Below are positions 1 through 64,000 of a DNA stretch of 64,000 nt, in pieces. Under the pieces are notes generated by a model. It did no database searches and was not told the DNA's origin. It was given only the letters and a program-made list of their open reading frames with translations. The position numbers were made by a program, and so were the translations under genes. The DNA comes from a virus. The stretch's first letter is position 1. The number at the start of each line of letters is the position of its first letter. The DNA is taken from IMG/VR virus record IMGVR_UViG_3300009128_000006, positions 1 to 64,000 of that record; one strand, 5' to 3'.

Positions 1-208
1 AAGATCGATCCCGTCGATGTACCGAGCCTTGGAGTTCTGTCGGTAGAAGCGTTTTCTGCTTCCACCGGACCCACTCTTCGTGGACCGAACTCCATACGAT
101 CTTGCTGTTCTTGCACTCTGGATGCCTCCAGAAGTGCCCGTCTCCGAGCCGCGCGTTGACAACGGCTTCGGTCAGACTCCCGTAGGTGCTTGGCTGCTGA
201 TTGCCCAT
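1..208 (-). CDS. Intron-encoded LAGLIDADG-type homing endonuclease (partial, 5' end)
   Basis: An ATG at 208 lies inside the Q element of the group I intron and opens a frame of 69 codons that runs off the left edge without a stop. The product begins MGNQQPSTYG, the usual result when an endonuclease frame starts in an intron core. It continues with ARLGDGHFWRHPECKNSK and then a Trp- and Lys-rich stretch; the LGDGHF block resembles the first LAGLIDADG motif (family knowledge). Its role would be to cut intronless polymerase genes and drive intron homing. The missing C-terminal part prevents checking the second motif. It could instead be a degenerate endonuclease. Confidence 0.72.
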   Translation of the reverse strand, partial: MGNQQPSTYGSLTEAVVNARLGDGHFWRHPECKNSKIVWSSVHEEWVRWKQKTLLPTELQGSVHRRDRS

Positions 209-362
209 TTCCACATCCCCAATGGGATAGATATCCCAAAAGGCATGTTTCATACCACCACTTTTTTGCCCGTCGCGCTTGCCGTTTCCAGCTACGCTGT
301 GGGGTGGTGGTCTTTCGGGTGTTCCAGCAGTTCACGGGATTTTACAACCTCCATTAGTTCCA
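1..362 (-). ncRNA. Group I self-splicing intron in the DNA polymerase gene (partial, 3' part off the window)
   Basis: Read on the minus strand, the polymerase exon ends CAACCTT (369-363) and the intron starts at 362. The exon end pairs with AGGTTG-type guide sequence at about 351-344, giving a P1 helix that closes with the expected U-G wobble at the splice site. The core has a P-like element with CTGCTGG (about 332-326) and a Q-like element AATCAGCAGCCAAG (about 204-191); CTGCTG and CAGCAG form a perfect six-pair P4 helix. The reading frame stops at TAA, three codons into the intron. The R and S elements and the 3' splice site lie outside the window, so the intron is incomplete here. Confidence 0.88.
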
Positions 363-1889
363 AAGGTTGGGATTTCGACTGGCCAGCCGCCATGTACGAG
401 TGCCATGGGACAGGAGGCTGGTATGGACGCGGTCGTTCGCATCCGCCTTCTGCGGCAAGCTGATGAGGTAGTCGCCGTAGAGCTTCGAGAGCTTCCGGTG
501 CTTCATCAGCTCCACTGCCAGAGGCTCACCACGGTCCGAGAAGTACTCAAGCACGTCCTTGTCCGTACTCGGCTGCTTCACGCCTGAAGATCCACCCTTG
601 GTCATCTTGAAGGGCTTGTTCCCGAGGATGTCCTTGTACGTGCCGTCGGGCTGCTCGACGTAGAAGTACTCCCTTAGGTGCTTCGTGCTCTTGGGGTTGA
701 ACTCCAGACTGCCCGTGATGCGAACAATCTCTCGTTCAAGGTCTGCCAAGTCCTTGGCCATCGCCTCGGCGTACTCGTAGCACTGGCCGACATCGATCTT
801 GACCCCACGACGTTCCATGAGCCACAAAGTCTTGATGAACGGAACCCGTACTTTCTCCGAGTGCTCCAAGAGTGTGACAGGGACATCCTCTCCAGCATCC
901 ACACCCTCGGTGATCATGTCTTCGAGGTCGAGCTTGTCGCGGAGGTCATCGACCAGGGCATACGAAGCCCAGGCGTCCAGACTCGCGTAGTCCATCACCC
1001 GCGTCCGAAGGTACTCCACCGGATCGCCAGTGAGGCCCATCAGGTCCATCAGCAGTTCCCACGTGACTTCGTGAGCTTCGCGAAGCAGAGCTTGATCTTC
1101 GAGGACAGAGACCCAGCCGGTCCGGACCTTGTGATTCCGAATGGGCTCTCCACCCAGAAGCTGGATGTAGTCGGAGATGTACCCTTTTGGCCCGTAGGTC
1201 TTCGTGGCCTGTCCGTGTTTCCGGGCGATGGCCAGGACCTGTCGTGCCTTCAGAGCAAGCCCAGCCCTCAGAGAGAGATCGAGTTTCTTCAGATCCTTGA
1301 TGAGATCCTCTGCCCCATGTACGGCTCCCAGACGGATCAGTACTTTTTTGGCCAGTTCATCGGCCAAAGCCGGATTGTGGCCGGTGTCCTTCAACTCCAG
1401 GATGTCGTGGACTTCGCACATGAGCTTGACCTGTGCGTCCATGTTGCCTGGGTCTCCGAAGACCTCCTTGAAGGAGGTCATCGTCAGGCCGAGATGATCG
1501 TAGGCCGTCTCCTTCAGACCGTGACGACCCTGCCGGTTCTCGTCGTAGAGGTGGTCCTGATCGATAGAGTCCTGGATGTGCCCCTGAATCCAGATGTCGT
1601 GGTTCATCGTCAGGTGCATGTCGTACTTCGCATTCGACATACGCTTCTCGACGTCAGGACTCTCAAGCACCTCTGCGAAGTACGGCAGCAGCCGGACAGG
1701 AGCACAGATGCGAGACTCGTCGCACGCGAAGGAGAAGAACCTGACTCGATCGTTGAGAAGGTCGAGACCTGTGGTCTCGGTGTCGTAGCCGCAGACTCCC
1801 TTCTCCATGTAGTGGGAGTTCCAAAGGACGGCTTCTGCGACAGTGTTGATGTACGTCGGGAAAGGTGTCCTCACAATGGTAAAGGACAT
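363..1889 (-). CDS. DNA polymerase, family A, first exon (3'-5' exonuclease and start of polymerase domain)
   Basis: Exon of 509 codons. The exonuclease domain shows Exo I with DTETTGLD near residue 37, Exo II NAKYDMHLT near 90 and Exo III DYASLDAW near 310. The polymerase domain follows, with NPKSTKHLREYF and then HGTRTWRLASRNPNL, which matches the family A motif T-x-R-L-S-S-x-N-P-N-L-Q-N. The match stops exactly after NPNL, where the group I intron starts; the palm and fingers must be in an exon beyond the left edge. ATG at 1889 has GGAGG five bases upstream. It is the last gene in this window of the leftward replication block and likely the replicative polymerase. Without splicing, the product would be a dead 511-residue fragment. 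Confidence 0.92.
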
Positions 1890-1906
1890 TGATCCTCCAG
1901 TATGAT

Positions 1907-1929
1907 GAGGGGCCCAAAACGGGCCCCTC
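1907..1929. terminator. Hairpin between the polymerase and the upstream Cys-rich gene
   Basis: Perfect inverted repeat of GAGGGGCCC and GGGCCCCTC around an AAAAC loop, nine pairs, in the 66-base gap between two leftward genes. There is no clear T-run on either strand, so it may be an attenuator or processing site instead of a full terminator. Confidence 0.5.
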
Positions 1930-1955
1930 TTGATGTAGCGCGGCCGTAGCCGGGC

Positions 1956-3287
1956 CTACTCCCGGCGACGCCGACGGCGACGACCCGTCTTCCGGGCCGG
2001 CTTCCGGCTTGCGGTCTCCTGCCGCTCTGCCCGCTCCTGCGGCTCCTCGTCGCTGCGAGGTGCACCGCCACTGCTTCCACCGCGGTAGTTGCGGTAGCGG
2101 CCGCCAGAGGGCGACGAGAAGCTGTGGTTGGTGAAGTCTCGCGGCACGTCGACGTTGAGCTTCCGGGAGTGGAAGGCGTGGTCACGCGGCTTGTGGATGC
2201 TGTTGAAGTCCCACTGCGAGGTGATGGCCTTCCGGATGCCGTTCTCCTCCGTCCACACATAGTTGCCGTCGTCGTCCTCGCACGGAACCATGTTGTCGTC
2301 GTCCTCTTCGTCCTCCTCCCAGTCGATGAGGCTGCTCCCATCGGCGAGCTCGAACTCGGTGACCGGGATGACCTCCTTCACGACGATGTGCGTCCCCGTG
2401 CTCTCGCCCTCCTTCTTGACGAAGGCCACGACCTCGAAGGCCGAGAGGGCCTCGGGCTCGTCGCAGTCGCTGCAGGCCGACTCGAAGTCGGGGAAGCCGG
2501 TGTGTCCGCAGTGGGAGCAGGTCTGCCGTTCATCGCGGAACTTCGACACCTCCGACGCCTTCATGTCATCGAGGTCTGCGCTGCTGAGCACCTCGCTCTC
2601 GCACTCCTCACAGACGAAGCACACAGGCGTCAGATCACCACCGCAGCGGCAGAACTTCGCAGCCTCGTCGGCGATGCGCGCGAGGTCGTCGCGGTGGTTG
2701 GCCCCGACCTCGAGGTACTTCTTCTTGAAGAGGGCGACCTCCTTCTGCTCCAGCTTGTTGCCGATGCCCTCCCTGATCTCTCGGATCTCGCGAGGCGTCT
2801 CCACGACCTGCAGGGAGCGGATCGGATCACCCCGACGCGCGGTCTCCGTGTCTCGCTCGTACCGCTTCACACGGCCATCCCGGTCGAGAACCTCCTTCTT
2901 CGCGTACAGGGCCAGGTGGAGGATGTTGAAGCTGAAGTTGTCGTTGAGACCGACACGACGATCCCCGCGGTCCTTCGCGAAGCACGGCAGGCAGTCCACT
3001 TCGCCGTAGTCCAGTGCACAGCGATCCGAGTAGAACGACCCGGCTCCCTTGGGGGCGAGACGCATCTTGTGCATCTTGCAGGTGTGGAAGTAGAACTTGT
3101 CCTTGCTGTCGTCCGGGGCCGGGTAGTCCCCGTCGGTCAGCAGGATCGGGGTGAGCTCGTCCCGGGGGATGTTGAAGCGGTCCTTCCAGTTGCCGCGCCA
3201 TCCGCCTCCGCCCTTTCCCTTTCGAGACCTTCTTCCCCGTAGCGTGGACTGTCGCAGTCCGACCTTGCGGCCTTCTGAGCTACTCAT
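1956..3287 (-). CDS. Cys-rich zinc-ribbon protein of the replication block, candidate ssDNA-binding protein
   Basis: 443 residues, lying between primase and polymerase. The basic start (RGRRSRKGKGGGGWRGN) leads into an aromatic and acidic region with HTCKMHKMR. Two zinc-ribbon-like clusters follow: CRCGGD..CFVCEEC near residues 211-227 and CSHCGH..CSDCDE near 253-275. A very acidic stretch comes near 325-345 and an Arg-rich tail ends the protein. I do not recognise a named family. Position in the operon and the basic, zinc-binding, acidic layout fit a single-strand binding protein or recombination mediator, but this is inference. The start overlaps the end of primase by eight bases (ATGAGTAG) and has GGAGA upstream. 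Confidence 0.6.
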   Translation of the reverse strand: MSSSEGRKVGLRQSTLRGRRSRKGKGGGGWRGNWKDRFNIPRDELTPILLTDGDYPAPDDSKDKFYFHTCKMHKMRLAPKGAGSFYSDRCALDYGEVDCLPCFAKDRGDRRVGLNDNFSFNILHLALYAKKEVLDRDGRVKRYERDTETARRGDPIRSLQVVETPREIREIREGIGNKLEQKEVALFKKKYLEVGANHRDDLARIADEAAKFCRCGGDLTPVCFVCEECESEVLSSADLDDMKASEVSKFRDERQTCSHCGHTGFPDFESACSDCDEPEALSAFEVVAFVKKEGESTGTHIVVKEVIPVTEFELADGSSLIDWEEDEEDDDNMVPCEDDDGNYVWTEENGIRKAITSQWDFNSIHKPRDHAFHSRKLNVDVPRDFTNHSFSSPSGGRYRNYRGGSSGGAPRSDEEPQERAERQETASRKPARKTGRRRRRRRE

Positions 3288-4359
3288 TCGATCGTCTCCA
3301 TTGACGTAGAGTGTATGGATTGTTGGTTGATTCGTAGAGCTCGTCTCCAGTCAGCGCATCTGGCTGGACCCCTACGAAACGATAAGGATACCGGGCTACC
3401 AGCACCCTTAAAGCTCTGAGCTTATGGCCTATTCTAACCGTTCCTTTACGACCGGGCTCGTCGTCGTCCAGACACAAAATGACCGTACAGCCGATTCTTT
3501 CGAGAAACGTCTGCTGAGCCACACTCAGACTTGTGCCCATGAGCGCACAGGTGTTCTCGAAGCCGTGCTGGACCATCCAGAGACACGCTTTGTATCCTTC
3601 CGTCAGGTACAGAACACCGCCCGATCCCCCGTAAAGCCGGTCATAGATTCGGTCCCATCGCCACAAGTAGTCCTTGTTGCTGAAATGGTACCCGGGGAAC
3701 CCCATGTCGCGGAGCTCCTTCTCGTAGACCCTGTACTTTCCTCCCCTCCCATGATCCGGCTTTCCCGCAAATCCTGCGAGAGTGCCATACAGATCTCGGA
3801 TGGGGTAGATCACACGGCCACGCGCGATGTCGTAGCCGATGTCGTGGTCCCGAAGCACATCCTCATCGAACCCCTCATACAGTAGAGATTCGGGAGCGAA
3901 CTCGAAGAGGCCCAGGACTTTCTCTGGGAGTGGGTACGAGGTCTCGAACAGCTTCGCAGAACGACTACCAGGCTTCTTCCTCTCGGTCGGTACGAGATGG
4001 GGCTTCAATCTTTGAAGAGTACTCTTCACGTACTCTTGAGATCTTCCGAGCTTCTTCAGGAGGGAGCCGAGGCCTCCGCCTCCGCAACCTGCGAAGCAGT
4101 TCCACTGCCCTGTGGCAGCATTGAAGGAGAAGGATGGCTTAGATTTCCCCCGTTCCTCGCCGTGAATGGGACAGAAACCAATCCAGTTTGAGCCGCCGCT
4201 CGGTCTTAGACCCTCGATGTAGCGATGGGCCAGTTCGAGAGCGGCACTATTCCCAGAGCCCGGGAGGGAGCCTCGTCGGGCTTCTTTCCCTCTTTCCCTT
4301 CTTGCGGTGGCTCTTTCCTCCGCCTCCTCCGCTGTTCGTATTCTCCTCTTTCGAGTCAT
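3280..4359 (-). CDS. DNA primase, DnaG type (zinc finger plus Toprim)
   Basis: 359 residues that make RNA primers for replication. The zinc finger has Cys63, His66, Cys88 and Cys92 (CPIH, then CFAGC), the CHC2 pattern. The Toprim domain has LTEGYKA near 248 with the catalytic Glu, and ILCLDDDEPG near 296 with the metal-binding Asp residues. It is shorter than bacterial DnaG and lacks the C-terminal helicase-binding domain, as in many phage primases. The first 112 bases overlap the end of the helicase gene in another frame; the helicase tail there is low-complexity, so both frames can be real. A weak AAGG precedes the ATG. It very likely works with the DnaB-type helicase next door. Confidence 0.9.
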   Translation of the reverse strand: MTRKRRIRTAEEAEERATARRERGKEARRGSLPGSGNSAALELAHRYIEGLRPSGGSNWIGFCPIHGEERGKSKPSFSFNAATGQWNCFAGCGGGGLGSLLKKLGRSQEYVKSTLQRLKPHLVPTERKKPGSRSAKLFETSYPLPEKVLGLFEFAPESLLYEGFDEDVLRDHDIGYDIARGRVIYPIRDLYGTLAGFAGKPDHGRGGKYRVYEKELRDMGFPGYHFSNKDYLWRWDRIYDRLYGGSGGVLYLTEGYKACLWMVQHGFENTCALMGTSLSVAQQTFLERIGCTVILCLDDDEPGRKGTVRIGHKLRALRVLVARYPYRFVGVQPDALTGDELYESTNNPYTLRQWRRSNE

Positions 4360-6916
4360 CGACCTTGTTGTCCTTCAGGAATGCCTCCACGTTTGCGTTC
4401 TCCATCCTCAGCGAGAAGTCTGCGCCAGGCCATGCGTTGACGATCATCGGATTCAACAGCGCATCCCGAACTCCGGGGAAGACCAGGAGTAGTGCTGGCT
4501 TACCAGTCACAGGGTCTCTACCCTTGAAGATGCGGATGACCAGGTCAGCATCCTGTCCGATGGCATCTGCAAAGGCCAGCTCTCCCAGGTCATCACCACG
4601 GCCCTTGGCGGCTCCGCGGTTTGCCTGAGTGGTTCCGATTACTGGAACGGAGAGCTGCTGGCCCATGTTTTTCAGGTCCGCACTGATGTTCGAGATCTGC
4701 TTCCAATCCCGGCTCGTCACCCGTGTTCGGCCATCGCGCATCAGGTAGAACCCGTCCACGAGGATGAGGTCTGGCTCGAACTTCTCTGCCTCTGCCATGA
4801 TGACGTCGACCGTCGCGCCTTTCCTCCCCTTGAGATTCTTGTCGCTCAGGAAGCTCATTGCAGCCTGACGCTTGGTGTCCGGGTTGATCTCCTTGTCCCA
4901 GTGCTCGAACGAGTCGAGCATGTCGAAGTAATGCTCCCGATTGATGTCGCTCAGAGTCCCTGTCTTGATCTCGTGGTAGTCAAGACCTGCCAGGATGGAA
5001 GCAACTCGACGGGCCATCTGCTTGTCTGACATCTCCTTCGAGTAGATGAGTACCCGTCGTCCGTTGAGGTAAGCATCTGCGCATATGGCAAGGGCCAGCC
5101 AGGTGTTGTGGACTACGAAGCCTTCAACAACGAAGTTTGGATCCTGTCCGTCCTCAATGATCAGATCCCAGCACTCCCTCTTCCCAATAGGGGTGATGTC
5201 CTTGATCTGCTCCCACATCAAGTCCTGAGCTGCGATCTTCCGTAGCGGTTCAGAGTCCCATGCGTTCGCGATCTTCTTCAGCAGACGACGACTGATCTTC
5301 CCTGTCCGTCTAAAGAGCTTGCTTCGATCCAGATAGGATTGGCCCATCTTTGGCCATTCCTTTGTACCTTTCTCACGAAGGATGAGGGACATCAGCTCTT
5401 CGGAGTATGGCACTCCATCTACGTTCCGTTTGGTGGCTCGTGGCTCTGCCAGCTTCTCCAGCCCTTCTCTCTTCCTGGGACACTTCACATATGGGAGCAT
5501 CTCACGTGCCAGAGCCTGATGCGGACCCAGCCCGTAGGCTGAGACAGACCATTGTCCGCTATGGCTATTGGAGGCAAACGAGAGTTGCGCAGCAGTGCCC
5601 AGCCTCTTGAGCAGGTGATGGATTCCTCGAGCCAGCTTCTCACTGGCTGTGTACCATGCCACTTTGTAGGGCTTCTTTGTCCATACGGTCCCGTCGGTAT
5701 CGAGGAGGCCTGCCAGGAAGGCTGCTACGGATGCCGGGCTGGAGGTGAAGATCCACTCAGGGACTTCCTTATCCACGGCCTTCTTGCCGTGGATACCCAT
5801 ACTTCGAAGTGCTCGAAGTGCGTGGTTGGTCCCAGGAACCTCAGAGATGATCCGGTACTCATGAGCGCGATACGCCGCAACAACTTTGCAGCGATACAGC
5901 TCCCGACAGATCCGGTCTACCTCATCGACGATCTCTGTATCGACGTTCGTGAACTGAAGCTCATTGCGGGTGTAGTTCCCATCACCAATCAATGCCCCGA
6001 TGACCCATGCCTCTTCCGGATGGTCAATGACCCACTCCCACTCTGGAACTGCTCGGGTCGTAGCGATCCAGTCTCCTACCTCCAGGTTGCAAATCCTCTC
6101 GTAGACATCCTCAAAGGATCCTTCAGGAACCATGAAGAGATGTTCGGTGCTGGTCTCCACGACATGCCCGGACATCGTAGTGACCCGGACACACTCCTTG
6201 TCTCCACTCGGAACCTTTCTTGCCTGTGCCCAGCGGAGCTTCTCCGTGCTCTTGGTGTAGGACGCCACTTCGTTGTGGTCGGCCAGTTCTTCAATAGGGA
6301 CGAGATGTCCGGACGGGACCATGATCTTTTGTCCCGCCACGACGCACTTCATAGATTTCGGACGAGCGTAGATGACGATGAAGTCCTCGGGGTGCATCCC
6401 TCCTGTGCCTCTGTTGAGAGGGGCCCAGGGGAAAGGGAGACCGGTGATCCCCCCGGTCTCCATCATCGTCGTGTAGTCGCCCTTCAGCAGCGGAGCCGCA
6501 CTGGCCATCAGAAGGTGGTTGCTCTTCCCGCCTGAGACGTTGAGATCCTTCAGACGAGGAAGCAGTGCCTGCAGCACCAGACTCGGATCGAGGCCATCAA
6601 GAAGGAGCTTCTCTGTCTCGTCGAGAGCATCCTTCATACCGGCAGTCAGGCGACGGTCTTCCAGCTCTGTAATGAGCGAGTCGACCGAGTCTCGGCTCGT
6701 GACCGGCTTGAAGTTGCCGAACCTGCGGCAGACTTTCCCGAAGTCCGGGACCTCTCCCAGATGCTGCGGATGGTTGAAGTGCTCGTGCATCCACTGGAAG
6801 ATCTCTCGAGCCTCCCCCGTAAGGAAAAGGTCCGGGGTCACTCCGCGTTGCCGTATCTGCGTAAAGCTACCAGATCGGATGATGGCAGACAGGAGTGCCA
6901 GCTCAGGATTGGCCAT
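4247..6916 (-). CDS. Replicative DNA helicase, DnaB-like, interrupted by an intein
   Basis: 889-residue precursor. The N-extein (1-190) has a DnaB-like helical domain and ends YARPKSMK. The C-extein (605-889) starts TWLALAICADAY, so splicing rebuilds a P-loop ARPKSMKT. Later motifs are LILVDGFY (Walker B), GTTQANRG and a C-terminal Arg segment. This fits the SF4 ring helicases that unwind the fork; the P-loop lacks the canonical first Gly, as is common in phage versions. The C-terminal 50 residues are Gly/Lys-rich and overlap the primase start. ATG at 6916 shares a base with the previous stop (TGATG). Mature length after splicing would be about 475 residues. Confidence 0.9.
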   Translation of the reverse strand: MANPELALLSAIIRSGSFTQIRQRGVTPDLFLTGEAREIFQWMHEHFNHPQHLGEVPDFGKVCRRFGNFKPVTSRDSVDSLITELEDRRLTAGMKDALDETEKLLLDGLDPSLVLQALLPRLKDLNVSGGKSNHLLMASAAPLLKGDYTTMMETGGITGLPFPWAPLNRGTGGMHPEDFIVIYARPKSMKCVVAGQKIMVPSGHLVPIEELADHNEVASYTKSTEKLRWAQARKVPSGDKECVRVTTMSGHVVETSTEHLFMVPEGSFEDVYERICNLEVGDWIATTRAVPEWEWVIDHPEEAWVIGALIGDGNYTRNELQFTNVDTEIVDEVDRICRELYRCKVVAAYRAHEYRIISEVPGTNHALRALRSMGIHGKKAVDKEVPEWIFTSSPASVAAFLAGLLDTDGTVWTKKPYKVAWYTASEKLARGIHHLLKRLGTAAQLSFASNSHSGQWSVSAYGLGPHQALAREMLPYVKCPRKREGLEKLAEPRATKRNVDGVPYSEELMSLILREKGTKEWPKMGQSYLDRSKLFRRTGKISRRLLKKIANAWDSEPLRKIAAQDLMWEQIKDITPIGKRECWDLIIEDGQDPNFVVEGFVVHNTWLALAICADAYLNGRRVLIYSKEMSDKQMARRVASILAGLDYHEIKTGTLSDINREHYFDMLDSFEHWDKEINPDTKRQAAMSFLSDKNLKGRKGATVDVIMAEAEKFEPDLILVDGFYLMRDGRTRVTSRDWKQISNISADLKNMGQQLSVPVIGTTQANRGAAKGRGDDLGELAFADAIGQDADLVIRIFKGRDPVTGKPALLLVFPGVRDALLNPMIVNAWPGADFSLRMENANVEAFLKDNKVDDSKEENTNSGGGGGKSHRKKGKRERSPTRLPPGLWE
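5105..6346 (-). mobile_element. Intein with LAGLIDADG endonuclease in the helicase P-loop
   Basis: 414 residues (191-604 of the precursor). It starts with Cys at CVVAGQKIMVP, has the block B motif TSTEHLF, and ends GFVVHN before Thr+1. Endonuclease motifs are VIGALIGDGNY and FLAGLLDTDGTV. Insertion falls between Lys and Thr of the P-loop, so the helicase cannot bind ATP until splicing is complete. All residues needed for splicing (Cys1, block B His, terminal His-Asn, Thr+1) are present. Confidence 0.95.
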
Positions 6917-7215
6917 CAGAGCTCCGGGTCGTCATCGTCGAGGGTGACCGTCTCATCGTCATCGTCGACGAGAGGTTCCTCTTCGCGTGTGCCTCCCGCA
7001 CTTAACCCGATCGTAGCCATCAGGTCGCTCACCAGCTGGTCTGTCCCGCGTTTGAACACTTCCCACACATCGTCCTTGACAGTAACGATGGTCTCCTGTT
7101 TCGACGCAATCAGATGCTCTTCGTCACCGTTCGAGAAGTAGATGTTGGAGGTGAGGATGGCCACCCTTTGTGGGATGACCAACTCCACCTTCAACACGTC
7201 GTGCCGGATGCTCAC
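6916..7215 (-). CDS. Hypothetical protein, acidic C-terminus
   Basis: 99 residues, not recognised. A compact region (LKVELVIPQRVAILTSNIYF) with alternating hydrophobic residues is followed by a Gly-rich link and an Asp-run tail ending DDDDPEL. I chose GTG at 7215, which forms a GTGA overlap with the upstream stop and has GGAG about ten bases before it; a GTG four codons earlier is possible. Its stop shares a base with the helicase start, so the two are likely co-translated. The acidic tail could mediate protein contacts, but no function is assigned. Confidence 0.65.
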   Translation of the reverse strand: MSIRHDVLKVELVIPQRVAILTSNIYFSNGDEEHLIASKQETIVTVKDDVWEVFKRGTDQLVSDLMATIGLSAGGTREEEPLVDDDDETVTLDDDDPEL

Positions 7216-7550
7216 CCAGACACCCACTCCTCGAAGAGTGTCCGAGCCTTCTCGAAGACGTCGGGCAAGTTCTCTTCTGCGACGGCGGCGGCTGCTGCCA
7301 ACGCGTCAGAGACGGCCTCTTCATCCTGGGCACAGGTCAGAGCGACGGAGACGTGCGCGCCGTAGCCCTTCCCGTAGTTGTTGTCCTTCATGTCCATCGA
7401 TGCCGTCACACGGGCTTCCGTCCCGTTGAGCATCAAGGCACGAAGTGGATCGATCGTCGGCATCTTCACCTCCTGGGTGTGTTGGCCGTGGTAGGTCTTG
7501 ACCTCGCCGTCGTTGACGAGGGTGATTGTCAGTGTGACCGCTGCTTTCAC
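7212..7550 (-). CDS. Hypothetical protein, Ala-rich helical C-terminus
   Basis: 112 residues, not recognised. The N-terminal half looks like beta structure (AVTLTITLVNDGEVKTYHG), with a middle segment RVTASMDMKDNNYG, then an Ala-rich helix from about residue 78. It starts with GTG at 7550 overlapping the previous stop (GTGA) and ends in a GTGA overlap with the next gene. It sits in the leftward replication operon between two other small unknown genes, consistent with a small accessory replication or takeover protein (inference only). Confidence 0.65.
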   Translation of the reverse strand: MKAAVTLTITLVNDGEVKTYHGQHTQEVKMPTIDPLRALMLNGTEARVTASMDMKDNNYGKGYGAHVSVALTCAQDEEAVSDALAAAAAVAEENLPDVFEKARTLFEEWVSG

Positions 7551-7960
7551 TTGAATCTCACCGAGGCCGCCCGCTGCTTGGTTCGGACGAACTCCTTGTA
7601 CACCGCCTCAAGCTCTGCCGGAAGACGGAGGATCTGATGTGCGGCTGCGGTGTACTGCAGCACTCCCATTCGGATCAGAAGGTCGACGTCGCCCCGGGCC
7701 TGGGCCTCTTCCAGCAGACCTTCGAGGTCGACTTCGGCCTGCAGCTTGGAGGTGCTCACAGTGATCATGATGGGGCCGAGCTCGTGCTTCCCTGGTCCCA
7801 GCTTCCGAGCCGCTTCCTTGGCCGCCTTCTCTGCCTTTGGAAGCTCAACCTCGAGATCTCTGTACGCCTCCCACAGCTCTGGCTCTGCCTCGCCAATGGC
7901 GGCTTGAAGCTCCTCCATGTCCTCTCGAATGGTCTGAAGGGCTGCGAGCGGGTCAGCCAT
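7547..7960 (-). CDS. Hypothetical coiled-coil protein
   Basis: 137 residues with a strongly helical, charged N-terminal half (IREDMEELQAAIGEAEPELW and AEKAAKEAARKL), probably a coiled coil, and a second helical half with LLIRMGVLQYTAAAHQILRL. No catalytic motif is seen. ATG at 7960 overlaps the end of the glycosylase gene by eight bases. It could be a structural or adaptor protein in the replication block; the function is unknown. Confidence 0.65.
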   Translation of the reverse strand: MADPLAALQTIREDMEELQAAIGEAEPELWEAYRDLEVELPKAEKAAKEAARKLGPGKHELGPIMITVSTSKLQAEVDLEGLLEEAQARGDVDLLIRMGVLQYTAAAHQILRLPAELEAVYKEFVRTKQRAASVRFK

Positions 7961-8720
7961 CGTCGCTCAGGAGCAGGGACTCGCCATGCACCTTGTGGCC
8001 CAGCTCCTCCACCAGGGAGAGGGCGTACCGTAGGTCTTCCATGATGGCGTAGGTGACCCCTCGCTTCTTCTTGATCTGCGCAGCATCTCCTTTCCGAAGC
8101 GCGTAGCTCGGATCGAGTAGAGCCATCATCGGGTAGCGAACAGCCACGCCTGTGGGAGGAGAGGGGACAGAGATGTCGAAGATCCTGCCGCGCTTATGGG
8201 TAATCGGCACCATCTTGCCGACCAGGGCACTCGCTGCCGTCTTTCCTGTGGCGATGATGAGCTTCGGGTCCACCGCATAGATGGCTCGCTGGAGCCGTTC
8301 CCTGCACGCCTTCACTTCATTCCTCGAAGGCGACCTGTTGTCCTCTGGGAAGCACATCACGATATTCGTCCAGTAGATGTACTCGTCGAGCAGGTCTCTG
8401 GCGGCATCGAAGTATTCGGCCTCGTTCTCGATCTCCCTGATCGACTCAACGACCTCTCGGTCGGGCCACACATTGAGAATGAGATCCATGAGGAGCTCTC
8501 CGGCGGGCCCTCGGAAGGACTCTCCCATCCCATCTCCAATAGATCCCGGAGCCTGACCGATCACCATTAGCGAAGCCGAGGCACTTCCACTGCCGAAGAC
8601 GATCTGGTTTCGGTTGGCACAGAGCGAAGGACACTTCTGACAGTCCCGGTACTCGTCTCGCAGGCTCACCAAGGCCGGGAGCCCGACAGACGGAGCGAAA
8701 TGGGCGAGGGCGGAGCTCAT
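7953..8720 (-). CDS. Uracil-DNA glycosylase, family 4/5-like
   Basis: 255 residues that would remove uracil from DNA. The N-terminus has Cys27, Cys30 and Cys34 (CQKCPSLC); family 4 enzymes use four Cys for a 4Fe-4S cluster, and a candidate fourth is in TNIVMCFPE. The active-site block is GQAPGSIGDG (55-64), followed by FRGPAGELL. A later block KLIIATGKTAASAL matches the glycosylase fold. The ATG forms an ATGA overlap with the preceding gene. In the replication operon it could keep uracil out of the phage DNA or help DNA processing. The enzyme class is clear, the exact family less so. Confidence 0.85.
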   Translation of the reverse strand: MSSALAHFAPSVGLPALVSLRDEYRDCQKCPSLCANRNQIVFGSGSASASLMVIGQAPGSIGDGMGESFRGPAGELLMDLILNVWPDREVVESIREIENEAEYFDAARDLLDEYIYWTNIVMCFPEDNRSPSRNEVKACRERLQRAIYAVDPKLIIATGKTAASALVGKMVPITHKRGRIFDISVPSPPTGVAVRYPMMALLDPSYALRKGDAAQIKKKRGVTYAIMEDLRYALSLVEELGHKVHGESLLLSDDG

Positions 8721-9163
8721 CGAGTTGGGTCGATGTTGACGAAGTGCCCAGCGGTCCAGCGGTTGGTAGGCTCGTTGCGTACTCGTGTCCCAGGCGGTGG
8801 CCGAAGGATGGGTGACTCACGGGCCGGCTTCTCTGCTCGACGAGGCGGCTTCTCGATGCACGTCTTGTAGAGTCCGCAGATGCTCTCGTTCCGCCTCAGG
8901 TCAAGGAAGATGTCCGCGTTGACGGGCAAATCCGTAGGACCGGCCATCGGCGGGATGGGGATGGGGTGGATGTTCGTCTTGATGGTCCCCTTGTCAGGGA
9001 CGTGCTGCACGATGAGCTCCAAGGCATCCACCAGCTCAACGCACGCACCTTCCCGGAAGTTCTTCCGCTGCCGCTTGAAGTCTCCCTTCGCTTTCCCGAT
9101 GTAGTAGTACGCGCCCACGCGCACACCGATCAGGTCTTCCATGTAGTTCTCGTTCTTCTCCAT
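8717..9163 (-). CDS. Hypothetical protein of the replication operon
   Basis: About 148 residues starting MEKNENYMEDLIGVRVGAYY. I prefer ATG at 9163 because GGGAG lies six bases before it; an upstream in-frame ATG at 9202 lacks a site and lies further inside the helicase gene. The central part has KAKGDFKRQRKNFREGACVE and predicted beta strands with IHPIPIPPMAG. The tail is basic and disordered. It overlaps the helicase end by 34 bases and the glycosylase start by four. No family recognised. Confidence 0.6.
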   Translation of the reverse strand: MEKNENYMEDLIGVRVGAYYYIGKAKGDFKRQRKNFREGACVELVDALELIVQHVPDKGTIKTNIHPIPIPPMAGPTDLPVNADIFLDLRRNESICGLYKTCIEKPPRRAEKPARESPILRPPPGTRVRNEPTNRWTAGHFVNIDPTR

Positions 9164-10527
9164 CGGTCTCCCTTCTCCGGCCACTTGTGTTGCCGGCACC
9201 ATGCGAGAACCGAGTAGGTAAGTCCTCGGCTCTGGTTGGTATTGCTGTCCATGAACAGGTCGATGACAGGATCCTTCTTCCCTGTCATGGGCCTAAGAAT
9301 CCTGCCTGCGGCCTGAATCCACTCTGTAGCTGCGTGGTTGTCCGCCCCTATGGGCGAGGCCATCACCAATGCACTCAGAGCCTTCCGGTTGTATGCCTCC
9401 TTCCCCAGATGAACCGTAGTGGCCGTCACCTCGGCCAGGTTCAGCTGCCGAAGTCGCTCCTCGGCTCCCTGCTCTCGCTGGATGTGCCCCACACCCACAC
9501 CATGCTCTCGCAGCATCCTGACTAAGAGATCAAGATGCTCACGGATATGACTGAGCAGGTAGACCTTGTGCCCCTCTTTGAGGCGCTTTCGTATCTGTCC
9601 GACGATCTGCGTGTTCCGACGCGACATCTCGCCGAGCCGGCTTCGAAGTCGTGAGACATTGGGTTGACCCAGACAGTCCAGGATCTCAGGATCGTCTGTG
9701 AGGTCTATCCCTGTCTCCCACACCCACACTTCAGGGATGAGGGCATCTTCGGCAGGATCGTCGTAGACCACAGGGCCGATGTGAGCTGTCACGATGCCCT
9801 CGCATCGGTCCCTACGCTTCAAGGTCGCCGTTAGACCGAGTCGTCGCCCACTGGTGACGTTGCTCCCTACGCAGAACCACTTCGCAGCTTGGTGATGCAC
9901 CTCATCGAAGATGATGAGCCCAAAGCGACGAGCGAAGCCCGGAGGCAGGGCCCCAGCCTGAGCCCTCTTCGCCAAGGTCTGAATGGTGCACAGCACAACC
10001 CCGCACTTCCAGTCCATCTTGTCCTTGTCGATCCAGCCGACCTTCCCTCGATAGTCGAACCACTCTCGAAGCTCGATGGTCCAGTTCTCCAGGTGGGCGG
10101 CCTGTGCGGACACCACAAGGGTCGGACCAGGTGTCTCGCACGAGAGTCTCCAGCCCATGATGGTCTTCCCTCGGCCTGTGTCCAGACGGAGAGTGAGATC
10201 CTCATCCCATGCGACCATCGCTGCCCAGGCCGGGATCTGGTGCTGGAGTAGTGTGAAACCGGCCTTCGGTTTCATGTCTACCGGTGCGAACCGCTGCGGT
10301 CGAAGATCTACGAGCTCGACCTTCATCTGCTCGATAATCTCGGCTCTTACGGAGTTCCTCGGCACTTCCAGGTGGTGTTTGTGCTCTACCAGAAGTACTC
10401 GATCTTCTCCTTGGAAGTCAGGGAAGGTCAGCATCCTCTGGAGAGGAGCCCGCCCGAAAGCTGACTTCGGGAGGTAAAGGTCGTTCCCGATGTAGGCCTT
10501 GTCAGATTCCAGGCGGGCCAGCCTCAT
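9130..10527 (-). CDS. SF2 DNA helicase (DEAD/DEAH type, UvsW or RAD25-like)
   Basis: 465 residues starting MRLARLESDKAY at 10527, where ATGA overlaps the upstream stop. The frame stays open for 120 codons further upstream, but that part is antisense-like shadow of the neighbouring gene. Motifs: P-loop RLDTGRGKTIMGW near residue 105, DEVH box LIIFDEVHHQ near 210, motif III LTATLKR, and motif VI QAAGRILRP near 430. The layout of two RecA lobes with a short N-terminal domain fits helicases that remodel forks and recombination structures, such as T4 UvsW. It belongs to the leftward replication and repair operon. Confidence 0.88.
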   Translation of the reverse strand: MRLARLESDKAYIGNDLYLPKSAFGRAPLQRMLTFPDFQGEDRVLLVEHKHHLEVPRNSVRAEIIEQMKVELVDLRPQRFAPVDMKPKAGFTLLQHQIPAWAAMVAWDEDLTLRLDTGRGKTIMGWRLSCETPGPTLVVSAQAAHLENWTIELREWFDYRGKVGWIDKDKMDWKCGVVLCTIQTLAKRAQAGALPPGFARRFGLIIFDEVHHQAAKWFCVGSNVTSGRRLGLTATLKRRDRCEGIVTAHIGPVVYDDPAEDALIPEVWVWETGIDLTDDPEILDCLGQPNVSRLRSRLGEMSRRNTQIVGQIRKRLKEGHKVYLLSHIREHLDLLVRMLREHGVGVGHIQREQGAEERLRQLNLAEVTATTVHLGKEAYNRKALSALVMASPIGADNHAATEWIQAAGRILRPMTGKKDPVIDLFMDSNTNQSRGLTYSVLAWCRQHKWPEKGDRWRRTRTTWKT

Positions 10528-10994
10528 TCCTCTTGTGCCCTCTTCTTTCCTCGCCGGATCGCAGCAGCGAGGGGGTCGGGGTAGGCCACGCGCGGAATGC
10601 TGTCGACGGCATACTGCGCCTCCTTCAGTCCTGCGCCGACGGAGGAGAGTCCTGCGTTGATGGCCAGTGCCCCGAAGAAGGACACATCCTCGCCGTGGTC
10701 TACTTCCTCTAAGGCCGTAGACGTCGTGTGTCTTCTCGCAGGGAGTTGCCGGCCACTTGTTGTCCGGGACGACCCTCGATTCCCTCGATTGGGCCGATTC
10801 GTGGTCTTCTGCGTCCGCTGCCGCTCTGCAGCCTTCCTCCGATCCCGTTGGGCCGTCAGGACCTTGCATCCGCGCCGCACAGGGCATGCGAGGCAGTCCG
10901 GATGATCTTCTTCGTACTCATCCCCGAAGCACGGGGGCTTCTCCTGTCTGGTGGTGGTAGTTCTGTTGCTTCCGAAGCGCTCGTCATAGCTCAA
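10524..10994 (-). CDS. Cys-cluster protein, first gene of the leftward replication operon
   Basis: 156 residues. The start is TTG at 10994 with a perfect AGGAGG nine bases upstream, reading MSYDERFGSNR. Near residues 20-43 it has a four-Cys cluster, CFGDEY..DCLACPVRRGC, of a kind seen in small phage proteins that probably bind metal. A basic, disordered middle (RKAAERQRTQKTTNRPNRG) leads into a helical C-terminus. The open frame upstream of the TTG is antisense to the next rightward gene and is not counted. It lies 36 bases downstream of a CATAAG element. Function unknown; an early regulatory role is possible. Confidence 0.6.
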   Translation of the reverse strand: MSYDERFGSNRTTTTRQEKPPCFGDEYEEDHPDCLACPVRRGCKVLTAQRDRRKAAERQRTQKTTNRPNRGNRGSSRTTSGRQLPARRHTTSTALEEVDHGEDVSFFGALAINAGLSSVGAGLKEAQYAVDSIPRVAYPDPLAAAIRRGKKRAQEE

Positions 10995-11024
10995 CGCTAA
11001 AGCCCTCCTTTGGTTGGCAGCGCG

Positions 11025-11030
11025 CTTATG
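11025..11030 (-). promoter_or_regulatory. CATAAG element at the divergent junction
   Basis: CATAAG on the minus strand (CTTATGACGG on plus), 36 bases upstream of the TTG start of the 10994 gene and 43 bases before the rightward gene at 11073. It is one of a set that precedes every leftward unit here. Confidence 0.45.
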
Positions 11031-11072
11031 ACGGAGTTGCGGACGATATGTTAGGTTCAACACGAGGTGCCC

Positions 11073-12104
11073 ATGCCTGTTCTCGACTTCGCTGACGATC
11101 ACGGCCAGAGCCTGATGACTGCCCTGGGAGCTCCGCCGGAGTTCCTCAAGACGGCCGCCTGGGTGGAGCCCGCCGAGGCCTTGGACCGCGACTTCGCTCT
11201 CATCCTGCGAGATCCCAAGAGCGGAGAGGAGGTACGCAAGTACGCTTCTCACGATGCCGGGAACACCGCGGTCTCGATGTTCTACCTGACGCAGGCTCAG
11301 GGGTTCCTGGGCGCGGCCGCGCTCAAGACCGCTGCTGTGAACCTTCGCCACTCGGCCGCCTACCAAGGCGTACCCATCCCTGATGAAGTTTCGAAGCTCG
11401 CGTCGCTCGAGCTCATCTCCAACAAGGACGTCATCGATGAGCGACGGGTCTACCACCGGCCCCCTCGGCGCTCTGTGACTTCGCCTGTGGCGGCGAAGCT
11501 GGCCGGCTTCAACCTTTTGTCTTCGGCGAAGGAGAAGTGGCCGGATCTCCAGCCGCACGAGAAGCGGGCCATGGCCCTTCGGATCTCGAAGACGGCCGAG
11601 TTCATCCCGACCATGCAGGTTCCGCGACACATTCACAGGTACACAGGTACCCAGCTCAGTGAGAAGTTCGCCTCTCACATGAAGCGACGACTCGACTACG
11701 TCCGAGGGGAGGAGCTGCGAACGGAGTACCAGCGCCTCGCCAAGGTCGCCTCTGCGCTTCATCCCGATGAGGTCGCCCGTCTCGTCTTCCAGCTCGATGC
11801 GAATGCGGGGCTGCGGTGGCGGGGTGGTGATCGCTACGGCGAGAAGCTCGCGGACCCCTACCTGTGCGTCTACGATGCTCCGCCGAAGGAGGCGGAGTGG
11901 AGCTGGACTTCGGGCGCGGACTACACGAATGCGACCCAGCTGGAGATGCTCGCAGCGAATCCAGAGGCCAGAGAGATCTTCACGTCCACCTTCACCGATG
12001 AGCTGTGGCAGAAGTTCAAGGCAGGCCCGGTGGAGACCTTCACGAGCCAGCCGGAGCACAGCCAGCGCCTGATGGCTCGGATGGCCAACCGGCACGACGG
12101 GTAG
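11073..12104 (+). CDS. Virion-associated protein, unknown function
   Basis: About 343 residues. ATG at 11073 follows GAGG by five bases; a GTG two codons earlier is an alternative. No family recognised. The protein is mostly helical and contains four or five Lys-x-Ala motifs (FLKTAAW, ALKTAAV, ISKTAEF, LAKVASAL) that recur through the rightward proteins. It is the first gene of the rightward block that holds the portal, so a head or head-vertex role is likely by position only. The next gene starts six bases after its stop. Confidence 0.6.
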   Translation: MPVLDFADDHGQSLMTALGAPPEFLKTAAWVEPAEALDRDFALILRDPKSGEEVRKYASHDAGNTAVSMFYLTQAQGFLGAAALKTAAVNLRHSAAYQGVPIPDEVSKLASLELISNKDVIDERRVYHRPPRRSVTSPVAAKLAGFNLLSSAKEKWPDLQPHEKRAMALRISKTAEFIPTMQVPRHIHRYTGTQLSEKFASHMKRRLDYVRGEELRTEYQRLAKVASALHPDEVARLVFQLDANAGLRWRGGDRYGEKLADPYLCVYDAPPKEAEWSWTSGADYTNATQLEMLAANPEAREIFTSTFTDELWQKFKAGPVETFTSQPEHSQRLMARMANRHDG

Positions 12105-12109
12105 TCAGT

Positions 12110-13642
12110 ATGGCCACCCCCCTCCCAGAGCTGCTGGGAGATGAGCAGGCTCATCCGCTTGCTCTCTTCGCAGGACTCTCACGCCGCTACGGCATGAGCT
12201 GGGTGGAGTGGTCTGCCTCTACGCTCCGCATCTCACTGGAACAGCTGCTTGTAGGGAGTGGGCAGGAGCTCGTAGAGATCAACCTCCATAAGGCCCTTGC
12301 CGCCGCCGCCCTCTCGAACTCTGATGGGTTCTGGAGGGACTGGCCGACGTTCCACTTCCTCTGCAATCCCCTCAACAACAACATCCCGAACCCTTCGGCG
12401 CATCAGGATCTGACTGTTGCTCAGATGATGGTTGCGGTAGATATCGCCATATCCTTGCGGAAGCTCCTGAAGAAAGTGCACCAAAACCCCTCATTCTCCG
12501 AGGAGGTTGCACGGTACGTGGCTGCGCAGGCACTGACCCAGGGCGTGTGGTACCTTCCGGGTGCGCTTGCCTTCGCAGCTCAGTTCGCAGAAGGACGGAA
12601 CTACAAGTGCAAGGATTGTGGCAACGAAGCTGAGATCATCTTCGATGACGCGACCTGTGACGTCTGCACTGAACGGTGGGACGCTACGAGTTTGGGATCG
12701 TGGAAGCCGAACCCGGACCTGGTGAAGAAGTGGGGTAAAAACCTACGATTCTTTTCCAAGAACCCGACGGATCGGGTCGAAGCGCGGCTGGAACAGGTAC
12801 TCGGCAACCCGACCATCGTGCTTCGTGAGAGCCAGACAGATCGCTGCGTGGCACACATCCTCGTAGCTCTACAGTACGTCGGGTACCGGCGGGAGCAGTA
12901 CAAGGTTCAGACTTCGAAGATGCTTCCTGAGGCTGAGAAGGTGGCCTTCTTCTCTCCTCGTCGGATGGGCCAGCAGGTGAAGTGGATGGGTCAGCAGATG
13001 GCCTCTCCCAAGAAGTGGCCTGAGAACATCCGCAAGGGCTTCAAGGCGACGACGAATATGGGTGGGGACATCCACACCACTACCTCTGCGGGAGGACGGG
13101 AGCGCATCTTCAAAGGCTCCAAGAACGATCTCAAAGAGCGGGTACAGGAGCACGCAACGGGAACGGGTGATCGGGACGCGCTCGAGTTCCTTCGGGGGAA
13201 GAAGAAGGGCAAGCACAAGTACACCGCCGACTTCCACACTGGAACCCGTCTACGGGACAAGGCCCGCCGTGCAGGACTCCTCTCCAACGTGGCGAAGTAC
13301 GAAGGACCAGACAAGGTCCGGAAGACCTTCAACACTCTCAACCGTGCCCGCCCAGGCACCATGGCCGTAGCGGCCCCTCTTACAGCCGTCAGTGCTCGGG
13401 AGAACCTGAAGAAGGAAGACCCCCACACCGGAAGGCAGCGGTCTAAGCTCGAGCGGGCAGGGAGAGCTGTAGGCGGGGCTGCTGCAGATGTTGCCGGTAT
13501 GCGGGTGGGTATGACGGCAGGCATGCTTGCCTCGATGGCAGGAGAGTCCGCAGGAGGCGCAGCGGGACGAGGTGTTAGCGGTACAGGGAAGGCTGTGAAG
13601 TCTGGGGTTGAGAAGTTCAGGGCCCGCAAGAAGGCTGAGTGA
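12110..13642 (+). CDS. Virion-associated protein with zinc ribbon and glycine-rich C-terminus
   Basis: 510 residues from ATG at 12110 (MATPLPELLGDEQAH); the frame upstream overlaps the previous gene and is not used. An N-terminal helical domain is followed by a zinc ribbon CKDCGNEAEII..CDVC near 167-184. A basic linker with RRMGQQVKWMGQQMASPKKW comes next, and then an Ala/Gly-rich stretch near 455-495 (GGAAADVAGMRVGMTAGML) that could lie in a membrane. The stop shares a base with the portal start, suggesting coupled translation with the portal. The role is unknown; a membrane-active internal head protein is one possibility. Confidence 0.6.
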   Translation: MATPLPELLGDEQAHPLALFAGLSRRYGMSWVEWSASTLRISLEQLLVGSGQELVEINLHKALAAAALSNSDGFWRDWPTFHFLCNPLNNNIPNPSAHQDLTVAQMMVAVDIAISLRKLLKKVHQNPSFSEEVARYVAAQALTQGVWYLPGALAFAAQFAEGRNYKCKDCGNEAEIIFDDATCDVCTERWDATSLGSWKPNPDLVKKWGKNLRFFSKNPTDRVEARLEQVLGNPTIVLRESQTDRCVAHILVALQYVGYRREQYKVQTSKMLPEAEKVAFFSPRRMGQQVKWMGQQMASPKKWPENIRKGFKATTNMGGDIHTTTSAGGRERIFKGSKNDLKERVQEHATGTGDRDALEFLRGKKKGKHKYTADFHTGTRLRDKARRAGLLSNVAKYEGPDKVRKTFNTLNRARPGTMAVAAPLTAVSARENLKKEDPHTGRQRSKLERAGRAVGGAAADVAGMRVGMTAGMLASMAGESAGGAAGRGVSGTGKAVKSGVEKFRARKKAE

Positions 13643-15693
13643 TGGGTACGCATTTCCTCTCCGGAGCACAGCAGAACCGCTACAACCAGCGGCCCTCAAC
13701 CAACTTCCTTGGCTCTCGTGGCTTTGGGATTCGCTACCCATCCCCCTTCTTCGATGTCGCGCAGCAGTTCCTTCCCGAGAACGTACATCAGCTTCAAATC
13801 TGGTGTCGCTTCTACTTCCTGACGAACCCAGTGGTGAACGTCGGCTGCAGGAAGATGTCGGAGTACTCGGTCACGCCCATCATCTGGCAGACCGAGGATG
13901 AGCAGGTCCTCCGGCTCTACAAGGATGTGGAGCGTAGGCTCCGGTTCCGGCAGTTCCAGGTCGAGACAGGTCTCGACTACAACGTCTACGGCAACTCCTT
14001 CACCTCAGTCCTCTTCGGACTGGAGAAGTACCTGGGCTGCCGCAAGTGCGACATGCAGTTCCGTGCCCGTACCAACCGCAGCCTCTACAAGTGGCGGTCA
14101 GGCCGCTTCCATCTTCGTTGTACCAGCTGCCGGTATGTCGGCCCGGCCAAGCAGCACGATTACTACCCTCGAAGCGTTCGCCGTATCCGAATCGTCAGGT
14201 GGAATCCTGAGAACATCGACATCAAGCACAACGATGTCACCGGGGCCAACAGGTACTACTACCGCCTGCCTCGTCGTATCCGGAATGACATCAAGCTCGG
14301 GGACAGGGAGACCATCGAAACGCTTCCGGCTCCGTTCCTGGAGGCCGCCCGTCGAGGGAAGGCGCTTCTCTTCAAGGATGGGAGCATCTTCCATCTGAAG
14401 CGTCCCACTGTGGCCACCAAGGACATGGGCTGGGGATCGCCCCTCATTTACCCACTCCTCAAGGATGCGTTCTACCTTCAGGTCCTGAAGAAGGCACAGG
14501 AAGCTCTGATGATGGAGCATACGGTGCCCCTTCGGATGATCTTCCCCGGCCCCTCCACAGGCGGGAACGACAAGCCGTACAGTGCCTACAACCTGGGAGC
14601 GTGGAAGTCGAAGATCGATGCCGAGATCAATGTCTGGCGGCGTGACCCGAACTACATCCCCATCCTGCCGGTCAACATGGGGTACCAGCAGCTTGGCGGC
14701 ACAGCCAAGGCTCTCATCCTCCATCACGAGTTCCGCCTCTTCGCCGAGCAGATGCTCAGCGGTATGGGGATCCCGCCAGAGTTCGTCATGGGCGGTCTGC
14801 AGTGGTCGGCTTCGAACACAGCTCTGCGCGGCCTGGAGAACACCTTCCTCGGCTACAACGAGGATCGCTACGGCCTGATGGACTGGGTGGTGGAGAAGCT
14901 CTCCTCCCATATGCAGTGGCCCAAGGTGCCGTTCGCCTTCGGCAAGTTCAAGATGGCCGACGACCTGCAGCGGTCGATGTTCCTCTTCCAGCTCAACCAG
15001 GCACAGAAGATCTCCGACCGACGTCTCCTCGAAGATATCGGGGAAGACTTCGACCTCGAGAACAAGAGGATGGGCGAGGAGCTCAACAAGCAGATCGACA
15101 CGCAGCGGAAGATGCAGCTCGCGGCCGCAGACGTGCAGGGCGCAGCACAGCTCCGGACAGGGAGGTACCAGGCCAAGGTCCAGGAGCTCCAGATGGCCGC
15201 ACAGATGCGTGCCCAGATGGAAGCTCAGATGGCACAGCAGCAGGGCGCTGGGGGCGCTCCTGGGCAGGAACAGCAGCCGCAGCAGGGACAAGAGGCCCAA
15301 CCCCAGCAAGGCCAGGAGCAGGGCCAGGAGCAGCCTGCTGGAGCCTCCGAAGGCTCTGTGAATGCCGAGAATGCTCAGGCTCCGAACGAGTCGGCCGTGC
15401 CTACGGCCATGGCCGGGATGGAGTCTCCCATCAATGCGGGCCAGCAAGGCGGCTTCGACCTCACCTATGTGGCACAGCGCGCAGCTTCGTACCTGCGGCA
15501 GGTGAAGGAAGAGGGCGGGGAGCAGGCGATGTATCAGGAGATGCAGCGCATGCAGATGGAAAACCCCAACCTGTATCGCCTCGTTGTTCAGCTCATGAAC
15601 GATCAAGGCGCGAACACCGATCCCATGAACGCGAATCAGATGCCGCAGCCTTCGCAGCGTGCGCAACGGCGTGATCCTGCACGGCAAACTTGA
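13642..15693 (+). CDS. Portal protein with an inserted zinc ribbon
   Basis: 683 residues. The portal is the ring at the head vertex through which DNA is packaged. The core resembles phage portals: LYKDVERRLRFR, a long central domain with GGTAKALILHHEF, then GMGIPPEFVMGGLQWSASNT and helices at 480-530. Cys133, Cys136, Cys160 and Cys163 (CRKC and CTSC) form a zinc ribbon inside the N-terminal half, which is unusual for a portal. From about 535 the tail is very rich in Gln, Gly and Pro and looks disordered. The ATG shares a base with the preceding stop. Family assignment rests on overall pattern and context with the terminase. Confidence 0.78.
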   Translation: MGTHFLSGAQQNRYNQRPSTNFLGSRGFGIRYPSPFFDVAQQFLPENVHQLQIWCRFYFLTNPVVNVGCRKMSEYSVTPIIWQTEDEQVLRLYKDVERRLRFRQFQVETGLDYNVYGNSFTSVLFGLEKYLGCRKCDMQFRARTNRSLYKWRSGRFHLRCTSCRYVGPAKQHDYYPRSVRRIRIVRWNPENIDIKHNDVTGANRYYYRLPRRIRNDIKLGDRETIETLPAPFLEAARRGKALLFKDGSIFHLKRPTVATKDMGWGSPLIYPLLKDAFYLQVLKKAQEALMMEHTVPLRMIFPGPSTGGNDKPYSAYNLGAWKSKIDAEINVWRRDPNYIPILPVNMGYQQLGGTAKALILHHEFRLFAEQMLSGMGIPPEFVMGGLQWSASNTALRGLENTFLGYNEDRYGLMDWVVEKLSSHMQWPKVPFAFGKFKMADDLQRSMFLFQLNQAQKISDRRLLEDIGEDFDLENKRMGEELNKQIDTQRKMQLAAADVQGAAQLRTGRYQAKVQELQMAAQMRAQMEAQMAQQQGAGGAPGQEQQPQQGQEAQPQQGQEQGQEQPAGASEGSVNAENAQAPNESAVPTAMAGMESPINAGQQGGFDLTYVAQRAASYLRQVKEEGGEQAMYQEMQRMQMENPNLYRLVVQLMNDQGANTDPMNANQMPQPSQRAQRRDPARQT

Positions 15694-15700
15694 GAGAACC

Positions 15701-16642
15701 ATGCACTACAAGTCTGCGGAATACATCTACGACCTGTACGAGAAGGTGGCAGGACGGGCATACCTCAAGAACCTGCGCCGGCTCGCGCGTCGAGGAGATA
15801 TCGCAGCCATAGAGCGTGAAGTTGCCCGACTTCATGCGGCCGGGAAGCTCAAGATCTCTCCACAAGGAACTCAGATCCAGCACCTCGGACACGGAGCTGA
15901 AGGCGTGGGGACGTTGGTTGTAGGAGCTAAGGATGCGCCCGGCAAGGTGACTGTGCGGAAAGCGTATGATCGTGGCTCTGCACTCTATGACAAGGAGTTG
16001 ATCGGAGAGAAGCACAACATGCTTCGCCGTGCCAAAAACCATCCCCACGTGGCCAAGGTACACAGCAGCAAGATCCGGAAGGGGAGGGGCGGGACTCCCT
16101 ACACGATCAACGAGTACGTTCCGGGTCGGTCGGGTGTACCTCATCCTCCTCCCCCTGGTAATACGGGTCTGAACTCTTCCATGCCTGTTTCCTGGAGAGA
16201 AGGGGCCAACCTGAGAGGCAACGTACTGGGTATGGGCCAGAAGAAGCTCTTGGGCGATGTGGCACTCAATCCTTCGAATGTGAGGACCACTCCTGCAGGG
16301 AAGACCAAGATCATCGATTTTCTTCCTACGACTCGGACTCAGACTGCAGAGGCTACTACAGGGCAGACCCCTAAAATGAAGCGCATGCGGAAGTTCATGG
16401 GGGCCGGAGACCTGACAGTAGACCCCCACGGCCCGACAGGGGCCGTGGGGGCAGCTCAACAGGCCTACATCGCTCGATTACAGGCGAATCCTGCGGCTCT
16501 TGCCCGCGCAGGCAAGGTCCAAGCTCCTGCTCAGATAGAGCAGTTCCGGCACCAGTACAGCCGGAAGCCCCAACCCTCGGACTTTGGACCTACTGGGGCT
16601 TTGCGGAAGGCTGATCGTGTCCGGACCCTACGCGGTCTGTAG
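15701..16642 (+). CDS. Protein-kinase-like (possibly pseudokinase) virion-associated protein
   Basis: 313 residues from ATG at 15701. It opens MHYKSAEYIYDLYEKVAG, a motif repeated in the protein encoded at 26032. Kinase-like features follow in order: Gly-rich loop LGHGAEGVG (62-70), VTVRKAYD with Lys87, a Glu in IGEKHNML, a beta4-type NHPHVAKVHSSK, a hinge-like INEYVPG, then GDVALNPSNV (185-194) and KIIDF (203-207). The last two resemble the catalytic loop and DFG strand. If aligned as in GDLHPGN-type kinases, Ala188 replaces the catalytic Asp, so it may be inactive. It lies just after the portal. The C-terminal 55 bases overlap a convergent gene. The fold call is moderate and activity is uncertain. 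Confidence 0.5.
   Translation: MHYKSAEYIYDLYEKVAGRAYLKNLRRLARRGDIAAIEREVARLHAAGKLKISPQGTQIQHLGHGAEGVGTLVVGAKDAPGKVTVRKAYDRGSALYDKELIGEKHNMLRRAKNHPHVAKVHSSKIRKGRGGTPYTINEYVPGRSGVPHPPPPGNTGLNSSMPVSWREGANLRGNVLGMGQKKLLGDVALNPSNVRTTPAGKTKIIDFLPTTRTQTAEATTGQTPKMKRMRKFMGAGDLTVDPHGPTGAVGAAQQAYIARLQANPAALARAGKVQAPAQIEQFRHQYSRKPQPSDFGPTGALRKADRVRTLRGL
16423..16451. other. Strong hairpin inside the kinase-like gene
   Basis: Perfect 12-pair inverted repeat CCCCCACGGCCC and GGGCCGTGGGGG around GACAG, inside the coding frame. No T-run follows. It faces the convergent leftward island and may act as a roadblock or RNA structure. Confidence 0.5.
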
Positions 16643-16811
16643 AGGTCATCTCCCAGGGGAACGAGAAGCTGGGAGCGAAGGTGCCCCTTACATCTCGAAT
16701 GAGCCTCTTGTCGTCTACGCTCAGGCTCTCGTAGTCCTTGCGGGTTCGAAGAGTAGTTGCGAAGTCCATCCATCGCCGCTGATCGTCAGTCATGAGTTCA
16801 TGGTTGATCAT
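16590..16811 (-). CDS. Small hypothetical protein
   Basis: 73 residues from ATG at 16811 (MINHELMTDDQRRWMDF). AAGGAG lies five bases upstream, which decides this start over longer open frames. The sequence is mixed, charged and helical in the first half, with a Pro/Phe-rich middle. The 3' end overlaps the convergent kinase-like gene by 53 bases, and its start overlaps the previous leftward stop. Not recognised. Confidence 0.55.
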   Translation of the reverse strand: MINHELMTDDQRRWMDFATTLRTRKDYESLSVDDKRLIRDVRGTFAPSFSFPWEMTSTDRVGSGHDQPSAKPQ

Positions 16812-17187
16812 GGGATCTCCTTGTAGGGAAAGGCACTGCGAGGACCAGGGCGGAGAGCTCCAGTCCGCAGTCTTCGCATGAACCATCGGTCCAGTAGGGA
16901 AGCACGCGCAGCTCTGAGCTGCAGACCGTGCATAGCCAGAGGAACTCTGGCACTTCTTCATCGAGGAAGCGTCGTAGGACCGGGCACCGGCCGCAATCCA
17001 CACGATTGCAGTAGGGAGCCCCTCCATCCCACTTCAGGATGGGACAGAAGACCACGCTCAGATCGGCCGATGCTCCGGGACCGTCAAGCTCGATGTGGCC
17101 TGCCTCAGGAGGGAACGTCTTTGCCCTCCTCAGCCTCTCCAGAGGACTTGGCCCCCTCGGCGGGTGTCTACCCCTCCTCCGGCTCAT
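16798..17187 (-). CDS. Zinc-finger protein in the leftward island
   Basis: 129 residues with two Cys clusters: CNRVDCGRC near 60-68, and LCTVCSSEL with CEDCGLEL near 85-108. These probably make zinc-binding folds. The N-terminus is basic (MSRRRGRHPPRG). ATG at 17187 has GAGGAAGAGG just upstream and lies inside the end of the small membrane-protein gene. The protein may bind nucleic acid or be a small adaptor; nothing more can be said. It is translated from the same short leftward unit as its neighbours. Confidence 0.6.
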   Translation of the reverse strand: MSRRRGRHPPRGPSPLERLRRAKTFPPEAGHIELDGPGASADLSVVFCPILKWDGGAPYCNRVDCGRCPVLRRFLDEEVPEFLWLCTVCSSELRVLPYWTDGSCEDCGLELSALVLAVPFPTRRSHDQP

Positions 17188-17290
17188 CCTCTTCCTCGAG
17201 CCGTTTCAGCTCGCTGTTCCCGTAGTCGCGCGTGAAGCTAAGAGCTCCGCTTACGAACGACAGTACGAGCAGCCATTGAAACGGCGTCAC
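17168..17290 (-). CDS. Small single-pass membrane protein
   Basis: 40 residues from GTG at 17290, with GGAGG six bases upstream. The product starts MTPFQWLLVLSFVSGAL, one hydrophobic segment, followed by a short polar link and a very acidic C-terminus (LEEEDEPEEG). It fits a small inner-membrane protein. In phages such proteins can be holins, antiholins or spanin parts, but the short length and lack of lysis partners leave this open. An overlapping frame at 17238-17360 (40 codons, MLHLVEGPTV) has no ribosome site and is less likely. Confidence 0.5.
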   Translation of the reverse strand: MTPFQWLLVLSFVSGALSFTRDYGNSELKRLEEEDEPEEG

Positions 17291-17494
17291 GCTGTGCCTC
17301 CTTCACCGAGGTAGTCACAGGGTTGTCTGGCACAGTGGGTCCTTCCACCAGATGTAGCATGAGGCGAGAGAAGACCTCTCCCCATGCAGGCGTCAGCATG
17401 CCCCTTGCGGGACTCAGTTTACGGCTCAGAACGTCCTCCTTATGGGTTTGGACCGTTACTGCCCTTATGGCGGAAACCGCGATACCTTAGAGCA
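17291..17494. other. Intergenic region before the RNA polymerase gene
   Basis: 204 bases with divergent genes on both sides. Besides the two CTTATG elements it contains a weak hairpin (GAGAG, CTCTC near 17364-17378) and an unlikely 40-codon leftward frame. The rightward polymerase frame is open from 17384, but that stretch reads like non-coding sequence. Confidence 0.4.
17439..17469 (-). promoter_or_regulatory. Two CATAAG elements upstream of the leftward island and the RNA polymerase gene
   Basis: Two copies, CTTATGGG at 17439 and CTTATGGCGGAA at 17464 on the plus strand, 25 bases apart. They lie in the 204-base gap between the island (start 17290) and the polymerase start at 17495. The spacing suggests paired or bidirectional promoter cores. 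Confidence 0.45.
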
Positions 17495-20400
17495 ATGGCG
17501 AAGCTCGACACCCGCGCACTCTTTGAGAGCATCAAGACCCGGACCACGGCAGAGATCCGTCAGCAGTTCCCCTTCGAAGGCCGTACTCGCCGCCTCGAGC
17601 TCGTAGACATCAAGGTCGAAGATCAGGCCAGGCTCCCAGCAGATCTGCATCACACAGACAACATCGAGGCCCAGGCTCATGCGAAGGCCAAGGGCCGTAC
17701 CTGGGGCGTTCCTGTCCGGGCCACGCTCCGGCTCGTAGACAAGTCCACAGGGAAGCCCGTAGATCAACAGTCCTTGGTCATCCTCCGCCTTCCGAAGATC
17801 ACGAGCCGCTACAGCTACATCATCGCCGGACAGGAACGGCAGCACGACAGCCTCTTCCGCTCCAAGCCGCGACCGTACCACCGCATCGCCAACAACGGAG
17901 ACATCCAGGCCCGGTGGAACCTCGCCCGAGGCCTGGGCTTCGACATCACCTACGAGCCGAAGAAGGGTCGGTTCCTCATGCGCTTCGGGACCTCGAACGT
18001 CCCGATGCACCCCATCCTTCAGGCTCTCGGAGTCTCTGATGCCAAGATGCGGCAGACATGGGGTGAGGCCGTCTTTGCTGCGAACCAACGGGCCGGAAGG
18101 AGGGAGCGGGATGTCACCAAGGCGTTCACGGCCCTTCGTCTCATGCCTCCAGGACAGAAGCGGGCCACGCATGAGCAGAAGGTGGCCCTTCTGCGGAAGT
18201 ACTTCACCGAGGAGACGGAGGTGTGGCCGGATGCCATGAAGTCCGTCTTCGGCAAGGAGTACTCCAACGTCAACGGCGAGAACCTTCTCCTCTCCTCGAA
18301 GCGGCTCCTGAAGATTCAGAAGGGCCGCTCCAAGGACGCGCCGCCGATTGATGAGCGCCCTGATGATCGCCAGTCTCTGTCGACGAAGTACCTCGCGACC
18401 ACAGAGGACTTCATCATCGAGTCCATCCGGAAGCAGTCTCGTGACCTGCGGCGAAAGGTGCTCTCGAAGATCGACCGCGAGGACGCCCGCATCTCGGACA
18501 TCATCTCGGCCAGCCTCTTCAACAAGGTTGTGCATGGCGTCTTCGACCACGCCCAGCGGCCTGATCAGACCAACCCGCTCCAGTTCCTCTCCGGTCACAT
18601 GCGGACCACCATTCGAGGTGCGGCCTTCGGCGGTGTCGGCTCCACGCGCGTGAATCTGGACAAAGACAAGCAGATCAACCCCACCCATCTGGGGTTTCTT
18701 GATCCTATCCAGACCCCAGAGTGCTGGCCGGGGCATGCCGAAGTCTTCACGAAGGAGGGCTGGATCCGCTGGGACCAGACCGCAAACGATACGGAGTTCC
18801 TGTGCCGCCAAGAGGGGAAGACCTTCTTCCAGGCGGCGGTCCGGGTTCACAGGGGCCCCTACTCCGGAGACCTCTACTGCCTCGAGCATGGCAAGATCTC
18901 CTATGAGGTGACTCCCAATCACCGGATGTGGGTTGACACCGTGAGCGGTCCCTCATCTTGGCGATTCTCGACTGCGAGCCGGGTGCACGGCAAAACGCGC
19001 CGTTTCGACACAGGACACAGTCCCGCCGAAGGAGAACTTCGCGAGTTCACTCTCCCTGTTGTGCCGGGGAACAACTCCTCAAAGAATGTTGAAGAGCCCA
19101 TCGACATCGAAGATTGGGCAGAGTTCATGGGCTGGTTCCTGTCCGAAGGTACGGTTCATTACCGAGAAGACAAAAGCCGCTACAACGTACGCATCGCTCA
19201 AGTCGCATGGAAGAATCTGGCGGAGTACGAAGCGATCGAAGCCCTTCTGGATCGGTTGCCTTTCAACTGGCATTGGGATGGAGAAGGGAAGAGCTTCGGC
19301 ATCTCGACCAAGCAACTTGCGCACTACCTCCGGCAGTTCGGAAAAGCTCACGAGAAGTTCATCCCAGACTACTTCTTCGATGCCACTACGGAAGCGCGAG
19401 AGGCCTTGTTGGAGGCTCTTCTTCTTGGAGACGGCCGTATTGGTTCCGTTCGTAAGGACGGCCGCTCTTACGAGCAGCAGGTCTACACGACTACCAGTCC
19501 TCAACTGGCCATAGACGTAGAACGTCTGGCAGTCTCGCTCGGCTACCCGACCAAGATCTCCCGCTATGAGGACAACCGCGAAGATCGGTATCTCGACGTC
19601 TATGAGGTACGACTCCTGCAGCATCGCTATCGTACGGCCACCCCACGCCACCCCAACTACCCTTCGAGATACCACAGGAAGAAGTACTCAGGGCAAGTCT
19701 ACTGCGCGACTGTTCCAGGAGGCCTCCTTTACTGCCGGATGCCCGGAAAGGTAGGATTCTGGTCAGGGAACTCCGATGAAACGGGTATCGCCCTGCATCT
19801 CCCTCTCGGAGTCCAGCTCACACCAGCCAAGCAGCAGAAGGGCAAGTCCCGCGTCTCGCCAGGCCACGAACTGAACACCAAGGTCTACGACCGGAAGAAG
19901 AAGGACTGGGTCCTGGCCACCCCTGCCGATCTCGAGCGGGAGAACGTCGCATATCCGGACCAGGTGAAGTGGACGAACGGCCGCCCCACACCAGTCTCCC
20001 GGGATGTGGTCTGCTACGACTCGGAGCGGGGTACGTCTTCTCGCCCCTGGGCACAGGTCCGTTACATCCTCCCTTCCTCGAAGGCTCTGCTCTCTTTTTC
20101 TGCGAACCTCATCCCGTTCCTGGGTAGCAACTCCGGGAACAGGACCATGACCGGCTCCAAGATGCAGGAGCAGGCAGTCGCACTCAAAGATCGAGAGGCC
20201 CCGCTTGTTCAGACGAAGACCGATGGCAAGATGACTTTCGAGTCAGCCCTCGGTACGACCTCCTCTCATCGGTCTCCGGTGGCAGGAACGATCACACGGG
20301 TGACGAAGGATGCTATCTTTATCCGTCCATCCTCAGGAGGAAAGGCAGTAAAAGTACCCATCTACAACCACTTCCCTCTCAACGGGAAGAAGGGGATGAT

Positions 20401-23400
20401 TCACGCAGAGCCTGTGGTGAAGAAGGGCCAGAAGGTGAAGGAGGGAGATCTCCTCGCAGATACGTCGTTTACGAAGGGCGGCACCCTGGCCATGGGGAAA
20501 AACCTCCGGACGGCCTACATCCCATGGAAGGGGCTGACATTCGAGGACTCAGTGGTCATTTCTGAGTCGGCATCGAAGAAGCTCACATCCTCACATTTGC
20601 ATAAGGAGTCGGTGACGTTCTATACCGGCATGCTTGGTGGGAAGCCGGGCTCCAAGGCAAAGTGGGTGGACTACGCTTTGCCGGAGCGTACGACTGCTGA
20701 CAAGCTCGCGAAGCTCGATGATGCGGGCATCGTAAATGTCGGCACGAAGGTGGTGGACGGTGACGTCCTCATCGCCGTCTTGTCGCCTTCGCAGCAGACC
20801 AAAGAGGATGCGATTCTCAAGAGCATCCATCGGTCTCTGGTTCGCGACTACCGCGACCGCTCCGTTGTCTGGCACCATGACTATCCAGGCACGGTGGTCA
20901 AGGTCACTCGTGCCGGGAAGAAGGTCACTGTCCATGTGAAGACCGAAGAGCCTATGACCATCGGCGACAAGCTCGCAGGTCGCTACGGGAACAAGGGTGT
21001 GGTCGGGCGCGTGGTTCCAGACAAGGAGATGCCACGAACGAAGGATGGCAAGCCGCTGGACGTTTTGTTCAATCCTGCCACAGTCGTCTCTCGGATGAAC
21101 CTTGGTCAGGTGTTGGAGACTGCTGCAAGCAAGATCGCGCGGAAGACTGGCAAGCCTTTCGTGGTCGAGAACTTCGCAGCGGGTGTGGACCATACTCAGC
21201 AGGTCAAGGATGCTCTGAAGAAGCACGGCCTCTCAGACACCGAAGAGGTCATCGATCCTGCGACAGGGAAGCCCATCGGGCAAGTACTGACGGGTGAGCA
21301 GTACATCATGAAGCTCCACCACATGGTGGATAAAGCCATGACTGCGCGTTCTTACGGGACTTACACCTCCTCCGGCGCAGCCCCTGCAGGCTCTGGCATT
21401 CCTGGTGGTGGCCAGAAGATGGATGCCTTGGCGACCTATGCCCTCCTCGCACACGGAGCGAAGCACAACCTCCGAGACGCTCAGACCATCAAGTCCGATG
21501 GTGACCAGGAAGAGGTGTGGGATGCCGTGATGCTCGGCCGTCCATTGCCTCCGCCGAAGCCGACGCGAGGCATGACCAACATGCTCTCGTACATGCGGGC
21601 GATGGGTATCGATACCGAGAAGAAGGGCAACAACTACGTCATCTCCCCGCTCACGGATAAGCAGGCTCTCGCCATCTCCAATGGCGAGATCAAGATGCCC
21701 CACAAGGCGCTGTACGCGAAGGGCGCACGCACTCTCGAAGAGGCACGCGGTCTCTTTGATCCACGAGTCACGGGCGGAATGGATGGCCCTTACTGGGGAC
21801 ACATCAAGCTGCAAGAGCGCATGCCGAACCCGATGTTCCAGGGAGCTATCCAATCCCTGCTTGGCATCACGGACAGGCAGTACAAAGAGCTCGTAGGTCC
21901 GAAGCTCCAGAAGGACGGCTCCTCTGGTTTCGACGTCATCAACCAGCGGCTCGGGGCCATCAACGTAGACCGCGAGCTGGCAGCTACTCAGGCTCAGCTC
22001 CCGAAGCTCACGGAGTCCAAGCTCAACAAGGCTCGGAAGAAGGTCAAGTACCTTCAAGCCTTGAAGAAGCTGAAGGTCTCTCCGGTGGATGCGTACACCA
22101 GCAAGGTTGTACCTGTCATTCCGCCGACGATGAGGAAGATCTCCATCGGTCTGGATGGGAAGCAGATCCTCGATGACCTCAACGGCCTGTACCTCTCAGT
22201 CGGCCAGGCCAATGCCGCGTTGAAGAACGCAGACCCTTCGACTCCGAGGTCAGAGCTTCAGAAGTCAAAGGCCCACCTGTACCAGGCCACCGCGGGGCTG
22301 CGGATGACGGGTACTTCCATCGGCGGCCGCCACCACCGCGGACTGATGGAGAGGCTCATCGGCAAGGTGCAGGGCGTAGGCCAGCCGAAGCACTCCCTGT
22401 TCCAGTCGGGAGTCCTCGGTAGGCGACAGGATCTCTCCGGCCGCTCGGTCATCATCCCTGAGCCAGACATGGGCCTCGACGAGGTCGGTATTCCCATCCC
22501 CATGGCGATGGAGATGTATCGCCCCTTCGTCGTCCGAGAGCTCGTACGGGAGGGAACGGCCCCTCTTGATGCCGACAAGCTCATCGACAAGAACGATCCT
22601 CGGACCCTTCACGCCTTGAAGCGTGCAGTGGCAGATCGTCCCGTACTGATGAAGCGTGACCCTGCCCTGCACAAGTTCTCTGTCATGGGGTTCAAGCCGA
22701 AGCTCGTGAGCGGGAAGTCCATCCAGATCCATCCGCTCGTCACGGGCGGCTTCAACGCGGACTTCGACGGCGACAAGATGGGCCTCTTCGTACCGGCCTC
22801 TGAAGAGGCAAAGGACGAGGCCCAGAAGCTCCTGCCCTCGAAGAACCTGTTCAGCCCGACCCACTTCGGACTGATGCCGACCCCCTCACAGGACTCCCTC
22901 CACGGGATCTACCTGTCCACGAAGTGGGGCCGTCCTGTCACAGTACCGAAGGGAACCACCCGGCAGCAGGCCGTTACCATGCTGCGGAAGGGCGAGCTCA
23001 AGCCCTCGGACGTCATCACCATCGACGGCAAGAAGACCACGCCTGGCCGTCTTGAGCTTGCTTCCAGACTCCCGCCCGCCATGCGAGATGATGCGCGGCT
23101 CTTGTACGACAAGAACTTCAAGCTCGACAAGAAAGGGATGAAGGCATTCCTCACGGATGTGGCTCGGAAGCATCCGAAGCAGTTCGGCGTGGCCGTCAAT
23201 GCCTGGAAGGACCAGGGGAATCGGGTCTCCTTCACTGCCGGAGCTTCGTTCTCCCTCAACGACTTCCACGATGGGAAGAGGGCCCGGGATCGCATCCTCG
23301 CCAAGTACAAGCGCAAGGAGGCAGAGATCCGGTCCTCCCGGAAGTCTCGTCGTCAGAAGGACAAGGCCATCGTCGCGCTCTATGCCAAGGCTCAGGCGGA

Positions 23401-26032
23401 ACTCAAGGCTGCTGGCATGGAGATGTACGGCAAGAGCAAGAACCGTGTCTACGAGTGGGCACAGTCCGGCGGCCGTGGTGGTTGGAACCAGTTTGGCCAG
23501 ATGGTCTTCGGCCCGATGCTCGTCACCGATCCGGAGAAGCGTCCAGTCCCTGTCCCGCTCACGAAGTCTTACGGCGAGGGTCTTCCCATCTCGCAGTACA
23601 TGGCCGCGATGCACGGAGCCCGAAAGGGAACCCTGGACCGCGCAGCAGGTACGCGAGACCCTGGTGCCCTGACTAAGGACATCATCAACACCGTCATCGA
23701 CTACAAGGTCTCGGCCGAGGACTGCGGCTCTACGCGTGGCACGAAGATGCCAACCGCGAGCGTGGACACGGCGGACAGGTACCTCATCACCCCGGTCAAG
23801 TTGAAGGATGGCACGACCATTCAGGCAGGCACGCTTCTGACCTCGCCACTCCTGACCCGGATGCGGAACTCTGGAGTCAAGGAGGCACACGTCCGTTCAC
23901 CCTTGCACTGCAAGATGTCGAAGGGGATCTGCCAGCACTGCCTCGGCCTCTCCGAGCGAGGGAAGCATCACGATGTAGGTACCAACGTGGGGGTCATCTC
24001 TGGCCACGCGCTGGGAGAACCGGTCACACAGCTCACCATGCGGTGCAACGCTGCAGGGAACTTGGTCCGTATACGCGCCGGGGAGGACATCTTTACCTGC
24101 TCTCTGGAGCAGCTCTGGCAGTCCATTCCCGGTACGGTTCGCGTGGATGACGACCCCGGACATACGCGAATCGAGACGAAGGCAACGCCAGGTTTGGAGG
24201 TATGGGACCAGACCGGGTGGACGAGGATTCGTACGATCCAGAGACATCAGCAGGATGACGAGATGTACATCTCTCGTACATCATCGGGACGTGCCTTCGT
24301 ATCGCAGGGGAACCATCCGAACTGGGCCCGCCAGAACGCTCCTGCGTGTACCTCTTGCGGGTGTGAGGAGCCTCACAAGTTCAACAGCCGGCACCAGCGC
24401 AGAGGCGAGGACATGGTCACGCTCCGATGCGTGGAGTGCGACCATCGTTTCACGGTCCGGAAGGGTGAGTACGAGCGGGGCCAGGAGCGGGTGGTCTACA
24501 CAGAGAATCTCCAGGGCCTGCTGATCGGAGTCTCGGAGGCGCCCAAAGACACCGTGCCTTTCGAGCTTCCGATGCCTCCGTACCTGATGGGTATGTGGCT
24601 CGCAGAAGGGTGCTTCCGCCATGAGAAGAACAAGACTCTCCGACTGGAAGAGGGAACGCAGCGACGGGTCAAGCGTAGTCACACGAACTACCGGAAGCTC
24701 CACTCACTGATCATTACTCAGAAGCCTGGAGTGATTCACGACCAGATCCTCCAGGAGCTCGATGAAGCGGGCATCTCGTACCATGTCTCTGGCAAGAACA
24801 TCATCTTTGGAGATGTAGAGCTTTGCCAGCGACTATGGGGCTGCGGAAGCAAGGCATCTGAGAAGCAGCTTCCTCCCGGATTCCTTGCGATGTCGAAGGA
24901 ATCCATCATGGAGTTTTTGGCGGGATACTACGACGGAGACGGTACTTGCGACCCAGGTGAGACACGCTTCTCTTTCGACACTACGAGCTGGACTCTCGCG
25001 TCTCAGGTTGCAGAGCTTGTACGCGCGATAGACGGAGTGGCGAGTCTCTACAAAACCCCGTGGAGAGGTACCTCTCAGAACCAAGGCTACCGCGTCAATG
25101 CAGCCCTCTATGAGCCTTTGCCGTCTGTGAAGGGCCACCCGCTTCGGACAAGCCTCAACTCTGAGTTCGACGATTACGAACAGGTATCTGCCGTGCAAGA
25201 GGTTGAATACGGAGGGGGCTTCGTGTACGACATCGCTACAGAGACGAGGGCTTTCTCGTCGAACGGGGTTCGCACTCACAACACCTTCCATACCGGTGGA
25301 TCGGTCGGCAACGATGGTGTCGTGGATGCCTTCCAGCGGGTGAAGCAGCTCTTCTTTGTTCCGAAGAGGCTTCCAGGATCTGCGGCCTTGGCGACGGTCT
25401 CCGGCCAGGTGTCCCTGGTCCGACAGAATCCTCTCGGAGGCTACGACGTTGTCATCGAAGGGAAGACGCACCGTGTCATCGAAGGGAAGGTGCTGCCGAG
25501 CATCCGAAAGGGTGTGCATGTCAAGAAGGGTGATCCACTCTCCTCCGGCTCCATCAATCCGCATGAGCTCCTGCAGCAGACCAGGAGCATGGGGCGGGTT
25601 CGTGACTACCTGACTACTGAGGTTTCCAAGGCGTATGGCGGGTCCGTACGTCGTCGGCATGTGGAGACGGTGGTGAGGGCCATGACGAACCTCACCATGG
25701 TCAACTCTGCTCCACCAGACTCCGGCCTGATGCGCGGCCAGCTCACGCCCTTGTCACGCGTGAAGGCGTACAACGAGGAGGCCAAGGCCGAGGGGAAGCC
25801 GACCATCCTTCATACGCCTCAGCTCCGTCCCATGACGGAGATGCCATTGGCAGGTAAGGAAGACTGGATGGCGCGGTTGAACTACCGTCGCCTGAAGGAG
25901 ACGTACCAGGAAGGTGCAGCACAGGGCTGGGCCTCGGACATTCACGGAGATCATCCGATTCCTGGTCTGGCTCATGGTGCGGAGTTCGGGCTGAAGCCCT
26001 ATGAGCCTCCGAAGGTTCCCGGGAGACGGTGA
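17495..26032 (+). CDS. Fused beta-beta' multisubunit-type RNA polymerase with two inteins
   Basis: 2845-residue precursor, about 2082 after removing two inteins. The beta part has SANLIPFLGSNSGNRTMTG, AYIPWKGLTFEDSVVISES and KLAGRYGNKGVVGR followed by SRMNLGQVLE, all close to cellular RpoB. The beta' part starts near residue 1419 (GLFDPRVTGG), but the N-terminal zinc finger of RpoC is gone. It has GRRQDLSGRSVI, the catalytic NADFDGD (1754-1760), GARKGTLDRAAGT at the bridge-helix and trigger-loop region, the second zinc site (EDCG, then CKMSKGICQHC) and GEPVTQLTMR. ATG at 17495 (MAKLDTRALFES) is preferred over an open upstream frame. No alpha or sigma gene is seen. Its place among late genes suggests packaging in the virion. 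Confidence 0.95.
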   Translation: MAKLDTRALFESIKTRTTAEIRQQFPFEGRTRRLELVDIKVEDQARLPADLHHTDNIEAQAHAKAKGRTWGVPVRATLRLVDKSTGKPVDQQSLVILRLPKITSRYSYIIAGQERQHDSLFRSKPRPYHRIANNGDIQARWNLARGLGFDITYEPKKGRFLMRFGTSNVPMHPILQALGVSDAKMRQTWGEAVFAANQRAGRRERDVTKAFTALRLMPPGQKRATHEQKVALLRKYFTEETEVWPDAMKSVFGKEYSNVNGENLLLSSKRLLKIQKGRSKDAPPIDERPDDRQSLSTKYLATTEDFIIESIRKQSRDLRRKVLSKIDREDARISDIISASLFNKVVHGVFDHAQRPDQTNPLQFLSGHMRTTIRGAAFGGVGSTRVNLDKDKQINPTHLGFLDPIQTPECWPGHAEVFTKEGWIRWDQTANDTEFLCRQEGKTFFQAAVRVHRGPYSGDLYCLEHGKISYEVTPNHRMWVDTVSGPSSWRFSTASRVHGKTRRFDTGHSPAEGELREFTLPVVPGNNSSKNVEEPIDIEDWAEFMGWFLSEGTVHYREDKSRYNVRIAQVAWKNLAEYEAIEALLDRLPFNWHWDGEGKSFGISTKQLAHYLRQFGKAHEKFIPDYFFDATTEAREALLEALLLGDGRIGSVRKDGRSYEQQVYTTTSPQLAIDVERLAVSLGYPTKISRYEDNREDRYLDVYEVRLLQHRYRTATPRHPNYPSRYHRKKYSGQVYCATVPGGLLYCRMPGKVGFWSGNSDETGIALHLPLGVQLTPAKQQKGKSRVSPGHELNTKVYDRKKKDWVLATPADLERENVAYPDQVKWTNGRPTPVSRDVVCYDSERGTSSRPWAQVRYILPSSKALLSFSANLIPFLGSNSGNRTMTGSKMQEQAVALKDREAPLVQTKTDGKMTFESALGTTSSHRSPVAGTITRVTKDAIFIRPSSGGKAVKVPIYNHFPLNGKKGMIHAEPVVKKGQKVKEGDLLADTSFTKGGTLAMGKNLRTAYIPWKGLTFEDSVVISESASKKLTSSHLHKESVTFYTGMLGGKPGSKAKWVDYALPERTTADKLAKLDDAGIVNVGTKVVDGDVLIAVLSPSQQTKEDAILKSIHRSLVRDYRDRSVVWHHDYPGTVVKVTRAGKKVTVHVKTEEPMTIGDKLAGRYGNKGVVGRVVPDKEMPRTKDGKPLDVLFNPATVVSRMNLGQVLETAASKIARKTGKPFVVENFAAGVDHTQQVKDALKKHGLSDTEEVIDPATGKPIGQVLTGEQYIMKLHHMVDKAMTARSYGTYTSSGAAPAGSGIPGGGQKMDALATYALLAHGAKHNLRDAQTIKSDGDQEEVWDAVMLGRPLPPPKPTRGMTNMLSYMRAMGIDTEKKGNNYVISPLTDKQALAISNGEIKMPHKALYAKGARTLEEARGLFDPRVTGGMDGPYWGHIKLQERMPNPMFQGAIQSLLGITDRQYKELVGPKLQKDGSSGFDVINQRLGAINVDRELAATQAQLPKLTESKLNKARKKVKYLQALKKLKVSPVDAYTSKVVPVIPPTMRKISIGLDGKQILDDLNGLYLSVGQANAALKNADPSTPRSELQKSKAHLYQATAGLRMTGTSIGGRHHRGLMERLIGKVQGVGQPKHSLFQSGVLGRRQDLSGRSVIIPEPDMGLDEVGIPIPMAMEMYRPFVVRELVREGTAPLDADKLIDKNDPRTLHALKRAVADRPVLMKRDPALHKFSVMGFKPKLVSGKSIQIHPLVTGGFNADFDGDKMGLFVPASEEAKDEAQKLLPSKNLFSPTHFGLMPTPSQDSLHGIYLSTKWGRPVTVPKGTTRQQAVTMLRKGELKPSDVITIDGKKTTPGRLELASRLPPAMRDDARLLYDKNFKLDKKGMKAFLTDVARKHPKQFGVAVNAWKDQGNRVSFTAGASFSLNDFHDGKRARDRILAKYKRKEAEIRSSRKSRRQKDKAIVALYAKAQAELKAAGMEMYGKSKNRVYEWAQSGGRGGWNQFGQMVFGPMLVTDPEKRPVPVPLTKSYGEGLPISQYMAAMHGARKGTLDRAAGTRDPGALTKDIINTVIDYKVSAEDCGSTRGTKMPTASVDTADRYLITPVKLKDGTTIQAGTLLTSPLLTRMRNSGVKEAHVRSPLHCKMSKGICQHCLGLSERGKHHDVGTNVGVISGHALGEPVTQLTMRCNAAGNLVRIRAGEDIFTCSLEQLWQSIPGTVRVDDDPGHTRIETKATPGLEVWDQTGWTRIRTIQRHQQDDEMYISRTSSGRAFVSQGNHPNWARQNAPACTSCGCEEPHKFNSRHQRRGEDMVTLRCVECDHRFTVRKGEYERGQERVVYTENLQGLLIGVSEAPKDTVPFELPMPPYLMGMWLAEGCFRHEKNKTLRLEEGTQRRVKRSHTNYRKLHSLIITQKPGVIHDQILQELDEAGISYHVSGKNIIFGDVELCQRLWGCGSKASEKQLPPGFLAMSKESIMEFLAGYYDGDGTCDPGETRFSFDTTSWTLASQVAELVRAIDGVASLYKTPWRGTSQNQGYRVNAALYEPLPSVKGHPLRTSLNSEFDDYEQVSAVQEVEYGGGFVYDIATETRAFSSNGVRTHNTFHTGGSVGNDGVVDAFQRVKQLFFVPKRLPGSAALATVSGQVSLVRQNPLGGYDVVIEGKTHRVIEGKVLPSIRKGVHVKKGDPLSSGSINPHELLQQTRSMGRVRDYLTTEVSKAYGGSVRRRHVETVVRAMTNLTMVNSAPPDSGLMRGQLTPLSRVKAYNEEAKAEGKPTILHTPQLRPMTEMPLAGKEDWMARLNYRRLKETYQEGAAQGWASDIHGDHPIPGLAHGAEFGLKPYEPPKVPGRR
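18722..19771 (+). mobile_element. Intein 1 in the RNA polymerase (beta part)
   Basis: 350 residues. It begins CWPGHAEVFTKEG, has block B VTPNHRMW, endonuclease motifs FMGWFLSEGTV and LLEALLLGDGRI, and ends VGFWSGN before Ser+1. It splits IQTPE from SDETGIALHL, the beta-subunit IETPEG-NIGL motif. The penultimate residue is Gly instead of His, a known but less common ending. Confidence 0.93.
24044..25282 (+). mobile_element. Intein 2 in the RNA polymerase (beta' part), with zinc ribbon
   Basis: 413 residues. It begins CNAAGNLVRIRAGED and ends GVRTHN before Thr+1, splitting QLTMR from TFHTGG, an invariant beta' segment. Endonuclease motifs are LMGMWLAEGCF and FLAGYYDGDGTC. It also holds a zinc ribbon, CTSCGCEE with CVECDHRF, which may be part of the endonuclease DNA-binding region. 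Confidence 0.95.
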
Positions 26033-27078
26033 TGTTGAAGCAGGGCAGGCATTTCACAGCCGAAGAGTTCGACCAGATGGTTGGAAGTCTTCGTGATCTT
26101 CGGAAGAAGCGGCAGGCGAAGGCCGACAAGGGAGGTCTTCTGCGAGGCTGGCATCAACGAGGTGCTGACGCAGCGAAGCGGGACGCGGACAGCTTCCTCG
26201 TGCCGGGAGTTCGCGAGCAGCTGGTCAAGAGCGCAGAGTACGTCTACGAGCTCTATGAGAAGGTAGGAGCCCCCACACCTGAGAAGGCCCGACTTCTGAA
26301 GGAACGGCGAGAGGCGGCAGCGGCGAAGGCCCACAGGCAGGTGCAGAAGTACGAGGCGAAGTCTACGGCCCGACGCGCGGGCGGCGTAGATGCTGCCACC
26401 GCAGAGAAGATGGATCGTGCACAAGCGCGATTGCGCGGCCGTGCGGAGTTTGTGAGTGGAGTGGGCAAAGAGCAACAAGCCCCGGCCAATATCCCCGAGC
26501 AATACCGTGAACAGGCCAAGAAGGACATCGCCAAGCAAACAAGACAGGGGTACAGGGGTCTGCTCGGGCGTGGCAAGGATTCCCCTCTGGTACGTCGCCA
26601 TATCCCCGAAAACCCGGCCGCAGTCAAAGCTCGGAAGGCTGAGGAGCTTCGCGGGAAGCTAAAGACTCACTTCGCAGATCAGCATGCTGCTGAAGCGAAG
26701 GCCCAGCAGGACTTCGTCGACAAGGCCAAAGCCCGTCAGGTTGGTGGTACCCAATCCGCAGCTTCTGCGTCGAAGCCTCCTACGGTATCGGCCCCTACGC
26801 CGAAGCCTGAGACTCCCACGCCGAAGCCCGACGCTTCCACCACTTCTGGAGGGGGTAGCTCTACTTCGACTCCAGATGCTGCCAAGCCCAAGCCTCCTCC
26901 GAAGACCCCGTCGAAGGGCCTGCTCGGAGGTATGAAGCCCGGGACGAAGCGCGGTCTTCTGATTGGAGGCGGCGTGGCGACAGGTCTGGCAGGTCTGGCG
27001 GCCATCCGTTCTGCCACAGCACCAAAGACTCCGCCGCCTCCGAAGATGGCAGGTTTGGCGGCACTGATCTGGAAGTAG
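26032..27078 (+). CDS. Virion-type protein with Pro-rich linker and membrane-like C-terminus
   Basis: 348 residues; the ATG shares a base with the polymerase stop, so translation is probably coupled. An N-terminal helical part contains LVKSAEYVYELYEKVG, nearly the same as the start of the kinase-like protein. Charged helices follow, then a Pro/Thr/Ser linker near 245-300, and a Gly-rich hydrophobic segment (GLLIGGGVATGLAGLAAI) near the end. Function unknown. Coupling to the polymerase raises the possibility that it is a packaging or ejection partner, but this is inference. Confidence 0.6.
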   Translation: MLKQGRHFTAEEFDQMVGSLRDLRKKRQAKADKGGLLRGWHQRGADAAKRDADSFLVPGVREQLVKSAEYVYELYEKVGAPTPEKARLLKERREAAAAKAHRQVQKYEAKSTARRAGGVDAATAEKMDRAQARLRGRAEFVSGVGKEQQAPANIPEQYREQAKKDIAKQTRQGYRGLLGRGKDSPLVRRHIPENPAAVKARKAEELRGKLKTHFADQHAAEAKAQQDFVDKAKARQVGGTQSAASASKPPTVSAPTPKPETPTPKPDASTTSGGGSSTSTPDAAKPKPPPKTPSKGLLGGMKPGTKRGLLIGGGVATGLAGLAAIRSATAPKTPPPPKMAGLAALIWK

Positions 27079-27081
27079 GCC

Positions 27082-28365
27082 ATGCGTCGTCGGTTCCCGC
27101 CTCATCGTGGTCGAGGACGAGGCGGCTACGCGGACGTCCGCATCCTTGCTGCGCGCATCCTCGCAGTGAACCCGATGCTCTGGACGTGCCACCTCCGTAC
27201 AGAGATCGGCGAACGGGACTTCCCTGACGTTCCTCTGGGCTCTCCCTACCTCCATCCTGCAGATGGGGAAGGCTTCCTCATCATGCCGGAGCCCGGAGCT
27301 GCGGTGTGGATGGCAGAGCCCTCGGAAGGCAACACCAGGCCATTCATCGTGGCCTTCCGTTCCTACTTCAGCAAAGAGCCTGGTTCCGAGTCGAACCCGA
27401 CACAGCTCAATGCCCGGATGAACCGTCCCAGGTTCAATCTTGGTGACATGGGCATCATTGGAAGGAACCGTAACGGCATCAAGGTTCGACGCGGCGGCGT
27501 CACGGAGGTTCTGGCCTCTCCTCTCTCTCGAAGGATCTACTCAGCCCGTGGCCACATCATCCACGACATCTGTCAGAACTGGAAGCTGGACACTCTCGGC
27601 GGCTCCATACGATGGCTCGTGGCCCGAGAGGAGAAGGATCCTGAAGGGAAGCAGGGCACCCTCTTTGACCTGAAGGCCAAGGAGTACGCGAACCATAAGG
27701 GCCATGTCGTCCGTGCACGTCTTGGCGGACAGATCGTTGTCGGCTCCGAAGGTGATGCTGACGGAGGTGCCGGAGAGGCGGGTCCGGCTCCGGCTTCTTC
27801 AGAGCTCGTAGACACCCCTGTTCTCTACCTCCAGTTCTACGAGGACGGTGACAAGGCTGAGGATGATCTCTCACCGTCTGGTGCAGTGCTGGCAGACAAG
27901 GACGGGAACATTGAGCTGGCCTTCAAGGGGAAAGTCCGCATCGAGGTTCGCGGTGCGACAAATGCCACGCTTGAGCTCTCTCCCGGAGCTGTGAAGGTCG
28001 AGGCAGATGCGCAGGTCGACGTTGAGGCCCCGACCATCAACTCGACTGCGACCGTCAAGGCGACAACGACTGCACCGGTCATTGAGGCCACAGCAGCTAC
28101 GTCTGCCACTATCGCTGCTCCCACGGTTTCTCTTGTTGCTGGATCCTCTGCTATGACAGTGACAGAGGCCGGAGTGGCTGTCGGAGAGGGAAACGGCGGA
28201 GGGGCTCTGGTGGACAATGGCTATAGCCAGATGCTCTCCGCAGCTCTGGGAGAGATCGTCTTGATCGGCACGGCTGCAGGGCAGTCCACTACCGCCATCC
28301 AGGCTCTGATCTCTGCTGTGAATGCGGGGACGTTCACGAGCTCGAAGTTCAAGACAGATATGTGA
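27082..28365 (+). CDS. Baseplate spike or hub-like protein
   Basis: 427 residues. The N-terminal part has YADVRILAARILAVNP and FLIMPEPGAAVWMAEP, the type of OB-fold domain found in phage central spikes (gpV, gp5, VgrG relatives). The C-terminal third is a run of short Ala/Thr/Val beta repeats (VDVEAPTINSTATVKATTTA, then APVIEATAATSATIAAP), the signature of a beta-helix spike. It would sit at the tip of the tail and pierce the cell envelope. There is no lysozyme domain. The stop is followed by a GC-rich hairpin. The call rests on repeat type and layout. Confidence 0.62.
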   Translation: MRRRFPPHRGRGRGGYADVRILAARILAVNPMLWTCHLRTEIGERDFPDVPLGSPYLHPADGEGFLIMPEPGAAVWMAEPSEGNTRPFIVAFRSYFSKEPGSESNPTQLNARMNRPRFNLGDMGIIGRNRNGIKVRRGGVTEVLASPLSRRIYSARGHIIHDICQNWKLDTLGGSIRWLVAREEKDPEGKQGTLFDLKAKEYANHKGHVVRARLGGQIVVGSEGDADGGAGEAGPAPASSELVDTPVLYLQFYEDGDKAEDDLSPSGAVLADKDGNIELAFKGKVRIEVRGATNATLELSPGAVKVEADAQVDVEAPTINSTATVKATTTAPVIEATAATSATIAAPTVSLVAGSSAMTVTEAGVAVGEGNGGGALVDNGYSQMLSAALGEIVLIGTAAGQSTTAIQALISAVNAGTFTSSKFKTDM

Positions 28366-28370
28366 CCATG

Positions 28371-28386
28371 GCCCGCGGGAGCGGGC
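28371..28386 (+). terminator. Short GC hairpin after the spike gene
   Basis: GCCCGC-GGGA-GCGGGC, six bases after the spike stop, in a 68-base gap before the next start. No T-run follows, so it may be a weak terminator or an mRNA stabiliser. Confidence 0.4.
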
Positions 28387-28433
28387 AGCAACGGGTGTTA
28401 TTCTTAGCGATGCACCCAACAGGAGCAGCCGGG

Positions 28434-29054
28434 ATGTCCATCGCCACGCATGAGCCTCTCTTCCTCCGCGAGTACACCGTCCATGACCTGTTCGAAGGGG
28501 AGAAGCGGGCCTCACTCGTCAAGATGCCCGACGACGAGAAGAAGTGGCCGCCGTTCATCCTCTCCTCCCTTCAGCGGGAGTTCCCCTTCCTCGCTGAGTA
28601 CGACCTCGAGATCGTCCTCGACCGTGTGGAGCCAGAGGCAGGGGCTGCTCTCGGCTACGTCCAGGTTCGGAACCGCACCCGTGCGCGGCCGCAGGACGTG
28701 GGAGCTTTCGGCAACATCATCCGTATCCCCATCATCATCCAGGACCGGCGGCTTCAGAAGTTTCTGGTCTTCGAGACGGGAGGCCAGACCTACCCCATGA
28801 CTGAGGAGCGGGTGAAGCAGGCAATGATCGATCCAGGCATCTTCGACACCACCGTCGGCAAGACCCCAGGCTCCCCAAGCATCGTCGACCAGCTCTTCCC
28901 GCCGTACCAGCAGCGGCAGGGCTTCGGCCGGGTGGTGGAGCCTGCAGCAGGAGGGATCTCGAAGGTCTCCGCGGCGCCTCTGGAGGACGGCGGCCACACG
29001 ACGAAGACGGCCTCCTCCTCGATTCGTGCGCGTTTGCGGCTGGTCGCTCGTTGA
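28434..29054 (+). CDS. Hypothetical virion-block protein
   Basis: 206 residues from ATG at 28434 (MSIATHEPLFLREYTVHDLF), chosen because AGGAG lies eight bases upstream; earlier in-frame starts lack a site. It contains FGNIIRIPIIIQDRRLQKFL and a C-terminus with TTKTASSS. Its mixed alpha/beta character and Pro-rich loop give no family. The stop shares a base with the next start (TGATG). Confidence 0.58.
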   Translation: MSIATHEPLFLREYTVHDLFEGEKRASLVKMPDDEKKWPPFILSSLQREFPFLAEYDLEIVLDRVEPEAGAALGYVQVRNRTRARPQDVGAFGNIIRIPIIIQDRRLQKFLVFETGGQTYPMTEERVKQAMIDPGIFDTTVGKTPGSPSIVDQLFPPYQQRQGFGRVVEPAAGGISKVSAAPLEDGGHTTKTASSSIRARLRLVAR

Positions 29055-29941
29055 TGGACCTTCTTGTCCTACAGGCATTCACCAAGGCGGCTGCAGAGAG
29101 CGAGCGAAGACGTCGCATAGCTCGTAGTACAGCCATAGGAGCCGCAACAGGTGCAAGCGTCGGAATGGCGTGGCCCTTTGCGGCTATGTACTTGTCGCGA
29201 GGGCTTGGTGTACCGAGCTTCCGTCAAGTTCCTGCAACGACGCTTGCGGGTGCTGGCATTGGCCGTCTGGCGGCGACTCTAAGGAAAGAAGCGAAGCGTG
29301 ACTTCCATCCCGTAAAGGTGGAGGCTCCGAAGAAGAAGAGGAAGAAGTTCCCCTTCCAAGGCTTCGTTGACTTCCAAGGTTTGAAGATCGACATCGAGAA
29401 CAAGAAGGGCTCTTACAGAGAAGGCAAGTCACCCGAAGGGAAGAAGTGGCGAACCTACATGCACTGTGCGTACGGAGAGATTCGAGGCACAGAGGGCTCG
29501 GATGGCGACAAGCTCGATGTCTATGTGGGTGATAACCACGACTCTCCGCTCGTAGTCGTCATCCACCAGCAGGATCCGAAGACCAAGAAGTACGATGAAG
29601 ACAAGGTCATGATCGGCTTTGACACTGTCGCTACGGCTATCAAAGCCTACAAGCGTCAGTACGATCGTCCAGGGTTCTACCAGTCACACACTACGATGCA
29701 GATGGGCCGCTTCTGGCGATGGGTCCATGACCGTTCGAAGCACGGTAAGAAGGTGGCGAGTCGTGAGCGTAGGGGACGGATGAGTCGCGAGCTGCGCGAT
29801 CCCCGTCTGTATTCAAACCTTCGAGGGGCGATGGCTCTGGAGTCTGCCAAGAAGAGGGTTGCTGCGCACAAGGGACTGGCCAAAGGTGATGGAACTATTC
29901 GCTCAGCAGTCAGGAAGGGTCTTCTACGAGAACGACGCTAA
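29054..29941 (+). CDS. Membrane-segment protein with phage InPase (inorganic-pyrophosphatase-like) domain
   Basis: 295 residues. The N-terminus is helical with a Gly/Ala hydrophobic segment (AIGAATGASVGMAWPFAAMY). Residues about 100-205 match the InPase domain found in phage head-associated proteins: FQGLKIDIENKKGSYREG, YGEIRGTEGSDGDKLDVYVG, IHQQDPKTKKYDEDKVMIGF. Acidic residues in SDGDKLDV and DEDK are candidate metal ligands. The tail is basic. Removing pyrophosphate near the RNA polymerase would favour transcription, but the role of this domain in phages is not settled. Domain identity is likely and activity untested. Confidence 0.7.
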   Translation: MDLLVLQAFTKAAAESERRRRIARSTAIGAATGASVGMAWPFAAMYLSRGLGVPSFRQVPATTLAGAGIGRLAATLRKEAKRDFHPVKVEAPKKKRKKFPFQGFVDFQGLKIDIENKKGSYREGKSPEGKKWRTYMHCAYGEIRGTEGSDGDKLDVYVGDNHDSPLVVVIHQQDPKTKKYDEDKVMIGFDTVATAIKAYKRQYDRPGFYQSHTTMQMGRFWRWVHDRSKHGKKVASRERRGRMSRELRDPRLYSNLRGAMALESAKKRVAAHKGLAKGDGTIRSAVRKGLLRERR

Positions 29942-30083
29942 GGAATAGCAAGAAAAGCTATGGTTCTTGCTCTGGCCACTGGCTCTGAAGCGTGTAGATG
30001 AGGTACGCTTAGGGCAGTGGAGTCGTCTATGGTACGCGGTGTGTAGCTGAGAAGCGTTATACTCGGGCCAGGAGAACCTTCAA
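29942..30083. other. Structured intergenic region
   Basis: 142 bases without a gene. A hairpin AGCAAGAA / TTCTTGCT (29947-29971) comes first. Then comes a nested fold of CCACTG / CAGTGG enclosing AAGCGT / ACGCTT (about 29977-30022). Near the right end TTATACTCGG lies about 30 bases before the next ATG. It may hold a terminator followed by a promoter. Confidence 0.4.
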
Positions 30084-31838
30084 ATGCCTTCCCTTCATCA
30101 GTCTGGTCCCTCGAAAGAGGCTCGTTGGCGGAACACGCCCATGTCGCTTCAGGAGCGGGATGCCTGGGAGAGGCAGCTCAAGGCGGCCCAGGAGAAGAAG
30201 CACGAGGCGAAGAAGCTCAAAGGCACTCGCCTCGCCCACGGAATGAGGGCCATGCAGAACAGCTTTCAATCGCAGACCCCGAAGGCCCGGCTGACTCGTC
30301 GGCTTGGCCTGGGTGTGGTGAAGAAGGGCTCTCTCTGTGAGGCCATCGCCGGGACCATCAATCGCTCGGACTTCGCCCGCATCGACGTGGTCTACGAGGA
30401 GAGTCCTGCAGTTCAGCAGCTCCTGCCGAAGTCGGCGGGGGTGATGACTGCGTTGCGGGGCCTGACCTCGCAGCCTGTGACGACTGGCGAAGAGGTGCTC
30501 GAGCGGTCGCTGAAGCTCGCCTCCCGTCCGCAGTTCGATGTCATCCAGCTTCGCGTGGACGGCTACGGCTACATCCTGAAGCACTCGGCAGCTCCGAAGG
30601 GTGTGAAGCCTCAGGAGCGGAAGGTGTCCAAGGAGGCGGCGCAGAAGGCCCTCCCCCAGGAGATGGTCAACACTGCAGATCAGCAGGGTGTGGCAACCGT
30701 CACGGAGGTTCAGGCTGCTCCCGACCCGATGCAGGAGCAGCCCCAGGCTGTGACGCAGTTCGGCATGTACAAGGTGACGGAGGCCACAGGCGGGCAGCTC
30801 GTCGGCTTCGTCATCCCGCAGCTCTTCGATCCGGTGCAAGGTGTTCCGGTACAGCAAGGCCTCTTCTTCACGGGCGGCCAGTACGCTCTCGCTCCGCAGT
30901 TCCAGGGCGTCCTCACGGGCGTGAGCCACAATCTTCCGGAGAGCGGAGAGCCTCGAGGTCTCGGCATCTTCTACCACACCGACGGCAAGGGTCTCCTGGC
31001 CACGGTGCCCTACACCATCATCTCCAAGGTGACGGCAGAGGGTGTGCCGTACTACGCGGCGCAGACGCAGACGGGTGATGAGGTTCAGGTCAAGATCTCT
31101 CAGGAGATCGTGCGGCCGCTTGCGGCGACTCCGGGTGAGATCATCATCCCGGCCAACTTCAAGTGGCTCGCCCTCGACAACGAGGTGCAGCTCATCGGGC
31201 CGGAGGCGGACCCGATGGCGGCACAGAAGGCGGCGTCGGTCGGCACCCTGTGTGAGATCCGTGCCTGGAGGCACGAGCTGGGGGCGGGTGGCGGTGTGGA
31301 CCTGCAGGGACCGGTGTTCTCGAAGCTCGGTTCCGGGACGCACACCTGGGCGGATGGCCTGTTCTACCTGGCTGCAGCCGGGATGCCACAGAACCTGGCC
31401 CTGGCCTGCATCGACAAGGCGGCTTCGTCGGGACAGGTCGTGAAGATGTACGGCCTGGCCCCACTGACAGATCACGACGACATGCTGAAGGATGCGGCCG
31501 CAGAAGCAGTGGCAGACTTCAAGCGTCTCGATCTGCCAGAGCGGCCACTTCTGCTGAAGGAGGCCCTCGCCATCGAGAGCACCAAGGAGGCTCGTGCTCT
31601 GGTCGGTACCAATGCTGTAGACCATCTCCTGGCCCTGAACTTCATCAACCCGGAGAACGTGGAGACCTTCGTCGAGTACCTGCCTGAGCTTGAGGACACT
31701 GCGTCCAAGCTGGCCCAGCTCACTTTCGCCGTGCAGCTCGGTCTCCAGAGTGTACCGAAGACGGCAGCCATCCATGCCATGCGGTCGCTCGATGCTGTCA
31801 TCGCTTCGCTGAAGGCTCTGCGTCAGTACAAGGTGTGA
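30084..31838 (+). CDS. Large virion-block protein, unknown function
   Basis: 584 residues; AGGAG lies nine bases before the ATG. The first 60 residues are basic and helical. The middle (about 225-410) is beta-rich with Gly turns (YKVTEATGGQLVGFVIPQLF, VLTGVSHNLPESG) and the last 120 residues are helical. It contains LPKSAGV, KLASRP, QKAASVG and PKTAAIH motifs. It could be a large tail or baseplate protein, but no family is recognised. The next gene overlaps by one base. Confidence 0.6.
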   Translation: MPSLHQSGPSKEARWRNTPMSLQERDAWERQLKAAQEKKHEAKKLKGTRLAHGMRAMQNSFQSQTPKARLTRRLGLGVVKKGSLCEAIAGTINRSDFARIDVVYEESPAVQQLLPKSAGVMTALRGLTSQPVTTGEEVLERSLKLASRPQFDVIQLRVDGYGYILKHSAAPKGVKPQERKVSKEAAQKALPQEMVNTADQQGVATVTEVQAAPDPMQEQPQAVTQFGMYKVTEATGGQLVGFVIPQLFDPVQGVPVQQGLFFTGGQYALAPQFQGVLTGVSHNLPESGEPRGLGIFYHTDGKGLLATVPYTIISKVTAEGVPYYAAQTQTGDEVQVKISQEIVRPLAATPGEIIIPANFKWLALDNEVQLIGPEADPMAAQKAASVGTLCEIRAWRHELGAGGGVDLQGPVFSKLGSGTHTWADGLFYLAAAGMPQNLALACIDKAASSGQVVKMYGLAPLTDHDDMLKDAAAEAVADFKRLDLPERPLLLKEALAIESTKEARALVGTNAVDHLLALNFINPENVETFVEYLPELEDTASKLAQLTFAVQLGLQSVPKTAAIHAMRSLDAVIASLKALRQYKV

Positions 31839-32698
31839 TGCGGCACCCCGCGCAGTTCTTCGTTCACTTCCTCTGGCTCTCCCTCGTAGAGCCTTCTTTG
31901 AAGGAAGTGAACAAGGTCCTTGACCGGTTCGGCCTTGCGGGTCTGACAGAGGGCCAGTACGGCCACATCCTCGAAGACCTGCCGACTACTCCTGACGACT
32001 TTCAGCCTGTGAACTCACGGCACCGGCCCACGATGGCATGGCTAAAGAAGGTCGGCATCCGTTCGTTGGTTCGAGCAGACAAGGTCGCGCAAGAGATGAA
32101 GGTGGCTATCCTCGGCCATCCTCCTACGCGGGAGAAGGTCGAGCAGCTCCTCATCGGCAATGTCTCTCCTCGGGAGGTCTCGTACCGTCTGCAACGGATC
32201 GGGACGCACGTCTCAGATGCCGCTGTAGCGGAGTTCCGTCACTACTTCTGGGACACGCGAGAGATGGGCATCGCCGATTGGGCCGCGTACTTTGCTGAGG
32301 ACCGGCAAGGGCGTACCCACATCTTGATGAGCCCCTACATGGCAGCACTTCGGGGAGGGCCTGACCTGGCCCTGTATCGGGCAGGAATCAAGACCAAGCT
32401 CGACACGAAGAAGATCATGGAGGGGGTCATGCGAGAGCTATGGCACACCTTCCAGGAGACCTGTACGCTTCCGCTCTCGCAGCGGAAGGTCGAGATGCTG
32501 GGAACCCTCTCTCGGAACATTGCTCGTGCGGACGAGCGGTTGAAGGCCAGTGATACGGCACTGCAGGAGATCCTGCAGCAGTTCGAGAAGTTCAAGGTCA
32601 TCGCGGACGATGAAGAGATCGTCACTCTTGCCGAGCTTGCTCCTACAGGTACGGTGAGTGATAAGAGTAGGGAACAGATCGTCTCGCGTCAGGGGTGA
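31838..32698 (+). CDS. Helical virion-block protein, unknown function
   Basis: 286 residues, ATG overlapping the previous stop. Mostly helical, with VEPSLKEVNKVLDRFGLAG at the start, a central VSPREVSYRLQRIGTHVSD, and a long C-terminal helix (RADERLKASDTALQEILQQF). No enzyme motif is seen. The helical-hairpin pattern could suit a chaperone or small packaging factor. Neighbours are small beta-rich proteins and, further right, the large terminase. Confidence 0.58.
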   Translation: MRHPAQFFVHFLWLSLVEPSLKEVNKVLDRFGLAGLTEGQYGHILEDLPTTPDDFQPVNSRHRPTMAWLKKVGIRSLVRADKVAQEMKVAILGHPPTREKVEQLLIGNVSPREVSYRLQRIGTHVSDAAVAEFRHYFWDTREMGIADWAAYFAEDRQGRTHILMSPYMAALRGGPDLALYRAGIKTKLDTKKIMEGVMRELWHTFQETCTLPLSQRKVEMLGTLSRNIARADERLKASDTALQEILQQFEKFKVIADDEEIVTLAELAPTGTVSDKSREQIVSRQG

Positions 32699-32701
32699 GG
32701 A

Positions 32702-33154
32702 ATGGTACCGCAGGGCATGATTCGTACGAGCGACGGAGTGCTCACCCAGGCTCCGGCATGGGCGATGGAGTTTCACCGCAAGGACTACCTGCGGGAGGCC
32801 TACGATGCGCAGTCGCAGCTCGCCACAGAGCCGCCGCCGCAGCGTCTGGAGTTCCGTGGCGACAACATCCAGGCCGATGTCGTGCTCAAGGGCGAGCACG
32901 ATGTCATCTTCCAGATCTACATCGGCACCAAGGATGCGCCTGCGCCTCTCCTTCCCGATGTCGAGGTGGTGATGTTCCGCGTGATCCTGGATCACTTCGG
33001 TACTACGGATCGCTTCGAGGGTGATGAGGTGTCGGAGCTTCGAAGCTACGCCGTGAAGGCGAAGGGCCTGCGAGGTATTCCCACCTACAGGGAGGAGTTC
33101 CACGTCGCCGGATTCCTCCACCTCCTCGATGCCACCATCGGCGAGTTGGAGTAG
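32702..33154 (+). CDS. Hypothetical virion-block protein
   Basis: 150 residues, three bases after the previous stop. A short Pro-rich N-terminal part is followed by a beta-rich body (VVLKGEHDVIFQIYIGTKDA, VVMFRVILDHFG). No Cys and no catalytic pattern. Tight spacing with the gene before and after suggests a common complex. Confidence 0.58.
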   Translation: MVPQGMIRTSDGVLTQAPAWAMEFHRKDYLREAYDAQSQLATEPPPQRLEFRGDNIQADVVLKGEHDVIFQIYIGTKDAPAPLLPDVEVVMFRVILDHFGTTDRFEGDEVSELRSYAVKAKGLRGIPTYREEFHVAGFLHLLDATIGELE

Positions 33155-33157
33155 ACC

Positions 33158-33553
33158 ATGGCTATGATCGTCAAGTCCTTTGCCACGGTGAAGGAGGTCA
33201 AGGACTTTATGGCCGAGAACAATCTCGGCAAGGAAGACATCCTCTCCTTCGACACCAACGCCTCAGGGTTCATCGACATCCTTTTCGATGATGGGTCCAT
33301 CTCGGACTACGCCTCTGGCACCAACGAGACGCATACCGTCGGCGACGGGTACCGTGTTCGCCATCTCCAGTTGTGGGCGAGTGGTGGTGCAGGCTCTGCC
33401 ACCATCTTTGGCGGAGACACCATCACCATCCCTGACGGCGCGCGGATTCCGCTCGACTTCCACGGAGCACTGATCGGTGATGGAACGGCCGCGTCGAACA
33501 TTGTGGTAGGCGCGAACACCTACTACTACATCGACTGGTACGATCGCTCATAG
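33158..33553 (+). CDS. Small beta-rich protein, candidate decoration or fibre-tip protein
   Basis: 131 residues. A helical start (VKEVKDFMAENNLGKEDI) is followed by Gly/Asp-rich beta strands (YRVRHLQLWASGGAGSATIF, DTITIPDGARIPLDFHG) ending in YYYIDWYDRS. This looks like a compact beta-sandwich of a kind common on phage surfaces. The stop abuts the stop of the convergent RNase HII gene with no spacer. Confidence 0.52.
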   Translation: MAMIVKSFATVKEVKDFMAENNLGKEDILSFDTNASGFIDILFDDGSISDYASGTNETHTVGDGYRVRHLQLWASGGAGSATIFGGDTITIPDGARIPLDFHGALIGDGTAASNIVVGANTYYYIDWYDRS

Positions 33554-34204
33554 TCACCGCCTGAAGGCCCTACGCCCTCGACCTCCGGTCTTCGCGTCGT
33601 CTCTGCGAAGGACAGTCCGGCAAGCCTTCTGCCGGTGGAACTCGCAAGCACCGTACTCGGCAATGGCTGCACGATGCTCCTTCGTGCCGTAGCCCATGTT
33701 TCGGTCCCAGCCGTATTGGCCCCACCGCTTGTGAGCACGGAGCATGACTTCGTCCCTTCGTAGCTTTGCGAGGATGCTGGCGGCCGCTACAAGCCAGTAC
33801 TTGCTGTCTGCTCTGGGGATTGCCACTTCTGGACCCAGTCCTCCGACCTTGGTCTTCCCATCTGTGATCAGGAGCATGTCTGGTTGTAGGGACTCTACAG
33901 CCGCAAGGACTGCCCTTTTTTGTGCTTCGTGTAGCGCTCTTCCATGTCCCAGCTCATTGATGTCACGAACGGAGGCAAGGCCAAATCCGACCTCTCCTTC
34001 ATTCTCCACCAAATAGGAGATCAGAGATGGTTCCAGTCGCTCTCTCTCCGGCCGAGTGGTCTTCTTTGAGTCCCTCACTTCCGCAATAGGCCAGAAGGTT
34101 GTCAACTGGTTGAACGGAATCTCCAGAGTCATCGCGACGGCCGTGACGCAGAATGGCCCTGCGAGGGCCCCGGTGCCGACCTCGTCCAGCCCAACGTAAA
34201 TCAC
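33554..34204 (-). CDS. rnhB: Ribonuclease HII
   Basis: 216 residues. RNase HII cuts RNA in RNA-DNA hybrids and removes single ribonucleotides. Motifs: VGLDEVGTGALAGPF with catalytic Asp-Glu near residues 6-7, DSKKTTRPER near 48, LLITDGKTK near 107 and AAASILAKLRRDEVM near 138. Length is typical. GTG at 34204 has GAGGTGA just upstream and is embedded in the end of the preceding leftward frame. In this phage it may remove primers made by the DnaG-type primase. Confidence 0.92.
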   Translation of the reverse strand: MIYVGLDEVGTGALAGPFCVTAVAMTLEIPFNQLTTFWPIAEVRDSKKTTRPERERLEPSLISYLVENEGEVGFGLASVRDINELGHGRALHEAQKRAVLAAVESLQPDMLLITDGKTKVGGLGPEVAIPRADSKYWLVAAASILAKLRRDEVMLRAHKRWGQYGWDRNMGYGTKEHRAAIAEYGACEFHRQKACRTVLRRDDAKTGGRGRRAFRR

Positions 34205-34529
34205 CTGTCACCTCATAAGGATTGATGTCTTTTCTGGGTCCCAAACCCTTCAAGAGGATGAGAGCCTTAAAAGAAGTGCCCTTCCATTCACTTCTCTGGT
34301 ACTTGCAGTCGTTGATGCTCGCCCACTCCTTGAGCTGAGCCCTCAACGATCGCACTTCCTCCTTTAGCCAGGGGCGGAGGAGCGTGATTGTGAAGACCCA
34401 CTGTAGCGGGTCATCACGCTCCCCCAGCCTGTAGCTGTAGATGTCGTGGTCGAGTGCCCAGTTCACGGTCTGAATGAACTGAGCGACCCAGACCAGGCTC
34501 TCAGGTTCGGGCTTCTCGCTGTGTCCGTC
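33999..34529 (-). CDS. Hypothetical protein with long overlap into RNase HII
   Basis: The first 110 or so residues look real (LVWVAQFIQTVNWALDHDIY, then a helical KEEVRSLRAQLKEWASI). The last 67 codons lie entirely inside the RNase HII gene in another frame and read as low-complexity Arg/Gly sequence. So either the protein really has this tail or a frameshift has removed the true stop. I chose GTG at 34529 over TTG at 34550; neither has a strong ribosome site. It overlaps the upstream gene end by 29 bases. Function unknown. Confidence 0.45.
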   Translation of the reverse strand, partial: DGHSEKPEPESLVWVAQFIQTVNWALDHDIYSYRLGERDDPLQWVFTITLLRPWLKEEVRSLRAQLKEWASINDCKYQRSEWKGTSFKALILLKGLGPRKDINPYEVTGDLRWAGRGRHRGPRRAILRHGRRDDSGDSVQPVDNLLAYCGSEGLKEDHSAGERATGTISDLLFGGE

Positions 34530-35241
34530 CACTCTGCTCGACCGGGTCAAGGAGGGCGAAGGGTCGCCGCTTCTTCTTTTGTAGGGTGTAGCCCGCAGAG
34601 CTTCCCAGGGGGAATGCAGAGAAGAGGTCAGCGACGGTGTTCACCATCTTGGGGAGAGCGATGGAGAACTCCCGCTTCCGGATCAGGATGTCATCGTGCC
34701 TCGGCGGGTAGACGAATGCCTTGACCGCCTCGTATGCTATCTTGCCGCCCTTCTTGACAGGCAACCGGATGATGATGTGTGGCATCATCCACACGTCACC
34801 CTCTCGGCCGAAGTCGAGACCGACGCCCCATCCCACTACGCGACACCGGGCCTTGTCCACGGTGATGGGCGGACGCCGCGGGGCCGGAACGAGCGGGGAG
34901 CTCCACACTCCGTCATAGGGCAGGACCTGGCCCCGCTCCATGACCTGCGGCTTCGCCGGGTCCGGATCGTAGATGTTGAGCTCGGACCCGTTGATCGGGA
35001 CGCGCTCGAGGATTTCCTGGATGCGAGCGAGATCATCTTCATCGGACCCGGGAGCCCACGACTCGCCCACGATGGACGAGTAGAAGTTGATGTCGTTGCC
35101 CAGGAAGTCCATCCGGAGGAGGCGGTGTTCTGGGATGGTGACCTCTTCGCCTCCTTTGGTGGTGGTGAGTTCTTCGGGCTGGTAGAGGACTTCCAGCCCG
35201 ATGCCTGCGACGAGCGAAAGTCGTCGGCGGGGAGTTTGCAT
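34501..35241 (-). CDS. Hypothetical protein, first gene of the RNase HII unit
   Basis: 246 residues from ATG at 35241 (MQTPRRRLSLVAG), with GGAGA about eight bases upstream; ATG at 35268 is an alternative. Beta-rich: IGLEVLYQPEEL, MDFLGNDINFYSSIVG, a Pro-rich middle, then MMPHIIIRLPVKKGG. The C-terminus is basic. Not recognised. A CATAAG element lies 60 bases upstream. Confidence 0.58.
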   Translation of the reverse strand: MQTPRRRLSLVAGIGLEVLYQPEELTTTKGGEEVTIPEHRLLRMDFLGNDINFYSSIVGESWAPGSDEDDLARIQEILERVPINGSELNIYDPDPAKPQVMERGQVLPYDGVWSSPLVPAPRRPPITVDKARCRVVGWGVGLDFGREGDVWMMPHIIIRLPVKKGGKIAYEAVKAFVYPPRHDDILIRKREFSIALPKMVNTVADLFSAFPLGSSAGYTLQKKKRRPFALLDPVEQSGRTQREART

Positions 35242-35295
35242 GTTGGGTGTCTCCAGACCCGGCACCATGGATTAGGTGTTTACCGGGCTATTCTC

Positions 35296-35301
35296 CTTAT
35301 G
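35296..35301 (-). promoter_or_regulatory. CATAAG element between the RNase HII unit and the terminase
   Basis: CTTATGGCAGGGAAAGG on the plus strand, 60 bases upstream of the leftward start at 35241 and 12 bases before the terminase ATG at 35313. Its 3' part overlaps the terminase ribosome site. Confidence 0.42.
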
Positions 35302-35312
35302 GCAGGGAAAGG

Positions 35313-38300
35313 ATGGGCATTTACGACGAGGATCCTGACGTTCTGGAGTACTCCATTGAAGGGTGGAACTCCCTTGAGTACCGGGAGCCGTGGGATCACG
35401 AACCACCGATTCCTGCCGTAGAGGATTGGGAGGTAGAGCGACACTTGCGGGAGCAGAGGCTCCGCTACGCCCTCACCCCGTCGCAGTTCACGGAAGAGAC
35501 TGTGCTCATGCCCAACGCGAAGACGCGGGCATTGGAGGCGTTTTCCTTCGCAGATCGTCCTTACCTGAGGAAGGTCTACAATACGCAGTCCAATCGTGTC
35601 CTTCTCATGGCCGGACGGCAGGTGGAGAAGTGTGTTCATGAAGATGAAGTAGTAGTCGACTCTTTCGGCAAGCCGACCCCTATCAAAGACCTGTTGGTCG
35701 GCGATATACTTGTGTGCTTGGCTACCGAGGAAACGTCCCCGAATGTTGAGCGAGGGTCGGGATCTCGGATGACCACGTCAAAGATTACGTGGAAGTCTCG
35801 CAAGCGTAAGAAGCCTTGCCGCGAGATCCGGACGAGACAGGGCCATCGCTCTCGTATGGCTACGACACATCCTGTTCGGGTGTGGAACGGGTGGAAGGCT
35901 GCTGGAGATCTCGAAATAGGAGATCGAATCGCAGTGGTTCGTAGGGCAGGGGTGTTCAGCAGCTGCGATTACGACGTGTCTTCCTCTCGGGTACGGCTCA
36001 CCGCCTACATGATTGGAGATGGCGGGTGCAACCCCAAAGACGTGACCTTCACGAACGAGACCTTTGAGGTCCTTGACGATTTCGACGATGCTCTTGTTGA
36101 TGAAGGGATGTCGTACACCTTCTCACCCAAGAAGGATTCAAACACGACCTGCTTCCGTCTCCCTCGCTATCGAGCAGAGAAGCTCCGTGGATGGCTGGAA
36201 GAGGATGGTCTTTTGGGGACGGACTCCTACTCGAAGTTCCTTCCTGATTGGGTATTTCGTCTTTCGCGAGAGCAGACGTCTCTGTTCCTGAACAGGCTTT
36301 GGTCTACAGACGGGCACGTCAAGTGCAACACCGACACGAAGTGGTCCATCGAGTACTGCTCTATGTCGGAGAGGCTGGTCAGGCAGGTTCAGGCATTGCT
36401 GTGGAAGCTTGGCATCCCTTCCAGGATCAGAGAGAACTGGCCTTCGATCTATAAGAAGCGCGGTGAGAAGGTTCTTGCTTATATCCTCCGTATCGAGACT
36501 CAAGAAGGTGTACGTTCGTTCGTTCGTGACATCGGTGCGCTTGGAAAGATCGAGCGGCAAGAGCTTGACCCCTGGGAGACCAACAACAATCGAGACACGT
36601 TGCCGTTGGAGGTGAACGAGTTCATACGGGAGATCTACGATGAGGTCTCACCGAAGAAGGGAGACCGAACCCTTCAGTCCGCAGGACTTCGCCGTAGCCC
36701 TAAGTACTGCCTGACCCGGAAGAAGCTGCTCGCGTATGTCGAGTTTTTCGAAGGAGACCCTCGATACTCACCCTCGAAAGTTCGGCTCCTGAAGGAGCAC
36801 GTGAGTTCTGACATTTACTGGGACGAGGTGGAGTCTATCAACGAGATGGGGGAGCAGTGGTGCTACGACCTGACGGTTGATCGTCATCACAACTTCGTCG
36901 CAGGCGGGATTGTCACGCACAACAGCACCTCTCTCGGTAATCGGATGCTGGCTCTATGCTGCCTCATCCCGCATTTCCGTGCACTGTACGTCTCCCCGTC
37001 TTCAACACAGACCAAGGAGTTCTCGAACCGGCGGTTGCGTGAAGTCTTGATGACCTCGCCGCGACTGAGGACGTGGTTCCCGCAGCATCTCACGGACAAT
37101 GTCTTTGAGAAGCGAGCCATCAACCGGAGTGGAATCACACTCCGGTATGCGTTCCTCAACGCAGATCGCTGCCGGGGACTCTCTGCAGATAGTGTCATCC
37201 TCGACGAGTTCCAGGATCTCCTTCTCGACACTATTCCGGTCATCGAGGAGGCTGCGTCCCACTCCGCCTTCAAGTACTTCATCTACGCAGGAACTCCGAA
37301 GTCGCTCGACAACCCGATCGAGCACTACTGGTCCACCTTCTCGACTCGCAACGAATGGGCAGTCCCCTGTGAGCGGCACGGCACTCCTAAGGTTCCGGGC
37401 TCCTGGCACTGGAACATCCTGGGTGAGAGGAACATCTCCAAGGCCGGACCGGTCTGTGACCGCTGCGGCGGTCCCATCTTCCCCAACCATCCGAAAGCAC
37501 AATGGGTCCGTACCGGTAACCCCGACCCCAACCTCACGGTCTTTGAGGGTTTCCGCATCCCGCAGCTCATGGTCCCCTGGATCAGCTGGAAGGAGCTGTG
37601 GACCAAGTACACGGACTACCCACGTGCACAGTTCTTTAACGAGTGCCTGGGCCAGTCCTTCGATTCAGGACAGCGCCCTCTCACTCAGGACGACATCAGG
37701 CAAAACTGTGATTCCTCAATCACCCTCACTCCCGAAGGGGTGGCCGACATCCGTCGACGGATGGCGGGGGTTCAGCTCTATGGCGGCATCGACTGGGGCC
37801 AGGGCTCGACGAACTCGTACACGGTGTTCTTCGTAGGCGGGTACCTCAACAACAAGTTCACCATCTTCTTCTGCCATCGCTTCGTTGGAGCGGAATCCGA
37901 ACCGCGCACCCAGCTCAAGAAGATCTGCAGGATCATCGAGACCTTCAACCTTGCCCGCGTCTGTGTTGACCATGGTGGAGGCTTCTGGCCAAACGGTGAG
38001 CTTCTTCGTCGCTATGGCTCCAATCGCATCGTACGGGTGCAGTACCTCACGCCGAATGTCTTCATGCGTTGGGATGAGGCTCTTGGGCGGTACATCATCC
38101 ACCGCTCCGAAGTCATGTCGGCGATGTTCAATGCCATCAAGCGTGGCACCGTAGTCCGCTTCCCCGCATGGAAGTACTTCAAGACTCCATTCGCCAAAGA
38201 CTTCCTGTCCATCTTCTCTGAGTACAGCGAGAAGATGCACATGACGCAGTACAAGAAGTCGGCCAACAACACCGACGACTCCTTCCATGCGTTCCTCTAC

Positions 38301-38396
38301 TGCTTCCTCTCCTCGATGATTGACATTCCACGTCCTGATGTCTTCATCCCCTCGCAGGCTGTAGACCGTATGCTTGAGGCTCGTGAAGAATACTGA
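35313..38396 (+). CDS. terL: Terminase large subunit with intein
   Basis: 1027-residue precursor, about 596 after splicing. The ATPase pumps DNA into the head and the nuclease cuts it. The N-extein ends LLMAGRQVEK and the C-extein starts STSLGNRMLALC, together a terminase P-loop. Walker B is SVILDEFQDLL near residue 630, followed by a C-motif region with YAGTPKSLDN. The nuclease domain has YGGIDWGQGS near 828 and CVDHGGGFW near 886, with Asp residues that can bind metal. A zinc pair, CDRCG with an upstream Cys-rich loop, lies between them. ATG at 35313 follows AGGGAAAGG. A strong terminator lies after the stop. Confidence 0.93.
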   Translation: MGIYDEDPDVLEYSIEGWNSLEYREPWDHEPPIPAVEDWEVERHLREQRLRYALTPSQFTEETVLMPNAKTRALEAFSFADRPYLRKVYNTQSNRVLLMAGRQVEKCVHEDEVVVDSFGKPTPIKDLLVGDILVCLATEETSPNVERGSGSRMTTSKITWKSRKRKKPCREIRTRQGHRSRMATTHPVRVWNGWKAAGDLEIGDRIAVVRRAGVFSSCDYDVSSSRVRLTAYMIGDGGCNPKDVTFTNETFEVLDDFDDALVDEGMSYTFSPKKDSNTTCFRLPRYRAEKLRGWLEEDGLLGTDSYSKFLPDWVFRLSREQTSLFLNRLWSTDGHVKCNTDTKWSIEYCSMSERLVRQVQALLWKLGIPSRIRENWPSIYKKRGEKVLAYILRIETQEGVRSFVRDIGALGKIERQELDPWETNNNRDTLPLEVNEFIREIYDEVSPKKGDRTLQSAGLRRSPKYCLTRKKLLAYVEFFEGDPRYSPSKVRLLKEHVSSDIYWDEVESINEMGEQWCYDLTVDRHHNFVAGGIVTHNSTSLGNRMLALCCLIPHFRALYVSPSSTQTKEFSNRRLREVLMTSPRLRTWFPQHLTDNVFEKRAINRSGITLRYAFLNADRCRGLSADSVILDEFQDLLLDTIPVIEEAASHSAFKYFIYAGTPKSLDNPIEHYWSTFSTRNEWAVPCERHGTPKVPGSWHWNILGERNISKAGPVCDRCGGPIFPNHPKAQWVRTGNPDPNLTVFEGFRIPQLMVPWISWKELWTKYTDYPRAQFFNECLGQSFDSGQRPLTQDDIRQNCDSSITLTPEGVADIRRRMAGVQLYGGIDWGQGSTNSYTVFFVGGYLNNKFTIFFCHRFVGAESEPRTQLKKICRIIETFNLARVCVDHGGGFWPNGELLRRYGSNRIVRVQYLTPNVFMRWDEALGRYIIHRSEVMSAMFNAIKRGTVVRFPAWKYFKTPFAKDFLSIFSEYSEKMHMTQYKKSANNTDDSFHAFLYCFLSSMIDIPRPDVFIPSQAVDRMLEAREEY
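35631..36923 (+). mobile_element. Intein with LAGLIDADG endonuclease in the terminase P-loop
   Basis: 431 residues (107-537 of the precursor). It begins CVHEDEVVVDSFGKP, has block B MATTHPVRVW, endonuclease motifs AYMIGDGGCNP and FLNRLWSTDGHV, and ends GGIVTHN before Ser+1. It sits between Lys and Ser of the P-loop, the same structural site as the helicase intein. Confidence 0.95.
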
Positions 38397-38443
38397 GGGC
38401 TAAGAAGGATCGTAGGTAAAGAGGCTAAAACTTTGAACCAGAG

Positions 38444-38475
38444 AAGCGCGGGACCCCCTGAGAGGTCCCGCGCTT
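38444..38475. terminator. Bidirectional terminator between convergent genes
   Basis: Perfect 12-pair stem AAGCGCGGGACC / GGTCCCGCGCTT around an eight-base loop. It lies between the terminase stop (38396) and the stop of the leftward gene (38498), and TTGTTG follows on the plus strand. Confidence 0.78.
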
Positions 38476-38497
38476 GTTGAGGGGAAGAGGCGAGCAG

Positions 38498-38971
38498 CTA
38501 CGCCGCCAGAATCTTCCGCATGGCCTCGGCCATCTCGGGGTCCTCGGCGGCGGTCAGGAGCAGCTCCTTCATGCGCTCTTTCTTCTTGGCTTCCGCCTTG
38601 GCCTTCGCCTTCGCCTCCGCCTCCTGCGCCCGCGTCTCGGCCTTCGCCGCCTTCCGGTTCTCCCTCACCAAGTCCTTGGCGAAGTCCCTGCCGAGGACGA
38701 CGGGCTGCTGACGGATGGCCTCGTGGGTCACGAGCTGCTCGACCGTTTCCTTGTCGGAGAGGGCCACGCAGCCGCCAAGGGCGGCGAGCCCGCCAGCACC
38801 ACCAGCGAGGGCGGCGATGGGCCGGCTGATGCCGGCGTCGAAGGCGAGGGTGGCGATCTCGTTGATGCCAAGGCCAAGGCCCATGCCCAGGGTCGTGGCC
38901 TCGAGGGTGGTCTGAATGGGGCTTTCGTGGAGCCGCGCGGTGACGCGGTCGGGGAGAGTGGCACGACCCAT
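38498..38971 (-). CDS. Membrane-associated protein with Lys/Ala-rich tail
   Basis: 157 residues. ATG at 38971 is chosen because GGAGG lies seven bases upstream; another ATG two codons earlier is too close. Residues about 25-70 are Gly/Ala-rich and hydrophobic (GLGLGINEIATLAFDAGISR, then PIAALAGGAGGLAAL) and could form one or two membrane helices. From about 105 the sequence is a charged Lys/Glu/Ala helix, probably a coiled coil. No family recognised. It faces the terminase gene and has its own CATAAG element. Confidence 0.6.
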   Translation of the reverse strand: MGRATLPDRVTARLHESPIQTTLEATTLGMGLGLGINEIATLAFDAGISRPIAALAGGAGGLAALGGCVALSDKETVEQLVTHEAIRQQPVVLGRDFAKDLVRENRKAAKAETRAQEAEAKAKAKAEAKKKERMKELLLTAAEDPEMAEAMRKILAA

Positions 38972-38977
38972 GGTCAT

Positions 38978-39109
38978 ACCTCCGATTGATGGTTGGGTTG
39001 TTGGGGGGCGCTCAGGGCCAAACAGCTGGCATTCCTGGACGCAAAAGTCTTATGCCCGAAAGGACCGGCTCTTTTAGCCTCAGTCCTTCCCTTCCATGGG
39101 CAGACCCAC
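38978..39109 (-). promoter_or_regulatory. Upstream region of the 38971 gene with CATAAG element
   Basis: 132-base gap between two leftward genes. CATAAG on the minus strand is at 39054-39049, 78 to 83 bases before the start; CTTATGCCCGAAAGGA is the plus sequence. Nothing else is recognised. Confidence 0.42.
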
Positions 39110-39568
39110 TCAGTCCGTCCCGGACTCGTCCGTTTCGAAGACGAAGGCTCCGAAGGCTTCTGCCAAGGCCCTCAGAGCTGGGGCGGCCGTGGCCATCGCG
39201 ACCTCGAGCGCCTCCAGCCTCTCGTCCTGCGCCTCCATCCGATCCACTTGAAGGCCGATGACCTCCGCCATCTCGGCCTTCAGAGCCTCCACAGCCTTCG
39301 CCATCTCAGCCCGAGAAGGTGACGTCTCCGGTCCCCGCGCCACGAGGGTTTCGAGGTTGGTGAGCCGCGCTTCGATGCGGCTATAGACTGTACCCTGCGC
39401 CTTTGCAGGCCTCTCGGACCTCTGCGGAGCGCGTGTTGCCTCTCGGGCAGAGGGCTGCGTCCGAGAGGCGGGGGCGGGGGCGGAAGCGGGAGGCTTCGCC
39501 GGCCGCCGCAGGGACAGCTGGTGAAGGCGCGAAGTGAGCGCCTCCGCAACTGAGGTCTGGTGATTCAT
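39110..39568 (-). CDS. Coiled-coil protein with disordered Pro/Ala linker
   Basis: 152 residues; AAAGGAG lies four bases before the ATG. A short helical start is followed by a Pro/Ala/Arg-rich linker (about 22-58). A long coiled coil (ARLTNLETLVARG, then EMAKAVEALKAEMAEVIGLQ) follows, with an acidic end. It looks like an oligomeric adaptor. Function unknown. Confidence 0.58.
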   Translation of the reverse strand: MNHQTSVAEALTSRLHQLSLRRPAKPPASAPAPASRTQPSAREATRAPQRSERPAKAQGTVYSRIEARLTNLETLVARGPETSPSRAEMAKAVEALKAEMAEVIGLQVDRMEAQDERLEALEVAMATAAPALRALAEAFGAFVFETDESGTD

Positions 39569-39610
39569 AGTGCTCCTTTGGACAGCAACATCGGTTTGCC
39601 GACCAAAGCA

Positions 39611-39616
39611 CTTATG
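39611..39616 (-). promoter_or_regulatory. CATAAG element upstream of the 39568 gene
   Basis: CATAAG on the minus strand (CTTATGACTGGAA on plus), 43 to 48 bases before the ATG at 39568, in a 66-base gap between two leftward genes. Confidence 0.42.
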
Positions 39617-39634
39617 ACTGGAATCCCTACGATT

Positions 39635-40348
39635 TCATGCAGTCCTCTGGAACCTTCCCATCATCCCCGTCAGCTCGTCATGAATGGAACGAGGCGTGTT
39701 TGTGGGAGGTTGCAGGTGAGGGTCCCGAATCACACCGTACATCTCGGTGTAGCAGAGGGCTGACACTCGGAGTCGGCGTCGTCCTTCCACAAGAGTGCGG
39801 TGAACCTTCTGCACTCGAAGCGAGGTTTCGTAGTCCTCTCTTGTTGCCACATGCGCCACTTGAGCGATGCACAACTTCATGAGGAGTACCCAGGCCCGTC
39901 CATCTTCCACGGCCTCGGCCATGATGTGGAAGCTCTCTTCCGTCAGGCTCATGAAGATCTCAGCCCATGCTTCAAGCTCTTCAAGGCTGAAGCTCGTCCT
40001 ACCAAGAGTCTGAGCAGCACTCTCATGTAGCTGTCGTGCGGTCGTAGCTGTGAGGTTCAGCGGTGTGACTCGGGCGTCCAGGATGCGAAGCACCACCTCC
40101 ATCTCTGCCTGGAGCTTCCGTACCTGAGCTCGGAGTTCCAGGATCTCCTTCCGGCTCCCCCGTGTACGAGGCGTGTGAGATGTCCTGTCGCGTCGAAGCT
40201 CCTCCACCTCCAGCGGGCGGTACATGATCCGTCGCCCGTACTTCACCTTCGTCAATAGGCCGTCGCTGGCATAGCGGGCGACGGTGCGAGCGCAGCACTG
40301 TAGGTGTCGTGCGGCCTCTTGGGCAGTCATGAGGTTGTCTACGCTCAA
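39635..40348 (-). CDS. Helix-turn-helix DNA-binding regulator (MerR/excisionase-type domain)
   Basis: 237 residues starting with TTG at 40348, set by AGGAGG five bases upstream. Residues 7-50 form an HTH_17-type domain: MTAQEAARHLQCCARTVARY, ASDGLLTKVKYGRRIMYRPL. A coiled coil follows (EILELRAQVRKLQAEMEVVL), then a helical C-terminal domain of about 130 residues. The short HTH domain is common in excisionases and in phage regulators. It is the first gene of a leftward unit that is divergent to the long head-and-tail block, a good place for a switch between early and late transcription (inference). Confidence 0.72.
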   Translation of the reverse strand: MSVDNLMTAQEAARHLQCCARTVARYASDGLLTKVKYGRRIMYRPLEVEELRRDRTSHTPRTRGSRKEILELRAQVRKLQAEMEVVLRILDARVTPLNLTATTARQLHESAAQTLGRTSFSLEELEAWAEIFMSLTEESFHIMAEAVEDGRAWVLLMKLCIAQVAHVATREDYETSLRVQKVHRTLVEGRRRLRVSALCYTEMYGVIRDPHLQPPTNTPRSIHDELTGMMGRFQRTA

Positions 40349-40376
40349 TGTGCCTCCTGGCTGTTAGAGGTATAGT

Positions 40377-40382
40377 CCTATG
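40377..40382 (-). promoter_or_regulatory. CATAGG element between the HTH gene and the late block
   Basis: CATAGG on the minus strand, a one-base variant of CATAAG, 34 bases before the TTG start at 40348 and 12 before the rightward ATG at 40394. The adjoining GGTATAGTCC is AT-rich for this genome. Confidence 0.38.
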
Positions 40383-40393
40383 GAGAGGACACC

Positions 40394-41278
40394 ATGGTCT
40401 CCGATAGCGATCTCCGAAGCCTGGCTCGTGGAGCGACTACCCGATTCCTTGACGGAGGCGGGGACTTCACGACGTGTGTGGCGAAGGTCGCATCGGCCTC
40501 TTCTCACACTCTAACCGCGGAGCATATCCGTCGGGTGTGTGAGATGGCGTACCATGATGCCTTCGAGCGGGAGTGGCAGAAGCAGGCAGGCGGGAGCCGG
40601 CTGGTGTCCTTCGACCCGCCCTGTGCGAAGGAAGCTGCCCGGCTGTGCAATGCAGAGAAGGTTGCGGCCGCGCGAGTCCGGGCCACGACCGTGACTGGGC
40701 ATCCGACCATGGACAAGATCGCGATGGCAGAGATCCCGCACGTCCCTCTTCCGCCGCCCATCACGAACGCCTTCACCTCTGCCATGCGCTCCTCGCCTGT
40801 AGATCGGGAGCTCGGAGTCCGGGAGGCTCTTCACACCCTGAAGACTGCGGCCCAGGATCTCAATGAGGCGATCTCGCAGGTCGAGATCGAGATCGGCTCC
40901 GCCAAGTCGGCGGAGCTCTACGCCCACACTGCTCTGGGTCGTCAGGCTCGTCAGGCATGCCTGGACGGAGCGACTCCAGGCCAGGCCCTCGCGGTATGTG
41001 AGCACTTCCTGAAGGAGGCGGAAGGTGTTCCCGCTGACATCGCTGTGGATGTGCTGGCACACCTGGCAAGGGACATGATGACGGGCAACGTCTTCCCGGA
41101 GCCTGTGAAGCTCGCGGCCCCTCCGAACCCTCGTCACCCTCTGAACCGTCTGGTCGTGAAGGCGGCCCACATCCGTTTCGGACGACTGCAGCGGGAGATC
41201 GCTCTTGGTGATCTCCGTGCGGATCGTCAACGGCTGGAGAAGGAGCTGGGCAGTGAGCTCTACCAGCTCGGAGCGTGA
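40394..41278 (+). CDS. Head-block protein, unknown function
   Basis: 294 residues; a GAGAGG site precedes the ATG. Mostly helical, with VAKVASASS, LKTAAQDL, VKLAAPPN and VKAAHIRF motifs. The long helix near 155-175 (LNEAISQVEIEIGSAKSAEL) and a helical C-terminus suggest a bundle. It heads the rightward head block and may be a head-completion or internal protein; no family is recognised. Confidence 0.58.
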   Translation: MVSDSDLRSLARGATTRFLDGGGDFTTCVAKVASASSHTLTAEHIRRVCEMAYHDAFEREWQKQAGGSRLVSFDPPCAKEAARLCNAEKVAAARVRATTVTGHPTMDKIAMAEIPHVPLPPPITNAFTSAMRSSPVDRELGVREALHTLKTAAQDLNEAISQVEIEIGSAKSAELYAHTALGRQARQACLDGATPGQALAVCEHFLKEAEGVPADIAVDVLAHLARDMMTGNVFPEPVKLAAPPNPRHPLNRLVVKAAHIRFGRLQREIALGDLRADRQRLEKELGSELYQLGA

Positions 41279-41282
41279 GCGC

Positions 41283-41555
41283 ATGCAGCGGTTCCGGAAG
41301 CTCGCGCTTCTGGGAGCGGCCAAGGCTGTAGCCAAAGGAACGGCCAATGTGGCCGCGAAGGCTACAGGTGTTGGAGCGCGGACGACTTGGCGCACTGCCC
41401 AGAGAGTGTCCTCCGGCGAGAACCTCATGCCCAAATCCCGGGCCATAGGTCTCGTAGGTCTTGGCGGGGTTACTACCGTAGGCGGTGTGCGGACAGTTCG
41501 TGAAAACGCAAGAGCAGCTCGAGCAAGCTCAGAAGCTCCGTGGAAGGCACAATGA
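41283..41555 (+). CDS. Small basic, membrane-like protein
   Basis: 90 residues from ATG at 41283 (MQRFRKLALLGAAKAVAKGT). Two Gly/Ala-rich stretches (RKLALLGAAKAVAKGTANVA and GLVGLGGVTTVGGV) are separated by a basic link; the second could lie in a membrane. The stop overlaps the next start (ATGA). It resembles the short glycine-rich tails at the ends of other virion-block proteins. Confidence 0.52.
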   Translation: MQRFRKLALLGAAKAVAKGTANVAAKATGVGARTTWRTAQRVSSGENLMPKSRAIGLVGLGGVTTVGGVRTVRENARAARASSEAPWKAQ

Positions 41556-42682
41556 CCATCTCCATCTACACCGACTCTGACCTCTCTGCCGAGGATGTCC
41601 TGGAGCTGGAGGACTTCGACGGAATGCTCCACGAGGGATCGAAGCGTGCGTCCTTCGGACGAGTCGGAAGGATGGCTCGCAATGCGACGGAGAACACGGC
41701 TGCCCAACTCATTGCCGGCACTCTCGGAACTGCTACCGTGGTCGGCGGTAAGGCCATGTACGACAAGGCCACATATGGGCGTGACCTGCGGGCCATCACC
41801 GATGTCTACCCGCACTTGAAGAAGTACCCCGAGAAGGAGCTTCGCCTCGCTTACAGCTCGCTGCGGAACCTGAACCCGCAGTTCGCCAAGGATCCTCTGG
41901 TAGGAGGTACCCTCCTTGGGCAGCTCCTCCGGCAGCGGGATCCGCTCAACCCCAAGGCACTCCGTCTCGACCCGGGGATGGCTTCCGACCTGGTCCGCAA
42001 TCGTCGTGACACCCGGGGTGGAATCGACGAGATGGTCCCTGCGGCCTTCCAAGCAGGGATGCAGGGTGCGATGGATTACGAGGGCGTCCTCGGTGACCGT
42101 GCCTTCAAGCGGGAGATGGCCGCGGCGGATCGGTCCTTCAAGCGTGAGACGCAGACCGGCGATCACCGCTTCAAGCGGGAACTGCAGACCGGAGACCAGA
42201 CCTTCCGTCATGATGAGGCCCTGAAGGATCGCACGCTTCGGACCTCACAGTCTGCGGCTGATCGAGCTCAGCGTGGGAAGCATCACACCGAGCAGATCGA
42301 AGCACGACGTGGTGAAGAGCGGCGGCGGACCTCTCGAGAGCGGTCGAAGGGTGTTCGTGAGCGGATCGAACGGCTCACGGCCGAAGCCACACGTCGCAAG
42401 CACGACAAGGCGCTACAGCAGCAGAAGGACGATGCTGCGATGGGGCGTGAGCAGTACAAGGTCCTGAACAATCCGCTGTCACGCAAGAGTCGGAGGGCGC
42501 AGCGCAGGCGGGGGCTTCTGGCAGCGTACTCGGCCGAGCCTTCGCAGTCATCTACAGCGGATTACTCGGTGCGTGGTCTGGCTCGTGGTGTGGGTTCTCG
42601 GATTGACTCCTCGACCGGTTCGGGCCCTGATTCGGACCCGAGCACTCGTCGCGGATACCATCACCCAGGATCTCGGAAGTAG
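41552..42682 (+). CDS. Virion-block protein with undecapeptide repeats
   Basis: 376 residues. The N-terminal acidic part has GSKRASFGRV and a Gly/Ala segment (AAQLIAGTLGTATVVGG). Residues 182-247 are six 11-residue repeats beginning Asp-x-x-Phe-Lys-Arg-Glu, such as DRAFKREMAAA, DRSFKRETQTG and DHRFKRELQTG. Then comes a long Arg/Glu/Lys helix and a Ser-rich tail. Eleven-residue periods favour right-handed coiled coils or amphipathic helices. Function unknown; a scaffold or internal fibre is possible. Confidence 0.6.
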   Translation: MTISIYTDSDLSAEDVLELEDFDGMLHEGSKRASFGRVGRMARNATENTAAQLIAGTLGTATVVGGKAMYDKATYGRDLRAITDVYPHLKKYPEKELRLAYSSLRNLNPQFAKDPLVGGTLLGQLLRQRDPLNPKALRLDPGMASDLVRNRRDTRGGIDEMVPAAFQAGMQGAMDYEGVLGDRAFKREMAAADRSFKRETQTGDHRFKRELQTGDQTFRHDEALKDRTLRTSQSAADRAQRGKHHTEQIEARRGEERRRTSRERSKGVRERIERLTAEATRRKHDKALQQQKDDAAMGREQYKVLNNPLSRKSRRAQRRRGLLAAYSAEPSQSSTADYSVRGLARGVGSRIDSSTGSGPDSDPSTRRGYHHPGSRK

Positions 42683-42688
42683 GTCTGT

Positions 42689-45600
42689 ATGGAGAAGCGG
42701 TTCGATCTTTCGGGCACAGGACCGGGTGGATTTCCTCTCATCCATTTGGTGGAGCCGGGATCCGCCTATGGCTTGAACCAGACGTCAGGCCTTACGAAGA
42801 CTGCTTCTGGCGAACATCTCTCTCCTGTCATCGAACTTCTTGAGGCCATCCAGCCGCAGCCGGATCGTCTCTACCTGGTGAACTCTGCCCTCGGTGCAGG
42901 GGAGTATGTCGGCTTCAATCTCCGAGGTGACTGGTTCACCGAGGCAGGACTGAAGCACACGCCTCCGGGATGGGACTCCATCCCTGTGTGGGACATCGAT
43001 GCGCGTCGTCGCGCGGCCATCGTGCCGGAAGATGTGCCCGGCTACGGCCCAATGTGCTGGGGCTACCCCACGTTCTACAACGCACATCGGTTCCGGCACC
43101 ATCGCAACAATGATCCGAACCGGGCCTACGGCTACATCCTCGGAGCGTTCTACGACGACCGGATGCACCGGGTTGTACTGGTCTCGGAGCTCATCAAGGA
43201 CCTTTGCGTCAAGCACGGTGCGCTCAACATCTATGAGCGCATCGCCCGTGGTGACTTTGTCGATACCAGCATGGGCTGCTTCCCTGCGGGAGCGATGGTC
43301 AGTCTCTACTCAGGAGAGCGAAAGGCCATCGAGACCGTGGAGGTGGGTGAGTATGTCCTGACCCATACAGGGAGCAGAGGGCGAGTCAGGGCTCTTGATA
43401 GTCATGTGCATGAGGGGCTGTACACGATCAAGGTTTCTGGTGTTGGTTCCATGGAGGTGACGGAGGAGCATCCGTTCTTCGTGATTCCGGTCGAGCAGAT
43501 CAGGTGTGAAGTTCCAAAGACGCACAACTACGGCCGACAGCAGAGGGCGTGTGTCTCCTCCCTGAAAGACTTGAAGAAGGGCTGCCAGGGTTGTCCGGTG
43601 GAGCCAGCGTACGATCCTGTCTGGAAGAAGGCACAGGACCTGGACGTCGGCGATTTCGCACTCTCTCCGGCTCCTTCAGAGGTTGTGGAGAGGTTGACGG
43701 CGAAGCAGGCCAGGATCCTCGGATACTACGCCTCCGAGGGGAACATCTGCTGGTACTACCCGAAGAAGGGCGGGAAGCGTCAGCTCGACCGGAAGTACCC
43801 GGGTGGAGTGTGCTTCACGATCAACCACGATGAGGTTGATCTTCTGGAAGACATCGAGGAGCTCTGCTGCGCCTTGGACCTTCCTGAGCCGTCGGTGGCG
43901 TGGAGGGAGGGGACGTCCACGTTCAGTATTGCTGTCTACCAACGGAAGTTCGCAGAGTTTTGCCTCGCGATGTGCGGGAAGTACTCTTTGGCGAAGCGGC
44001 TGGCTCCGGAGCTGATGCTCGCTCCGCCTGACGTCCAGAAGGAGTTCTTGGGGGCGTATCTGAACGGCGATGGCGGTTGTCTTCGAGGGCAGGCATACAT
44101 CTCGACAGGTAATGAGCAGCTCGCGTACCAGTTGCAGATGATGATGATCCGGTGTGGTATCGCTACCAGCCTCAATGTCATCAATCACAAAGGAACGACC
44201 AGCTCTCTGACAGACAAGGATACCGTCGAGTACCAGATTTGGCTTGGTGTGCTTGGAGGATACCGGCTTCAAGATTACTCTTCGCATCCTCTGAGGAAGC
44301 CGAAGAAGGTTCTTAGCCAGAGGTGGACGTGGGTCGGTCCTGATGGGACGCCCTATGTGGCAAGTCCCGTTGTAGAGGCGTCGTACGACCCGGAGTGGGT
44401 GGGAGAGGTTTACAACTTCTCTGTGGACGACGACGAGAGCTACTGCATTTCAGGTGTGGCGGTTCATAACTCGAGAGTCCCCGACGATGAGTGCTCCATC
44501 TGTGGCCACCTGGCTCGGACGCCTGCCCAGTACTGCCGTCATGTTCAACGAGGAGCGGTGGCCCCGTACGGGATGGGGAAGCTCCTTGCAGATGGCCGAA
44601 GGTGTGGGGTCTACAACCACCATCCCTTGTTCTTCGATGATTCCTTCGTGTTCATTGGCGCGGAACGGTCCGCGAAGGTGATGGACAACGTCACCCCACT
44701 CCTCCGTGGAACGAGAACGTACACCTCTCAGGTCTACATCCCTCCTCGTCGTATGCGTCGCCGCCGTGTTGCTTCGGCAGACTCCAAAGCAGCTTCACTA
44801 CTCGGACAAGAGACGGGAGATGAGCAGCGGGAGAAGGATGTCGAGCTCGGTCAGGCTCTGGTCCGTGCGGCGAACCCTCCTGCGATGGGAGCGCACACAG
44901 GTTCCCTTGGCGACAAGATCTCGAAGCTCCTGTCTGTCATCCCGACCCTGAACGAGAAGCAGGACATGGCCCTGCAGCATGTGACGGAACGCATGCGTAG
45001 ACAGGAAGCGATTCGTGAAGGATCCATGGAGAAGTCAGAGCTCCAGTTCTGGGAGCAGCGACAACTACATCAGCTCCGCCAGAAGGGAGTCTCGAAGGAA
45101 GACGTCTCTCAGATGCAGGCTGTGGTTCAGCGACAGATGCGCTTCGCCTTTGGTGGTCCGCGTCGGGGTGCACTCAAGAAGGCGTCCTTGATGCACGCGA
45201 AGTGGGCAGAGCATCTGAAGCGCATCCCTGTGCCTTCCCAGTCCCAGCTCGCACTCGTGGCTGAGCATGCGGCTCGACTTCCCCAGCTCCCGCCGAGTCT
45301 CCTCGACTTCATCTCCGAGGACTTGAAGCCTCGTTGCTCTGTTCTGGCAGAGATGGGTGTAGTTCTTCAACCTGAAGAGTTCGCATACGCTGCGGCACCT
45401 TCAATGCTTGAAGGCTTGACGACAACCCGTCGAGCCGCGTTTCTCAATACGCCGTTGCCGCCTGCGCCGATCTGCCCATCGTACACTCCGATGCCTCGGC
45501 CCGGGATAGCCGGTATTTGCCGCAGAACTCGGCGAAGGATCCTCTCCAAGGATCTTTTGGGCCTGCGCTCGCTGGCCCCGCGGCATGTAGGGCTCCGTCT

Positions 45601-45829
45601 CGTGATGGCTCGCCCACGACGACAGATCCGCTCGGATGTGTTGCCTCCTGAGGATGTGACCTTGAAGCGGGCATCCTTGCTCTACAATGATTATCGTCTT
45701 GGCCTTCTGGCACAGCCTCCGGCATGGAGCTATGGCTTTGATCGTCCGGGGGAGAAAGTCTCGTCAGTAGAAGAGCTCTCATCCCTACTTCTTCGACTTG
45801 CACACTGGCCCTCCTTCCCAATAGGATAG
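42689..45829 (+). CDS. Head-assembly protein (prohead-protease-like region) with intein
   Basis: 1046-residue precursor, 648 after splicing. The N-extein has YNAHRFRHHRNNDPNRAYGY and ends GDFVDTSMG. The C-extein starts SRVPDDECSICGHLARTPAQ and goes on to YNHHPLFFDDSFVFIGAERS. This S-M-G-x-x-V-P..C-S-I-C-G..Y-C-x-H..F-F-D-x-S pattern is familiar from large phage head-assembly proteins often called prohead protease-like; I cannot identify a catalytic triad. The C-terminal 300 residues are charged and Pro/Arg-rich with LKKASLMH and LKRASLLY motifs. It lies shortly upstream of the capsid gene, consistent with scaffold, protease or both. Confidence 0.6.
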   Translation: MEKRFDLSGTGPGGFPLIHLVEPGSAYGLNQTSGLTKTASGEHLSPVIELLEAIQPQPDRLYLVNSALGAGEYVGFNLRGDWFTEAGLKHTPPGWDSIPVWDIDARRRAAIVPEDVPGYGPMCWGYPTFYNAHRFRHHRNNDPNRAYGYILGAFYDDRMHRVVLVSELIKDLCVKHGALNIYERIARGDFVDTSMGCFPAGAMVSLYSGERKAIETVEVGEYVLTHTGSRGRVRALDSHVHEGLYTIKVSGVGSMEVTEEHPFFVIPVEQIRCEVPKTHNYGRQQRACVSSLKDLKKGCQGCPVEPAYDPVWKKAQDLDVGDFALSPAPSEVVERLTAKQARILGYYASEGNICWYYPKKGGKRQLDRKYPGGVCFTINHDEVDLLEDIEELCCALDLPEPSVAWREGTSTFSIAVYQRKFAEFCLAMCGKYSLAKRLAPELMLAPPDVQKEFLGAYLNGDGGCLRGQAYISTGNEQLAYQLQMMMIRCGIATSLNVINHKGTTSSLTDKDTVEYQIWLGVLGGYRLQDYSSHPLRKPKKVLSQRWTWVGPDGTPYVASPVVEASYDPEWVGEVYNFSVDDDESYCISGVAVHNSRVPDDECSICGHLARTPAQYCRHVQRGAVAPYGMGKLLADGRRCGVYNHHPLFFDDSFVFIGAERSAKVMDNVTPLLRGTRTYTSQVYIPPRRMRRRRVASADSKAASLLGQETGDEQREKDVELGQALVRAANPPAMGAHTGSLGDKISKLLSVIPTLNEKQDMALQHVTERMRRQEAIREGSMEKSELQFWEQRQLHQLRQKGVSKEDVSQMQAVVQRQMRFAFGGPRRGALKKASLMHAKWAEHLKRIPVPSQSQLALVAEHAARLPQLPPSLLDFISEDLKPRCSVLAEMGVVLQPEEFAYAAAPSMLEGLTTTRRAAFLNTPLPPAPICPSYTPMPRPGIAGICRRTRRRILSKDLLGLRSLAPRHVGLRLVMARPRRQIRSDVLPPEDVTLKRASLLYNDYRLGLLAQPPAWSYGFDRPGEKVSSVEELSSLLLRLAHWPSFPIG
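43277..44470 (+). mobile_element. Intein with LAGLIDADG endonuclease in the head-assembly protein
   Basis: 398 residues (197-594). It begins CFPAGAMVSLYSGER, has block B VTEEHPFFV, endonuclease motifs ILGYYASEGNI and FLGAYLNGDGGC, and ends GVAVHN before Ser+1. It splits SMG from SRVPDDEC. A Cys-rich loop (CVSSLKDLKKGCQGC) is inserted before the endonuclease. Confidence 0.94.
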
Positions 45830-45890
45830 GATCCGTCAGAGCCCCTTGAACTTGGGCTCCCCACAGAGTCCTGCCGTCTCCGGAGACCTC

Positions 45891-46922
45891 ATGTCCGCTC
45901 TGCTCGCCCAGCTCGCCTCCCAGGGCATCACCGCCGAGGACCTCAACAAGGCCGCCAGCGTTCGCCTCTTCGAGAAGGTGGCTGCGGCCGAGGGCATCGA
46001 CCTCAACTCCATGACCGAGCAGGCGCAGGACGCCATGTTCGCGCAGTTCGAGAATGACATCCTCCCGGAGATGGTCGGCGACAAGACCGCGTCTGCCCCG
46101 ACCCAGGGCGGTATGCCCAGCATGGATGACATCGACCCTGCGAAGCTCGCGTCCGCCATCGGCGCGCTGTCCGACGACGACAAGTTCGGCCTCTTCGAGC
46201 AGCAGGCTGCCTACGAGGGCCTGGACCTCGAGCAGCTGGACGACACCAAGCTCGCGAGTGCTTACGGCACCTTCATCGAGGACTACCTCCCGCTGGTCGT
46301 GGTCAACGACGGCAACCCCATCGATATGGGCAAGGTCGCGGAGCAGGAGGAGGCGGCCGCGAAGCTGGCCGAGGCCGACATCTTGGGCCGCCAGATGGCG
46401 CGCTCCTTCCACGACGAGAGCCTGAAGCTGGCCGGCGGCAAGAAGAAGCGGGTGAAGCGGGTGACGCAGGCCGATCGCCCCAACATGGCGATGTCCGACA
46501 AGCAGATCGAGCGCGCCCAGGCGCGCGTCTCCTCGGGGTCGGGTGGTGGCCGGACCCTGCGGCAGGGCTCCGGCGACTCGGTACGCGGGATCAACCTGCC
46601 GGCGACCCGGGCGCACGGACGGCAGGGCCGCCGTATGCGGCTCGGCTTGCAGGCGCGTGGAGCGCTCGGTGCGGCCCAGAACCTGGCGCGGCAGCACGGC
46701 AAGAAGGGCCTGGTCGGGGCTGGAGTGTTCACGGCCGGTGTGGCCGGCAAGAAGGGCTACGACCACGTCAAGACCAACTCCGCCCCAGCCCTCGATGCTC
46801 TGGCACTCGAGCGGGCCAACGAGATGCTCAAGGATGCCGGGCTCGGTGAGCCGACCATCGACGACGCCGTCGAGGCTCGTGCCGTCGAGATCCTCGAGGA
46901 GAACGGCTACATCGTCTCGTAG
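45891..46922 (+). CDS. Acidic scaffold-like protein with glycine-rich C-terminus
   Basis: 343 residues. ATG at 45891 (MSALLAQLASQGITAEDLN) has GGAG five bases upstream; an in-frame TTG at 45846 is less likely. The first 185 residues are acidic and helical with repeated motifs (LNKAASVRLF, AKLASAIG, TKLASAYG). A basic region follows, then a Gly/Ala segment (KKGLVGAGVFTAGVAG), and a final acidic helix. The acidic, helical, repeat-rich character and place upstream of the capsid gene suit a scaffolding or core protein, but no family is assigned. Confidence 0.58.
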   Translation: MSALLAQLASQGITAEDLNKAASVRLFEKVAAAEGIDLNSMTEQAQDAMFAQFENDILPEMVGDKTASAPTQGGMPSMDDIDPAKLASAIGALSDDDKFGLFEQQAAYEGLDLEQLDDTKLASAYGTFIEDYLPLVVVNDGNPIDMGKVAEQEEAAAKLAEADILGRQMARSFHDESLKLAGGKKKRVKRVTQADRPNMAMSDKQIERAQARVSSGSGGGRTLRQGSGDSVRGINLPATRAHGRQGRRMRLGLQARGALGAAQNLARQHGKKGLVGAGVFTAGVAGKKGYDHVKTNSAPALDALALERANEMLKDAGLGEPTIDDAVEARAVEILEENGYIVS

Positions 46923-46947
46923 GGCTGCTACCTGAGAGAGGTGACGA

Positions 46948-47700
46948 GTGGCACTACCGGGAACCTTGATCGGTGCCGGTGTTGGCGCAGGAGTCGGGGC
47001 CGTCGGAGGTGCTGCTACTGCTCATCCGGGTAGTCGACTCAAAGGTGGTCTTGCGGGCGCTGCTGGTGGTGCCGTCATTGGTGGCGGAGTCCATTCCGGG
47101 CTCCGCTATCAGCGTATGTCGAAGAACCTTTCCCCGACCGGGAAGTTGAAGACGCACGTTGATACTACGCGACAGATGGCCCAGCGGAATCCGGATCTTA
47201 CACCGGAAGCGAAGGCTGAGAAGGTCAAGCAGATCAATGAGCGCGCCCCCAAGCTCGAGCGACTGAAGCAGAGTGTCCTTGGCTCGCATAAAGCCGATGA
47301 TACGGTCGCTGCGCTTCGCAAGGACAACCCGTTTCAAGGGACAACCCCGGACGAGGCCAAGAAGCTGCACAGGAAAGGCTCTTTGGAGCAACATCCTGAC
47401 AGGGGTGGAGACCGGAACAAGTTCAAGGCCCTTCAGGATCAGTTCGAGGAGAGAAAGTCTCTCTTTGGGGACGTCAAGAAGACCAAGCCCGTCCCCTCAA
47501 AAGAAGCAGCAGTTTTCTTCGCCTTCTCTTCGCACCTCAAAGAAGCCATGTTTCCTGCGAAGGCAGGCCTGAAAGCGCTCGCTGGGGTCTCGAAGCCTGT
47601 CACTTCGCGCATTGGCGGGCTATCGAAGGGGAAAGGTGCCGCTACGGGTCCGAATCTTCTACGCGGACAAAGCGGAACTTCTGCTAACCCTACGCCGTAG
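46948..47700 (+). CDS. Glycine-zipper protein with J-domain-like motif
   Basis: 250 residues from GTG at 46948 with GAGGTGA upstream. The first 50 residues are a glycine zipper (GTLIGAGVGAGVGAVGGAAT and GGLAGAAGGAVIGGGV), a type that inserts into membranes. A helical region leads to residues 134-170, DEAKKLHRKGSLEQHPDRGG and then NKFKALQDQFEERKSLF, which match helix II, HPD (149-151) and helix III of DnaJ J-domains. J-domains recruit DnaK chaperones. The C-terminus is basic and disordered. A membrane-bound J-protein of the head block is unusual; it could recruit host DnaK during assembly or entry. Confidence 0.6.
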   Translation: MALPGTLIGAGVGAGVGAVGGAATAHPGSRLKGGLAGAAGGAVIGGGVHSGLRYQRMSKNLSPTGKLKTHVDTTRQMAQRNPDLTPEAKAEKVKQINERAPKLERLKQSVLGSHKADDTVAALRKDNPFQGTTPDEAKKLHRKGSLEQHPDRGGDRNKFKALQDQFEERKSLFGDVKKTKPVPSKEAAVFFAFSSHLKEAMFPAKAGLKALAGVSKPVTSRIGGLSKGKGAATGPNLLRGQSGTSANPTP

Positions 47701-47726
47701 CCGTAGCGTATGATAGGGGAACCATC

Positions 47727-48626
47727 ATGAGCAAGCACACCTCCCTCATCGATCAGGCTCTGGCGCGGGCACGCGGTCAGGTCCTCCGTAGCGGTATCTC
47801 CAAGACAGCCGCAGCCCCTGCCGATGGCACCGTGGCCGGACTCGTCAAGGAGGCACACGACGTCGCCTCTGCGATGGAGTTCGTTGCCCTGGACCAGGCC
47901 AACGACGGCACGGCCAAGGCCGCGCACCAGGTGGACATGATCCGCCGGTTCCTCAAGACCGGGGCGGGTCAGCCGGCCATGCTTCCGACTGAGGGCGGTG
48001 GGACGCAGAACGTCGCTCCGGCCTCCGGCAAGACCACGCTTCTGCCCGAAGGCGGCGGGAACGGTGGGCAGCCCCAGGAGCACGAGGCGGCCGCAGGCGG
48101 TCTGTCACGTAGCGCGATGGAGCAGCCGGCTCCGGCGACGGCCCCGACCCACACGGCTCCGGCCTCGGGCGCGGGTGCTTCGAAGAAGGCCAGTCTCTTC
48201 GACATGATGACAGCTCGCTTCGACCAGCCGGTGGGTGGACAGCCCAAGACGGCGGCCCATGGCGGTCCCATCGATCTTGAGGCCGAGGATGGCAAGCTGC
48301 CTCCGAAGCGCAAGAACGAGAACAGCAACATTGGCCTCCTTGAGAGCAACACCGCCCCGGTGAGTGCGACTCGTCGGCAGGCCAAGGCCCCGACCCGTGC
48401 CCGGCTGAAGAAGCTCTTCGCTGGTGCCAGCGACACGACCGGCGACCAGACCGCGAAGGCCATCTTCCCGCAGGCGTACGGTAAGGGCGGCCTCAAGGTC
48501 GCATCGTCCGGTGGCCAGACCAAGGAAGGCTCCGCCCGCGACTGGTCAGGGGTTTTCCTCGCTGCGAAGGACGGCAGCCTCGGGGAAGAGGCCCAGGCTT
48601 TCGCCAACTACATCGAGCAGATGTGA
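47727..48626 (+). CDS. Disordered virion-block protein with Lys-x-Ala motifs
   Basis: 299 residues. Upstream is GTATGATAGGGG, a promoter-like stretch 10 to 20 bases before the ATG. The protein is Gly/Ala/Pro-rich and probably unfolded in the middle. It holds four short motifs: ISKTAAAP, SKKASLFD, PKTAAHGG and LKVASSGG. The C-terminus is compact (WSGVFLAAKDGSLGEEAQAF). It may be a scaffold-like or internal head protein. Not recognised. Confidence 0.56.
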   Translation: MSKHTSLIDQALARARGQVLRSGISKTAAAPADGTVAGLVKEAHDVASAMEFVALDQANDGTAKAAHQVDMIRRFLKTGAGQPAMLPTEGGGTQNVAPASGKTTLLPEGGGNGGQPQEHEAAAGGLSRSAMEQPAPATAPTHTAPASGAGASKKASLFDMMTARFDQPVGGQPKTAAHGGPIDLEAEDGKLPPKRKNENSNIGLLESNTAPVSATRRQAKAPTRARLKKLFAGASDTTGDQTAKAIFPQAYGKGGLKVASSGGQTKEGSARDWSGVFLAAKDGSLGEEAQAFANYIEQM

Positions 48627-48641
48627 TCTGAGGTCTGACTA

Positions 48642-48935
48642 TTGAGCCTTCTTCACGCCTTGAACTCGCACCCCGGACGACGCATGTCGTCTCGTGGGCG
48701 TGCGCTTCAGAGCTTGAAGAAGGTTGGATCTTCAGGGCTTGAAGTGGCCGAGTCGATGGCCTTGGCGATGTTCGAAGGCTATGCTACGTCAAAGAGGGCT
48801 GAGGCAGACGACTCTACCCACGAATCCGAAGACGACGCACGTCGCCGGAGGATCGGGGAGCTTCTGAGACGTCGCGCCCCGTCAGGCCTGTCCACAGGCT
48901 CTGCAGAGCCCACACCTCCTCGGAGCAACTCATGA
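48642..48935 (+). CDS. Small basic hypothetical protein
   Basis: 97 residues from TTG at 48642, with GAGGT eight bases upstream. A helical, basic first half (RGRALQSLKKVGSSGLEVAE) is followed by a charged region and a Ser/Pro-rich tail. The stop overlaps the next ATG (ATGA), which supports it as a coding gene. Confidence 0.48.
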   Translation: MSLLHALNSHPGRRMSSRGRALQSLKKVGSSGLEVAESMALAMFEGYATSKRAEADDSTHESEDDARRRRIGELLRRRAPSGLSTGSAEPTPPRSNS

Positions 48936-49303
48936 ACGCACACGCCTCGGCAGTCGCCGCTCGAAGCGCGGTCACGATGCGGAAGCTCGCCTCTGCCCTC
49001 GAGCAGAAGGAGGCGGAGTGCGCCCAGCTCCAGGCGAAGGTCGCCGCCTACGAGCGGCGTGACCGGATCCACGATCTCGCCCGGCAGATGGATGAACGGG
49101 GTGTGAGCCCCGAGATGTCTTTCGACCAGAAGGTCGCGAGCATCAACCACCACTGCAAGACGGCAGGCGCGTTCGACACCCTCGAGACCGCCATCAAGCT
49201 CGCCGGCACAGGCCGTGTCGAGTTGGCCACGGTCGACGACGAGACTCCGGTTCACGGAGCCAACCCCACCACCGATTTCCACAGCTTCCTCGTGAACGGT
49301 TAG
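48932..49303 (+). CDS. Small helical virion-block protein
   Basis: 123 residues, ATGA overlap with the previous stop. The first 60 residues form a probable coiled coil (MRKLASALEQKEAECAQLQA, KVAAYERRDRIHDLARQ); the rest is mixed, with QKVASINHHCKTAGAF. The run of Lys-x-Ala motifs links it to its neighbours. Two genes upstream of the capsid gene; function unknown. Confidence 0.56.
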   Translation: MNAHASAVAARSAVTMRKLASALEQKEAECAQLQAKVAAYERRDRIHDLARQMDERGVSPEMSFDQKVASINHHCKTAGAFDTLETAIKLAGTGRVELATVDDETPVHGANPTTDFHSFLVNG

Positions 49304-49389
49304 TACTGCTCTGCAGTCCTTGACCGTCTCCCTCCAGTAGGGCAGGATCACAAGCAGGCCTTCACTCGTCTCCTCGGCAGAGGTTCCCG

Positions 49390-49929
49390 ATGCCCAAGTC
49401 CATGAACGTCTCCAACCCCGCGTACTCGCTGTGCTACGTCGAGGACCGGCCGTACACCGACGGAACGGGTGAGAGCTCGCTGAACCCGCTGAACCCGAGC
49501 TCCGATCGTCCGCTGGTGATGGGTGAGTGGCTGCAGCCTGCCGACATCTCGAACCGCCCACGCTGGCAGCGTGGCGGCGGCAACGGCGACGGCACCGGCT
49601 CTCCCACCGCGGCGGGGACGCTGGAGAACGAGGGTACGATCCCCGCCTTCCCGTACTTCATGGAGAAGGGTCGGTACGACGCGCAGGCCAGTAAGCTGGT
49701 CCACTGCATCGTCGGTCCCTCCGGCTACTTCCTCCGCACCCAGCTCATCGACACCTCCAGCCTGTCCGTCGGCGATCAGCTGTCGGTGTGGGACTGGGAC
49801 GGCCCGACCGGCAAGAAGTACGGCGTCATCCGGCGCGTGCTGGGCCCCATCTCCTCGGGCTACTGCGTCGGCCGCGTGCACCGCATCCACGGCGACAACG
49901 ACGTGACCGTCCAGGTCGGCGTCCAGTAG
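49390..49929 (+). CDS. Candidate head decoration protein
   Basis: 179 residues directly before the major capsid gene, the usual place for decoration or stabilising proteins. Pro/Gly/Trp-rich start, then a beta-rich body (KLVHCIVGPSGYFLRTQLID, SVGDQLSVWDWDGPTGKKYG) with a predicted small barrel. Codon use is strongly GC-rich like the capsid gene, which suggests high expression. No family is recognised. Confidence 0.55.
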   Translation: MPKSMNVSNPAYSLCYVEDRPYTDGTGESSLNPLNPSSDRPLVMGEWLQPADISNRPRWQRGGGNGDGTGSPTAAGTLENEGTIPAFPYFMEKGRYDAQASKLVHCIVGPSGYFLRTQLIDTSSLSVGDQLSVWDWDGPTGKKYGVIRRVLGPISSGYCVGRVHRIHGDNDVTVQVGVQ

Positions 49930-50005
49930 AGCAACCTCTACACCTTTTCCACTTCTCGAACCGTCTGGTTCCTGCACCATCTGAGTCCCTTCGAACGAGG
50001 AACCC

Positions 50006-51175
50006 ATGAACTGGCTCGACACCGACACCTACAGCAGCAGCGAGATCAACAGCGGTTTCGTCGAGCAGCTGGAGACCCAGGGCACGCACAAGACCGCCGC
50101 CGAGGGGCTGAACTTCATCCGTGACCGGATCCGCGAGGCTTCGTTCACGGACCTGGTCATCCCCAACAAGCGGGTGGTCCGCGGTGACCTGGAGCGCAGC
50201 GACAAGCACGACACCCTCGTGAAGATCGTCGACATCGAGCCGGGCAGCCGGGCGATGCCGCTGACCTTCCGGGGCCAGCCGAAGTCCGAGTACATCTCGG
50301 GCAAGCGCTACGCCATCTCCTTCTACACCATCAGCTCCCTCCGCTTCGAGATCGTCGAGCAGGAGCTCATGGCGTACGAGATGCCGGTCACGCGGCTCAT
50401 CGAGCGCAACTCCCTCCGCGACATGGTCGAGGTCAAGGACCGCGAGTTCGTCCTCCACATCGAGTCTGCGGTGCAGGCGATGCAGGAAGAGGCCAACGGC
50501 GGCGCGGTGGCCTTCACCGCGGCCAACGTCGAGGCCGAGACGGTCCTCGAGGTGAGCAAGGTCAAGGGCGTCTTGGCCATGCAGGAGGACAGCTCCAACT
50601 TCACCGTGAAGGCCATCCAGCGGAAGGACATCGTCAAGATCCGCAAGCTGCTGAAGCGGATGATCCAGGACAGCAGCGGCAACGTGGTCCGGGCCGGTCG
50701 CCTGCGCCCCGCGTGCATGCTCGCCACCGAGAGCGACATCGACGAGCTGGACTCCTGGACCCACGAGGACATGGGCGACAAGAACCAGTCCGAGACGGCC
50801 ATCAACGGCTGGGCCTACAACAAGGCCCTCGGCCTGAAGATGATCAAGACGATCAAGAACGACATCCTCCGCGAAGGCAACATCTACGTCTTCACCACGG
50901 CGGACTACCTCGGTCGCAACTACACGCTCAACGACGTCAAGTTCTACATCGACAAGCAGGCCAACCGCATCTACTGGCAGGCCTGGATGGACATCGGGAT
51001 GGGCATCGGGAACATCGCGTCCATCGTGAAGCTCGAGCTCTACTCCGGCTCCGTCACCGACAGCGCGACGACCTCCGGCTACACCGCGGCCATCCCGGTC
51101 GACGTCGAGGACATGGGCCAGCGGAATCATAAGGTCGACGAAGGATTGACCTACCCCGCTCTTCAGCTCCATTAG
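50006..51175 (+). CDS. Major capsid protein
   Basis: 389 residues. A polar N-terminal arm with HKTAAEGLNF near residue 30 leads into a central domain with an E-loop-like segment and a long spine-like helix (RLIERNSLRDMVEVKDREF), followed by FTVKAIQRKDIVKIRKLLKR. A C-terminal domain ends in KFYIDKQANRIYWQAWMDIG and IGNIASIVKLELYSG. The layout and the position after decoration and scaffold-like genes fit an HK97-fold capsid. GAGGAA lies six bases before the ATG. Codon use is the most GC3-rich in the window. A terminator follows the gene. Confidence 0.82.
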   Translation: MNWLDTDTYSSSEINSGFVEQLETQGTHKTAAEGLNFIRDRIREASFTDLVIPNKRVVRGDLERSDKHDTLVKIVDIEPGSRAMPLTFRGQPKSEYISGKRYAISFYTISSLRFEIVEQELMAYEMPVTRLIERNSLRDMVEVKDREFVLHIESAVQAMQEEANGGAVAFTAANVEAETVLEVSKVKGVLAMQEDSSNFTVKAIQRKDIVKIRKLLKRMIQDSSGNVVRAGRLRPACMLATESDIDELDSWTHEDMGDKNQSETAINGWAYNKALGLKMIKTIKNDILREGNIYVFTTADYLGRNYTLNDVKFYIDKQANRIYWQAWMDIGMGIGNIASIVKLELYSGSVTDSATTSGYTAAIPVDVEDMGQRNHKVDEGLTYPALQLH

Positions 51176-51229
51176 CAGAAGGCAGGTTCTACGCCTATTA
51201 TGGGGTAGGGCTCGCCGGGTTAGCACCGA

Positions 51230-51255
51230 GAAGGTTCGCTGCAAAGCGAGCCTTC
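51230..51255 (+). terminator. Hairpin after the capsid gene
   Basis: GAAGGTTCGCT and AGCGAGCCTTC form eleven pairs with one G-U around GCAA, a stable tetraloop; CGTGTTTGTGG follows. It lies between the capsid gene and the HNH gene and would limit readthrough. Confidence 0.6.
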
Positions 51256-51281
51256 CGTGTTTGTGGTGTTATGGATAGGTC

Positions 51282-52220
51282 ATGCCCTACGCAGACCCTG
51301 ATACCGCACGCAAGAAGGCCCGAGAGTACACGAAGAGGCATCGGGCCAAGAAGAAGGCCGTCCCTGGCGCGTGCTCTACAGGTTGCGGTAAGCCTGCCGA
51401 GTCCGGCTTCAAGCGGTGTTCCGCCTGTCGAGAGTACATGCGGAACTACAAGAAGGGTGTCCGGAAAGGGCGGCCTACGAAGAGGAACTGTCGCGTTTGT
51501 GGGGAGCCTACGGGGAGTACGCGTACGAAGTGCGATTCCTGTCGGGTTCCTCAAGGGAAGAACCACCCGAACTACGAACAACGTCGTGCTCGAGAGAGGG
51601 AGCGGCGTGCTATTGCTTGGACGACCGTTCTTGAGCACTACGGCCCGGAATGTGTCTGTTGTGGGGAAACAGGGCGAGGCTTCCTCACGCTCGACCACAT
51701 CGACGGGGAACGGCATGGTGCCGGAAAAGCAAACGGGCATCAGCTCCATGGGTGGCTCATACGCAACGACTTCCCGCCCGGCTTCCGCATCCTCTGCTAC
51801 AACTGCAACAGCTCCCTCGGCTTTCGAGGCTACTGCCCTCATGGATCTCTCACGCAGGTCAAGAGGGTCGGTCGACCCTCGCAGGGGAAGATGTCACCGG
51901 AAGCGTTGAAGGCTGTGCGTAGACGCCGTGCCGTACACAAGATGGCAGCCTTCGAAGCCTACGGCGGTGCCCGGTGTGCCTGCTGCGGGGAGGAGCAGAT
52001 AGAGTTCCTCACCCTCGATCATACGAATGATGACGGAGCAGCGCAGCGTAAGGCTCTCACTGGGAAGAACTTAGGAGGTACCGCAGCCTTCTATGCCTGG
52101 CTCAAGAAGAACGATTACCCCCAGGACCTGGGCCTTGCCGTAGCTTGTATGAACTGTAATGCTGGCCGCGATCGGGCAGGAGGCGTCTGCCCTCACCAGC
52201 GCCCGACTCCTTCGGCTTGA
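51282..52220 (+). CDS. HNH endonuclease with two HNH domains and N-terminal zinc ribbons
   Basis: 312 residues. Two zinc ribbons come first (CSTGCGK..CSACR and CRVCGEP..CDSCR, about 31-82), then a basic helix. HNH domain 1 has CVCCGE, TLDHIDGERH and LCYNCNSS (about 124-177). HNH domain 2 has CACCGEEQ, TLDHTNDDG and ACMNCNAG (about 233-292). Domain 2 lacks the expected His after DHTNDDG, so it may be inactive. A free-standing homing endonuclease beside the capsid gene is a common phage pattern. A TTATGGATAGG element lies just upstream of the ATG. Base composition is less GC-biased than the capsid gene, consistent with acquisition. Confidence 0.88.
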   Translation: MPYADPDTARKKAREYTKRHRAKKKAVPGACSTGCGKPAESGFKRCSACREYMRNYKKGVRKGRPTKRNCRVCGEPTGSTRTKCDSCRVPQGKNHPNYEQRRARERERRAIAWTTVLEHYGPECVCCGETGRGFLTLDHIDGERHGAGKANGHQLHGWLIRNDFPPGFRILCYNCNSSLGFRGYCPHGSLTQVKRVGRPSQGKMSPEALKAVRRRRAVHKMAAFEAYGGARCACCGEEQIEFLTLDHTNDDGAAQRKALTGKNLGGTAAFYAWLKKNDYPQDLGLAVACMNCNAGRDRAGGVCPHQRPTPSA

Positions 52221-52238
52221 TGGGATATAGTGGACAGC

Positions 52239-52928
52239 ATGGCGTACGTTCTCATCAATGCCGCTCGCGACCGGACTCTGGAGAAGCGCAGGAAGCGTCA
52301 TCCGGGTCGGTTGTGTCGGCGGCCCTTGATCGACGGAGAGAAGCTCGTCGGCAATCGCAGGTACACGAAGCAGGAGATCTCTCCGCGATGTGCGCTGGAG
52401 ATCGACCGACACGTGCGCTGGGGCAACGTCCGCTTCCGTCAGGCCTTCGGCATGTGCAACGACGTCGACATCCGCAAGCTCTTCCCGGAGGCGTTTACCG
52501 TCCCCGAGCCCGGTCCTTCCCTCGGTGAGGCAGTGCTCAAGACGGTGAAGGAGCAGTTGGTCTCTGAGCCCGCCCCGGTAGTGTCAGTCACCCGGTGCGA
52601 TCCCGAGGACAACCTGCCCCTCGACACAGGTGCCCTGGAAGATGGGGTCACAATCCTTGGGCCTGATGATGAGGATGGCTTGAAAGAGGCTGCATCCTTG
52701 TTCGAGCCTGAGATGGAGGAAGAGCCTTCCGATCCTGTGGAGGAAGAGTTCCTCATGTCTCTCCGCAACGAGGATCTTCGAGGCGTGTTGTCCATCCTCG
52801 GCGGCAAGGGCAAGGGGAAGAGCAAGGCCACCCTCGTCTCTGACATTCGAACGGCCTATGCTTCGTCTGAGCTCGATCCTGTGCAACGGCGCCGGGCCGA
52901 GGAACGCCTGGTCGAACTGGAGAACTGA
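52239..52928 (+). CDS. Virion-block protein with acidic middle region
   Basis: 229 residues from ATG at 52239. The basic start (ARDRTLEKRRKRHPGRLCRR) leads into a domain with KQEISPRCALEIDRHVRWGN. A strongly acidic middle (about 120-180, Asp/Glu/Pro-rich with LKEAASLFEPEM) and a small helical C-terminal domain (FLMSLRNEDLRGVLSILGG) follow. The C-terminal part could be a small SAP/Rho-N-like helix pair, but this is unsure. Located after the capsid gene, where head-completion proteins are usual. Confidence 0.55.
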   Translation: MAYVLINAARDRTLEKRRKRHPGRLCRRPLIDGEKLVGNRRYTKQEISPRCALEIDRHVRWGNVRFRQAFGMCNDVDIRKLFPEAFTVPEPGPSLGEAVLKTVKEQLVSEPAPVVSVTRCDPEDNLPLDTGALEDGVTILGPDDEDGLKEAASLFEPEMEEEPSDPVEEEFLMSLRNEDLRGVLSILGGKGKGKSKATLVSDIRTAYASSELDPVQRRRAEERLVELEN

Positions 52929-53407
52929 TGATTCAGGTCCACAACATCTCCGACCGCTCCAACACGGACTGCCGTCCTGCGGCCATCCTCATCGGCGGTC
53001 GGAAGCTCCGGCCTGGCAAGTCGGCACAGGTCGACCGCTCGGCCATCAAGCAGAAGCATCTGCGGCTTCATGGTACGCAGCTCTGGTTCGGAGCACTGCC
53101 GTCGTACTTCAAGGCCACTTCGCAGCGAGCTCTCAAGGCCATCGCTCGCAACACGGCGCAGCTCGCCGAGCCGGTGGATGTGTCCACCCTCGAAGGCCTC
53201 CGCGAGCATCTCAATGGCCTGAAGCTCTCTGAGCTCTCCCAGATGGGTCAGGAGATGGGCATCGGCATCGGCCGTCAGCTCTCGAAGCCGGCCCTCATCG
53301 CACGAATCTCCCGCCTCGTCATCAAGAAGCAGAAGGAGGCTGCGGCACGTGCTGCTGCTGAAGCCGCTGCGTCGGAGGCTCCCGAGGCCGCTCCCGCTTC
53401 CGAGTAG
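52928..53407 (+). CDS. Small virion-block protein with Ala-rich tail
   Basis: 159 residues; the ATG shares a base with the previous stop. A beta-rich N-terminal half (AAILIGGRKLRPGKSAQVDR) is followed by a Rho-N/SAP-like pair of helices (LKLSELSQMGQEMGIGIG, RQLSKPALIARISRLV) and an Ala-rich helical tail. The helix pair often binds nucleic acid or other proteins. Head-tail region by position. Confidence 0.55.
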   Translation: MIQVHNISDRSNTDCRPAAILIGGRKLRPGKSAQVDRSAIKQKHLRLHGTQLWFGALPSYFKATSQRALKAIARNTAQLAEPVDVSTLEGLREHLNGLKLSELSQMGQEMGIGIGRQLSKPALIARISRLVIKKQKEAAARAAAEAAASEAPEAAPASE

Positions 53408-53414
53408 GTGACGT

Positions 53415-53930
53415 ATGTCCATCGCAGACGACAGCATCTGGTCTGCCACTCCGATTCCTTCGGCCACAGCCAGGATGAACGAGATGGTGGCCTACGTGCG
53501 GATGTACCTTCGGGACTTCGTACAGCTGAATCGTCTCATTCAAGGCTATGAGAGTTCGCCTCGCCAGATCGCATGGGCTCTCATCGATGCCCTTGACGAC
53601 TGGAACTCTACGCCGCCCTTCCTGGGCACGACCACGATCATGAACTTCCCTTCCCGACATCTCCTGTGTCGGGGTGCGACCATTACGTTGTTGGAGGGGA
53701 TCGCTCTCCTTCAAATGCGGAACCAGCTCTCATTCTCCGACAACGGAGTGACTGTGTCGGTGTCGGATAAGGCTCCGATGATCATGCAGTGGCTCTCGAT
53801 GGCGAAGGCGAGCTATGAACAGAAGAAGGCCGCCTTCAAGTCGTCGCAGAACATCGAGATGGCGATGGACGGAGGCGGAGCGTTCTCGGAGTACTTCACG
53901 ATCTCCGGCCTGTACCTGACCGAGCTCTGA
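53415..53930 (+). CDS. Candidate head-tail connector protein
   Basis: 171 residues. Helical N-terminal part (MNEMVAYVRMYLRDFVQLNR), a central region with WALIDALDDWNSTPP and FPSRHLLCRGATITLLEGI, and a helical C-terminus. Size and position between capsid and sheath genes are those of adaptor or stopper proteins. I do not recognise a specific family. Confidence 0.55.
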   Translation: MSIADDSIWSATPIPSATARMNEMVAYVRMYLRDFVQLNRLIQGYESSPRQIAWALIDALDDWNSTPPFLGTTTIMNFPSRHLLCRGATITLLEGIALLQMRNQLSFSDNGVTVSVSDKAPMIMQWLSMAKASYEQKKAAFKSSQNIEMAMDGGGAFSEYFTISGLYLTEL

Positions 53931-53937
53931 GGTTTCG

Positions 53938-55527
53938 ATGGACTGGCAAGCCCCAACCACCTTCGAGCGTCAGGCTGCGGCTGCAGAGCTGTGGATGGAG
54001 CTCACAGGCCGTAGCAAGCTCGCCAACACTCTTGTCGCCGATGAGGCGATGGAGAAGTGGGCCAACGTCATGCGAGTTGGCCAAGAGTTGGCGGAAGGTG
54101 GTGTCAAGGCATTGACAGGAAGTGCCAAGAAGGTACCTGCGATCCGTTCGATGCCTGCTGCGAATCGCTCACCTGTAGGGCCGTCTGGGAAGCCGCGACG
54201 ACCTCCTGGGCGTCGAGGCCGTGGAGCGAGGGCCACTGTGCCGGCGCATCCAGCGGTACCACCACAGCCAGGGATCAGGGGTGCTCCGCCGCCGAAGGGT
54301 CCTGTCGGACAAACGCCTTTGCAGCAGGCCGCTGGTGGTAGTGCGCGGTCTGCTCCCACACTTCGGCCTGCCCCAGCGGCTCCTGCTCCTGCTCCGGCCC
54401 CAAGAGAGGCACCAGCCCTGACTCCCCACACGATCTCAACCCATCGCAATGTAGACCGAGTCGCAGCACGAGTGAGGGCACGAGTCGCGGCGAAGCAGCC
54501 GGCTGCCGCTCCCAAGCCGCAACGACGTACGTTGCATGATGTCAAGAAGCAGGGTCCGTCGCAGAATGCTGTAGCTCGTGCAAAGGCGGAGGGCGCTTCG
54601 GCAGAGAGGAGTCGGGCTGCCACGGCTCGGTTGAAGCAGCGTGTACAGGCCGTCCAGTCTCGTAAGGCCGCTCCGAGTACGGATGCGGTGGTCCCTTCCA
54701 TGGCGCGGCCAACAACCCCTGCAGGGGCTCCGCCTCCGGCTGCGAAGTCTACGAGGTCTCCGACGATTCAAGAGACGATCCGACAGAAGCCTGCTACTCC
54801 GACGCAACAGTCGGCACAGAAGACTCCTGAGACTACGACTCCGGCCGAAGGTGCTACGCCGAAGACCGAAGGTGCTACGCCGAAGACCGAAGGTGCTACG
54901 CCGAAGACCGAAGGTGCTACGCCGAAGGGTGAGGCTGAGCCTTCTATGGGAGATCGTGCCAACCAGGCAGACTCCTGGCTGGGGCGTCGTGTGGATGATC
55001 TCGTAGGAGACAACCGCGGCATGGAGGAGCTCCGTGCAAAGCTCCAGACTGCAAAGACTCCCAAAGCGAAGGCCGAGATCCAGCAGCAGATCGAGGCGGC
55101 GAACCGTGCACGCGGCCTGACTCGTGGCGTAGCCGGCACGGCGGCCGTAGGCGGAGTCGGCTCCTTCCTTCTCTCGGACAAGCAGGGGTCGGCCAAGCTC
55201 AAGGGAGGCCTGACAGGTGCGGCCCTCCTCGGAACCGGCATGGGCCTCTCGTCCTACCGCAACTTCCGTCCAGGCCGTACCGGGAGGTCTCGGGCGCAGC
55301 TTGAGCGGGAGCATCAGCTCGCACAGATCGATGAGTTCATGAGTGATCCGTCGACCCAGAGCCTTCCTGCCGTGCATCAGATGCGGGAGAAGTACCATCG
55401 GCTCATGGCCGACATGGAACGCGAAGGGGCCAAGTCCCCGGCCTCGATGGCCGCCGCCCGCTCTGTGCCCGGCCTCCTGACAGGGGCATACCTCGGTGCG
55501 AAGTTCGGCCCGAAGCTCTTGAAGTGA
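53938..55527 (+). CDS. Pro/Ala-rich virion protein with tandem repeat and membrane-like segment
   Basis: 529 residues. The first 60 are folded (ERQAAAAELWMELTGRSKLA). Residues about 75-345 are Pro/Ala/Arg-rich and disordered, and include a TEGATPK tandem repeat. A short coiled coil follows, then a Gly-rich hydrophobic segment (GTAAVGGVGSFLLSDKQG, GLTGAALLGTGMGL), and a final helical domain with a Gly-rich end. The pattern of long linker plus membrane-type segment matches other proteins in this phage. The role is unknown; a tape-measure role is unlikely at this length. Confidence 0.56.
   Translation: MDWQAPTTFERQAAAAELWMELTGRSKLANTLVADEAMEKWANVMRVGQELAEGGVKALTGSAKKVPAIRSMPAANRSPVGPSGKPRRPPGRRGRGARATVPAHPAVPPQPGIRGAPPPKGPVGQTPLQQAAGGSARSAPTLRPAPAAPAPAPAPREAPALTPHTISTHRNVDRVAARVRARVAAKQPAAAPKPQRRTLHDVKKQGPSQNAVARAKAEGASAERSRAATARLKQRVQAVQSRKAAPSTDAVVPSMARPTTPAGAPPPAAKSTRSPTIQETIRQKPATPTQQSAQKTPETTTPAEGATPKTEGATPKTEGATPKTEGATPKGEAEPSMGDRANQADSWLGRRVDDLVGDNRGMEELRAKLQTAKTPKAKAEIQQQIEAANRARGLTRGVAGTAAVGGVGSFLLSDKQGSAKLKGGLTGAALLGTGMGLSSYRNFRPGRTGRSRAQLEREHQLAQIDEFMSDPSTQSLPAVHQMREKYHRLMADMEREGAKSPASMAAARSVPGLLTGAYLGAKFGPKLLK
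54847..54927 (+). repeat. 21-bp tandem repeat in the Pro/Ala-rich gene
   Basis: Three exact copies of GAAGGTGCTACGCCGAAGAC plus C, then an 18-base partial copy. Each unit encodes Glu-Gly-Ala-Thr-Pro-Lys-Thr in frame, so copy number can change without a frameshift. Confidence 0.95.
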
Positions 55528-55531
55528 CCCC

Positions 55532-56419
55532 ATGATCACCCTTCGCAACGTGAGGGTGACCGGCTTCAGCAGGTCGTACTACGACGTGTACTGGGAGGTC
55601 GCCCCAACGACCTCCGACCTGCAAGAGTACGAGTTCTACGTCGAACGGTCTGAGGCAGAGGCCGGACCTTTCCAGGAGATTGCCGGACCGCTCATCGACC
55701 GGTTCCATCTCCGGGACAACGACGTTCCACTCATCTCCAGCATGCGGACGCTCTTCTACCGCATCAAGGTCCGGCACCCTATGTCGGGCAAGGTGGAGTA
55801 CTCCGAGACCGTAGATAGGTGGGGCCAGGCACCGCTCATCGCGCAGGAGATCATCCGCCTCGAGACTCTCCTCTTCCAGGAGTTCAATGGCCGTACCTGT
55901 TGGACATTTCCCAGGCGAACCTTTGGGCAGCGATGCCCTCAGTGCTGGGATCACGTCATGCAGAAGTGTCGTGATGACCAGTGTCCTACATGCTTCAAGA
56001 CAGGGTTCTCCGGCGGGTACCACTACCCGGTACAGTTCTTTGGACAGATCGATGAGGCAGAGCTCCAATCAGAGATCACGCTCCATGATCACCATGCGCA
56101 GAAGCACTTCCGTCTTCGGTGTCCAGCTTCTCCGGAACTGAAGCCCGATGACCTTCTTATCGACTACAAGAACCGACGTATGAAGGCTGTCAAGATCGGA
56201 GGCACCTCTCATCTTGGGGTCCGTGTACGGCAGGAAATCACCCTTGTGCTTCTACAGCCAGGCAGTATCGAGGATGCAGTGCCTTTGAAGGTCGATGCGG
56301 AGACGCTACAGACTGTAGGGTGGCGGAACTACATCAATCCCCACAACGTGGAAGCAATCACGCAAGGACCGTTCGACGACGGTATGGATTTCCTCCTCGG
56401 AAGGTTCGGACACCGATGA
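55532..56419 (+). CDS. FN3-like and zinc-cluster protein, candidate connector
   Basis: 295 residues. Residues 1-95 look like a fibronectin type III domain (VTGFSRSYYDVYWEVAPTTS, YEFYVERSEAEAGPF, LFYRIKVRHP). Residues about 125-160 hold a zinc cluster, RCPQCWDHVMQKCRDDQCPTC, which is four Cys with wide spacing, followed by GFSGGYHYPVQFFG. The C-terminal part is beta-rich. Similar Cys-rich proteins occur in connector regions of large phages. The next ATG overlaps its stop. It probably acts in the head-tail junction; this is inference. Confidence 0.6.
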   Translation: MITLRNVRVTGFSRSYYDVYWEVAPTTSDLQEYEFYVERSEAEAGPFQEIAGPLIDRFHLRDNDVPLISSMRTLFYRIKVRHPMSGKVEYSETVDRWGQAPLIAQEIIRLETLLFQEFNGRTCWTFPRRTFGQRCPQCWDHVMQKCRDDQCPTCFKTGFSGGYHYPVQFFGQIDEAELQSEITLHDHHAQKHFRLRCPASPELKPDDLLIDYKNRRMKAVKIGGTSHLGVRVRQEITLVLLQPGSIEDAVPLKVDAETLQTVGWRNYINPHNVEAITQGPFDDGMDFLLGRFGHR

Positions 56420-56802
56420 CCCAGCGACAGGAAACCAGAGACCTCAGTACGGTTCCGTGGAAGACTCTGGCCGGGAACATCCTGGGTGTGACCGGTGCTC
56501 ACGCTCTTGGGTACGCATCGGCAGGAGCCCTCGCCAATGTCTATGCCCGCTCCCGCTTCGGCCGTAAGTTCAGGCAGCTCCCGCCTGCCCGTCAGCAGCG
56601 AATCATGCAGTCCTTCGTCAGCCTGGCAGGCACCGGAGCGACGATGGCAGGAACCCTTGCCTCGTATGCGGGGAAGATGCGGACTGCCGAAGAGCAGGCA
56701 CGTCTTCAAGAGCTGAAGCGTCTTCAAGGCTTGAAGGAGCAGGGAAGCCCGAAGGTGGCGAGTGTCGCGGAGGCGTACATCTATGCGCTGAAGCGCTTGT
56801 AG
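56416..56802 (+). CDS. Small two-segment membrane-like protein
   Basis: 128 residues from ATG at 56416 (ATGA overlap). Two hydrophobic Gly/Ala segments, ILGVTGAHALGYASAGALAN and FVSLAGTGATMAGTLASYAG, flank a basic link. It ends PKVASVAEAYIYALKRL, which resembles the SAEYIYDLYEKV motif elsewhere. It could insert in a membrane or coat the DNA path. Lysis function cannot be excluded but the context is structural. Confidence 0.55.
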   Translation: MTQRQETRDLSTVPWKTLAGNILGVTGAHALGYASAGALANVYARSRFGRKFRQLPPARQQRIMQSFVSLAGTGATMAGTLASYAGKMRTAEEQARLQELKRLQGLKEQGSPKVASVAEAYIYALKRL

Positions 56803-56811
56803 GAGGCGTCC

Positions 56812-57606
56812 ATGAGTGAGGTGAAGGTACGCCGCCGTCAGATCTCCGTTGAGCGGGAAGACAACCCGATCATCTATGCCCAGCGGCTCTACGTTCAGTT
56901 CCTGCAAGGGCTTTTCAACTTCAACGCTACAGGCTGCCTTCATTGGGAGCCGGATCTCGACGCTACGGAGATCGTCATCAGGGCTGAAGCTCCTCTTGAC
57001 ATGAAGGTCGTAGGGAAGCGTCCGGCCATCACTGTCGTGATGGGCCCTTACCAGTTCGCGAACCTGGGCATCGACAACATGATGTACCTGCAGCCGCTCA
57101 CAGAGCGACAGGTACGGTCAGACCTCATCAATGGTCATCTGGTCGTGTACTGCCTGGCCGAGAACGATCAGGTCGCGCAGTGGATTGCTCACATGGTGAT
57201 CCACGGAACACGGGTCAACCAGCGGCTCCTGGAAGGTCGTGGCGGCTTCCACCAGATTGCACGCCCCGCGCCTTCGGCAAACTCACCAAGCCCTCCAGGA
57301 GCGCTGGTACCCGGTGACCATCATGGACTGGTCATGGTCCAGGTGAACATCCCTTACAGCTTCCAATGGACATGGTCCACCGAGCCGAAATCTCCCTCCT
57401 CGGCTATGGACTTGGAGATGGTCACCAAGGAACGTCGTGCATCGGACTATGAGTATCCTTCTCCGCAGACCTTGAAGAGGGTACACTTGTCCATGTCGAC
57501 TACCGACGTTCTGGTGCGCCGAGTGGGCACTACGGTGACTTCTACAGTCGCTGAGGGTGTGGAGGGGCTTCAAGCCGTGATAGCTTCAAAGAGCACGAGC
57601 GAATAG
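56812..57606 (+). CDS. Candidate tail-completion or tail-terminator protein
   Basis: 264 residues directly before the sheath gene, the usual place of tail terminator proteins. Body of mixed alpha/beta type: PIIYAQRLYVQFLQGLFNFN, AITVVMGPYQFANLGIDNMM, then a Pro/Ser loop near 155 and a beta-rich C-terminus. No Cys cluster or enzyme motif. The assignment is by position and size only. Confidence 0.52.
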   Translation: MSEVKVRRRQISVEREDNPIIYAQRLYVQFLQGLFNFNATGCLHWEPDLDATEIVIRAEAPLDMKVVGKRPAITVVMGPYQFANLGIDNMMYLQPLTERQVRSDLINGHLVVYCLAENDQVAQWIAHMVIHGTRVNQRLLEGRGGFHQIARPAPSANSPSPPGALVPGDHHGLVMVQVNIPYSFQWTWSTEPKSPSSAMDLEMVTKERRASDYEYPSPQTLKRVHLSMSTTDVLVRRVGTTVTSTVAEGVEGLQAVIASKSTSE

Positions 57607-57615
57607 GAGTCCAGT

Positions 57616-60600
57616 ATGGCTTCGGAGAACAGGCCAGGCGTCGAGGTCGAGCAGAAGATCGCGTCGACTTCCACCGTAGTCGCGGCTCCCGATCTGGTGC
57701 CGCTGGTGGTTGGCGTTTGCCATCAGATCATCGAGGCCCTGGACAGCGACGGTGCTCTGAACTCCGACGCGAAGTACTCTGCCGAGCAGTACAACCAGGC
57801 GTCTCTCGCGATCCCGCAGGCAGACCTGCCGGACCCACGCGACAACATCGACGAGCTTGAAGTCGATGAGGGCGAGGTCAACGGGTACCTCTACTTCGGC
57901 GGTACTCTGACGAAGCTCGATCGCGGGAGCAACGGCACAACGGGCTCTGCATTCCTCAAGCTCGCCAATCTCTCGACGCGTGCGGCCATCCGAAGTACGC
58001 TCGACATCTCGGCCGGGCTCACCTTCTCCTCTACGGGTGATGCCTTCAACTTCTACCTCGACGTGGTGAACACGAGTTCGTCCACCGCAGTGCCTGTCGA
58101 GGTGGAGCTCTCAGGCTCGATGACCGCGGACGCGATCGTGGACGCGATCAACACCGCTGCCGGTGCCGACGTCGCAGAGCTCATCGACGATACCTACCTC
58201 CAGATCTCCTCGCAGACCTACGGGGCAGTGTCCTCGGTCACCCTCCAGGCCAACAACGCTGGAACTCTCATCCTCTTCCAGACGGCAACCTTCACCAACA
58301 CGGTGGAGTACCGTGTCGAGGGCTCAGGCTTCGTCGGCCAGGACGACGAGGACGGGGACACCTACACTCCTTGGATCGAGTTCTTCCGCGGCGGCTACTT
58401 CGAGGACGGTGCCGACACGACCTTCCCGGTCACAGGAACTACGACGCCCAGCACCACTGATGAGGTGTGGGGTGGTCTCATCGACCAGGATGACACGTTC
58501 TCCCCGGCCAAGGCAGCTGCCTTGGTCTACACCGGAACGAGTGCGGATGTGCCGCTGCAGGCCGCCACGACTTCTGTGCCGGGCGACCAGCTCTGGGCCA
58601 GTGGTGTCCAGGTCGGTGATGGAGAGATCATCAAGGTCGAGCAGTCCCGCTTCAAGATCGGGAAGCTCTCCACGACCAACTCCACCTTCGATGATGATGG
58701 TGTGCCGACGGTGCGTGTCTACGACACCATCGAGGTGGCGACCTTGCTACACGGTACTCCGTGGGCTCCGAAGTACGCCTACTTCGTAGCGGATGGTCTG
58801 GTCTTCGGAGAGATCACTCCCGAAGGTGAGGCCGCATCGGTCACAGGCTCGGAGACGGGTCTGGACGAGCGGAGCGCTTATGTGGTGTCGGGTTCCGACA
58901 TCTCCTTCCCCCTTTCTGCCGGAGGCCTCACGCTCGAGTTTGCCGTGACGGAGGATGGAGAGGCTGGCGATACCGTCACCTACACGTTCACCTCTACGTT
59001 CACTGACATCGGGGAGCTGGTTTCAGAGCTGGGCGATGCGGACGAGTTCGACCAGTTCACGGTGTCGGCTCACGGCGACTTCCGCCTGGTTCTTCAGACC
59101 ACGAAGACCGGTGCCGATCAGGCCATCTCCATCAAGAGCACAGGTTCTGCCAACGGTGTCCTGGGCTTCTCGACAACGGCTGCAACGGAAGATGATGGCA
59201 CGGATGTCGAGTTCGCCACACAGGCGACGGTGACGGGTGCTCGCATCTCCCTTCCGCTCGAGAGCGAGGGCAGCTCGGCTCTGGACATGGTGGTCACGGA
59301 CTCGAAGGGGACTCATACCCTGAGCGCGACGGGCGTGGACCTCACCGCAGGTACGCTCGGAGCCCTCATCGCATCCATCTCGGGTGCCTTGGGCGGAGAC
59401 GGTACGAGCACCGTTACCGACAACGGCATCCCAGTAGGCACGCTGTCTACTTCCGGAGATGGCGATGCGTCGGGGACCATCACCTTCACCACCACCGAGG
59501 GTGGTGCCAACGTGAGCGTCGAGATTCAGGCCATCGACGGCGATGATGGCTTCCGCCACTGCGGCTTCTTCGATGATGGCGGTGGCGAGTGGGCCCAGGT
59601 GGATGGCTCGGCCCAGGTCTTCCCTCTCGACCTCACAGGGGGCGGGGGCGGGACCGCTCTGGACTTCGAGTATCACTACGACATCGGAGGTGCGGGAAGC
59701 ACGTCTCTGGGTGGGACTGTCAACTTCACGGCCGTGGATGTCGACGATCTGGCGGAGAAGCTCAACGCAGAGGCGGCCATCACCGACTACTCCGGTGAGC
59801 GGGTTGTGTGGTTCGTGGCCAACGCGGATGACTCCATCTCGATCCGTACGGTTGAAGGCGGGACCAACATCCGCATCGAGATCAATACCGGTACTCCGGT
59901 TGGTCTCACGAACGGTGCCACGGACGATGGTACGGCGGCTGACAACGCGGACGCGGACGGCGCGGACGGCATCAAGGGAACGACTCTCGGGTTCACCCTC
60001 GATGACAATCCCTACGTCTACGAGATCATCTTCTCCAGCAACTCGCTGGCCGATGCCATCGACGACATCAACGAGCTGGTGGACGGCTCCGGCGATGTGG
60101 CCTCCGAGACCTCCAGCGCACTCACTCTGACCTCCCTGCTCGAGGGTGCGGCTTCGGCCATCACCATCGAAGAGGTCGATGGAAGCGACACGCTCGGTCT
60201 CGAAGATGCTTCGGACACCGGTGCTGGACGTCCGAACCCGGACTTCTACCAGGACGACTCGGGTGTGGCGTACTTCGGCCCGAACATCCTGCGAAGCACG
60301 AGTACAGGGATCCCGTACTCCCTGGAGTCTGCTCTCGCCGACATCTACATCGCGTACGAGGCTCTCCGTCTGGATGTGACTCCGTCGGCGAGCTCCCCGG
60401 CTGCTCTCGAGTTCGACAACACCTCGGACATCGAAGCCGCCATCGGTCCCATCTCGATCAAGAACCCCCTCGCACTGGGCATGTTCTTGGCGAAGGCCAA
60501 CACTCCCTCCAACTCGGTCACTGGTTTCGGTGTCGACGAGGCGACGGCTGCGGCTCCGATGGGTACCCTTGATGGTTGGGCACGGGCTCTGGAGTTCGCG

Positions 60601-61743
60601 GAGAGTCGCGAGGTCTTCTGTCTGGCTTCGCTCACGGATGACTCGTACATCCAGAGCTTGATCGGTACACACATCGGTTCGATGTCGAAGGCGACGAACC
60701 GTGGTGAGCGGATCGCGTTCATCTGGTCGGGGATTCCGACCCGCGACGTGGACACCGTGGTAGCGTCTGGCACCGATGGCGAGACCAACGGCACTGACGA
60801 CAGCTTCAACCTGGATGTGAACCCGGCCTCGGATCTCATCGCCAACGGCCTGGACCCGACGGACCTGTCCTACGACGATCAGGTCTTCCTTCAGATCGTG
60901 GTGACCGATGCAGGCGCGTCGGAGCTTCGCCGGTACAGCGTCTCCATCGCCAACGGCGTGGTCCTGACCCTGCGGACTTCCTTCGATGACGACGAGAACG
61001 AGGACGGCTTCTTCACGACGGCCACCCTCGACGAGTCTCTCGAGAACGTGGATTGGACTCTCTACATCCGCGGTGAAGAGCTCCTGATCGCCGGGAGCTC
61101 GGTGAAGGACCTCAACGCCATCGCCCAGGCCGTCGGAGATGCCGCAGAGCCCTACGGCTCTCGCCGCATCTACTACATCGCCTGCGATGATGTCGAGACC
61201 AGCATCGACGGTACGACCTTCAAGATCCCTGGCTACTACCTGTCCGCCGCGTATGCGGGCATGGCTGCAGAGCAGCTTCCGCAGCAGCCCTTCACGCACA
61301 TGCCTCTGGCCGGCATCGGTCGGGTGTATGGCACCGATGACACCTTCTCTGAGGATCAGATGGACACCATGGCCGATGGCGGCCGGTGGGTCATGGTGAA
61401 CCTCGGGGGTGTGGCGGTGTCTCGGCATCAGCGGTCTACGGACAACACCTCCGTAGAGACGATGGAGTTCTCCATCACCCGTGCCCTCGACTGGCTCTCC
61501 AAGGGCCTGCGGAAGACCAACCGGGTGTTCATCGGTCGGTCGGTCATCACTCCTGGTTTCCTGGACCAGCTCACGATGTCCAACGAGGGCTTCCTCGACT
61601 ATGCGGAGCAGTTGGGCGCGGTTCAGAAGGCCGATCTCACCGAGCTGCTGCAGTCTGAGGAGCGGCCGGATACGGTCTTGGCAGAGGTCGAGACCCAGCC
61701 TTCGTACCCCTGCAACAAGATCTCGATTACCGTCGTCTCCTGA
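57616..61743 (+). CDS. Tail sheath protein, very large with repeated inserted domains
   Basis: 1375 residues, about twice the common size. The N-terminus ENRPGVEVEQKIASTSTVVA and PLVVGVCHQI matches sheath proteins, and the C-terminus (FSITRALDWLSKGLRKTNRV, CNKISITVV) matches the C-terminal assembly arm. In between, residues about 115-900 hold four or five Asp/Gly/Thr-rich beta domains. Each has the pattern of strands, a helix such as IGELVSELG or LAEKLNAEA, and L-x-I-x-S..G, reminiscent of flagellar-hook IN-type domains. These would decorate the outside of the sheath. The assignment makes this phage a contractile-tailed one. Confidence 0.85.
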   Translation: MASENRPGVEVEQKIASTSTVVAAPDLVPLVVGVCHQIIEALDSDGALNSDAKYSAEQYNQASLAIPQADLPDPRDNIDELEVDEGEVNGYLYFGGTLTKLDRGSNGTTGSAFLKLANLSTRAAIRSTLDISAGLTFSSTGDAFNFYLDVVNTSSSTAVPVEVELSGSMTADAIVDAINTAAGADVAELIDDTYLQISSQTYGAVSSVTLQANNAGTLILFQTATFTNTVEYRVEGSGFVGQDDEDGDTYTPWIEFFRGGYFEDGADTTFPVTGTTTPSTTDEVWGGLIDQDDTFSPAKAAALVYTGTSADVPLQAATTSVPGDQLWASGVQVGDGEIIKVEQSRFKIGKLSTTNSTFDDDGVPTVRVYDTIEVATLLHGTPWAPKYAYFVADGLVFGEITPEGEAASVTGSETGLDERSAYVVSGSDISFPLSAGGLTLEFAVTEDGEAGDTVTYTFTSTFTDIGELVSELGDADEFDQFTVSAHGDFRLVLQTTKTGADQAISIKSTGSANGVLGFSTTAATEDDGTDVEFATQATVTGARISLPLESEGSSALDMVVTDSKGTHTLSATGVDLTAGTLGALIASISGALGGDGTSTVTDNGIPVGTLSTSGDGDASGTITFTTTEGGANVSVEIQAIDGDDGFRHCGFFDDGGGEWAQVDGSAQVFPLDLTGGGGGTALDFEYHYDIGGAGSTSLGGTVNFTAVDVDDLAEKLNAEAAITDYSGERVVWFVANADDSISIRTVEGGTNIRIEINTGTPVGLTNGATDDGTAADNADADGADGIKGTTLGFTLDDNPYVYEIIFSSNSLADAIDDINELVDGSGDVASETSSALTLTSLLEGAASAITIEEVDGSDTLGLEDASDTGAGRPNPDFYQDDSGVAYFGPNILRSTSTGIPYSLESALADIYIAYEALRLDVTPSASSPAALEFDNTSDIEAAIGPISIKNPLALGMFLAKANTPSNSVTGFGVDEATAAAPMGTLDGWARALEFAESREVFCLASLTDDSYIQSLIGTHIGSMSKATNRGERIAFIWSGIPTRDVDTVVASGTDGETNGTDDSFNLDVNPASDLIANGLDPTDLSYDDQVFLQIVVTDAGASELRRYSVSIANGVVLTLRTSFDDDENEDGFFTTATLDESLENVDWTLYIRGEELLIAGSSVKDLNAIAQAVGDAAEPYGSRRIYYIACDDVETSIDGTTFKIPGYYLSAAYAGMAAEQLPQQPFTHMPLAGIGRVYGTDDTFSEDQMDTMADGGRWVMVNLGGVAVSRHQRSTDNTSVETMEFSITRALDWLSKGLRKTNRVFIGRSVITPGFLDQLTMSNEGFLDYAEQLGAVQKADLTELLQSEERPDTVLAEVETQPSYPCNKISITVVS

Positions 61744-61761
61744 CGCTCCTGAGGAGTACTC

Positions 61762-62520
61762 ATGTCCAACTACGCCAAGGCCCTCCAGAACGTCACGGGG
61801 TTCGTGCGCCGGTGGAAGAACAACCTCGCCACCCGCATCAACCGACGTCAGGACGACCTCATCAACTCGCTGGGTGAGGCCCTGAAGCTACTGGAGGCCC
61901 GCTCCGACAGCAACTACCCAGCGGTCACGTCCATCGATCTCAACCTGGACGATCTCTCGCTGGGTGGGACGGCGACGACGGGTCTCGTCATCACCGGTAC
62001 CAACTTCGTCGGCGACGCGGACACAGCCTCAGGCTCCACCTCGGACTCTGCCGGTCAGCTTGACTTCGTGGCGAACTACCCGGGCGAGCAGACCATCACG
62101 GTCACCATCGACCTCTCGGACAATGGCGTGAGTGCCGATGTCGATGCCGGCACCGTCACGATCTCAATCGCAGGGACTGAGGATGCGGATGCGGTCATCG
62201 CTGAGATCGCCGCGCATGCCATGGCCAAGTACATGATCACGGCGACGTCTCCGGACGGTGCGGCCCTCATCGACACGGCCGAGACGGTCTCGGTGACCAA
62301 CACCACTGGTGTGGCTGACCCGGGTACGACCCCGGTCATGTACATCGGTTCTCAGAGCTTCTCCGGCTCCACTGCGGGCTTCGGTGTCACCTCTTGGTCG
62401 GACACGCAGATCGTCTTCGACATGGACCAGACGGCTCTGGGCACGGATGCGTGTCACCACCTTCGCCTGTGGATCGACGACGTCCTGATCCTCGAGCACC
62501 TGGTCCAGTTCTCCGCCTGA
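61762..62520 (+). CDS. Tail protein with TIG-like domain
   Basis: 252 residues; GAGGAG lies upstream. A helical N-terminal part (ALQNVTGFVRRWKNNLATRI) is followed by a beta domain like those inserted in the sheath (EQTITVTIDLSDNGVSADVD). The C-terminal half, MYIGSQSFSGSTAGFGVTSW and SDTQIVFDMDQT, resembles IPT/TIG immunoglobulin-like domains. It lies between sheath and tube genes. Probably a tail-surface protein sharing its beta domain with the sheath. Confidence 0.58.
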   Translation: MSNYAKALQNVTGFVRRWKNNLATRINRRQDDLINSLGEALKLLEARSDSNYPAVTSIDLNLDDLSLGGTATTGLVITGTNFVGDADTASGSTSDSAGQLDFVANYPGEQTITVTIDLSDNGVSADVDAGTVTISIAGTEDADAVIAEIAAHAMAKYMITATSPDGAALIDTAETVSVTNTTGVADPGTTPVMYIGSQSFSGSTAGFGVTSWSDTQIVFDMDQTALGTDACHHLRLWIDDVLILEHLVQFSA

Positions 62521-62570
62521 TGCAGGAGGCTACTGCTCCCGCCCCATCCCTCTGACCTGAGGACCTCCAG

Positions 62571-63272
62571 ATGAGTACTCTGTCTACCTGGAGCCCGTAC
62601 ACCAGCCACGTCCAGGGAGGCATGGTCGACGGCCGCTACATGAACGCGGCCTACACCCTGCTCGCTGCTGGTCCTCCGCGTCTGGCGAACGTCGGTGGTC
62701 CTTCGTTCCTGGCGGCCGCTCTGGCCGCGGGATCCTCCGCGTCGGACCAGATCGCGTACCCGTTGGGGGTCTTGCAGAACATCGCTCTCGGCCAGAGCAT
62801 GAACCTCTCCCGCGTGTGGGAGATCGGTTCAGAGCGGAGCTACTGGATTCCGGGCCGTGTCATGGGACAGCTCTCGCTGTCTCGCATCATGTACCACGGA
62901 CCCAGCCTACTCCGTGTCCTGTGGGCGTACTACCAGGACCTGGTCCCACCGACCGTCGTCGCTTCGGTGTTCCCAAACCTGGGTGCAGCGACCGTCGCGA
63001 ACCCGCACGATGTCATCATCCCGCCGGGCTACGAGAACGTCTTCCTCAACCTGGCCTCGGACCTGTTCAAGCAGCCGGTCGGTCTGATGATGATGCTCAA
63101 GGACAACAACAAGGACACCCTCGGAGCCAACTACTTCGAGGCGGCCATGGTGCCGAACCACAACCTCGCGACGGACGCGATGGGTGCGGTCCTTCAGGAA
63201 TCCGTCGGTGTCCAGTTCGAGCGGATGATCCCTGTCGCTACCAAGGTCGTGGGCCTGGTCTCCGGGCTCTGA
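62571..63272 (+). CDS. Tail tube protein
   Basis: 233 residues after the sheath gene, the usual order. The body contains LGVLQNIALGQSMNLSRVWE, IGSERSYWIPGRVMGQLSLS and a beta-rich C-terminus ending in FERMIPVATKVVGL, a pattern seen in phage tube proteins. It would form the inner tube that is driven through the envelope when the sheath contracts. There are no Cys residues. Confidence 0.7.
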   Translation: MSTLSTWSPYTSHVQGGMVDGRYMNAAYTLLAAGPPRLANVGGPSFLAAALAAGSSASDQIAYPLGVLQNIALGQSMNLSRVWEIGSERSYWIPGRVMGQLSLSRIMYHGPSLLRVLWAYYQDLVPPTVVASVFPNLGAATVANPHDVIIPPGYENVFLNLASDLFKQPVGLMMMLKDNNKDTLGANYFEAAMVPNHNLATDAMGAVLQESVGVQFERMIPVATKVVGLVSGL

Positions 63273-63308
63273 TCGGTAGGCTGAGTCTTCTCGGGATAGG
63301 GAGGAGGT

Positions 63309-63908
63309 ATGACCTCTCTGCCTGAGTTCCAGAGCTTCGCAGAGCACGTGAAGCAGGGCATCTTCCCGTCCGTTGCTACGCCTATGGCTCCCCAAGCCAT
63401 CAAGACCCTGCGGAAGGTTCACAACCCTCTGACGCAGGCTCAGGGCCGTGCAACACAGGGTCAGGTAGCCACTGGCCTGCGTACTTCTGCAGACCAAGGG
63501 TTCGCTCGTAGAAGCATGCAGGGAACTGCACAGGCCAATGTGCGTGGCTCAGTAGCGAGTCCCACAGGAAGAGGCGGGACTTCCGCATTCGTCGCCCGCC
63601 CTTCGGCCAAGCCCATCGCCCCGCAACAGCCGAAGATCCCTGCGCCGAAGACTGCCTCGGCAGACCCTGAACTTCTCGAGGAGCTATTGAAGGTGGCGAG
63701 GATGTCGGAGCGGGACCGTCGGCATCGATACTACATGCAGAACCGTCAGCGGATCCTGCAGCAGAACCGCCAGTACCGTCAGAAGAACAAGGCATCCATC
63801 TCTCGGAAGCAGAAGAGGTACCGCAAACAGGTGACCTCTGGCATGCGGAAGCAGAAGCGGCGCATCAACACTGGAGGCCACAGCTACCAGTACGGAGGTT
63901 GGAAGTGA
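63309..63908 (+). CDS. Basic tail-block protein, unknown
   Basis: 199 residues. The first 120 residues are Gln/Gly/Ala/Arg-rich and disordered. PKTASADPELLEELLKVARM is followed by a very basic end (RYYMQNRQRILQQNRQYRQ, KNKASISRKQKRYRKQ). Gene order after the tube would suit a tail-assembly chaperone, but the sequence is too basic for that. A DNA- or RNA-binding role is possible. Confidence 0.52.
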   Translation: MTSLPEFQSFAEHVKQGIFPSVATPMAPQAIKTLRKVHNPLTQAQGRATQGQVATGLRTSADQGFARRSMQGTAQANVRGSVASPTGRGGTSAFVARPSAKPIAPQQPKIPAPKTASADPELLEELLKVARMSERDRRHRYYMQNRQRILQQNRQYRQKNKASISRKQKRYRKQVTSGMRKQKRRINTGGHSYQYGGWK

Positions 63909-64000
63909 TCCCCTTCAACGCCTCCTTTGTGCACGAGCTCTCGAAGCTCGCCTCCTCGGACCCAGGCAAAGGGTGGGAGTTCTACGGTGATGGTCGTGAG
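63905..64000 (+). CDS. Partial gene at the right edge
   Basis: GTG at 63905 overlaps the previous stop (GTGA) with GGAGG six bases upstream. The 32 codons in view read MIPFNASFVHELSKLASSDP and on, including another Lys-x-Ala-Ser motif (SKLASS). Too short to identify; by position it could be a tail gene. Confidence 0.5.
   Translation, partial: MIPFNASFVHELSKLASSDPGKGWEFYGDGRE

What the first reader, a model, noticed from the sequence alone, without database searches (positions are those of the whole stretch)
1..363. Group I intron with LAGLIDADG gene at the NPNL-QN site of a phage family A polymerase
The polymerase frame ends exactly after NPNL and runs into a stop. The RNA beyond has a perfect P1 with U-G at the splice site and a six-pair P4 between CTGCTG and CAGCAG. 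It has a Q element, and an endonuclease frame starts inside Q. This explains the apparently truncated polymerase. The rest of the intron and exon 2 are off the window.
Basis: partly seen in the sequence, partly recalled or inferred. Interest (0 to 1): 0.8.

Follow-up and report, generated by a model that had tools for sequence, protein, structure and literature searches.

The report
Group I intron splitting phage DNA polymerase
The window begins inside a mobile, self-removing RNA insert in a bacterial virus's DNA polymerase gene; near-identical assemblies show the whole insert and the missing second half of the gene, so this is a good new example of a known kind of element.

Summary
Confirmed and extended. 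Window 363-1889 (-) is exon 1 of a family A polymerase ending at NPNL. Window 362-1 (-) is the first 362 nt of a 927-nt group I intron; the window record simply stops inside it. Two other contigs are identical to the window over the shared 7,889 nt and run on: L005 has the rest of the intron and exon 2 (QNIPSRG... to a stop). Relatives without the intron (17 of 17 nearest) read straight through PNLQNIP. Seven homologous introns give hand-placed core helices with 361 of 365 cells paired and two-sided changes at 32 of 54 positions, P3 and P7 included. The insertion site and ribozyme core match the published intron of Xanthomonas phage phiL7 (site 676). phiL7-type introns carry an HNH endonuclease; this one carries a diverged LAGLIDADG_2-like gene in P6a, so the endonuclease differs on one ribozyme at one site. 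A LAGLIDADG_2 gene in a phage polymerase intron is also known (phiNIT1, neighbouring site). Verdict: new member of a known kind. The more unusual by-product is relative L009, whose polymerase has the same intron plus an apparent split intein six codons upstream and a second intein at motif A.

The parts
363..1889 (-). polA exon 1 (3'-5' exonuclease-like domain and start of the family A polymerase domain), ends ...RNPNL
   Evidence: Pfam DNA_pol_A E 4.7e-19 ending at residue 511 of the frame, DNA_pol_A_exo1 E 5.8e-9; exon boundary from L005, L009, phiL7 and intronless relatives
1..362 (-). 5' 362 nt of the 927-nt group I intron; remainder lies off the window (L005 7890-8454)
   Evidence: L005 identical over 7889 nt and continues
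363..369 (-). P1, exon strand CAACCUU (splice-site U at 363)
345..351 (-). P1, internal guide GAGGUUG
   Evidence: 7 of 7 pairs in each of 7 introns; compensatory change in L118
333..339 (-). P3 5' strand UCCCGUG (partner CGCGGGA at intron 834-840, off window)
   Evidence: 49 of 49 cells paired, two positions with two-sided change
325..330 (-). P4 5' strand CUGCUG
194..199 (-). P4 3' strand CAGCAG (in Q)
   Evidence: 39 of 42 cells paired over 7 introns, four of six positions with two-sided change
317..319 (-). P5 5' strand CCC
204..206 (-). P5 3' strand GGG
304..310 (-). P5 extension helix, CCACCAC
   Evidence: L009 has CCAAGC/GCUUGG in its place
255..261 (-). P5 extension helix, GUGGUGG
224..228 (-). 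hairpin before the endonuclease start, 5' arm AUCCC
   Evidence: L009 has CACCCU/AGGGUG there; role in hiding the ribosome site is inferred
215..219 (-). same hairpin, 3' arm GGGAU
192..193 (-). P6 5' strand CC (partner off window)
185..188 (-). P6a 5' strand CACC; the endonuclease gene fills the P6a loop
   Evidence: partner GGUG next to R in L005 and L009
1..208 (-). endonuclease gene, first 69 codons plus one base (MGNQQPST...NARLGDGHFW...), cut by the window end; complete as 209 aa in L005 7682-8308
   Evidence: LAGLIDADG_2 E 7e-4, below cut-off; 66% identical to L009

Best explanation
A group I intron (P7.1/P7.2-bearing, IA-like, phiL7 lineage) interrupts polA between Leu and Gln of NPNL|QNIP. 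SHOWN from sequence: the complete intron and exon 2 in near-identical contigs, a covarying ribozyme core, intronless relatives continuous across the site, stops just inside the intron, and a complete conserved 209-codon endonuclease frame filling the P6a loop. INFERRED: the precursor RNA folds, guanosine attacks after the P1 U-G pair, the exons join to make an intact polymerase, and the endonuclease, made from unspliced RNA under a hairpin that may hide its ribosome site, cuts intronless polA alleles so that repair copies the intron. The window ends inside the intron because its assembly stops there, not because the gene is broken.
For: Intron and exon 2 in L005; identity to the window over 7889 nt; junction NPNL|QNIP continuous in 17 of 17 nearest intronless relatives among 66 loci translated of 80 found, and 20 of 20 loci given to the DNA-junction script; PHROG polymerase profile matched to position 984 by exon 1 and from 983 by exon 2; helices 361 of 365 own cells paired against 1582 of 2112 (75%) with strands exchanged between introns, two-sided changes at 32 of 54 positions; homologous intron at the same site in phiL7 and in L114/L120, L116, L119, L121; blastn of the L009 intron to another phage's R-S region E 7e-9; endonuclease dN 0.28, dS 1.90 between L005 and L009.
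Against: No splicing or cleavage was observed. No Rfam match reaches gathering score; best 14.4 bits in the window and 19.3 in L005 with its 5' half mis-threaded through the endonuclease gene. Helix strands were picked by eye, which inflates the paired fraction. P10 is only about two pairs (sequence reading). The LAGLIDADG call is below curated cut-offs; no PDB relative; the structure model failed (mean pLDDT 36). dS near 1.9 is close to saturation. In L005 the exon 2 frame is unexpectedly open through the endonuclease gene.
Confidence: 0.95

Rival explanations
1. The polymerase is simply truncated or frameshifted by mutation or assembly error, and the downstream pairing is chance.
For: The window record does end 362 nt past the exon and holds no second polymerase part.
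Against: Two other contigs give the same 7889 nt and L005 was read on into exon 2; the same insert stands at the same codon in L009 and phiL7-type phages with covarying helices.
Confidence: 0.01
2. The intron is a relic: ribozyme or endonuclease no longer active.
For: No activity was measured; P10 is weak; profile scores are low.
Against: All core helices intact, both endonuclease motifs intact, dN/dS about 0.15, no stop in a 209-codon frame. A dead ribozyme would leave the phage without its own family A polymerase (inference).
Confidence: 0.06
3. The exons are expressed as separate proteins: exon 2 starts inside the intron and assembles with the exon 1 product without RNA splicing.
For: In L005 the exon 2 frame is open from intron base 22 to exon 2, with no stop in the 209 codons overlapping the endonuclease gene, against a mean of 8.1 in synonymous shuffles (0 of 5000 open; minimum 1 in 3000).
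Against: L009 has stops in its exon 2 frame at intron offsets 770 and 800; 5 of 30 long genes in the window have +2 open runs over 209 codons; the split would fall inside the polymerase active-site region; the ribozyme core is conserved.
Confidence: 0.03

Closest known systems
Group I intron of Xanthomonas phage phiL7 DNA polymerase (EU717894; PMC3428280, passages seen)
   Same: Same codon junction PNL|QN, same guide sequence, homologous core from P1 to the 3' splice site, endonuclease gene in the P6 region.
   Different: phiL7 carries an HNH endonuclease whose gene runs on through R to S; the present intron carries a LAGLIDADG_2-like gene that stops just before R, and has a long P5 extension.
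Bacillus phage phiNIT1 polymerase intron with LAGLIDADG_2 gene (AP013029; PMC11878797, passages seen)
   Same: Phage family A polymerase, group I intron, LAGLIDADG_2 endonuclease (PHROG 11023).
   Different: Inserted two codons earlier, after DP of DPNL; endonucleases only 23% identical over 119 residues.
SPO1/SP82/SP8/Bastille/Pf-WMP3 polymerase introns (I-HmuI, I-HmuII, I-BasI, I-PfoP3I)
   Same: Group I introns with endonucleases, described as subgroup IA2, in the same conserved polymerase stretch.
   Different: Site 674 instead of 676 and HNH endonucleases (SP8 exon end read).

Membership tests
Group I intron | P1 with U-G at the 5' splice site formed by exon and internal guide | tested here: met
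   7 of 7 pairs in each of 7 introns
Group I intron | P3/P7 pseudoknotted core with covariation | tested here: met
   P3 49 of 49 and P7 41 of 42 cells paired; two-sided changes at 2 and 1 positions
Group I intron | P4-P6 with Q element, R and S elements | tested here: met
   P4 39 of 42, P5 21 of 21 cells; R and S in L005 and aligned in seven introns
Group I intron | 3' terminal G | tested here: met
   ...AUCAAGG|CAAAAC
Group I intron | Rfam RF00028 gathering score (a detection threshold, not a biological feature) | tested here: not met
   14.4 and 19.3 bits of 50; known introns of phiL7 and SP8 also fail at 31.7 and 27.1, so the score is not diagnostic for introns split by endonuclease genes
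Group I intron | guanosine-initiated self-splicing | not testable with these tools
   needs in vitro transcription
phiL7-type site-676 polymerase intron | insertion between Leu and Gln of PNLQN and homologous core | tested here: met
LAGLIDADG_2 homing endonuclease | profile match above curated cut-off | tested here: inconclusive
   20.0 and 20.5 bits of 25, E 7e-4 and 5e-4; PHROG 11023 E 0.003 and 0.0013
LAGLIDADG_2 homing endonuclease | two LAGLIDADG-type motifs with acidic residues | tested here: met
   NARLGDGHF and IGMWYLDDG / LGMWFLDDG conserved in L005 and L009; motif reading is mine
LAGLIDADG_2 homing endonuclease | cleaves the intronless junction | not testable with these tools
   needs purified protein
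Intein | open in frame with the host gene and splicing domain | tested here: not met
   stops at intron offsets 6 and 18 in frame; no Intein_splicing match in the polA region of the window record

The most novel reading that the evidence does not exclude
In relative L009, one phage polymerase needs three kinds of splicing within about 60 codons of its active site: protein trans-splicing by a natural split intein whose halves overlap as ATGA, removal of this same group I intron six codons later, and cis-splicing of a second, LAGLIDADG-bearing intein at motif A (VADY|C). With the window phage (intron only), phiL7 (same intron, HNH gene) and intronless relatives, this makes a natural series showing how different mobile elements stack on, and exchange endonucleases at, one conserved stretch.
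Probability: 0.6. Interest if true: 0.6.

Novelty: new member of a known kind. Interest (0 to 1): 0.4.

Why it matters
It rescues an apparently truncated polymerase as an intact spliced gene and adds a clean case in which the same ribozyme at the same codon carries unrelated endonucleases in different phages (LAGLIDADG_2-like against HNH), supporting the view that endonuclease genes move independently of introns. Annotation pipelines miss it: no Rfam match reaches gathering score. The L009 relative would let one ask directly how intron, split intein and intein compete for one target.

Tried and rejected
Broken gene or assembly error: rejected by exon 2 in L005. Intein: rejected, in-frame stops and no splicing-domain match there. 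Circular genome joining the two ends of the window record: the last 1000 bases of the record match neither related contig, so not supported. Exon 2 elsewhere in the own record: absent. The weak second DNA match at 48720 (33 bases, E 6e-4) is not polymerase by the profile search. Z-genome idea from DpoZ hits: no PurZ-like (adenylosuccinate synthetase family) match in G000, G001 or G002. Endonuclease relatives in phages and plasmids: none. Structure prediction of the endonuclease: unusable. Bacterial genomes: the 5'-end pattern hit 8 stretches, none with an upstream PNL frame or an S element, taken as chance. A pattern from R/P7.1 found 13 stretches: three are the intron contigs already known; the 10 others have no match to our exons or endonuclease and hold related cores in other genes. 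The split-intein half recurred in no other contig (itself plus two short 31-residue matches), so a frameshift error in L009 cannot be wholly excluded.

Caveat on counts: one P9.x strand pair for L116 was set wrongly (1 of 5) and was corrected, where P8 and P9.x were also cut to five pairs; L118 was not given P7.1, P7.2 or P9.x strands. P6, P6a, the P5 extension and the hairpin before the endonuclease start were counted only and are not in the totals. L114, L116, L119 and phiL7 are close relatives, so cells are not independent events. Of 80 loci, 14 were left out because the match began beyond motif A or was partial; of the 66 given, L045 was too short to show the site and L064 and L088 are interrupted before motif A.

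Full report
THE OBSERVATION. The minus-strand polymerase frame (1889-354) ends ...NPNL-W-N-stop. The last exon base is 363; bases 362-1 are intron.

THE MISSING HALF. The window lies in a 90,156-base virus record and is its left end; the record holds no other part of a family A polymerase. A search with the exon 1 protein found two contigs, L005 and L006, both 100% identical to window bases 1-7889. L005 continues: intron 7528-8454 (927 nt), exon 2 8455-9408 beginning QNIPSRGDWG. Exon 2 is family A polymerase (E 2.1e-53). On the PHROG polymerase profile exon 1 ends at position 984 and exon 2 starts at 983. The truncation is therefore where the window's assembly stops.

INTRONLESS RELATIVES. A scan with the exon 2 alignment gave 80 loci, 66 of which were translated upstream. 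The 17 nearest without the intron (L025-L040, L087) all read PNLQNIP without interruption. Around the junction 20 of 20 loci given to a script match the joined L005 exons at 13 to 16 of 18 bases.

THE RIBOZYME. L009, found with the endonuclease fragment, has a 914-nt intron at the same place. phiL7 has a 682-nt intron at the same codon junction, with a homologous core. A pattern from the conserved 5' end found four more polymerase copies at that site (L114/L120 with the same sequence around the site, L116, L119, L121 cut) and one endonuclease-less intron just before a capsid-like gene (L118; gene name from my reading of the protein, no call). Aligned and paired by hand, the core has P1, P3, P4, P5, P6, P7, P7.1, P7.2, P8, P9 and a further 3' hairpin. 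Over ten helices 361 of 365 cells pair, against 1582 of 2112 when strands are exchanged between introns; 32 of 54 positions show two-sided change. P9 and P7.1 end in GNRA-type loops in every copy where they were assigned (sequence reading). P7.1/P7.2 is a mark of subgroup IA (recalled); PMC3428280 places the phage polymerase introns in its tree in IA2 (legend passage). Rfam does not reach gathering score here, but nor does it for the established phiL7 and SP8 introns.

THE ENDONUCLEASE. The gene fills the P6a loop, from ATGGGC in the P5'/Q strand to a TGA directly before R. It is 209 residues, 66% identical to that of L009, dN 0.28 and dS 1.90, third-codon identity 46% against 72% and 80% at the first two positions: selected as protein. 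LAGLIDADG_2 is the best profile but below its cut-off. Only three contigs were found to encode it in the viral collection, and no match was found in phage or plasmid records. A short hairpin precedes its start in both introns with different sequences, which may hide the ribosome site as in T4 introns (recalled analogy; inferred).

COMPARISON. PMC3428280 (passages) reports polymerase introns at E. coli sites 674 (SPO1, SP82, Bastille, Pf-WMP3), 676 (phiL7) and 881 (PhiI, W31), with HNH endonucleases. PMC11878797 (passages) reports a LAGLIDADG_2 endonuclease in a polymerase intron of phiNIT1; I read its exon 1 end as DP|, the 674-type site. [quoted passage not shown] So site and both endonuclease types are known; the combination, a phiL7-type intron at site 676 with a LAGLIDADG_2-like gene, I did not see in the papers listed (of which I read only the passages named).

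L009. Its polymerase frame stops at RIAKEEE and restarts at an overlapping ATGA; N- and C-terminal pieces match the intein splicing domain (E 6e-5 and 6e-4, both below the Pfam cut-off) and the C-terminal piece matches the intein C-terminal model above its cut-off (21.1 against 15.6 bits). The extein reads RLA|SASPNL, then the intron, then QNIP, then a second intein at VADY|C (E 3.4e-4). The arrangement is in one contig only.

UNRESOLVED. In L005 the exon 2 frame crosses the whole endonuclease gene without a stop (mean 8.1 expected in synonymous shuffles; 0 of 5000 open). It is not conserved in L009, and 5 of 30 long genes of the window have longer +2 open runs, so I lean to chance. An element in a phage methylase with a hidden out-of-frame HNH gene is described in PMC11855218 (abstract and outline) and offers a parallel.

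Noticed in passing
L009:2912-7469: polA of a relative with an apparent split intein (halves overlapping as ATGA), the same group I intron six codons on, and a second intein with a LAGLIDADG-like motif at motif A.
   Followed up: partly
window 4247-6916 (-): DnaB-like helicase with an in-frame intein carrying LAGLIDADG_3.
   Followed up: partly
window 35247-38393 (+): Terminase large subunit-like (GpA ATPase, below cut-off) frame with an intein carrying LAGLIDADG_3: polymerase, helicase and probable terminase of one phage all carry splicing elements.
   Followed up: partly
L005:7555-8454: Exon 2 frame open through the intron, overlapping the endonuclease gene in another frame; rarer than synonymous shuffles allow but not conserved in L009.
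   Followed up: partly
L118:3134-3350 of the reverse complement: Endonuclease-less group I intron of about 210-230 nt with the same core, near the start of a capsid-like gene.
   Followed up: partly
L135-L144: Ten contigs with related R/P7.1 intron cores in genes other than polA; L142 has a LAGLIDADG-like ORF beside it.
   Followed up: no
L064 and L088, about 4972-5010: Polymerase motif A reads SADYS then a stop, with SQQE following in another frame, in both contigs; upstream lie HNH-like (L064) and GIY-YIG-like (L088) ORFs by my reading.
   Followed up: no

What the first reader, a model, noticed from the sequence alone, without database searches (positions are those of the whole stretch)
17495..26032. 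Single-chain beta-beta' RNA polymerase among late phage genes
RpoB and RpoC motifs follow in order in one frame with a short fusion zone near residue 1400 and loss of the RpoC N-terminal zinc finger. Catalytic NADFDGD and the second zinc site are kept. It is much closer to the cellular enzymes than the known single-chain phage types (crAss-like and YonO), which keep few such motifs. No alpha or sigma is in the window. It sits in the rightward block between the portal and spike genes, so it is probably a virion enzyme.
Basis: partly seen in the sequence, partly recalled or inferred. Interest (0 to 1): 0.9.

Follow-up and report, generated by a model that had tools for sequence, protein, structure and literature searches.

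The report
Single-chain phage RNA polymerase with inteins
A phage gene encodes a complete bacterial-type RNA polymerase core as one protein, interrupted by two self-splicing inteins; its relatives occur in over a hundred uncultured phages that mostly carry a matching sigma factor, and in the nearest lab-grown relative both polymerase and sigma were found in the virus particle.

Summary
Window 17495-26032 (+) is one open frame of 2845 aa holding beta then beta' in order. Two inteins interrupt it: aa 410-759 (PIQTPE|) and 2184-2596 (QLTMR|TFHTGG, trigger loop). Spliced product: 2082 aa; beta meets beta' with almost no linker. The beta' N-terminal zinc finger is absent; catalytic lysines, NADFDGD and the second zinc site are kept. 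Intein-free homologues (58-59% identical) join the same flanks. At least 111 dereplicated IMG/VR loci encode the full single chain; Salmonella phage Arash and Vibrio phage D69 represent a sister type with beta' split near the cyanobacterial split point. Trees of both halves put these phages in one clade apart from all sampled bacteria, so this is not a recent host copy. No alpha or omega was found. 'No sigma' is a fragment effect: a contig with a 100% identical polymerase carries one, as do 21 of 25 records. In Arash virions the polymerase has the most spectra of any protein, with its beta' fragment and this sigma at matching spectra per residue. Best reading: an injected single-chain core plus sigma. 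The lineage probably belongs to the published mReC group; the fusion, sigma pairing and inteins appear undescribed. New variant of a known kind.

The parts
17495..26032 (+). single-chain beta-beta' RNA polymerase precursor, 2845 aa (spliced 2082 aa)
   Evidence: ORF, 74 families; homologues
17495..18721 (+). extein A: beta N-terminal part (aa 1-409)
18722..19771 (+). intein 1 (350 aa; starts Cys, ends Asn, +1 Ser; LAGLIDADG-type motifs at aa 135 and 229), inserted after PIQTPE in beta
   Evidence: intein-free L011/L016 join the flanks; 71% id intein in L010; weak matches to intein-containing models
19772..24043 (+). extein B: rest of beta, fusion join, beta' up to the trigger loop (aa 760-2183)
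   Evidence: alignment; model of its first 1200 aa, pLDDT 86.4
20963..20998 (+). beta catalytic-lysine motif GDKLAGRYGNKG
   Evidence: both Lys invariant in 111/111 relatives
21536..21565 (+). fusion join (GRPLPPPKPT) between beta C-terminus and beta' N-terminus
   Evidence: conserved alignment
21566..21877 (+). beta' N-terminus lacking the zinc finger
   Evidence: no Cys in 108/111 relatives
22754..22774 (+). NADFDGD catalytic aspartates of beta'
   Evidence: three Asp invariant in 111/111
23723..23941 (+). second zinc site of beta' (four Cys)
   Evidence: 106-108 of 111 conserved
24044..25282 (+). intein 2 (413 aa, LAGLIDADG_3, C...HN), inserted between QLTMR and TFHTGG of the trigger loop
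   Evidence: Pfam; join kept in L010/L011/L016; aligns with the archaeal A'' intein model including flank
25283..26029 (+). extein C: beta' C-terminal part (aa 2597-2845)
13639..15693 (+). portal homologue upstream of the polymerase
   Evidence: 30% id to Arash portal; portal homologue upstream in 85 of 91 relatives tested
11025..11058 (+). candidate promoter element CTTATGAC...TATGTTAGGTTC at the head of the rightward block
   Evidence: found once, same strand and place, in the window's subclade

Best explanation
The gene encodes the complete catalytic core of a bacterial-type RNA polymerase as one polypeptide. After two inteins splice out, the 2082-aa chain folds with the beta and beta' barrels in cis, so it needs neither alpha to assemble the two halves nor omega. 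It pairs with a phage-encoded sigma-70-family factor (present in the sibling contig of the same phage) that docks on the retained beta' coiled coil and directs it to phage promoters. Core and sigma are packaged in the virion and injected, so phage early genes are transcribed by the phage's own holoenzyme; because there is one polymerase gene per genome, the newly made enzyme probably also serves later transcription. The inteins are mobile passengers in catalytic motifs, not parts of the mechanism. Shown: single frame, motifs, family, inteins by comparison, relatives, sigma gene, one polymerase per record, virion presence of the Arash homologue. Inferred: splicing, activity, sigma docking, packaging in this phage, injection, timing.
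For: Single frame and families; intein-free fused homologues L011 and L016 join exactly at both sites; 80 of 80 best loci of the family-alignment scan have beta and beta' in one chain, 111 dereplicated full chains, catalytic residues 111/111; trees of both halves; 1200-aa region spanning the join models at pLDDT 86.4, pTM 0.75 and matches bacterial RNAP chains; sigma in 21 of 25 records including the sibling contig, profile matches only sigma factors among the 60 best PDB hits, E 6.8e-16; no alpha in 15 and no omega in 25 records, controls positive; one Rpb2_6 match per record in 25/25; Arash virion proteomics, PMC10585845: Gp206 3516 spectra, Gp216 1210, sigma Gp10 467, i.e. 2.3, 2.0 and 2.0 per residue; second Arash sigma Gp196 not in the virion table.
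Against: No experiment on this phage or any fully fused member; virion evidence comes from a relative ~30% identical whose beta' is split. The Arash authors note that abundant infection proteins could contaminate purified particles (ribonucleotide reductases are also listed), and spectral counts are semi-quantitative. Sigma was not found in 4 of 25 records (some fragmentary). Host alpha or omega could still join.
Confidence: 0.8

Rival explanations
1. A non-virion polymerase: made during infection to transcribe late genes with sigma, not packaged; the host polymerase does early transcription.
For: Gene lies in the rightward structural block; one polymerase per record; Arash proteome lists other infection enzymes that may be carry-over.
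Against: Arash Gp206 has the highest spectral count of all virion proteins, with sigma and beta'C at matching spectra per residue, while the second sigma is not listed. The sigma lies in the tail/cell-wall-hydrolase gene order in Arash and in the sibling contig.
Confidence: 0.15
2. A recent capture of host rpoBC, or host contamination.
For: Strong similarity to bacterial RpoB/RpoC.
Against: Only 27-34% identity to the nearest cellular proteins; separate from all sampled bacteria in both trees; fused only in Helicobacter among cellular hits, which sits inside Campylobacterota; surrounded by phage genes.
Confidence: 0.01
3. The enzyme is a partner that borrows host subunits (host alpha, omega or sigma) rather than a self-contained holoenzyme.
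For: Sigma missing in 4 of 25 records; beta region facing alpha is partly kept in the alignment (assignment from general knowledge).
Against: A dedicated sigma in 21 of 25; fusion removes the assembly need for alpha (inference).
Confidence: 0.12
4. The inteins regulate the polymerase (conditional splicing turns it on), rather than being passengers.
For: Inteins sit in catalytic motifs (trigger loop here; NADFDGD and lysine motifs in relatives).
Against: Patchy: the closest relatives lack them; intein 1 is more alike than the host protein between lineages (71 vs 56%, 52 vs 43%, 52 vs 42%), as expected of homing elements; other genes of this phage have inteins too.
Confidence: 0.06

Closest known systems
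mReC (multi-subunit RNAP-encoding Caudovirales, Weinheimer and Aylward 2020, PMC7481178)
   Same: Phage beta and beta' close enough to cellular ones to align, NADxDGD kept, clade apart from bacteria; a fully fused relative (L331) comes from the same metagenome (3300017989) as two of the three named mReC representatives
   Different: The paper's main text describes beta and beta' subunits; it does not mention fusion in mReC, inteins or sigma
Salmonella phage Arash and Vibrio phages D69/D148/D181 (Arash: PMC10585845)
   Same: Sister clade; portal-RNAP gene order; beta joined to beta' N-terminal half; orthologous sigma
   Different: beta' C-terminal half is a separate gene; the Arash genes are annotated only as 'subunit beta' and 'beta''; no inteins in the Arash polymerase
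crAss-like gp66, YonO and Thermus phage P23-45 RNAPs (PMC10770324)
   Same: Both catalytic barrels in one polypeptide; a virion form is known (P23-45)
   Different: Highly diverged sequences with few shared elements; the present chain keeps nearly the whole bacterial core and pairs with a sigma
phiKZ/AR9 jumbo-phage RNAPs (PMC7598289, PMC7824862)
   Same: Phage-encoded, virion-packaged forms exist
   Different: Those are split into 4-5 polypeptides and come as two enzymes; here one chain and one enzyme per record
Helicobacter fused rpoBC
   Same: beta joined to beta' end to end
   Different: Cellular, alpha-dependent (general knowledge), inside Campylobacterota in both trees: an independent fusion

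Membership tests
Bacterial-type two-barrel RNA polymerase (beta/beta') | DxDxD Asp triad in beta' and two catalytic Lys in beta | tested here: met
   111/111 relatives and window
Bacterial-type two-barrel RNA polymerase (beta/beta') | beta' N-terminal zinc finger | tested here: not met
   no Cys in the region; cellular feature, lost here
Bacterial-type two-barrel RNA polymerase (beta/beta') | separate alpha and omega subunits | tested here: not met
   none in 15 / 25 records, controls positive; so it is a relative of, not a standard, cellular RNAP
mReC | beta and beta' HMM matches, NADxDGD, phage contig | tested here: met
   (NCBIfam and Pfam models in place of the COG models)
mReC | RNAP clade separate from cellular lineages | tested here: met
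   separate from bacteria; archaea and eukaryotes not included
mReC | major capsid protein of PF07068 | tested here: inconclusive
   no match in 20 records, but nothing rang in the controls either
mReC | groups with the published mReC sequences | not testable with these tools
   supplementary sequences not available; only a shared metagenome of origin
sigma-70 family (partner protein) | regions 2-4 matching known sigma factors | tested here: met
   profile vs PDB E 6.8e-16, all 60 listed hits sigma; Sigma70_r3 over cut-off in 4 of 7; Foldseek hits are sigma factors or sigma-complex models
LAGLIDADG inteins | Cys/Ser first residue, terminal Asn, nucleophile at +1, removable without loss of host reading | tested here: met
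   C...N|S and C...HN|T; intein-free relatives. Intein 1 has Gly instead of His before Asn
crAss gp66 / YonO single-chain RNAPs | highly diverged single chain not detected by cellular RpoB/RpoC models | tested here: not met
   300-500 bits to cellular models

The most novel reading that the evidence does not exclude
The smallest known sigma-directed cellular-type RNA polymerase: a single chain plus one sigma, injected from the virion and later remade, acting as both virion and non-virion polymerase and freeing these phages from the host polymerase throughout infection.
Probability: 0.4. Interest if true: 0.87.

Novelty: new variant of a known kind. Interest (0 to 1): 0.74.

Why it matters
It would give a two-component version of the bacterial transcription machine (one core chain, one sigma), useful for asking what alpha, omega and the beta' zinc finger are really needed for, and how phage polymerases are packed and injected with their sigma. 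It also unites scattered records (probable mReC contigs, Arash, oyster Vibrio phages) in one lineage with a conserved fusion, and shows catalytic RNAP motifs as repeated intein landing sites.

Tried and rejected
Recent host copy: rejected by identity and trees. Assembly artefact: rejected by independent assemblies and 111 relatives. Missing sigma: rejected; Pfam sigma models alone missed it in most records, the Arash gp10 profile found it. The weak Sigma70_r4 match at record 88803 was not pursued: the gene there resembles HNH endonuclease genes of Arash and D69. T4-type capsid search (PF07068) was uninformative. Archaeal and eukaryotic outgroups could not be fetched, so the trees are unrooted. 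A general promoter motif was not found; word counts were weak, but one conserved element upstream of the operon was. The spliced full-length protein was not folded (it would be a changed sequence and is over the length limit).

Full report
What is there. Window 17495-26032 (+) is one frame of 2845 aa, open back to 17384. Pfam and NCBIfam find beta domains, then beta' domains, in order; the best model is the fused beta/beta' model of Helicobacter (496 bits), then rpoC (438) and rpoB (342). The window lies in a 90,156-base linear IMG/VR record. Two stretches are inteins: aa 410-759 after PIQTPE in beta and aa 2184-2596 between QLTMR and TFHTGG of the beta' trigger loop. The intein-free homologues L011 and L016 (58-59% identical) read PIQTPE-GEDTG and QL(T/A)MK-TFHTGG straight through. 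Removing both leaves 2082 aa: beta of 1007 aa and beta' of 1075 aa meet at ...GRPLPPPKPT|RGMTNMLSYM... with almost no linker. The beta' N-terminal zinc finger region has no Cys; both beta catalytic Lys, the three beta' Asp and the second zinc site are kept.

How common it is. A first scan of viral contigs gave 17 loci. A second, with the family alignment (A1), gave 467 relatives, of which the best 80 were fetched; all 80 have beta and beta' in one frame, a few cut by contig ends. Two further scans centred on other branches brought the fully fused set to 136 loci, 111 after dereplication; catalytic residues are invariant in all, 108 have no Cys at the zinc-finger position, and 85 of 91 with enough upstream sequence have the portal homologue upstream. 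A second architecture, shared with Salmonella phage Arash and Vibrio phages, joins beta to the N-terminal half of beta' and has the rest (from spliced residue ~1497) as a separate gene; 50 loci show both parts. That break lies in the same region as the cyanobacterial gamma/beta' break as judged from where the rpoC1 and rpoC2 models end and begin (inference). Apart from contig-cut loci and a few with a frameshift, an intein-like interruption or an in-frame stop (L013, L014, L238, L291, L321, L345), no member of the clade has beta and beta' apart. No record among 50,697 phage genomes covers 80% of the full single chain in one place.

Origin. Quick trees with a site-mixture model (950 and 1052 columns) put the 22 sampled fused chains in one group (support 94 for beta, 99 for beta'), the Arash-like set next to it, both together apart from all sampled bacteria (99-100), and Helicobacter's fused enzyme inside Campylobacterota. 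Other phages with separate beta and beta' genes (Carin-5, YerA41) or for which only beta' was sampled (RHph_Y65, Va2) form other long branches. Fusion once in a common ancestor followed by a split of beta' in the Arash-like branch is the shortest history, but the trees are unrooted.

Sigma. Pfam sigma models find a factor in Arash and D69 but in almost none of the fused records. A profile of Arash gp10 with one homologue finds it in 21 of 25 records, including G002 (L008), whose polymerase is 100% identical to the window's and whose shared genes are nearly all 99.5-100% identical. The window's record lacks it because it starts only 17.5 kb left of the polymerase. In G002 the sigma follows homologues of Arash gp6 and gp8 (cell wall hydrolase), as in Arash. 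The family profile matches sigma factors in all 60 listed PDB hits (E 6.8e-16, regions 2-4), four of seven members pass the Pfam region-3 cut-off, and the model's structural matches are sigma factors or sigma-complex models (pTM only 0.43). The beta' coiled coil that binds sigma in bacteria is recognisable (DDLNGLYLSVGQANAALK; assignment from general knowledge). No alpha was found in 15 records and no omega in 25. Each of 25 records has one beta barrel match, so one polymerase.

Virion. In purified Arash particles (PMC10585845) Gp206 (beta-beta'N) gave 3516 spectra, the most of any protein; Gp216 (beta'C) 1210; sigma Gp10 467; portal 877; major capsid 1333. Per residue this is 2.3, 2.0, 2.0, 1.5 and 4.3, which fits equal amounts of core, beta'C and sigma. 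The other Arash sigma, Gp196, is not in the table. This is strong but indirect support for packaging in the window's phage, and the Arash authors mention carry-over as an alternative.

Structure. The first 1200 aa of extein B, which span the join and the catalytic motifs of both halves, model at mean pLDDT 86.4, pTM 0.75. The best PDB matches are beta chains of bacterial polymerases; the best viral ones appear, by length, to be two of the phage beta' chains.

Inteins. The closest relatives lack them, while intein 1 is more alike between lineages than the host chain: 71 vs 56% with L010, 52 vs 43% with L007, 52 vs 42% with L009. This fits horizontal homing. Insertion sites in the family cluster at conserved motifs: spliced positions ~226, ~409, ~600-640, ~790-835 (lysine motif), ~1410 (NADFDGD) and ~1833 (trigger loop); not every insertion outside the three checked sites was confirmed to be an intein. 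Intein 2 aligns, together with its flank, to the archaeal A'' model, suggesting the same insertion site.

Comparison. The enzyme works like a bacterial core polymerase and, in packaging, like jumbo-phage virion polymerases; it is not one of the diverged crAss/YonO/P23-45 types. It probably belongs to mReC: it meets the sequence criteria, and L331, fully fused, comes from the metagenome of two named mReC representatives, but the published sequences could not be compared. The main text of that paper mentions neither fusion in mReC nor inteins nor sigma, and literature searches found no description of this combination; most subscription papers are not in the library.

Verdict. Observation confirmed; interpretation mostly right, with the inteins, the sigma and the mReC/Arash context added. 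New variant of a known kind.

Noticed in passing
window 11025-11058; L010 4294, L011 3618, L016 4733, L050 ~745, L052 1486, L056, L068: Conserved element CTTATGxC...TATGTTAGGGTC just upstream of the rightward portal-RNAP block, once per locus and always on the + strand in the window's subclade (window spacer ~10 nt longer); TATGTTA occurs once in 90 kb against ~11 expected with equal base frequencies (fewer at 60% GC; the window shuffle test with one mismatch shows no excess). Candidate promoter.
   Followed up: partly
window 4247-6916 (-), 35247-38396, 42689-45829: Further inteins in the DnaB helicase, the large terminase and an Arash gp222 homologue (the last ~aa 198-595), so this phage carries at least five.
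   Followed up: partly
L345 (IMGVR_UViG_3300000172_000001) 7878, 9690, 12783; L321 8886: Polymerase frame broken by single in-frame TGA codons; in L345 two of them appear, by eye, to fall where relatives have Trp, suggesting TGA read as Trp in that phage or its host.
   Followed up: partly
L013 about 13100: Polymerase of a close relative of L011 is split by a frameshift into two overlapping frames; sequencing error or real.
   Followed up: no
window 354-1889 and 7953-8720 (-): Family A DNA polymerase gene ends within the polymerase domain, and a uracil-DNA glycosylase gene matches the same phage polymerase family; Arash also has two polymerase pieces, so the replicative polymerase may be split.
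   Followed up: no
Arash OQ632216 120656-121693 (in L004); D69 OZ195729 133187-133963 (in L005): Second, different sigma found only in Arash and D69 among 25 records, not in the Arash virion table: a possible sigma switch.
   Followed up: partly
window 29051-29941 and 33554-34204 (-): Inorganic-pyrophosphatase-like domain (PF18823) and RNase HII near the polymerase.
   Followed up: no
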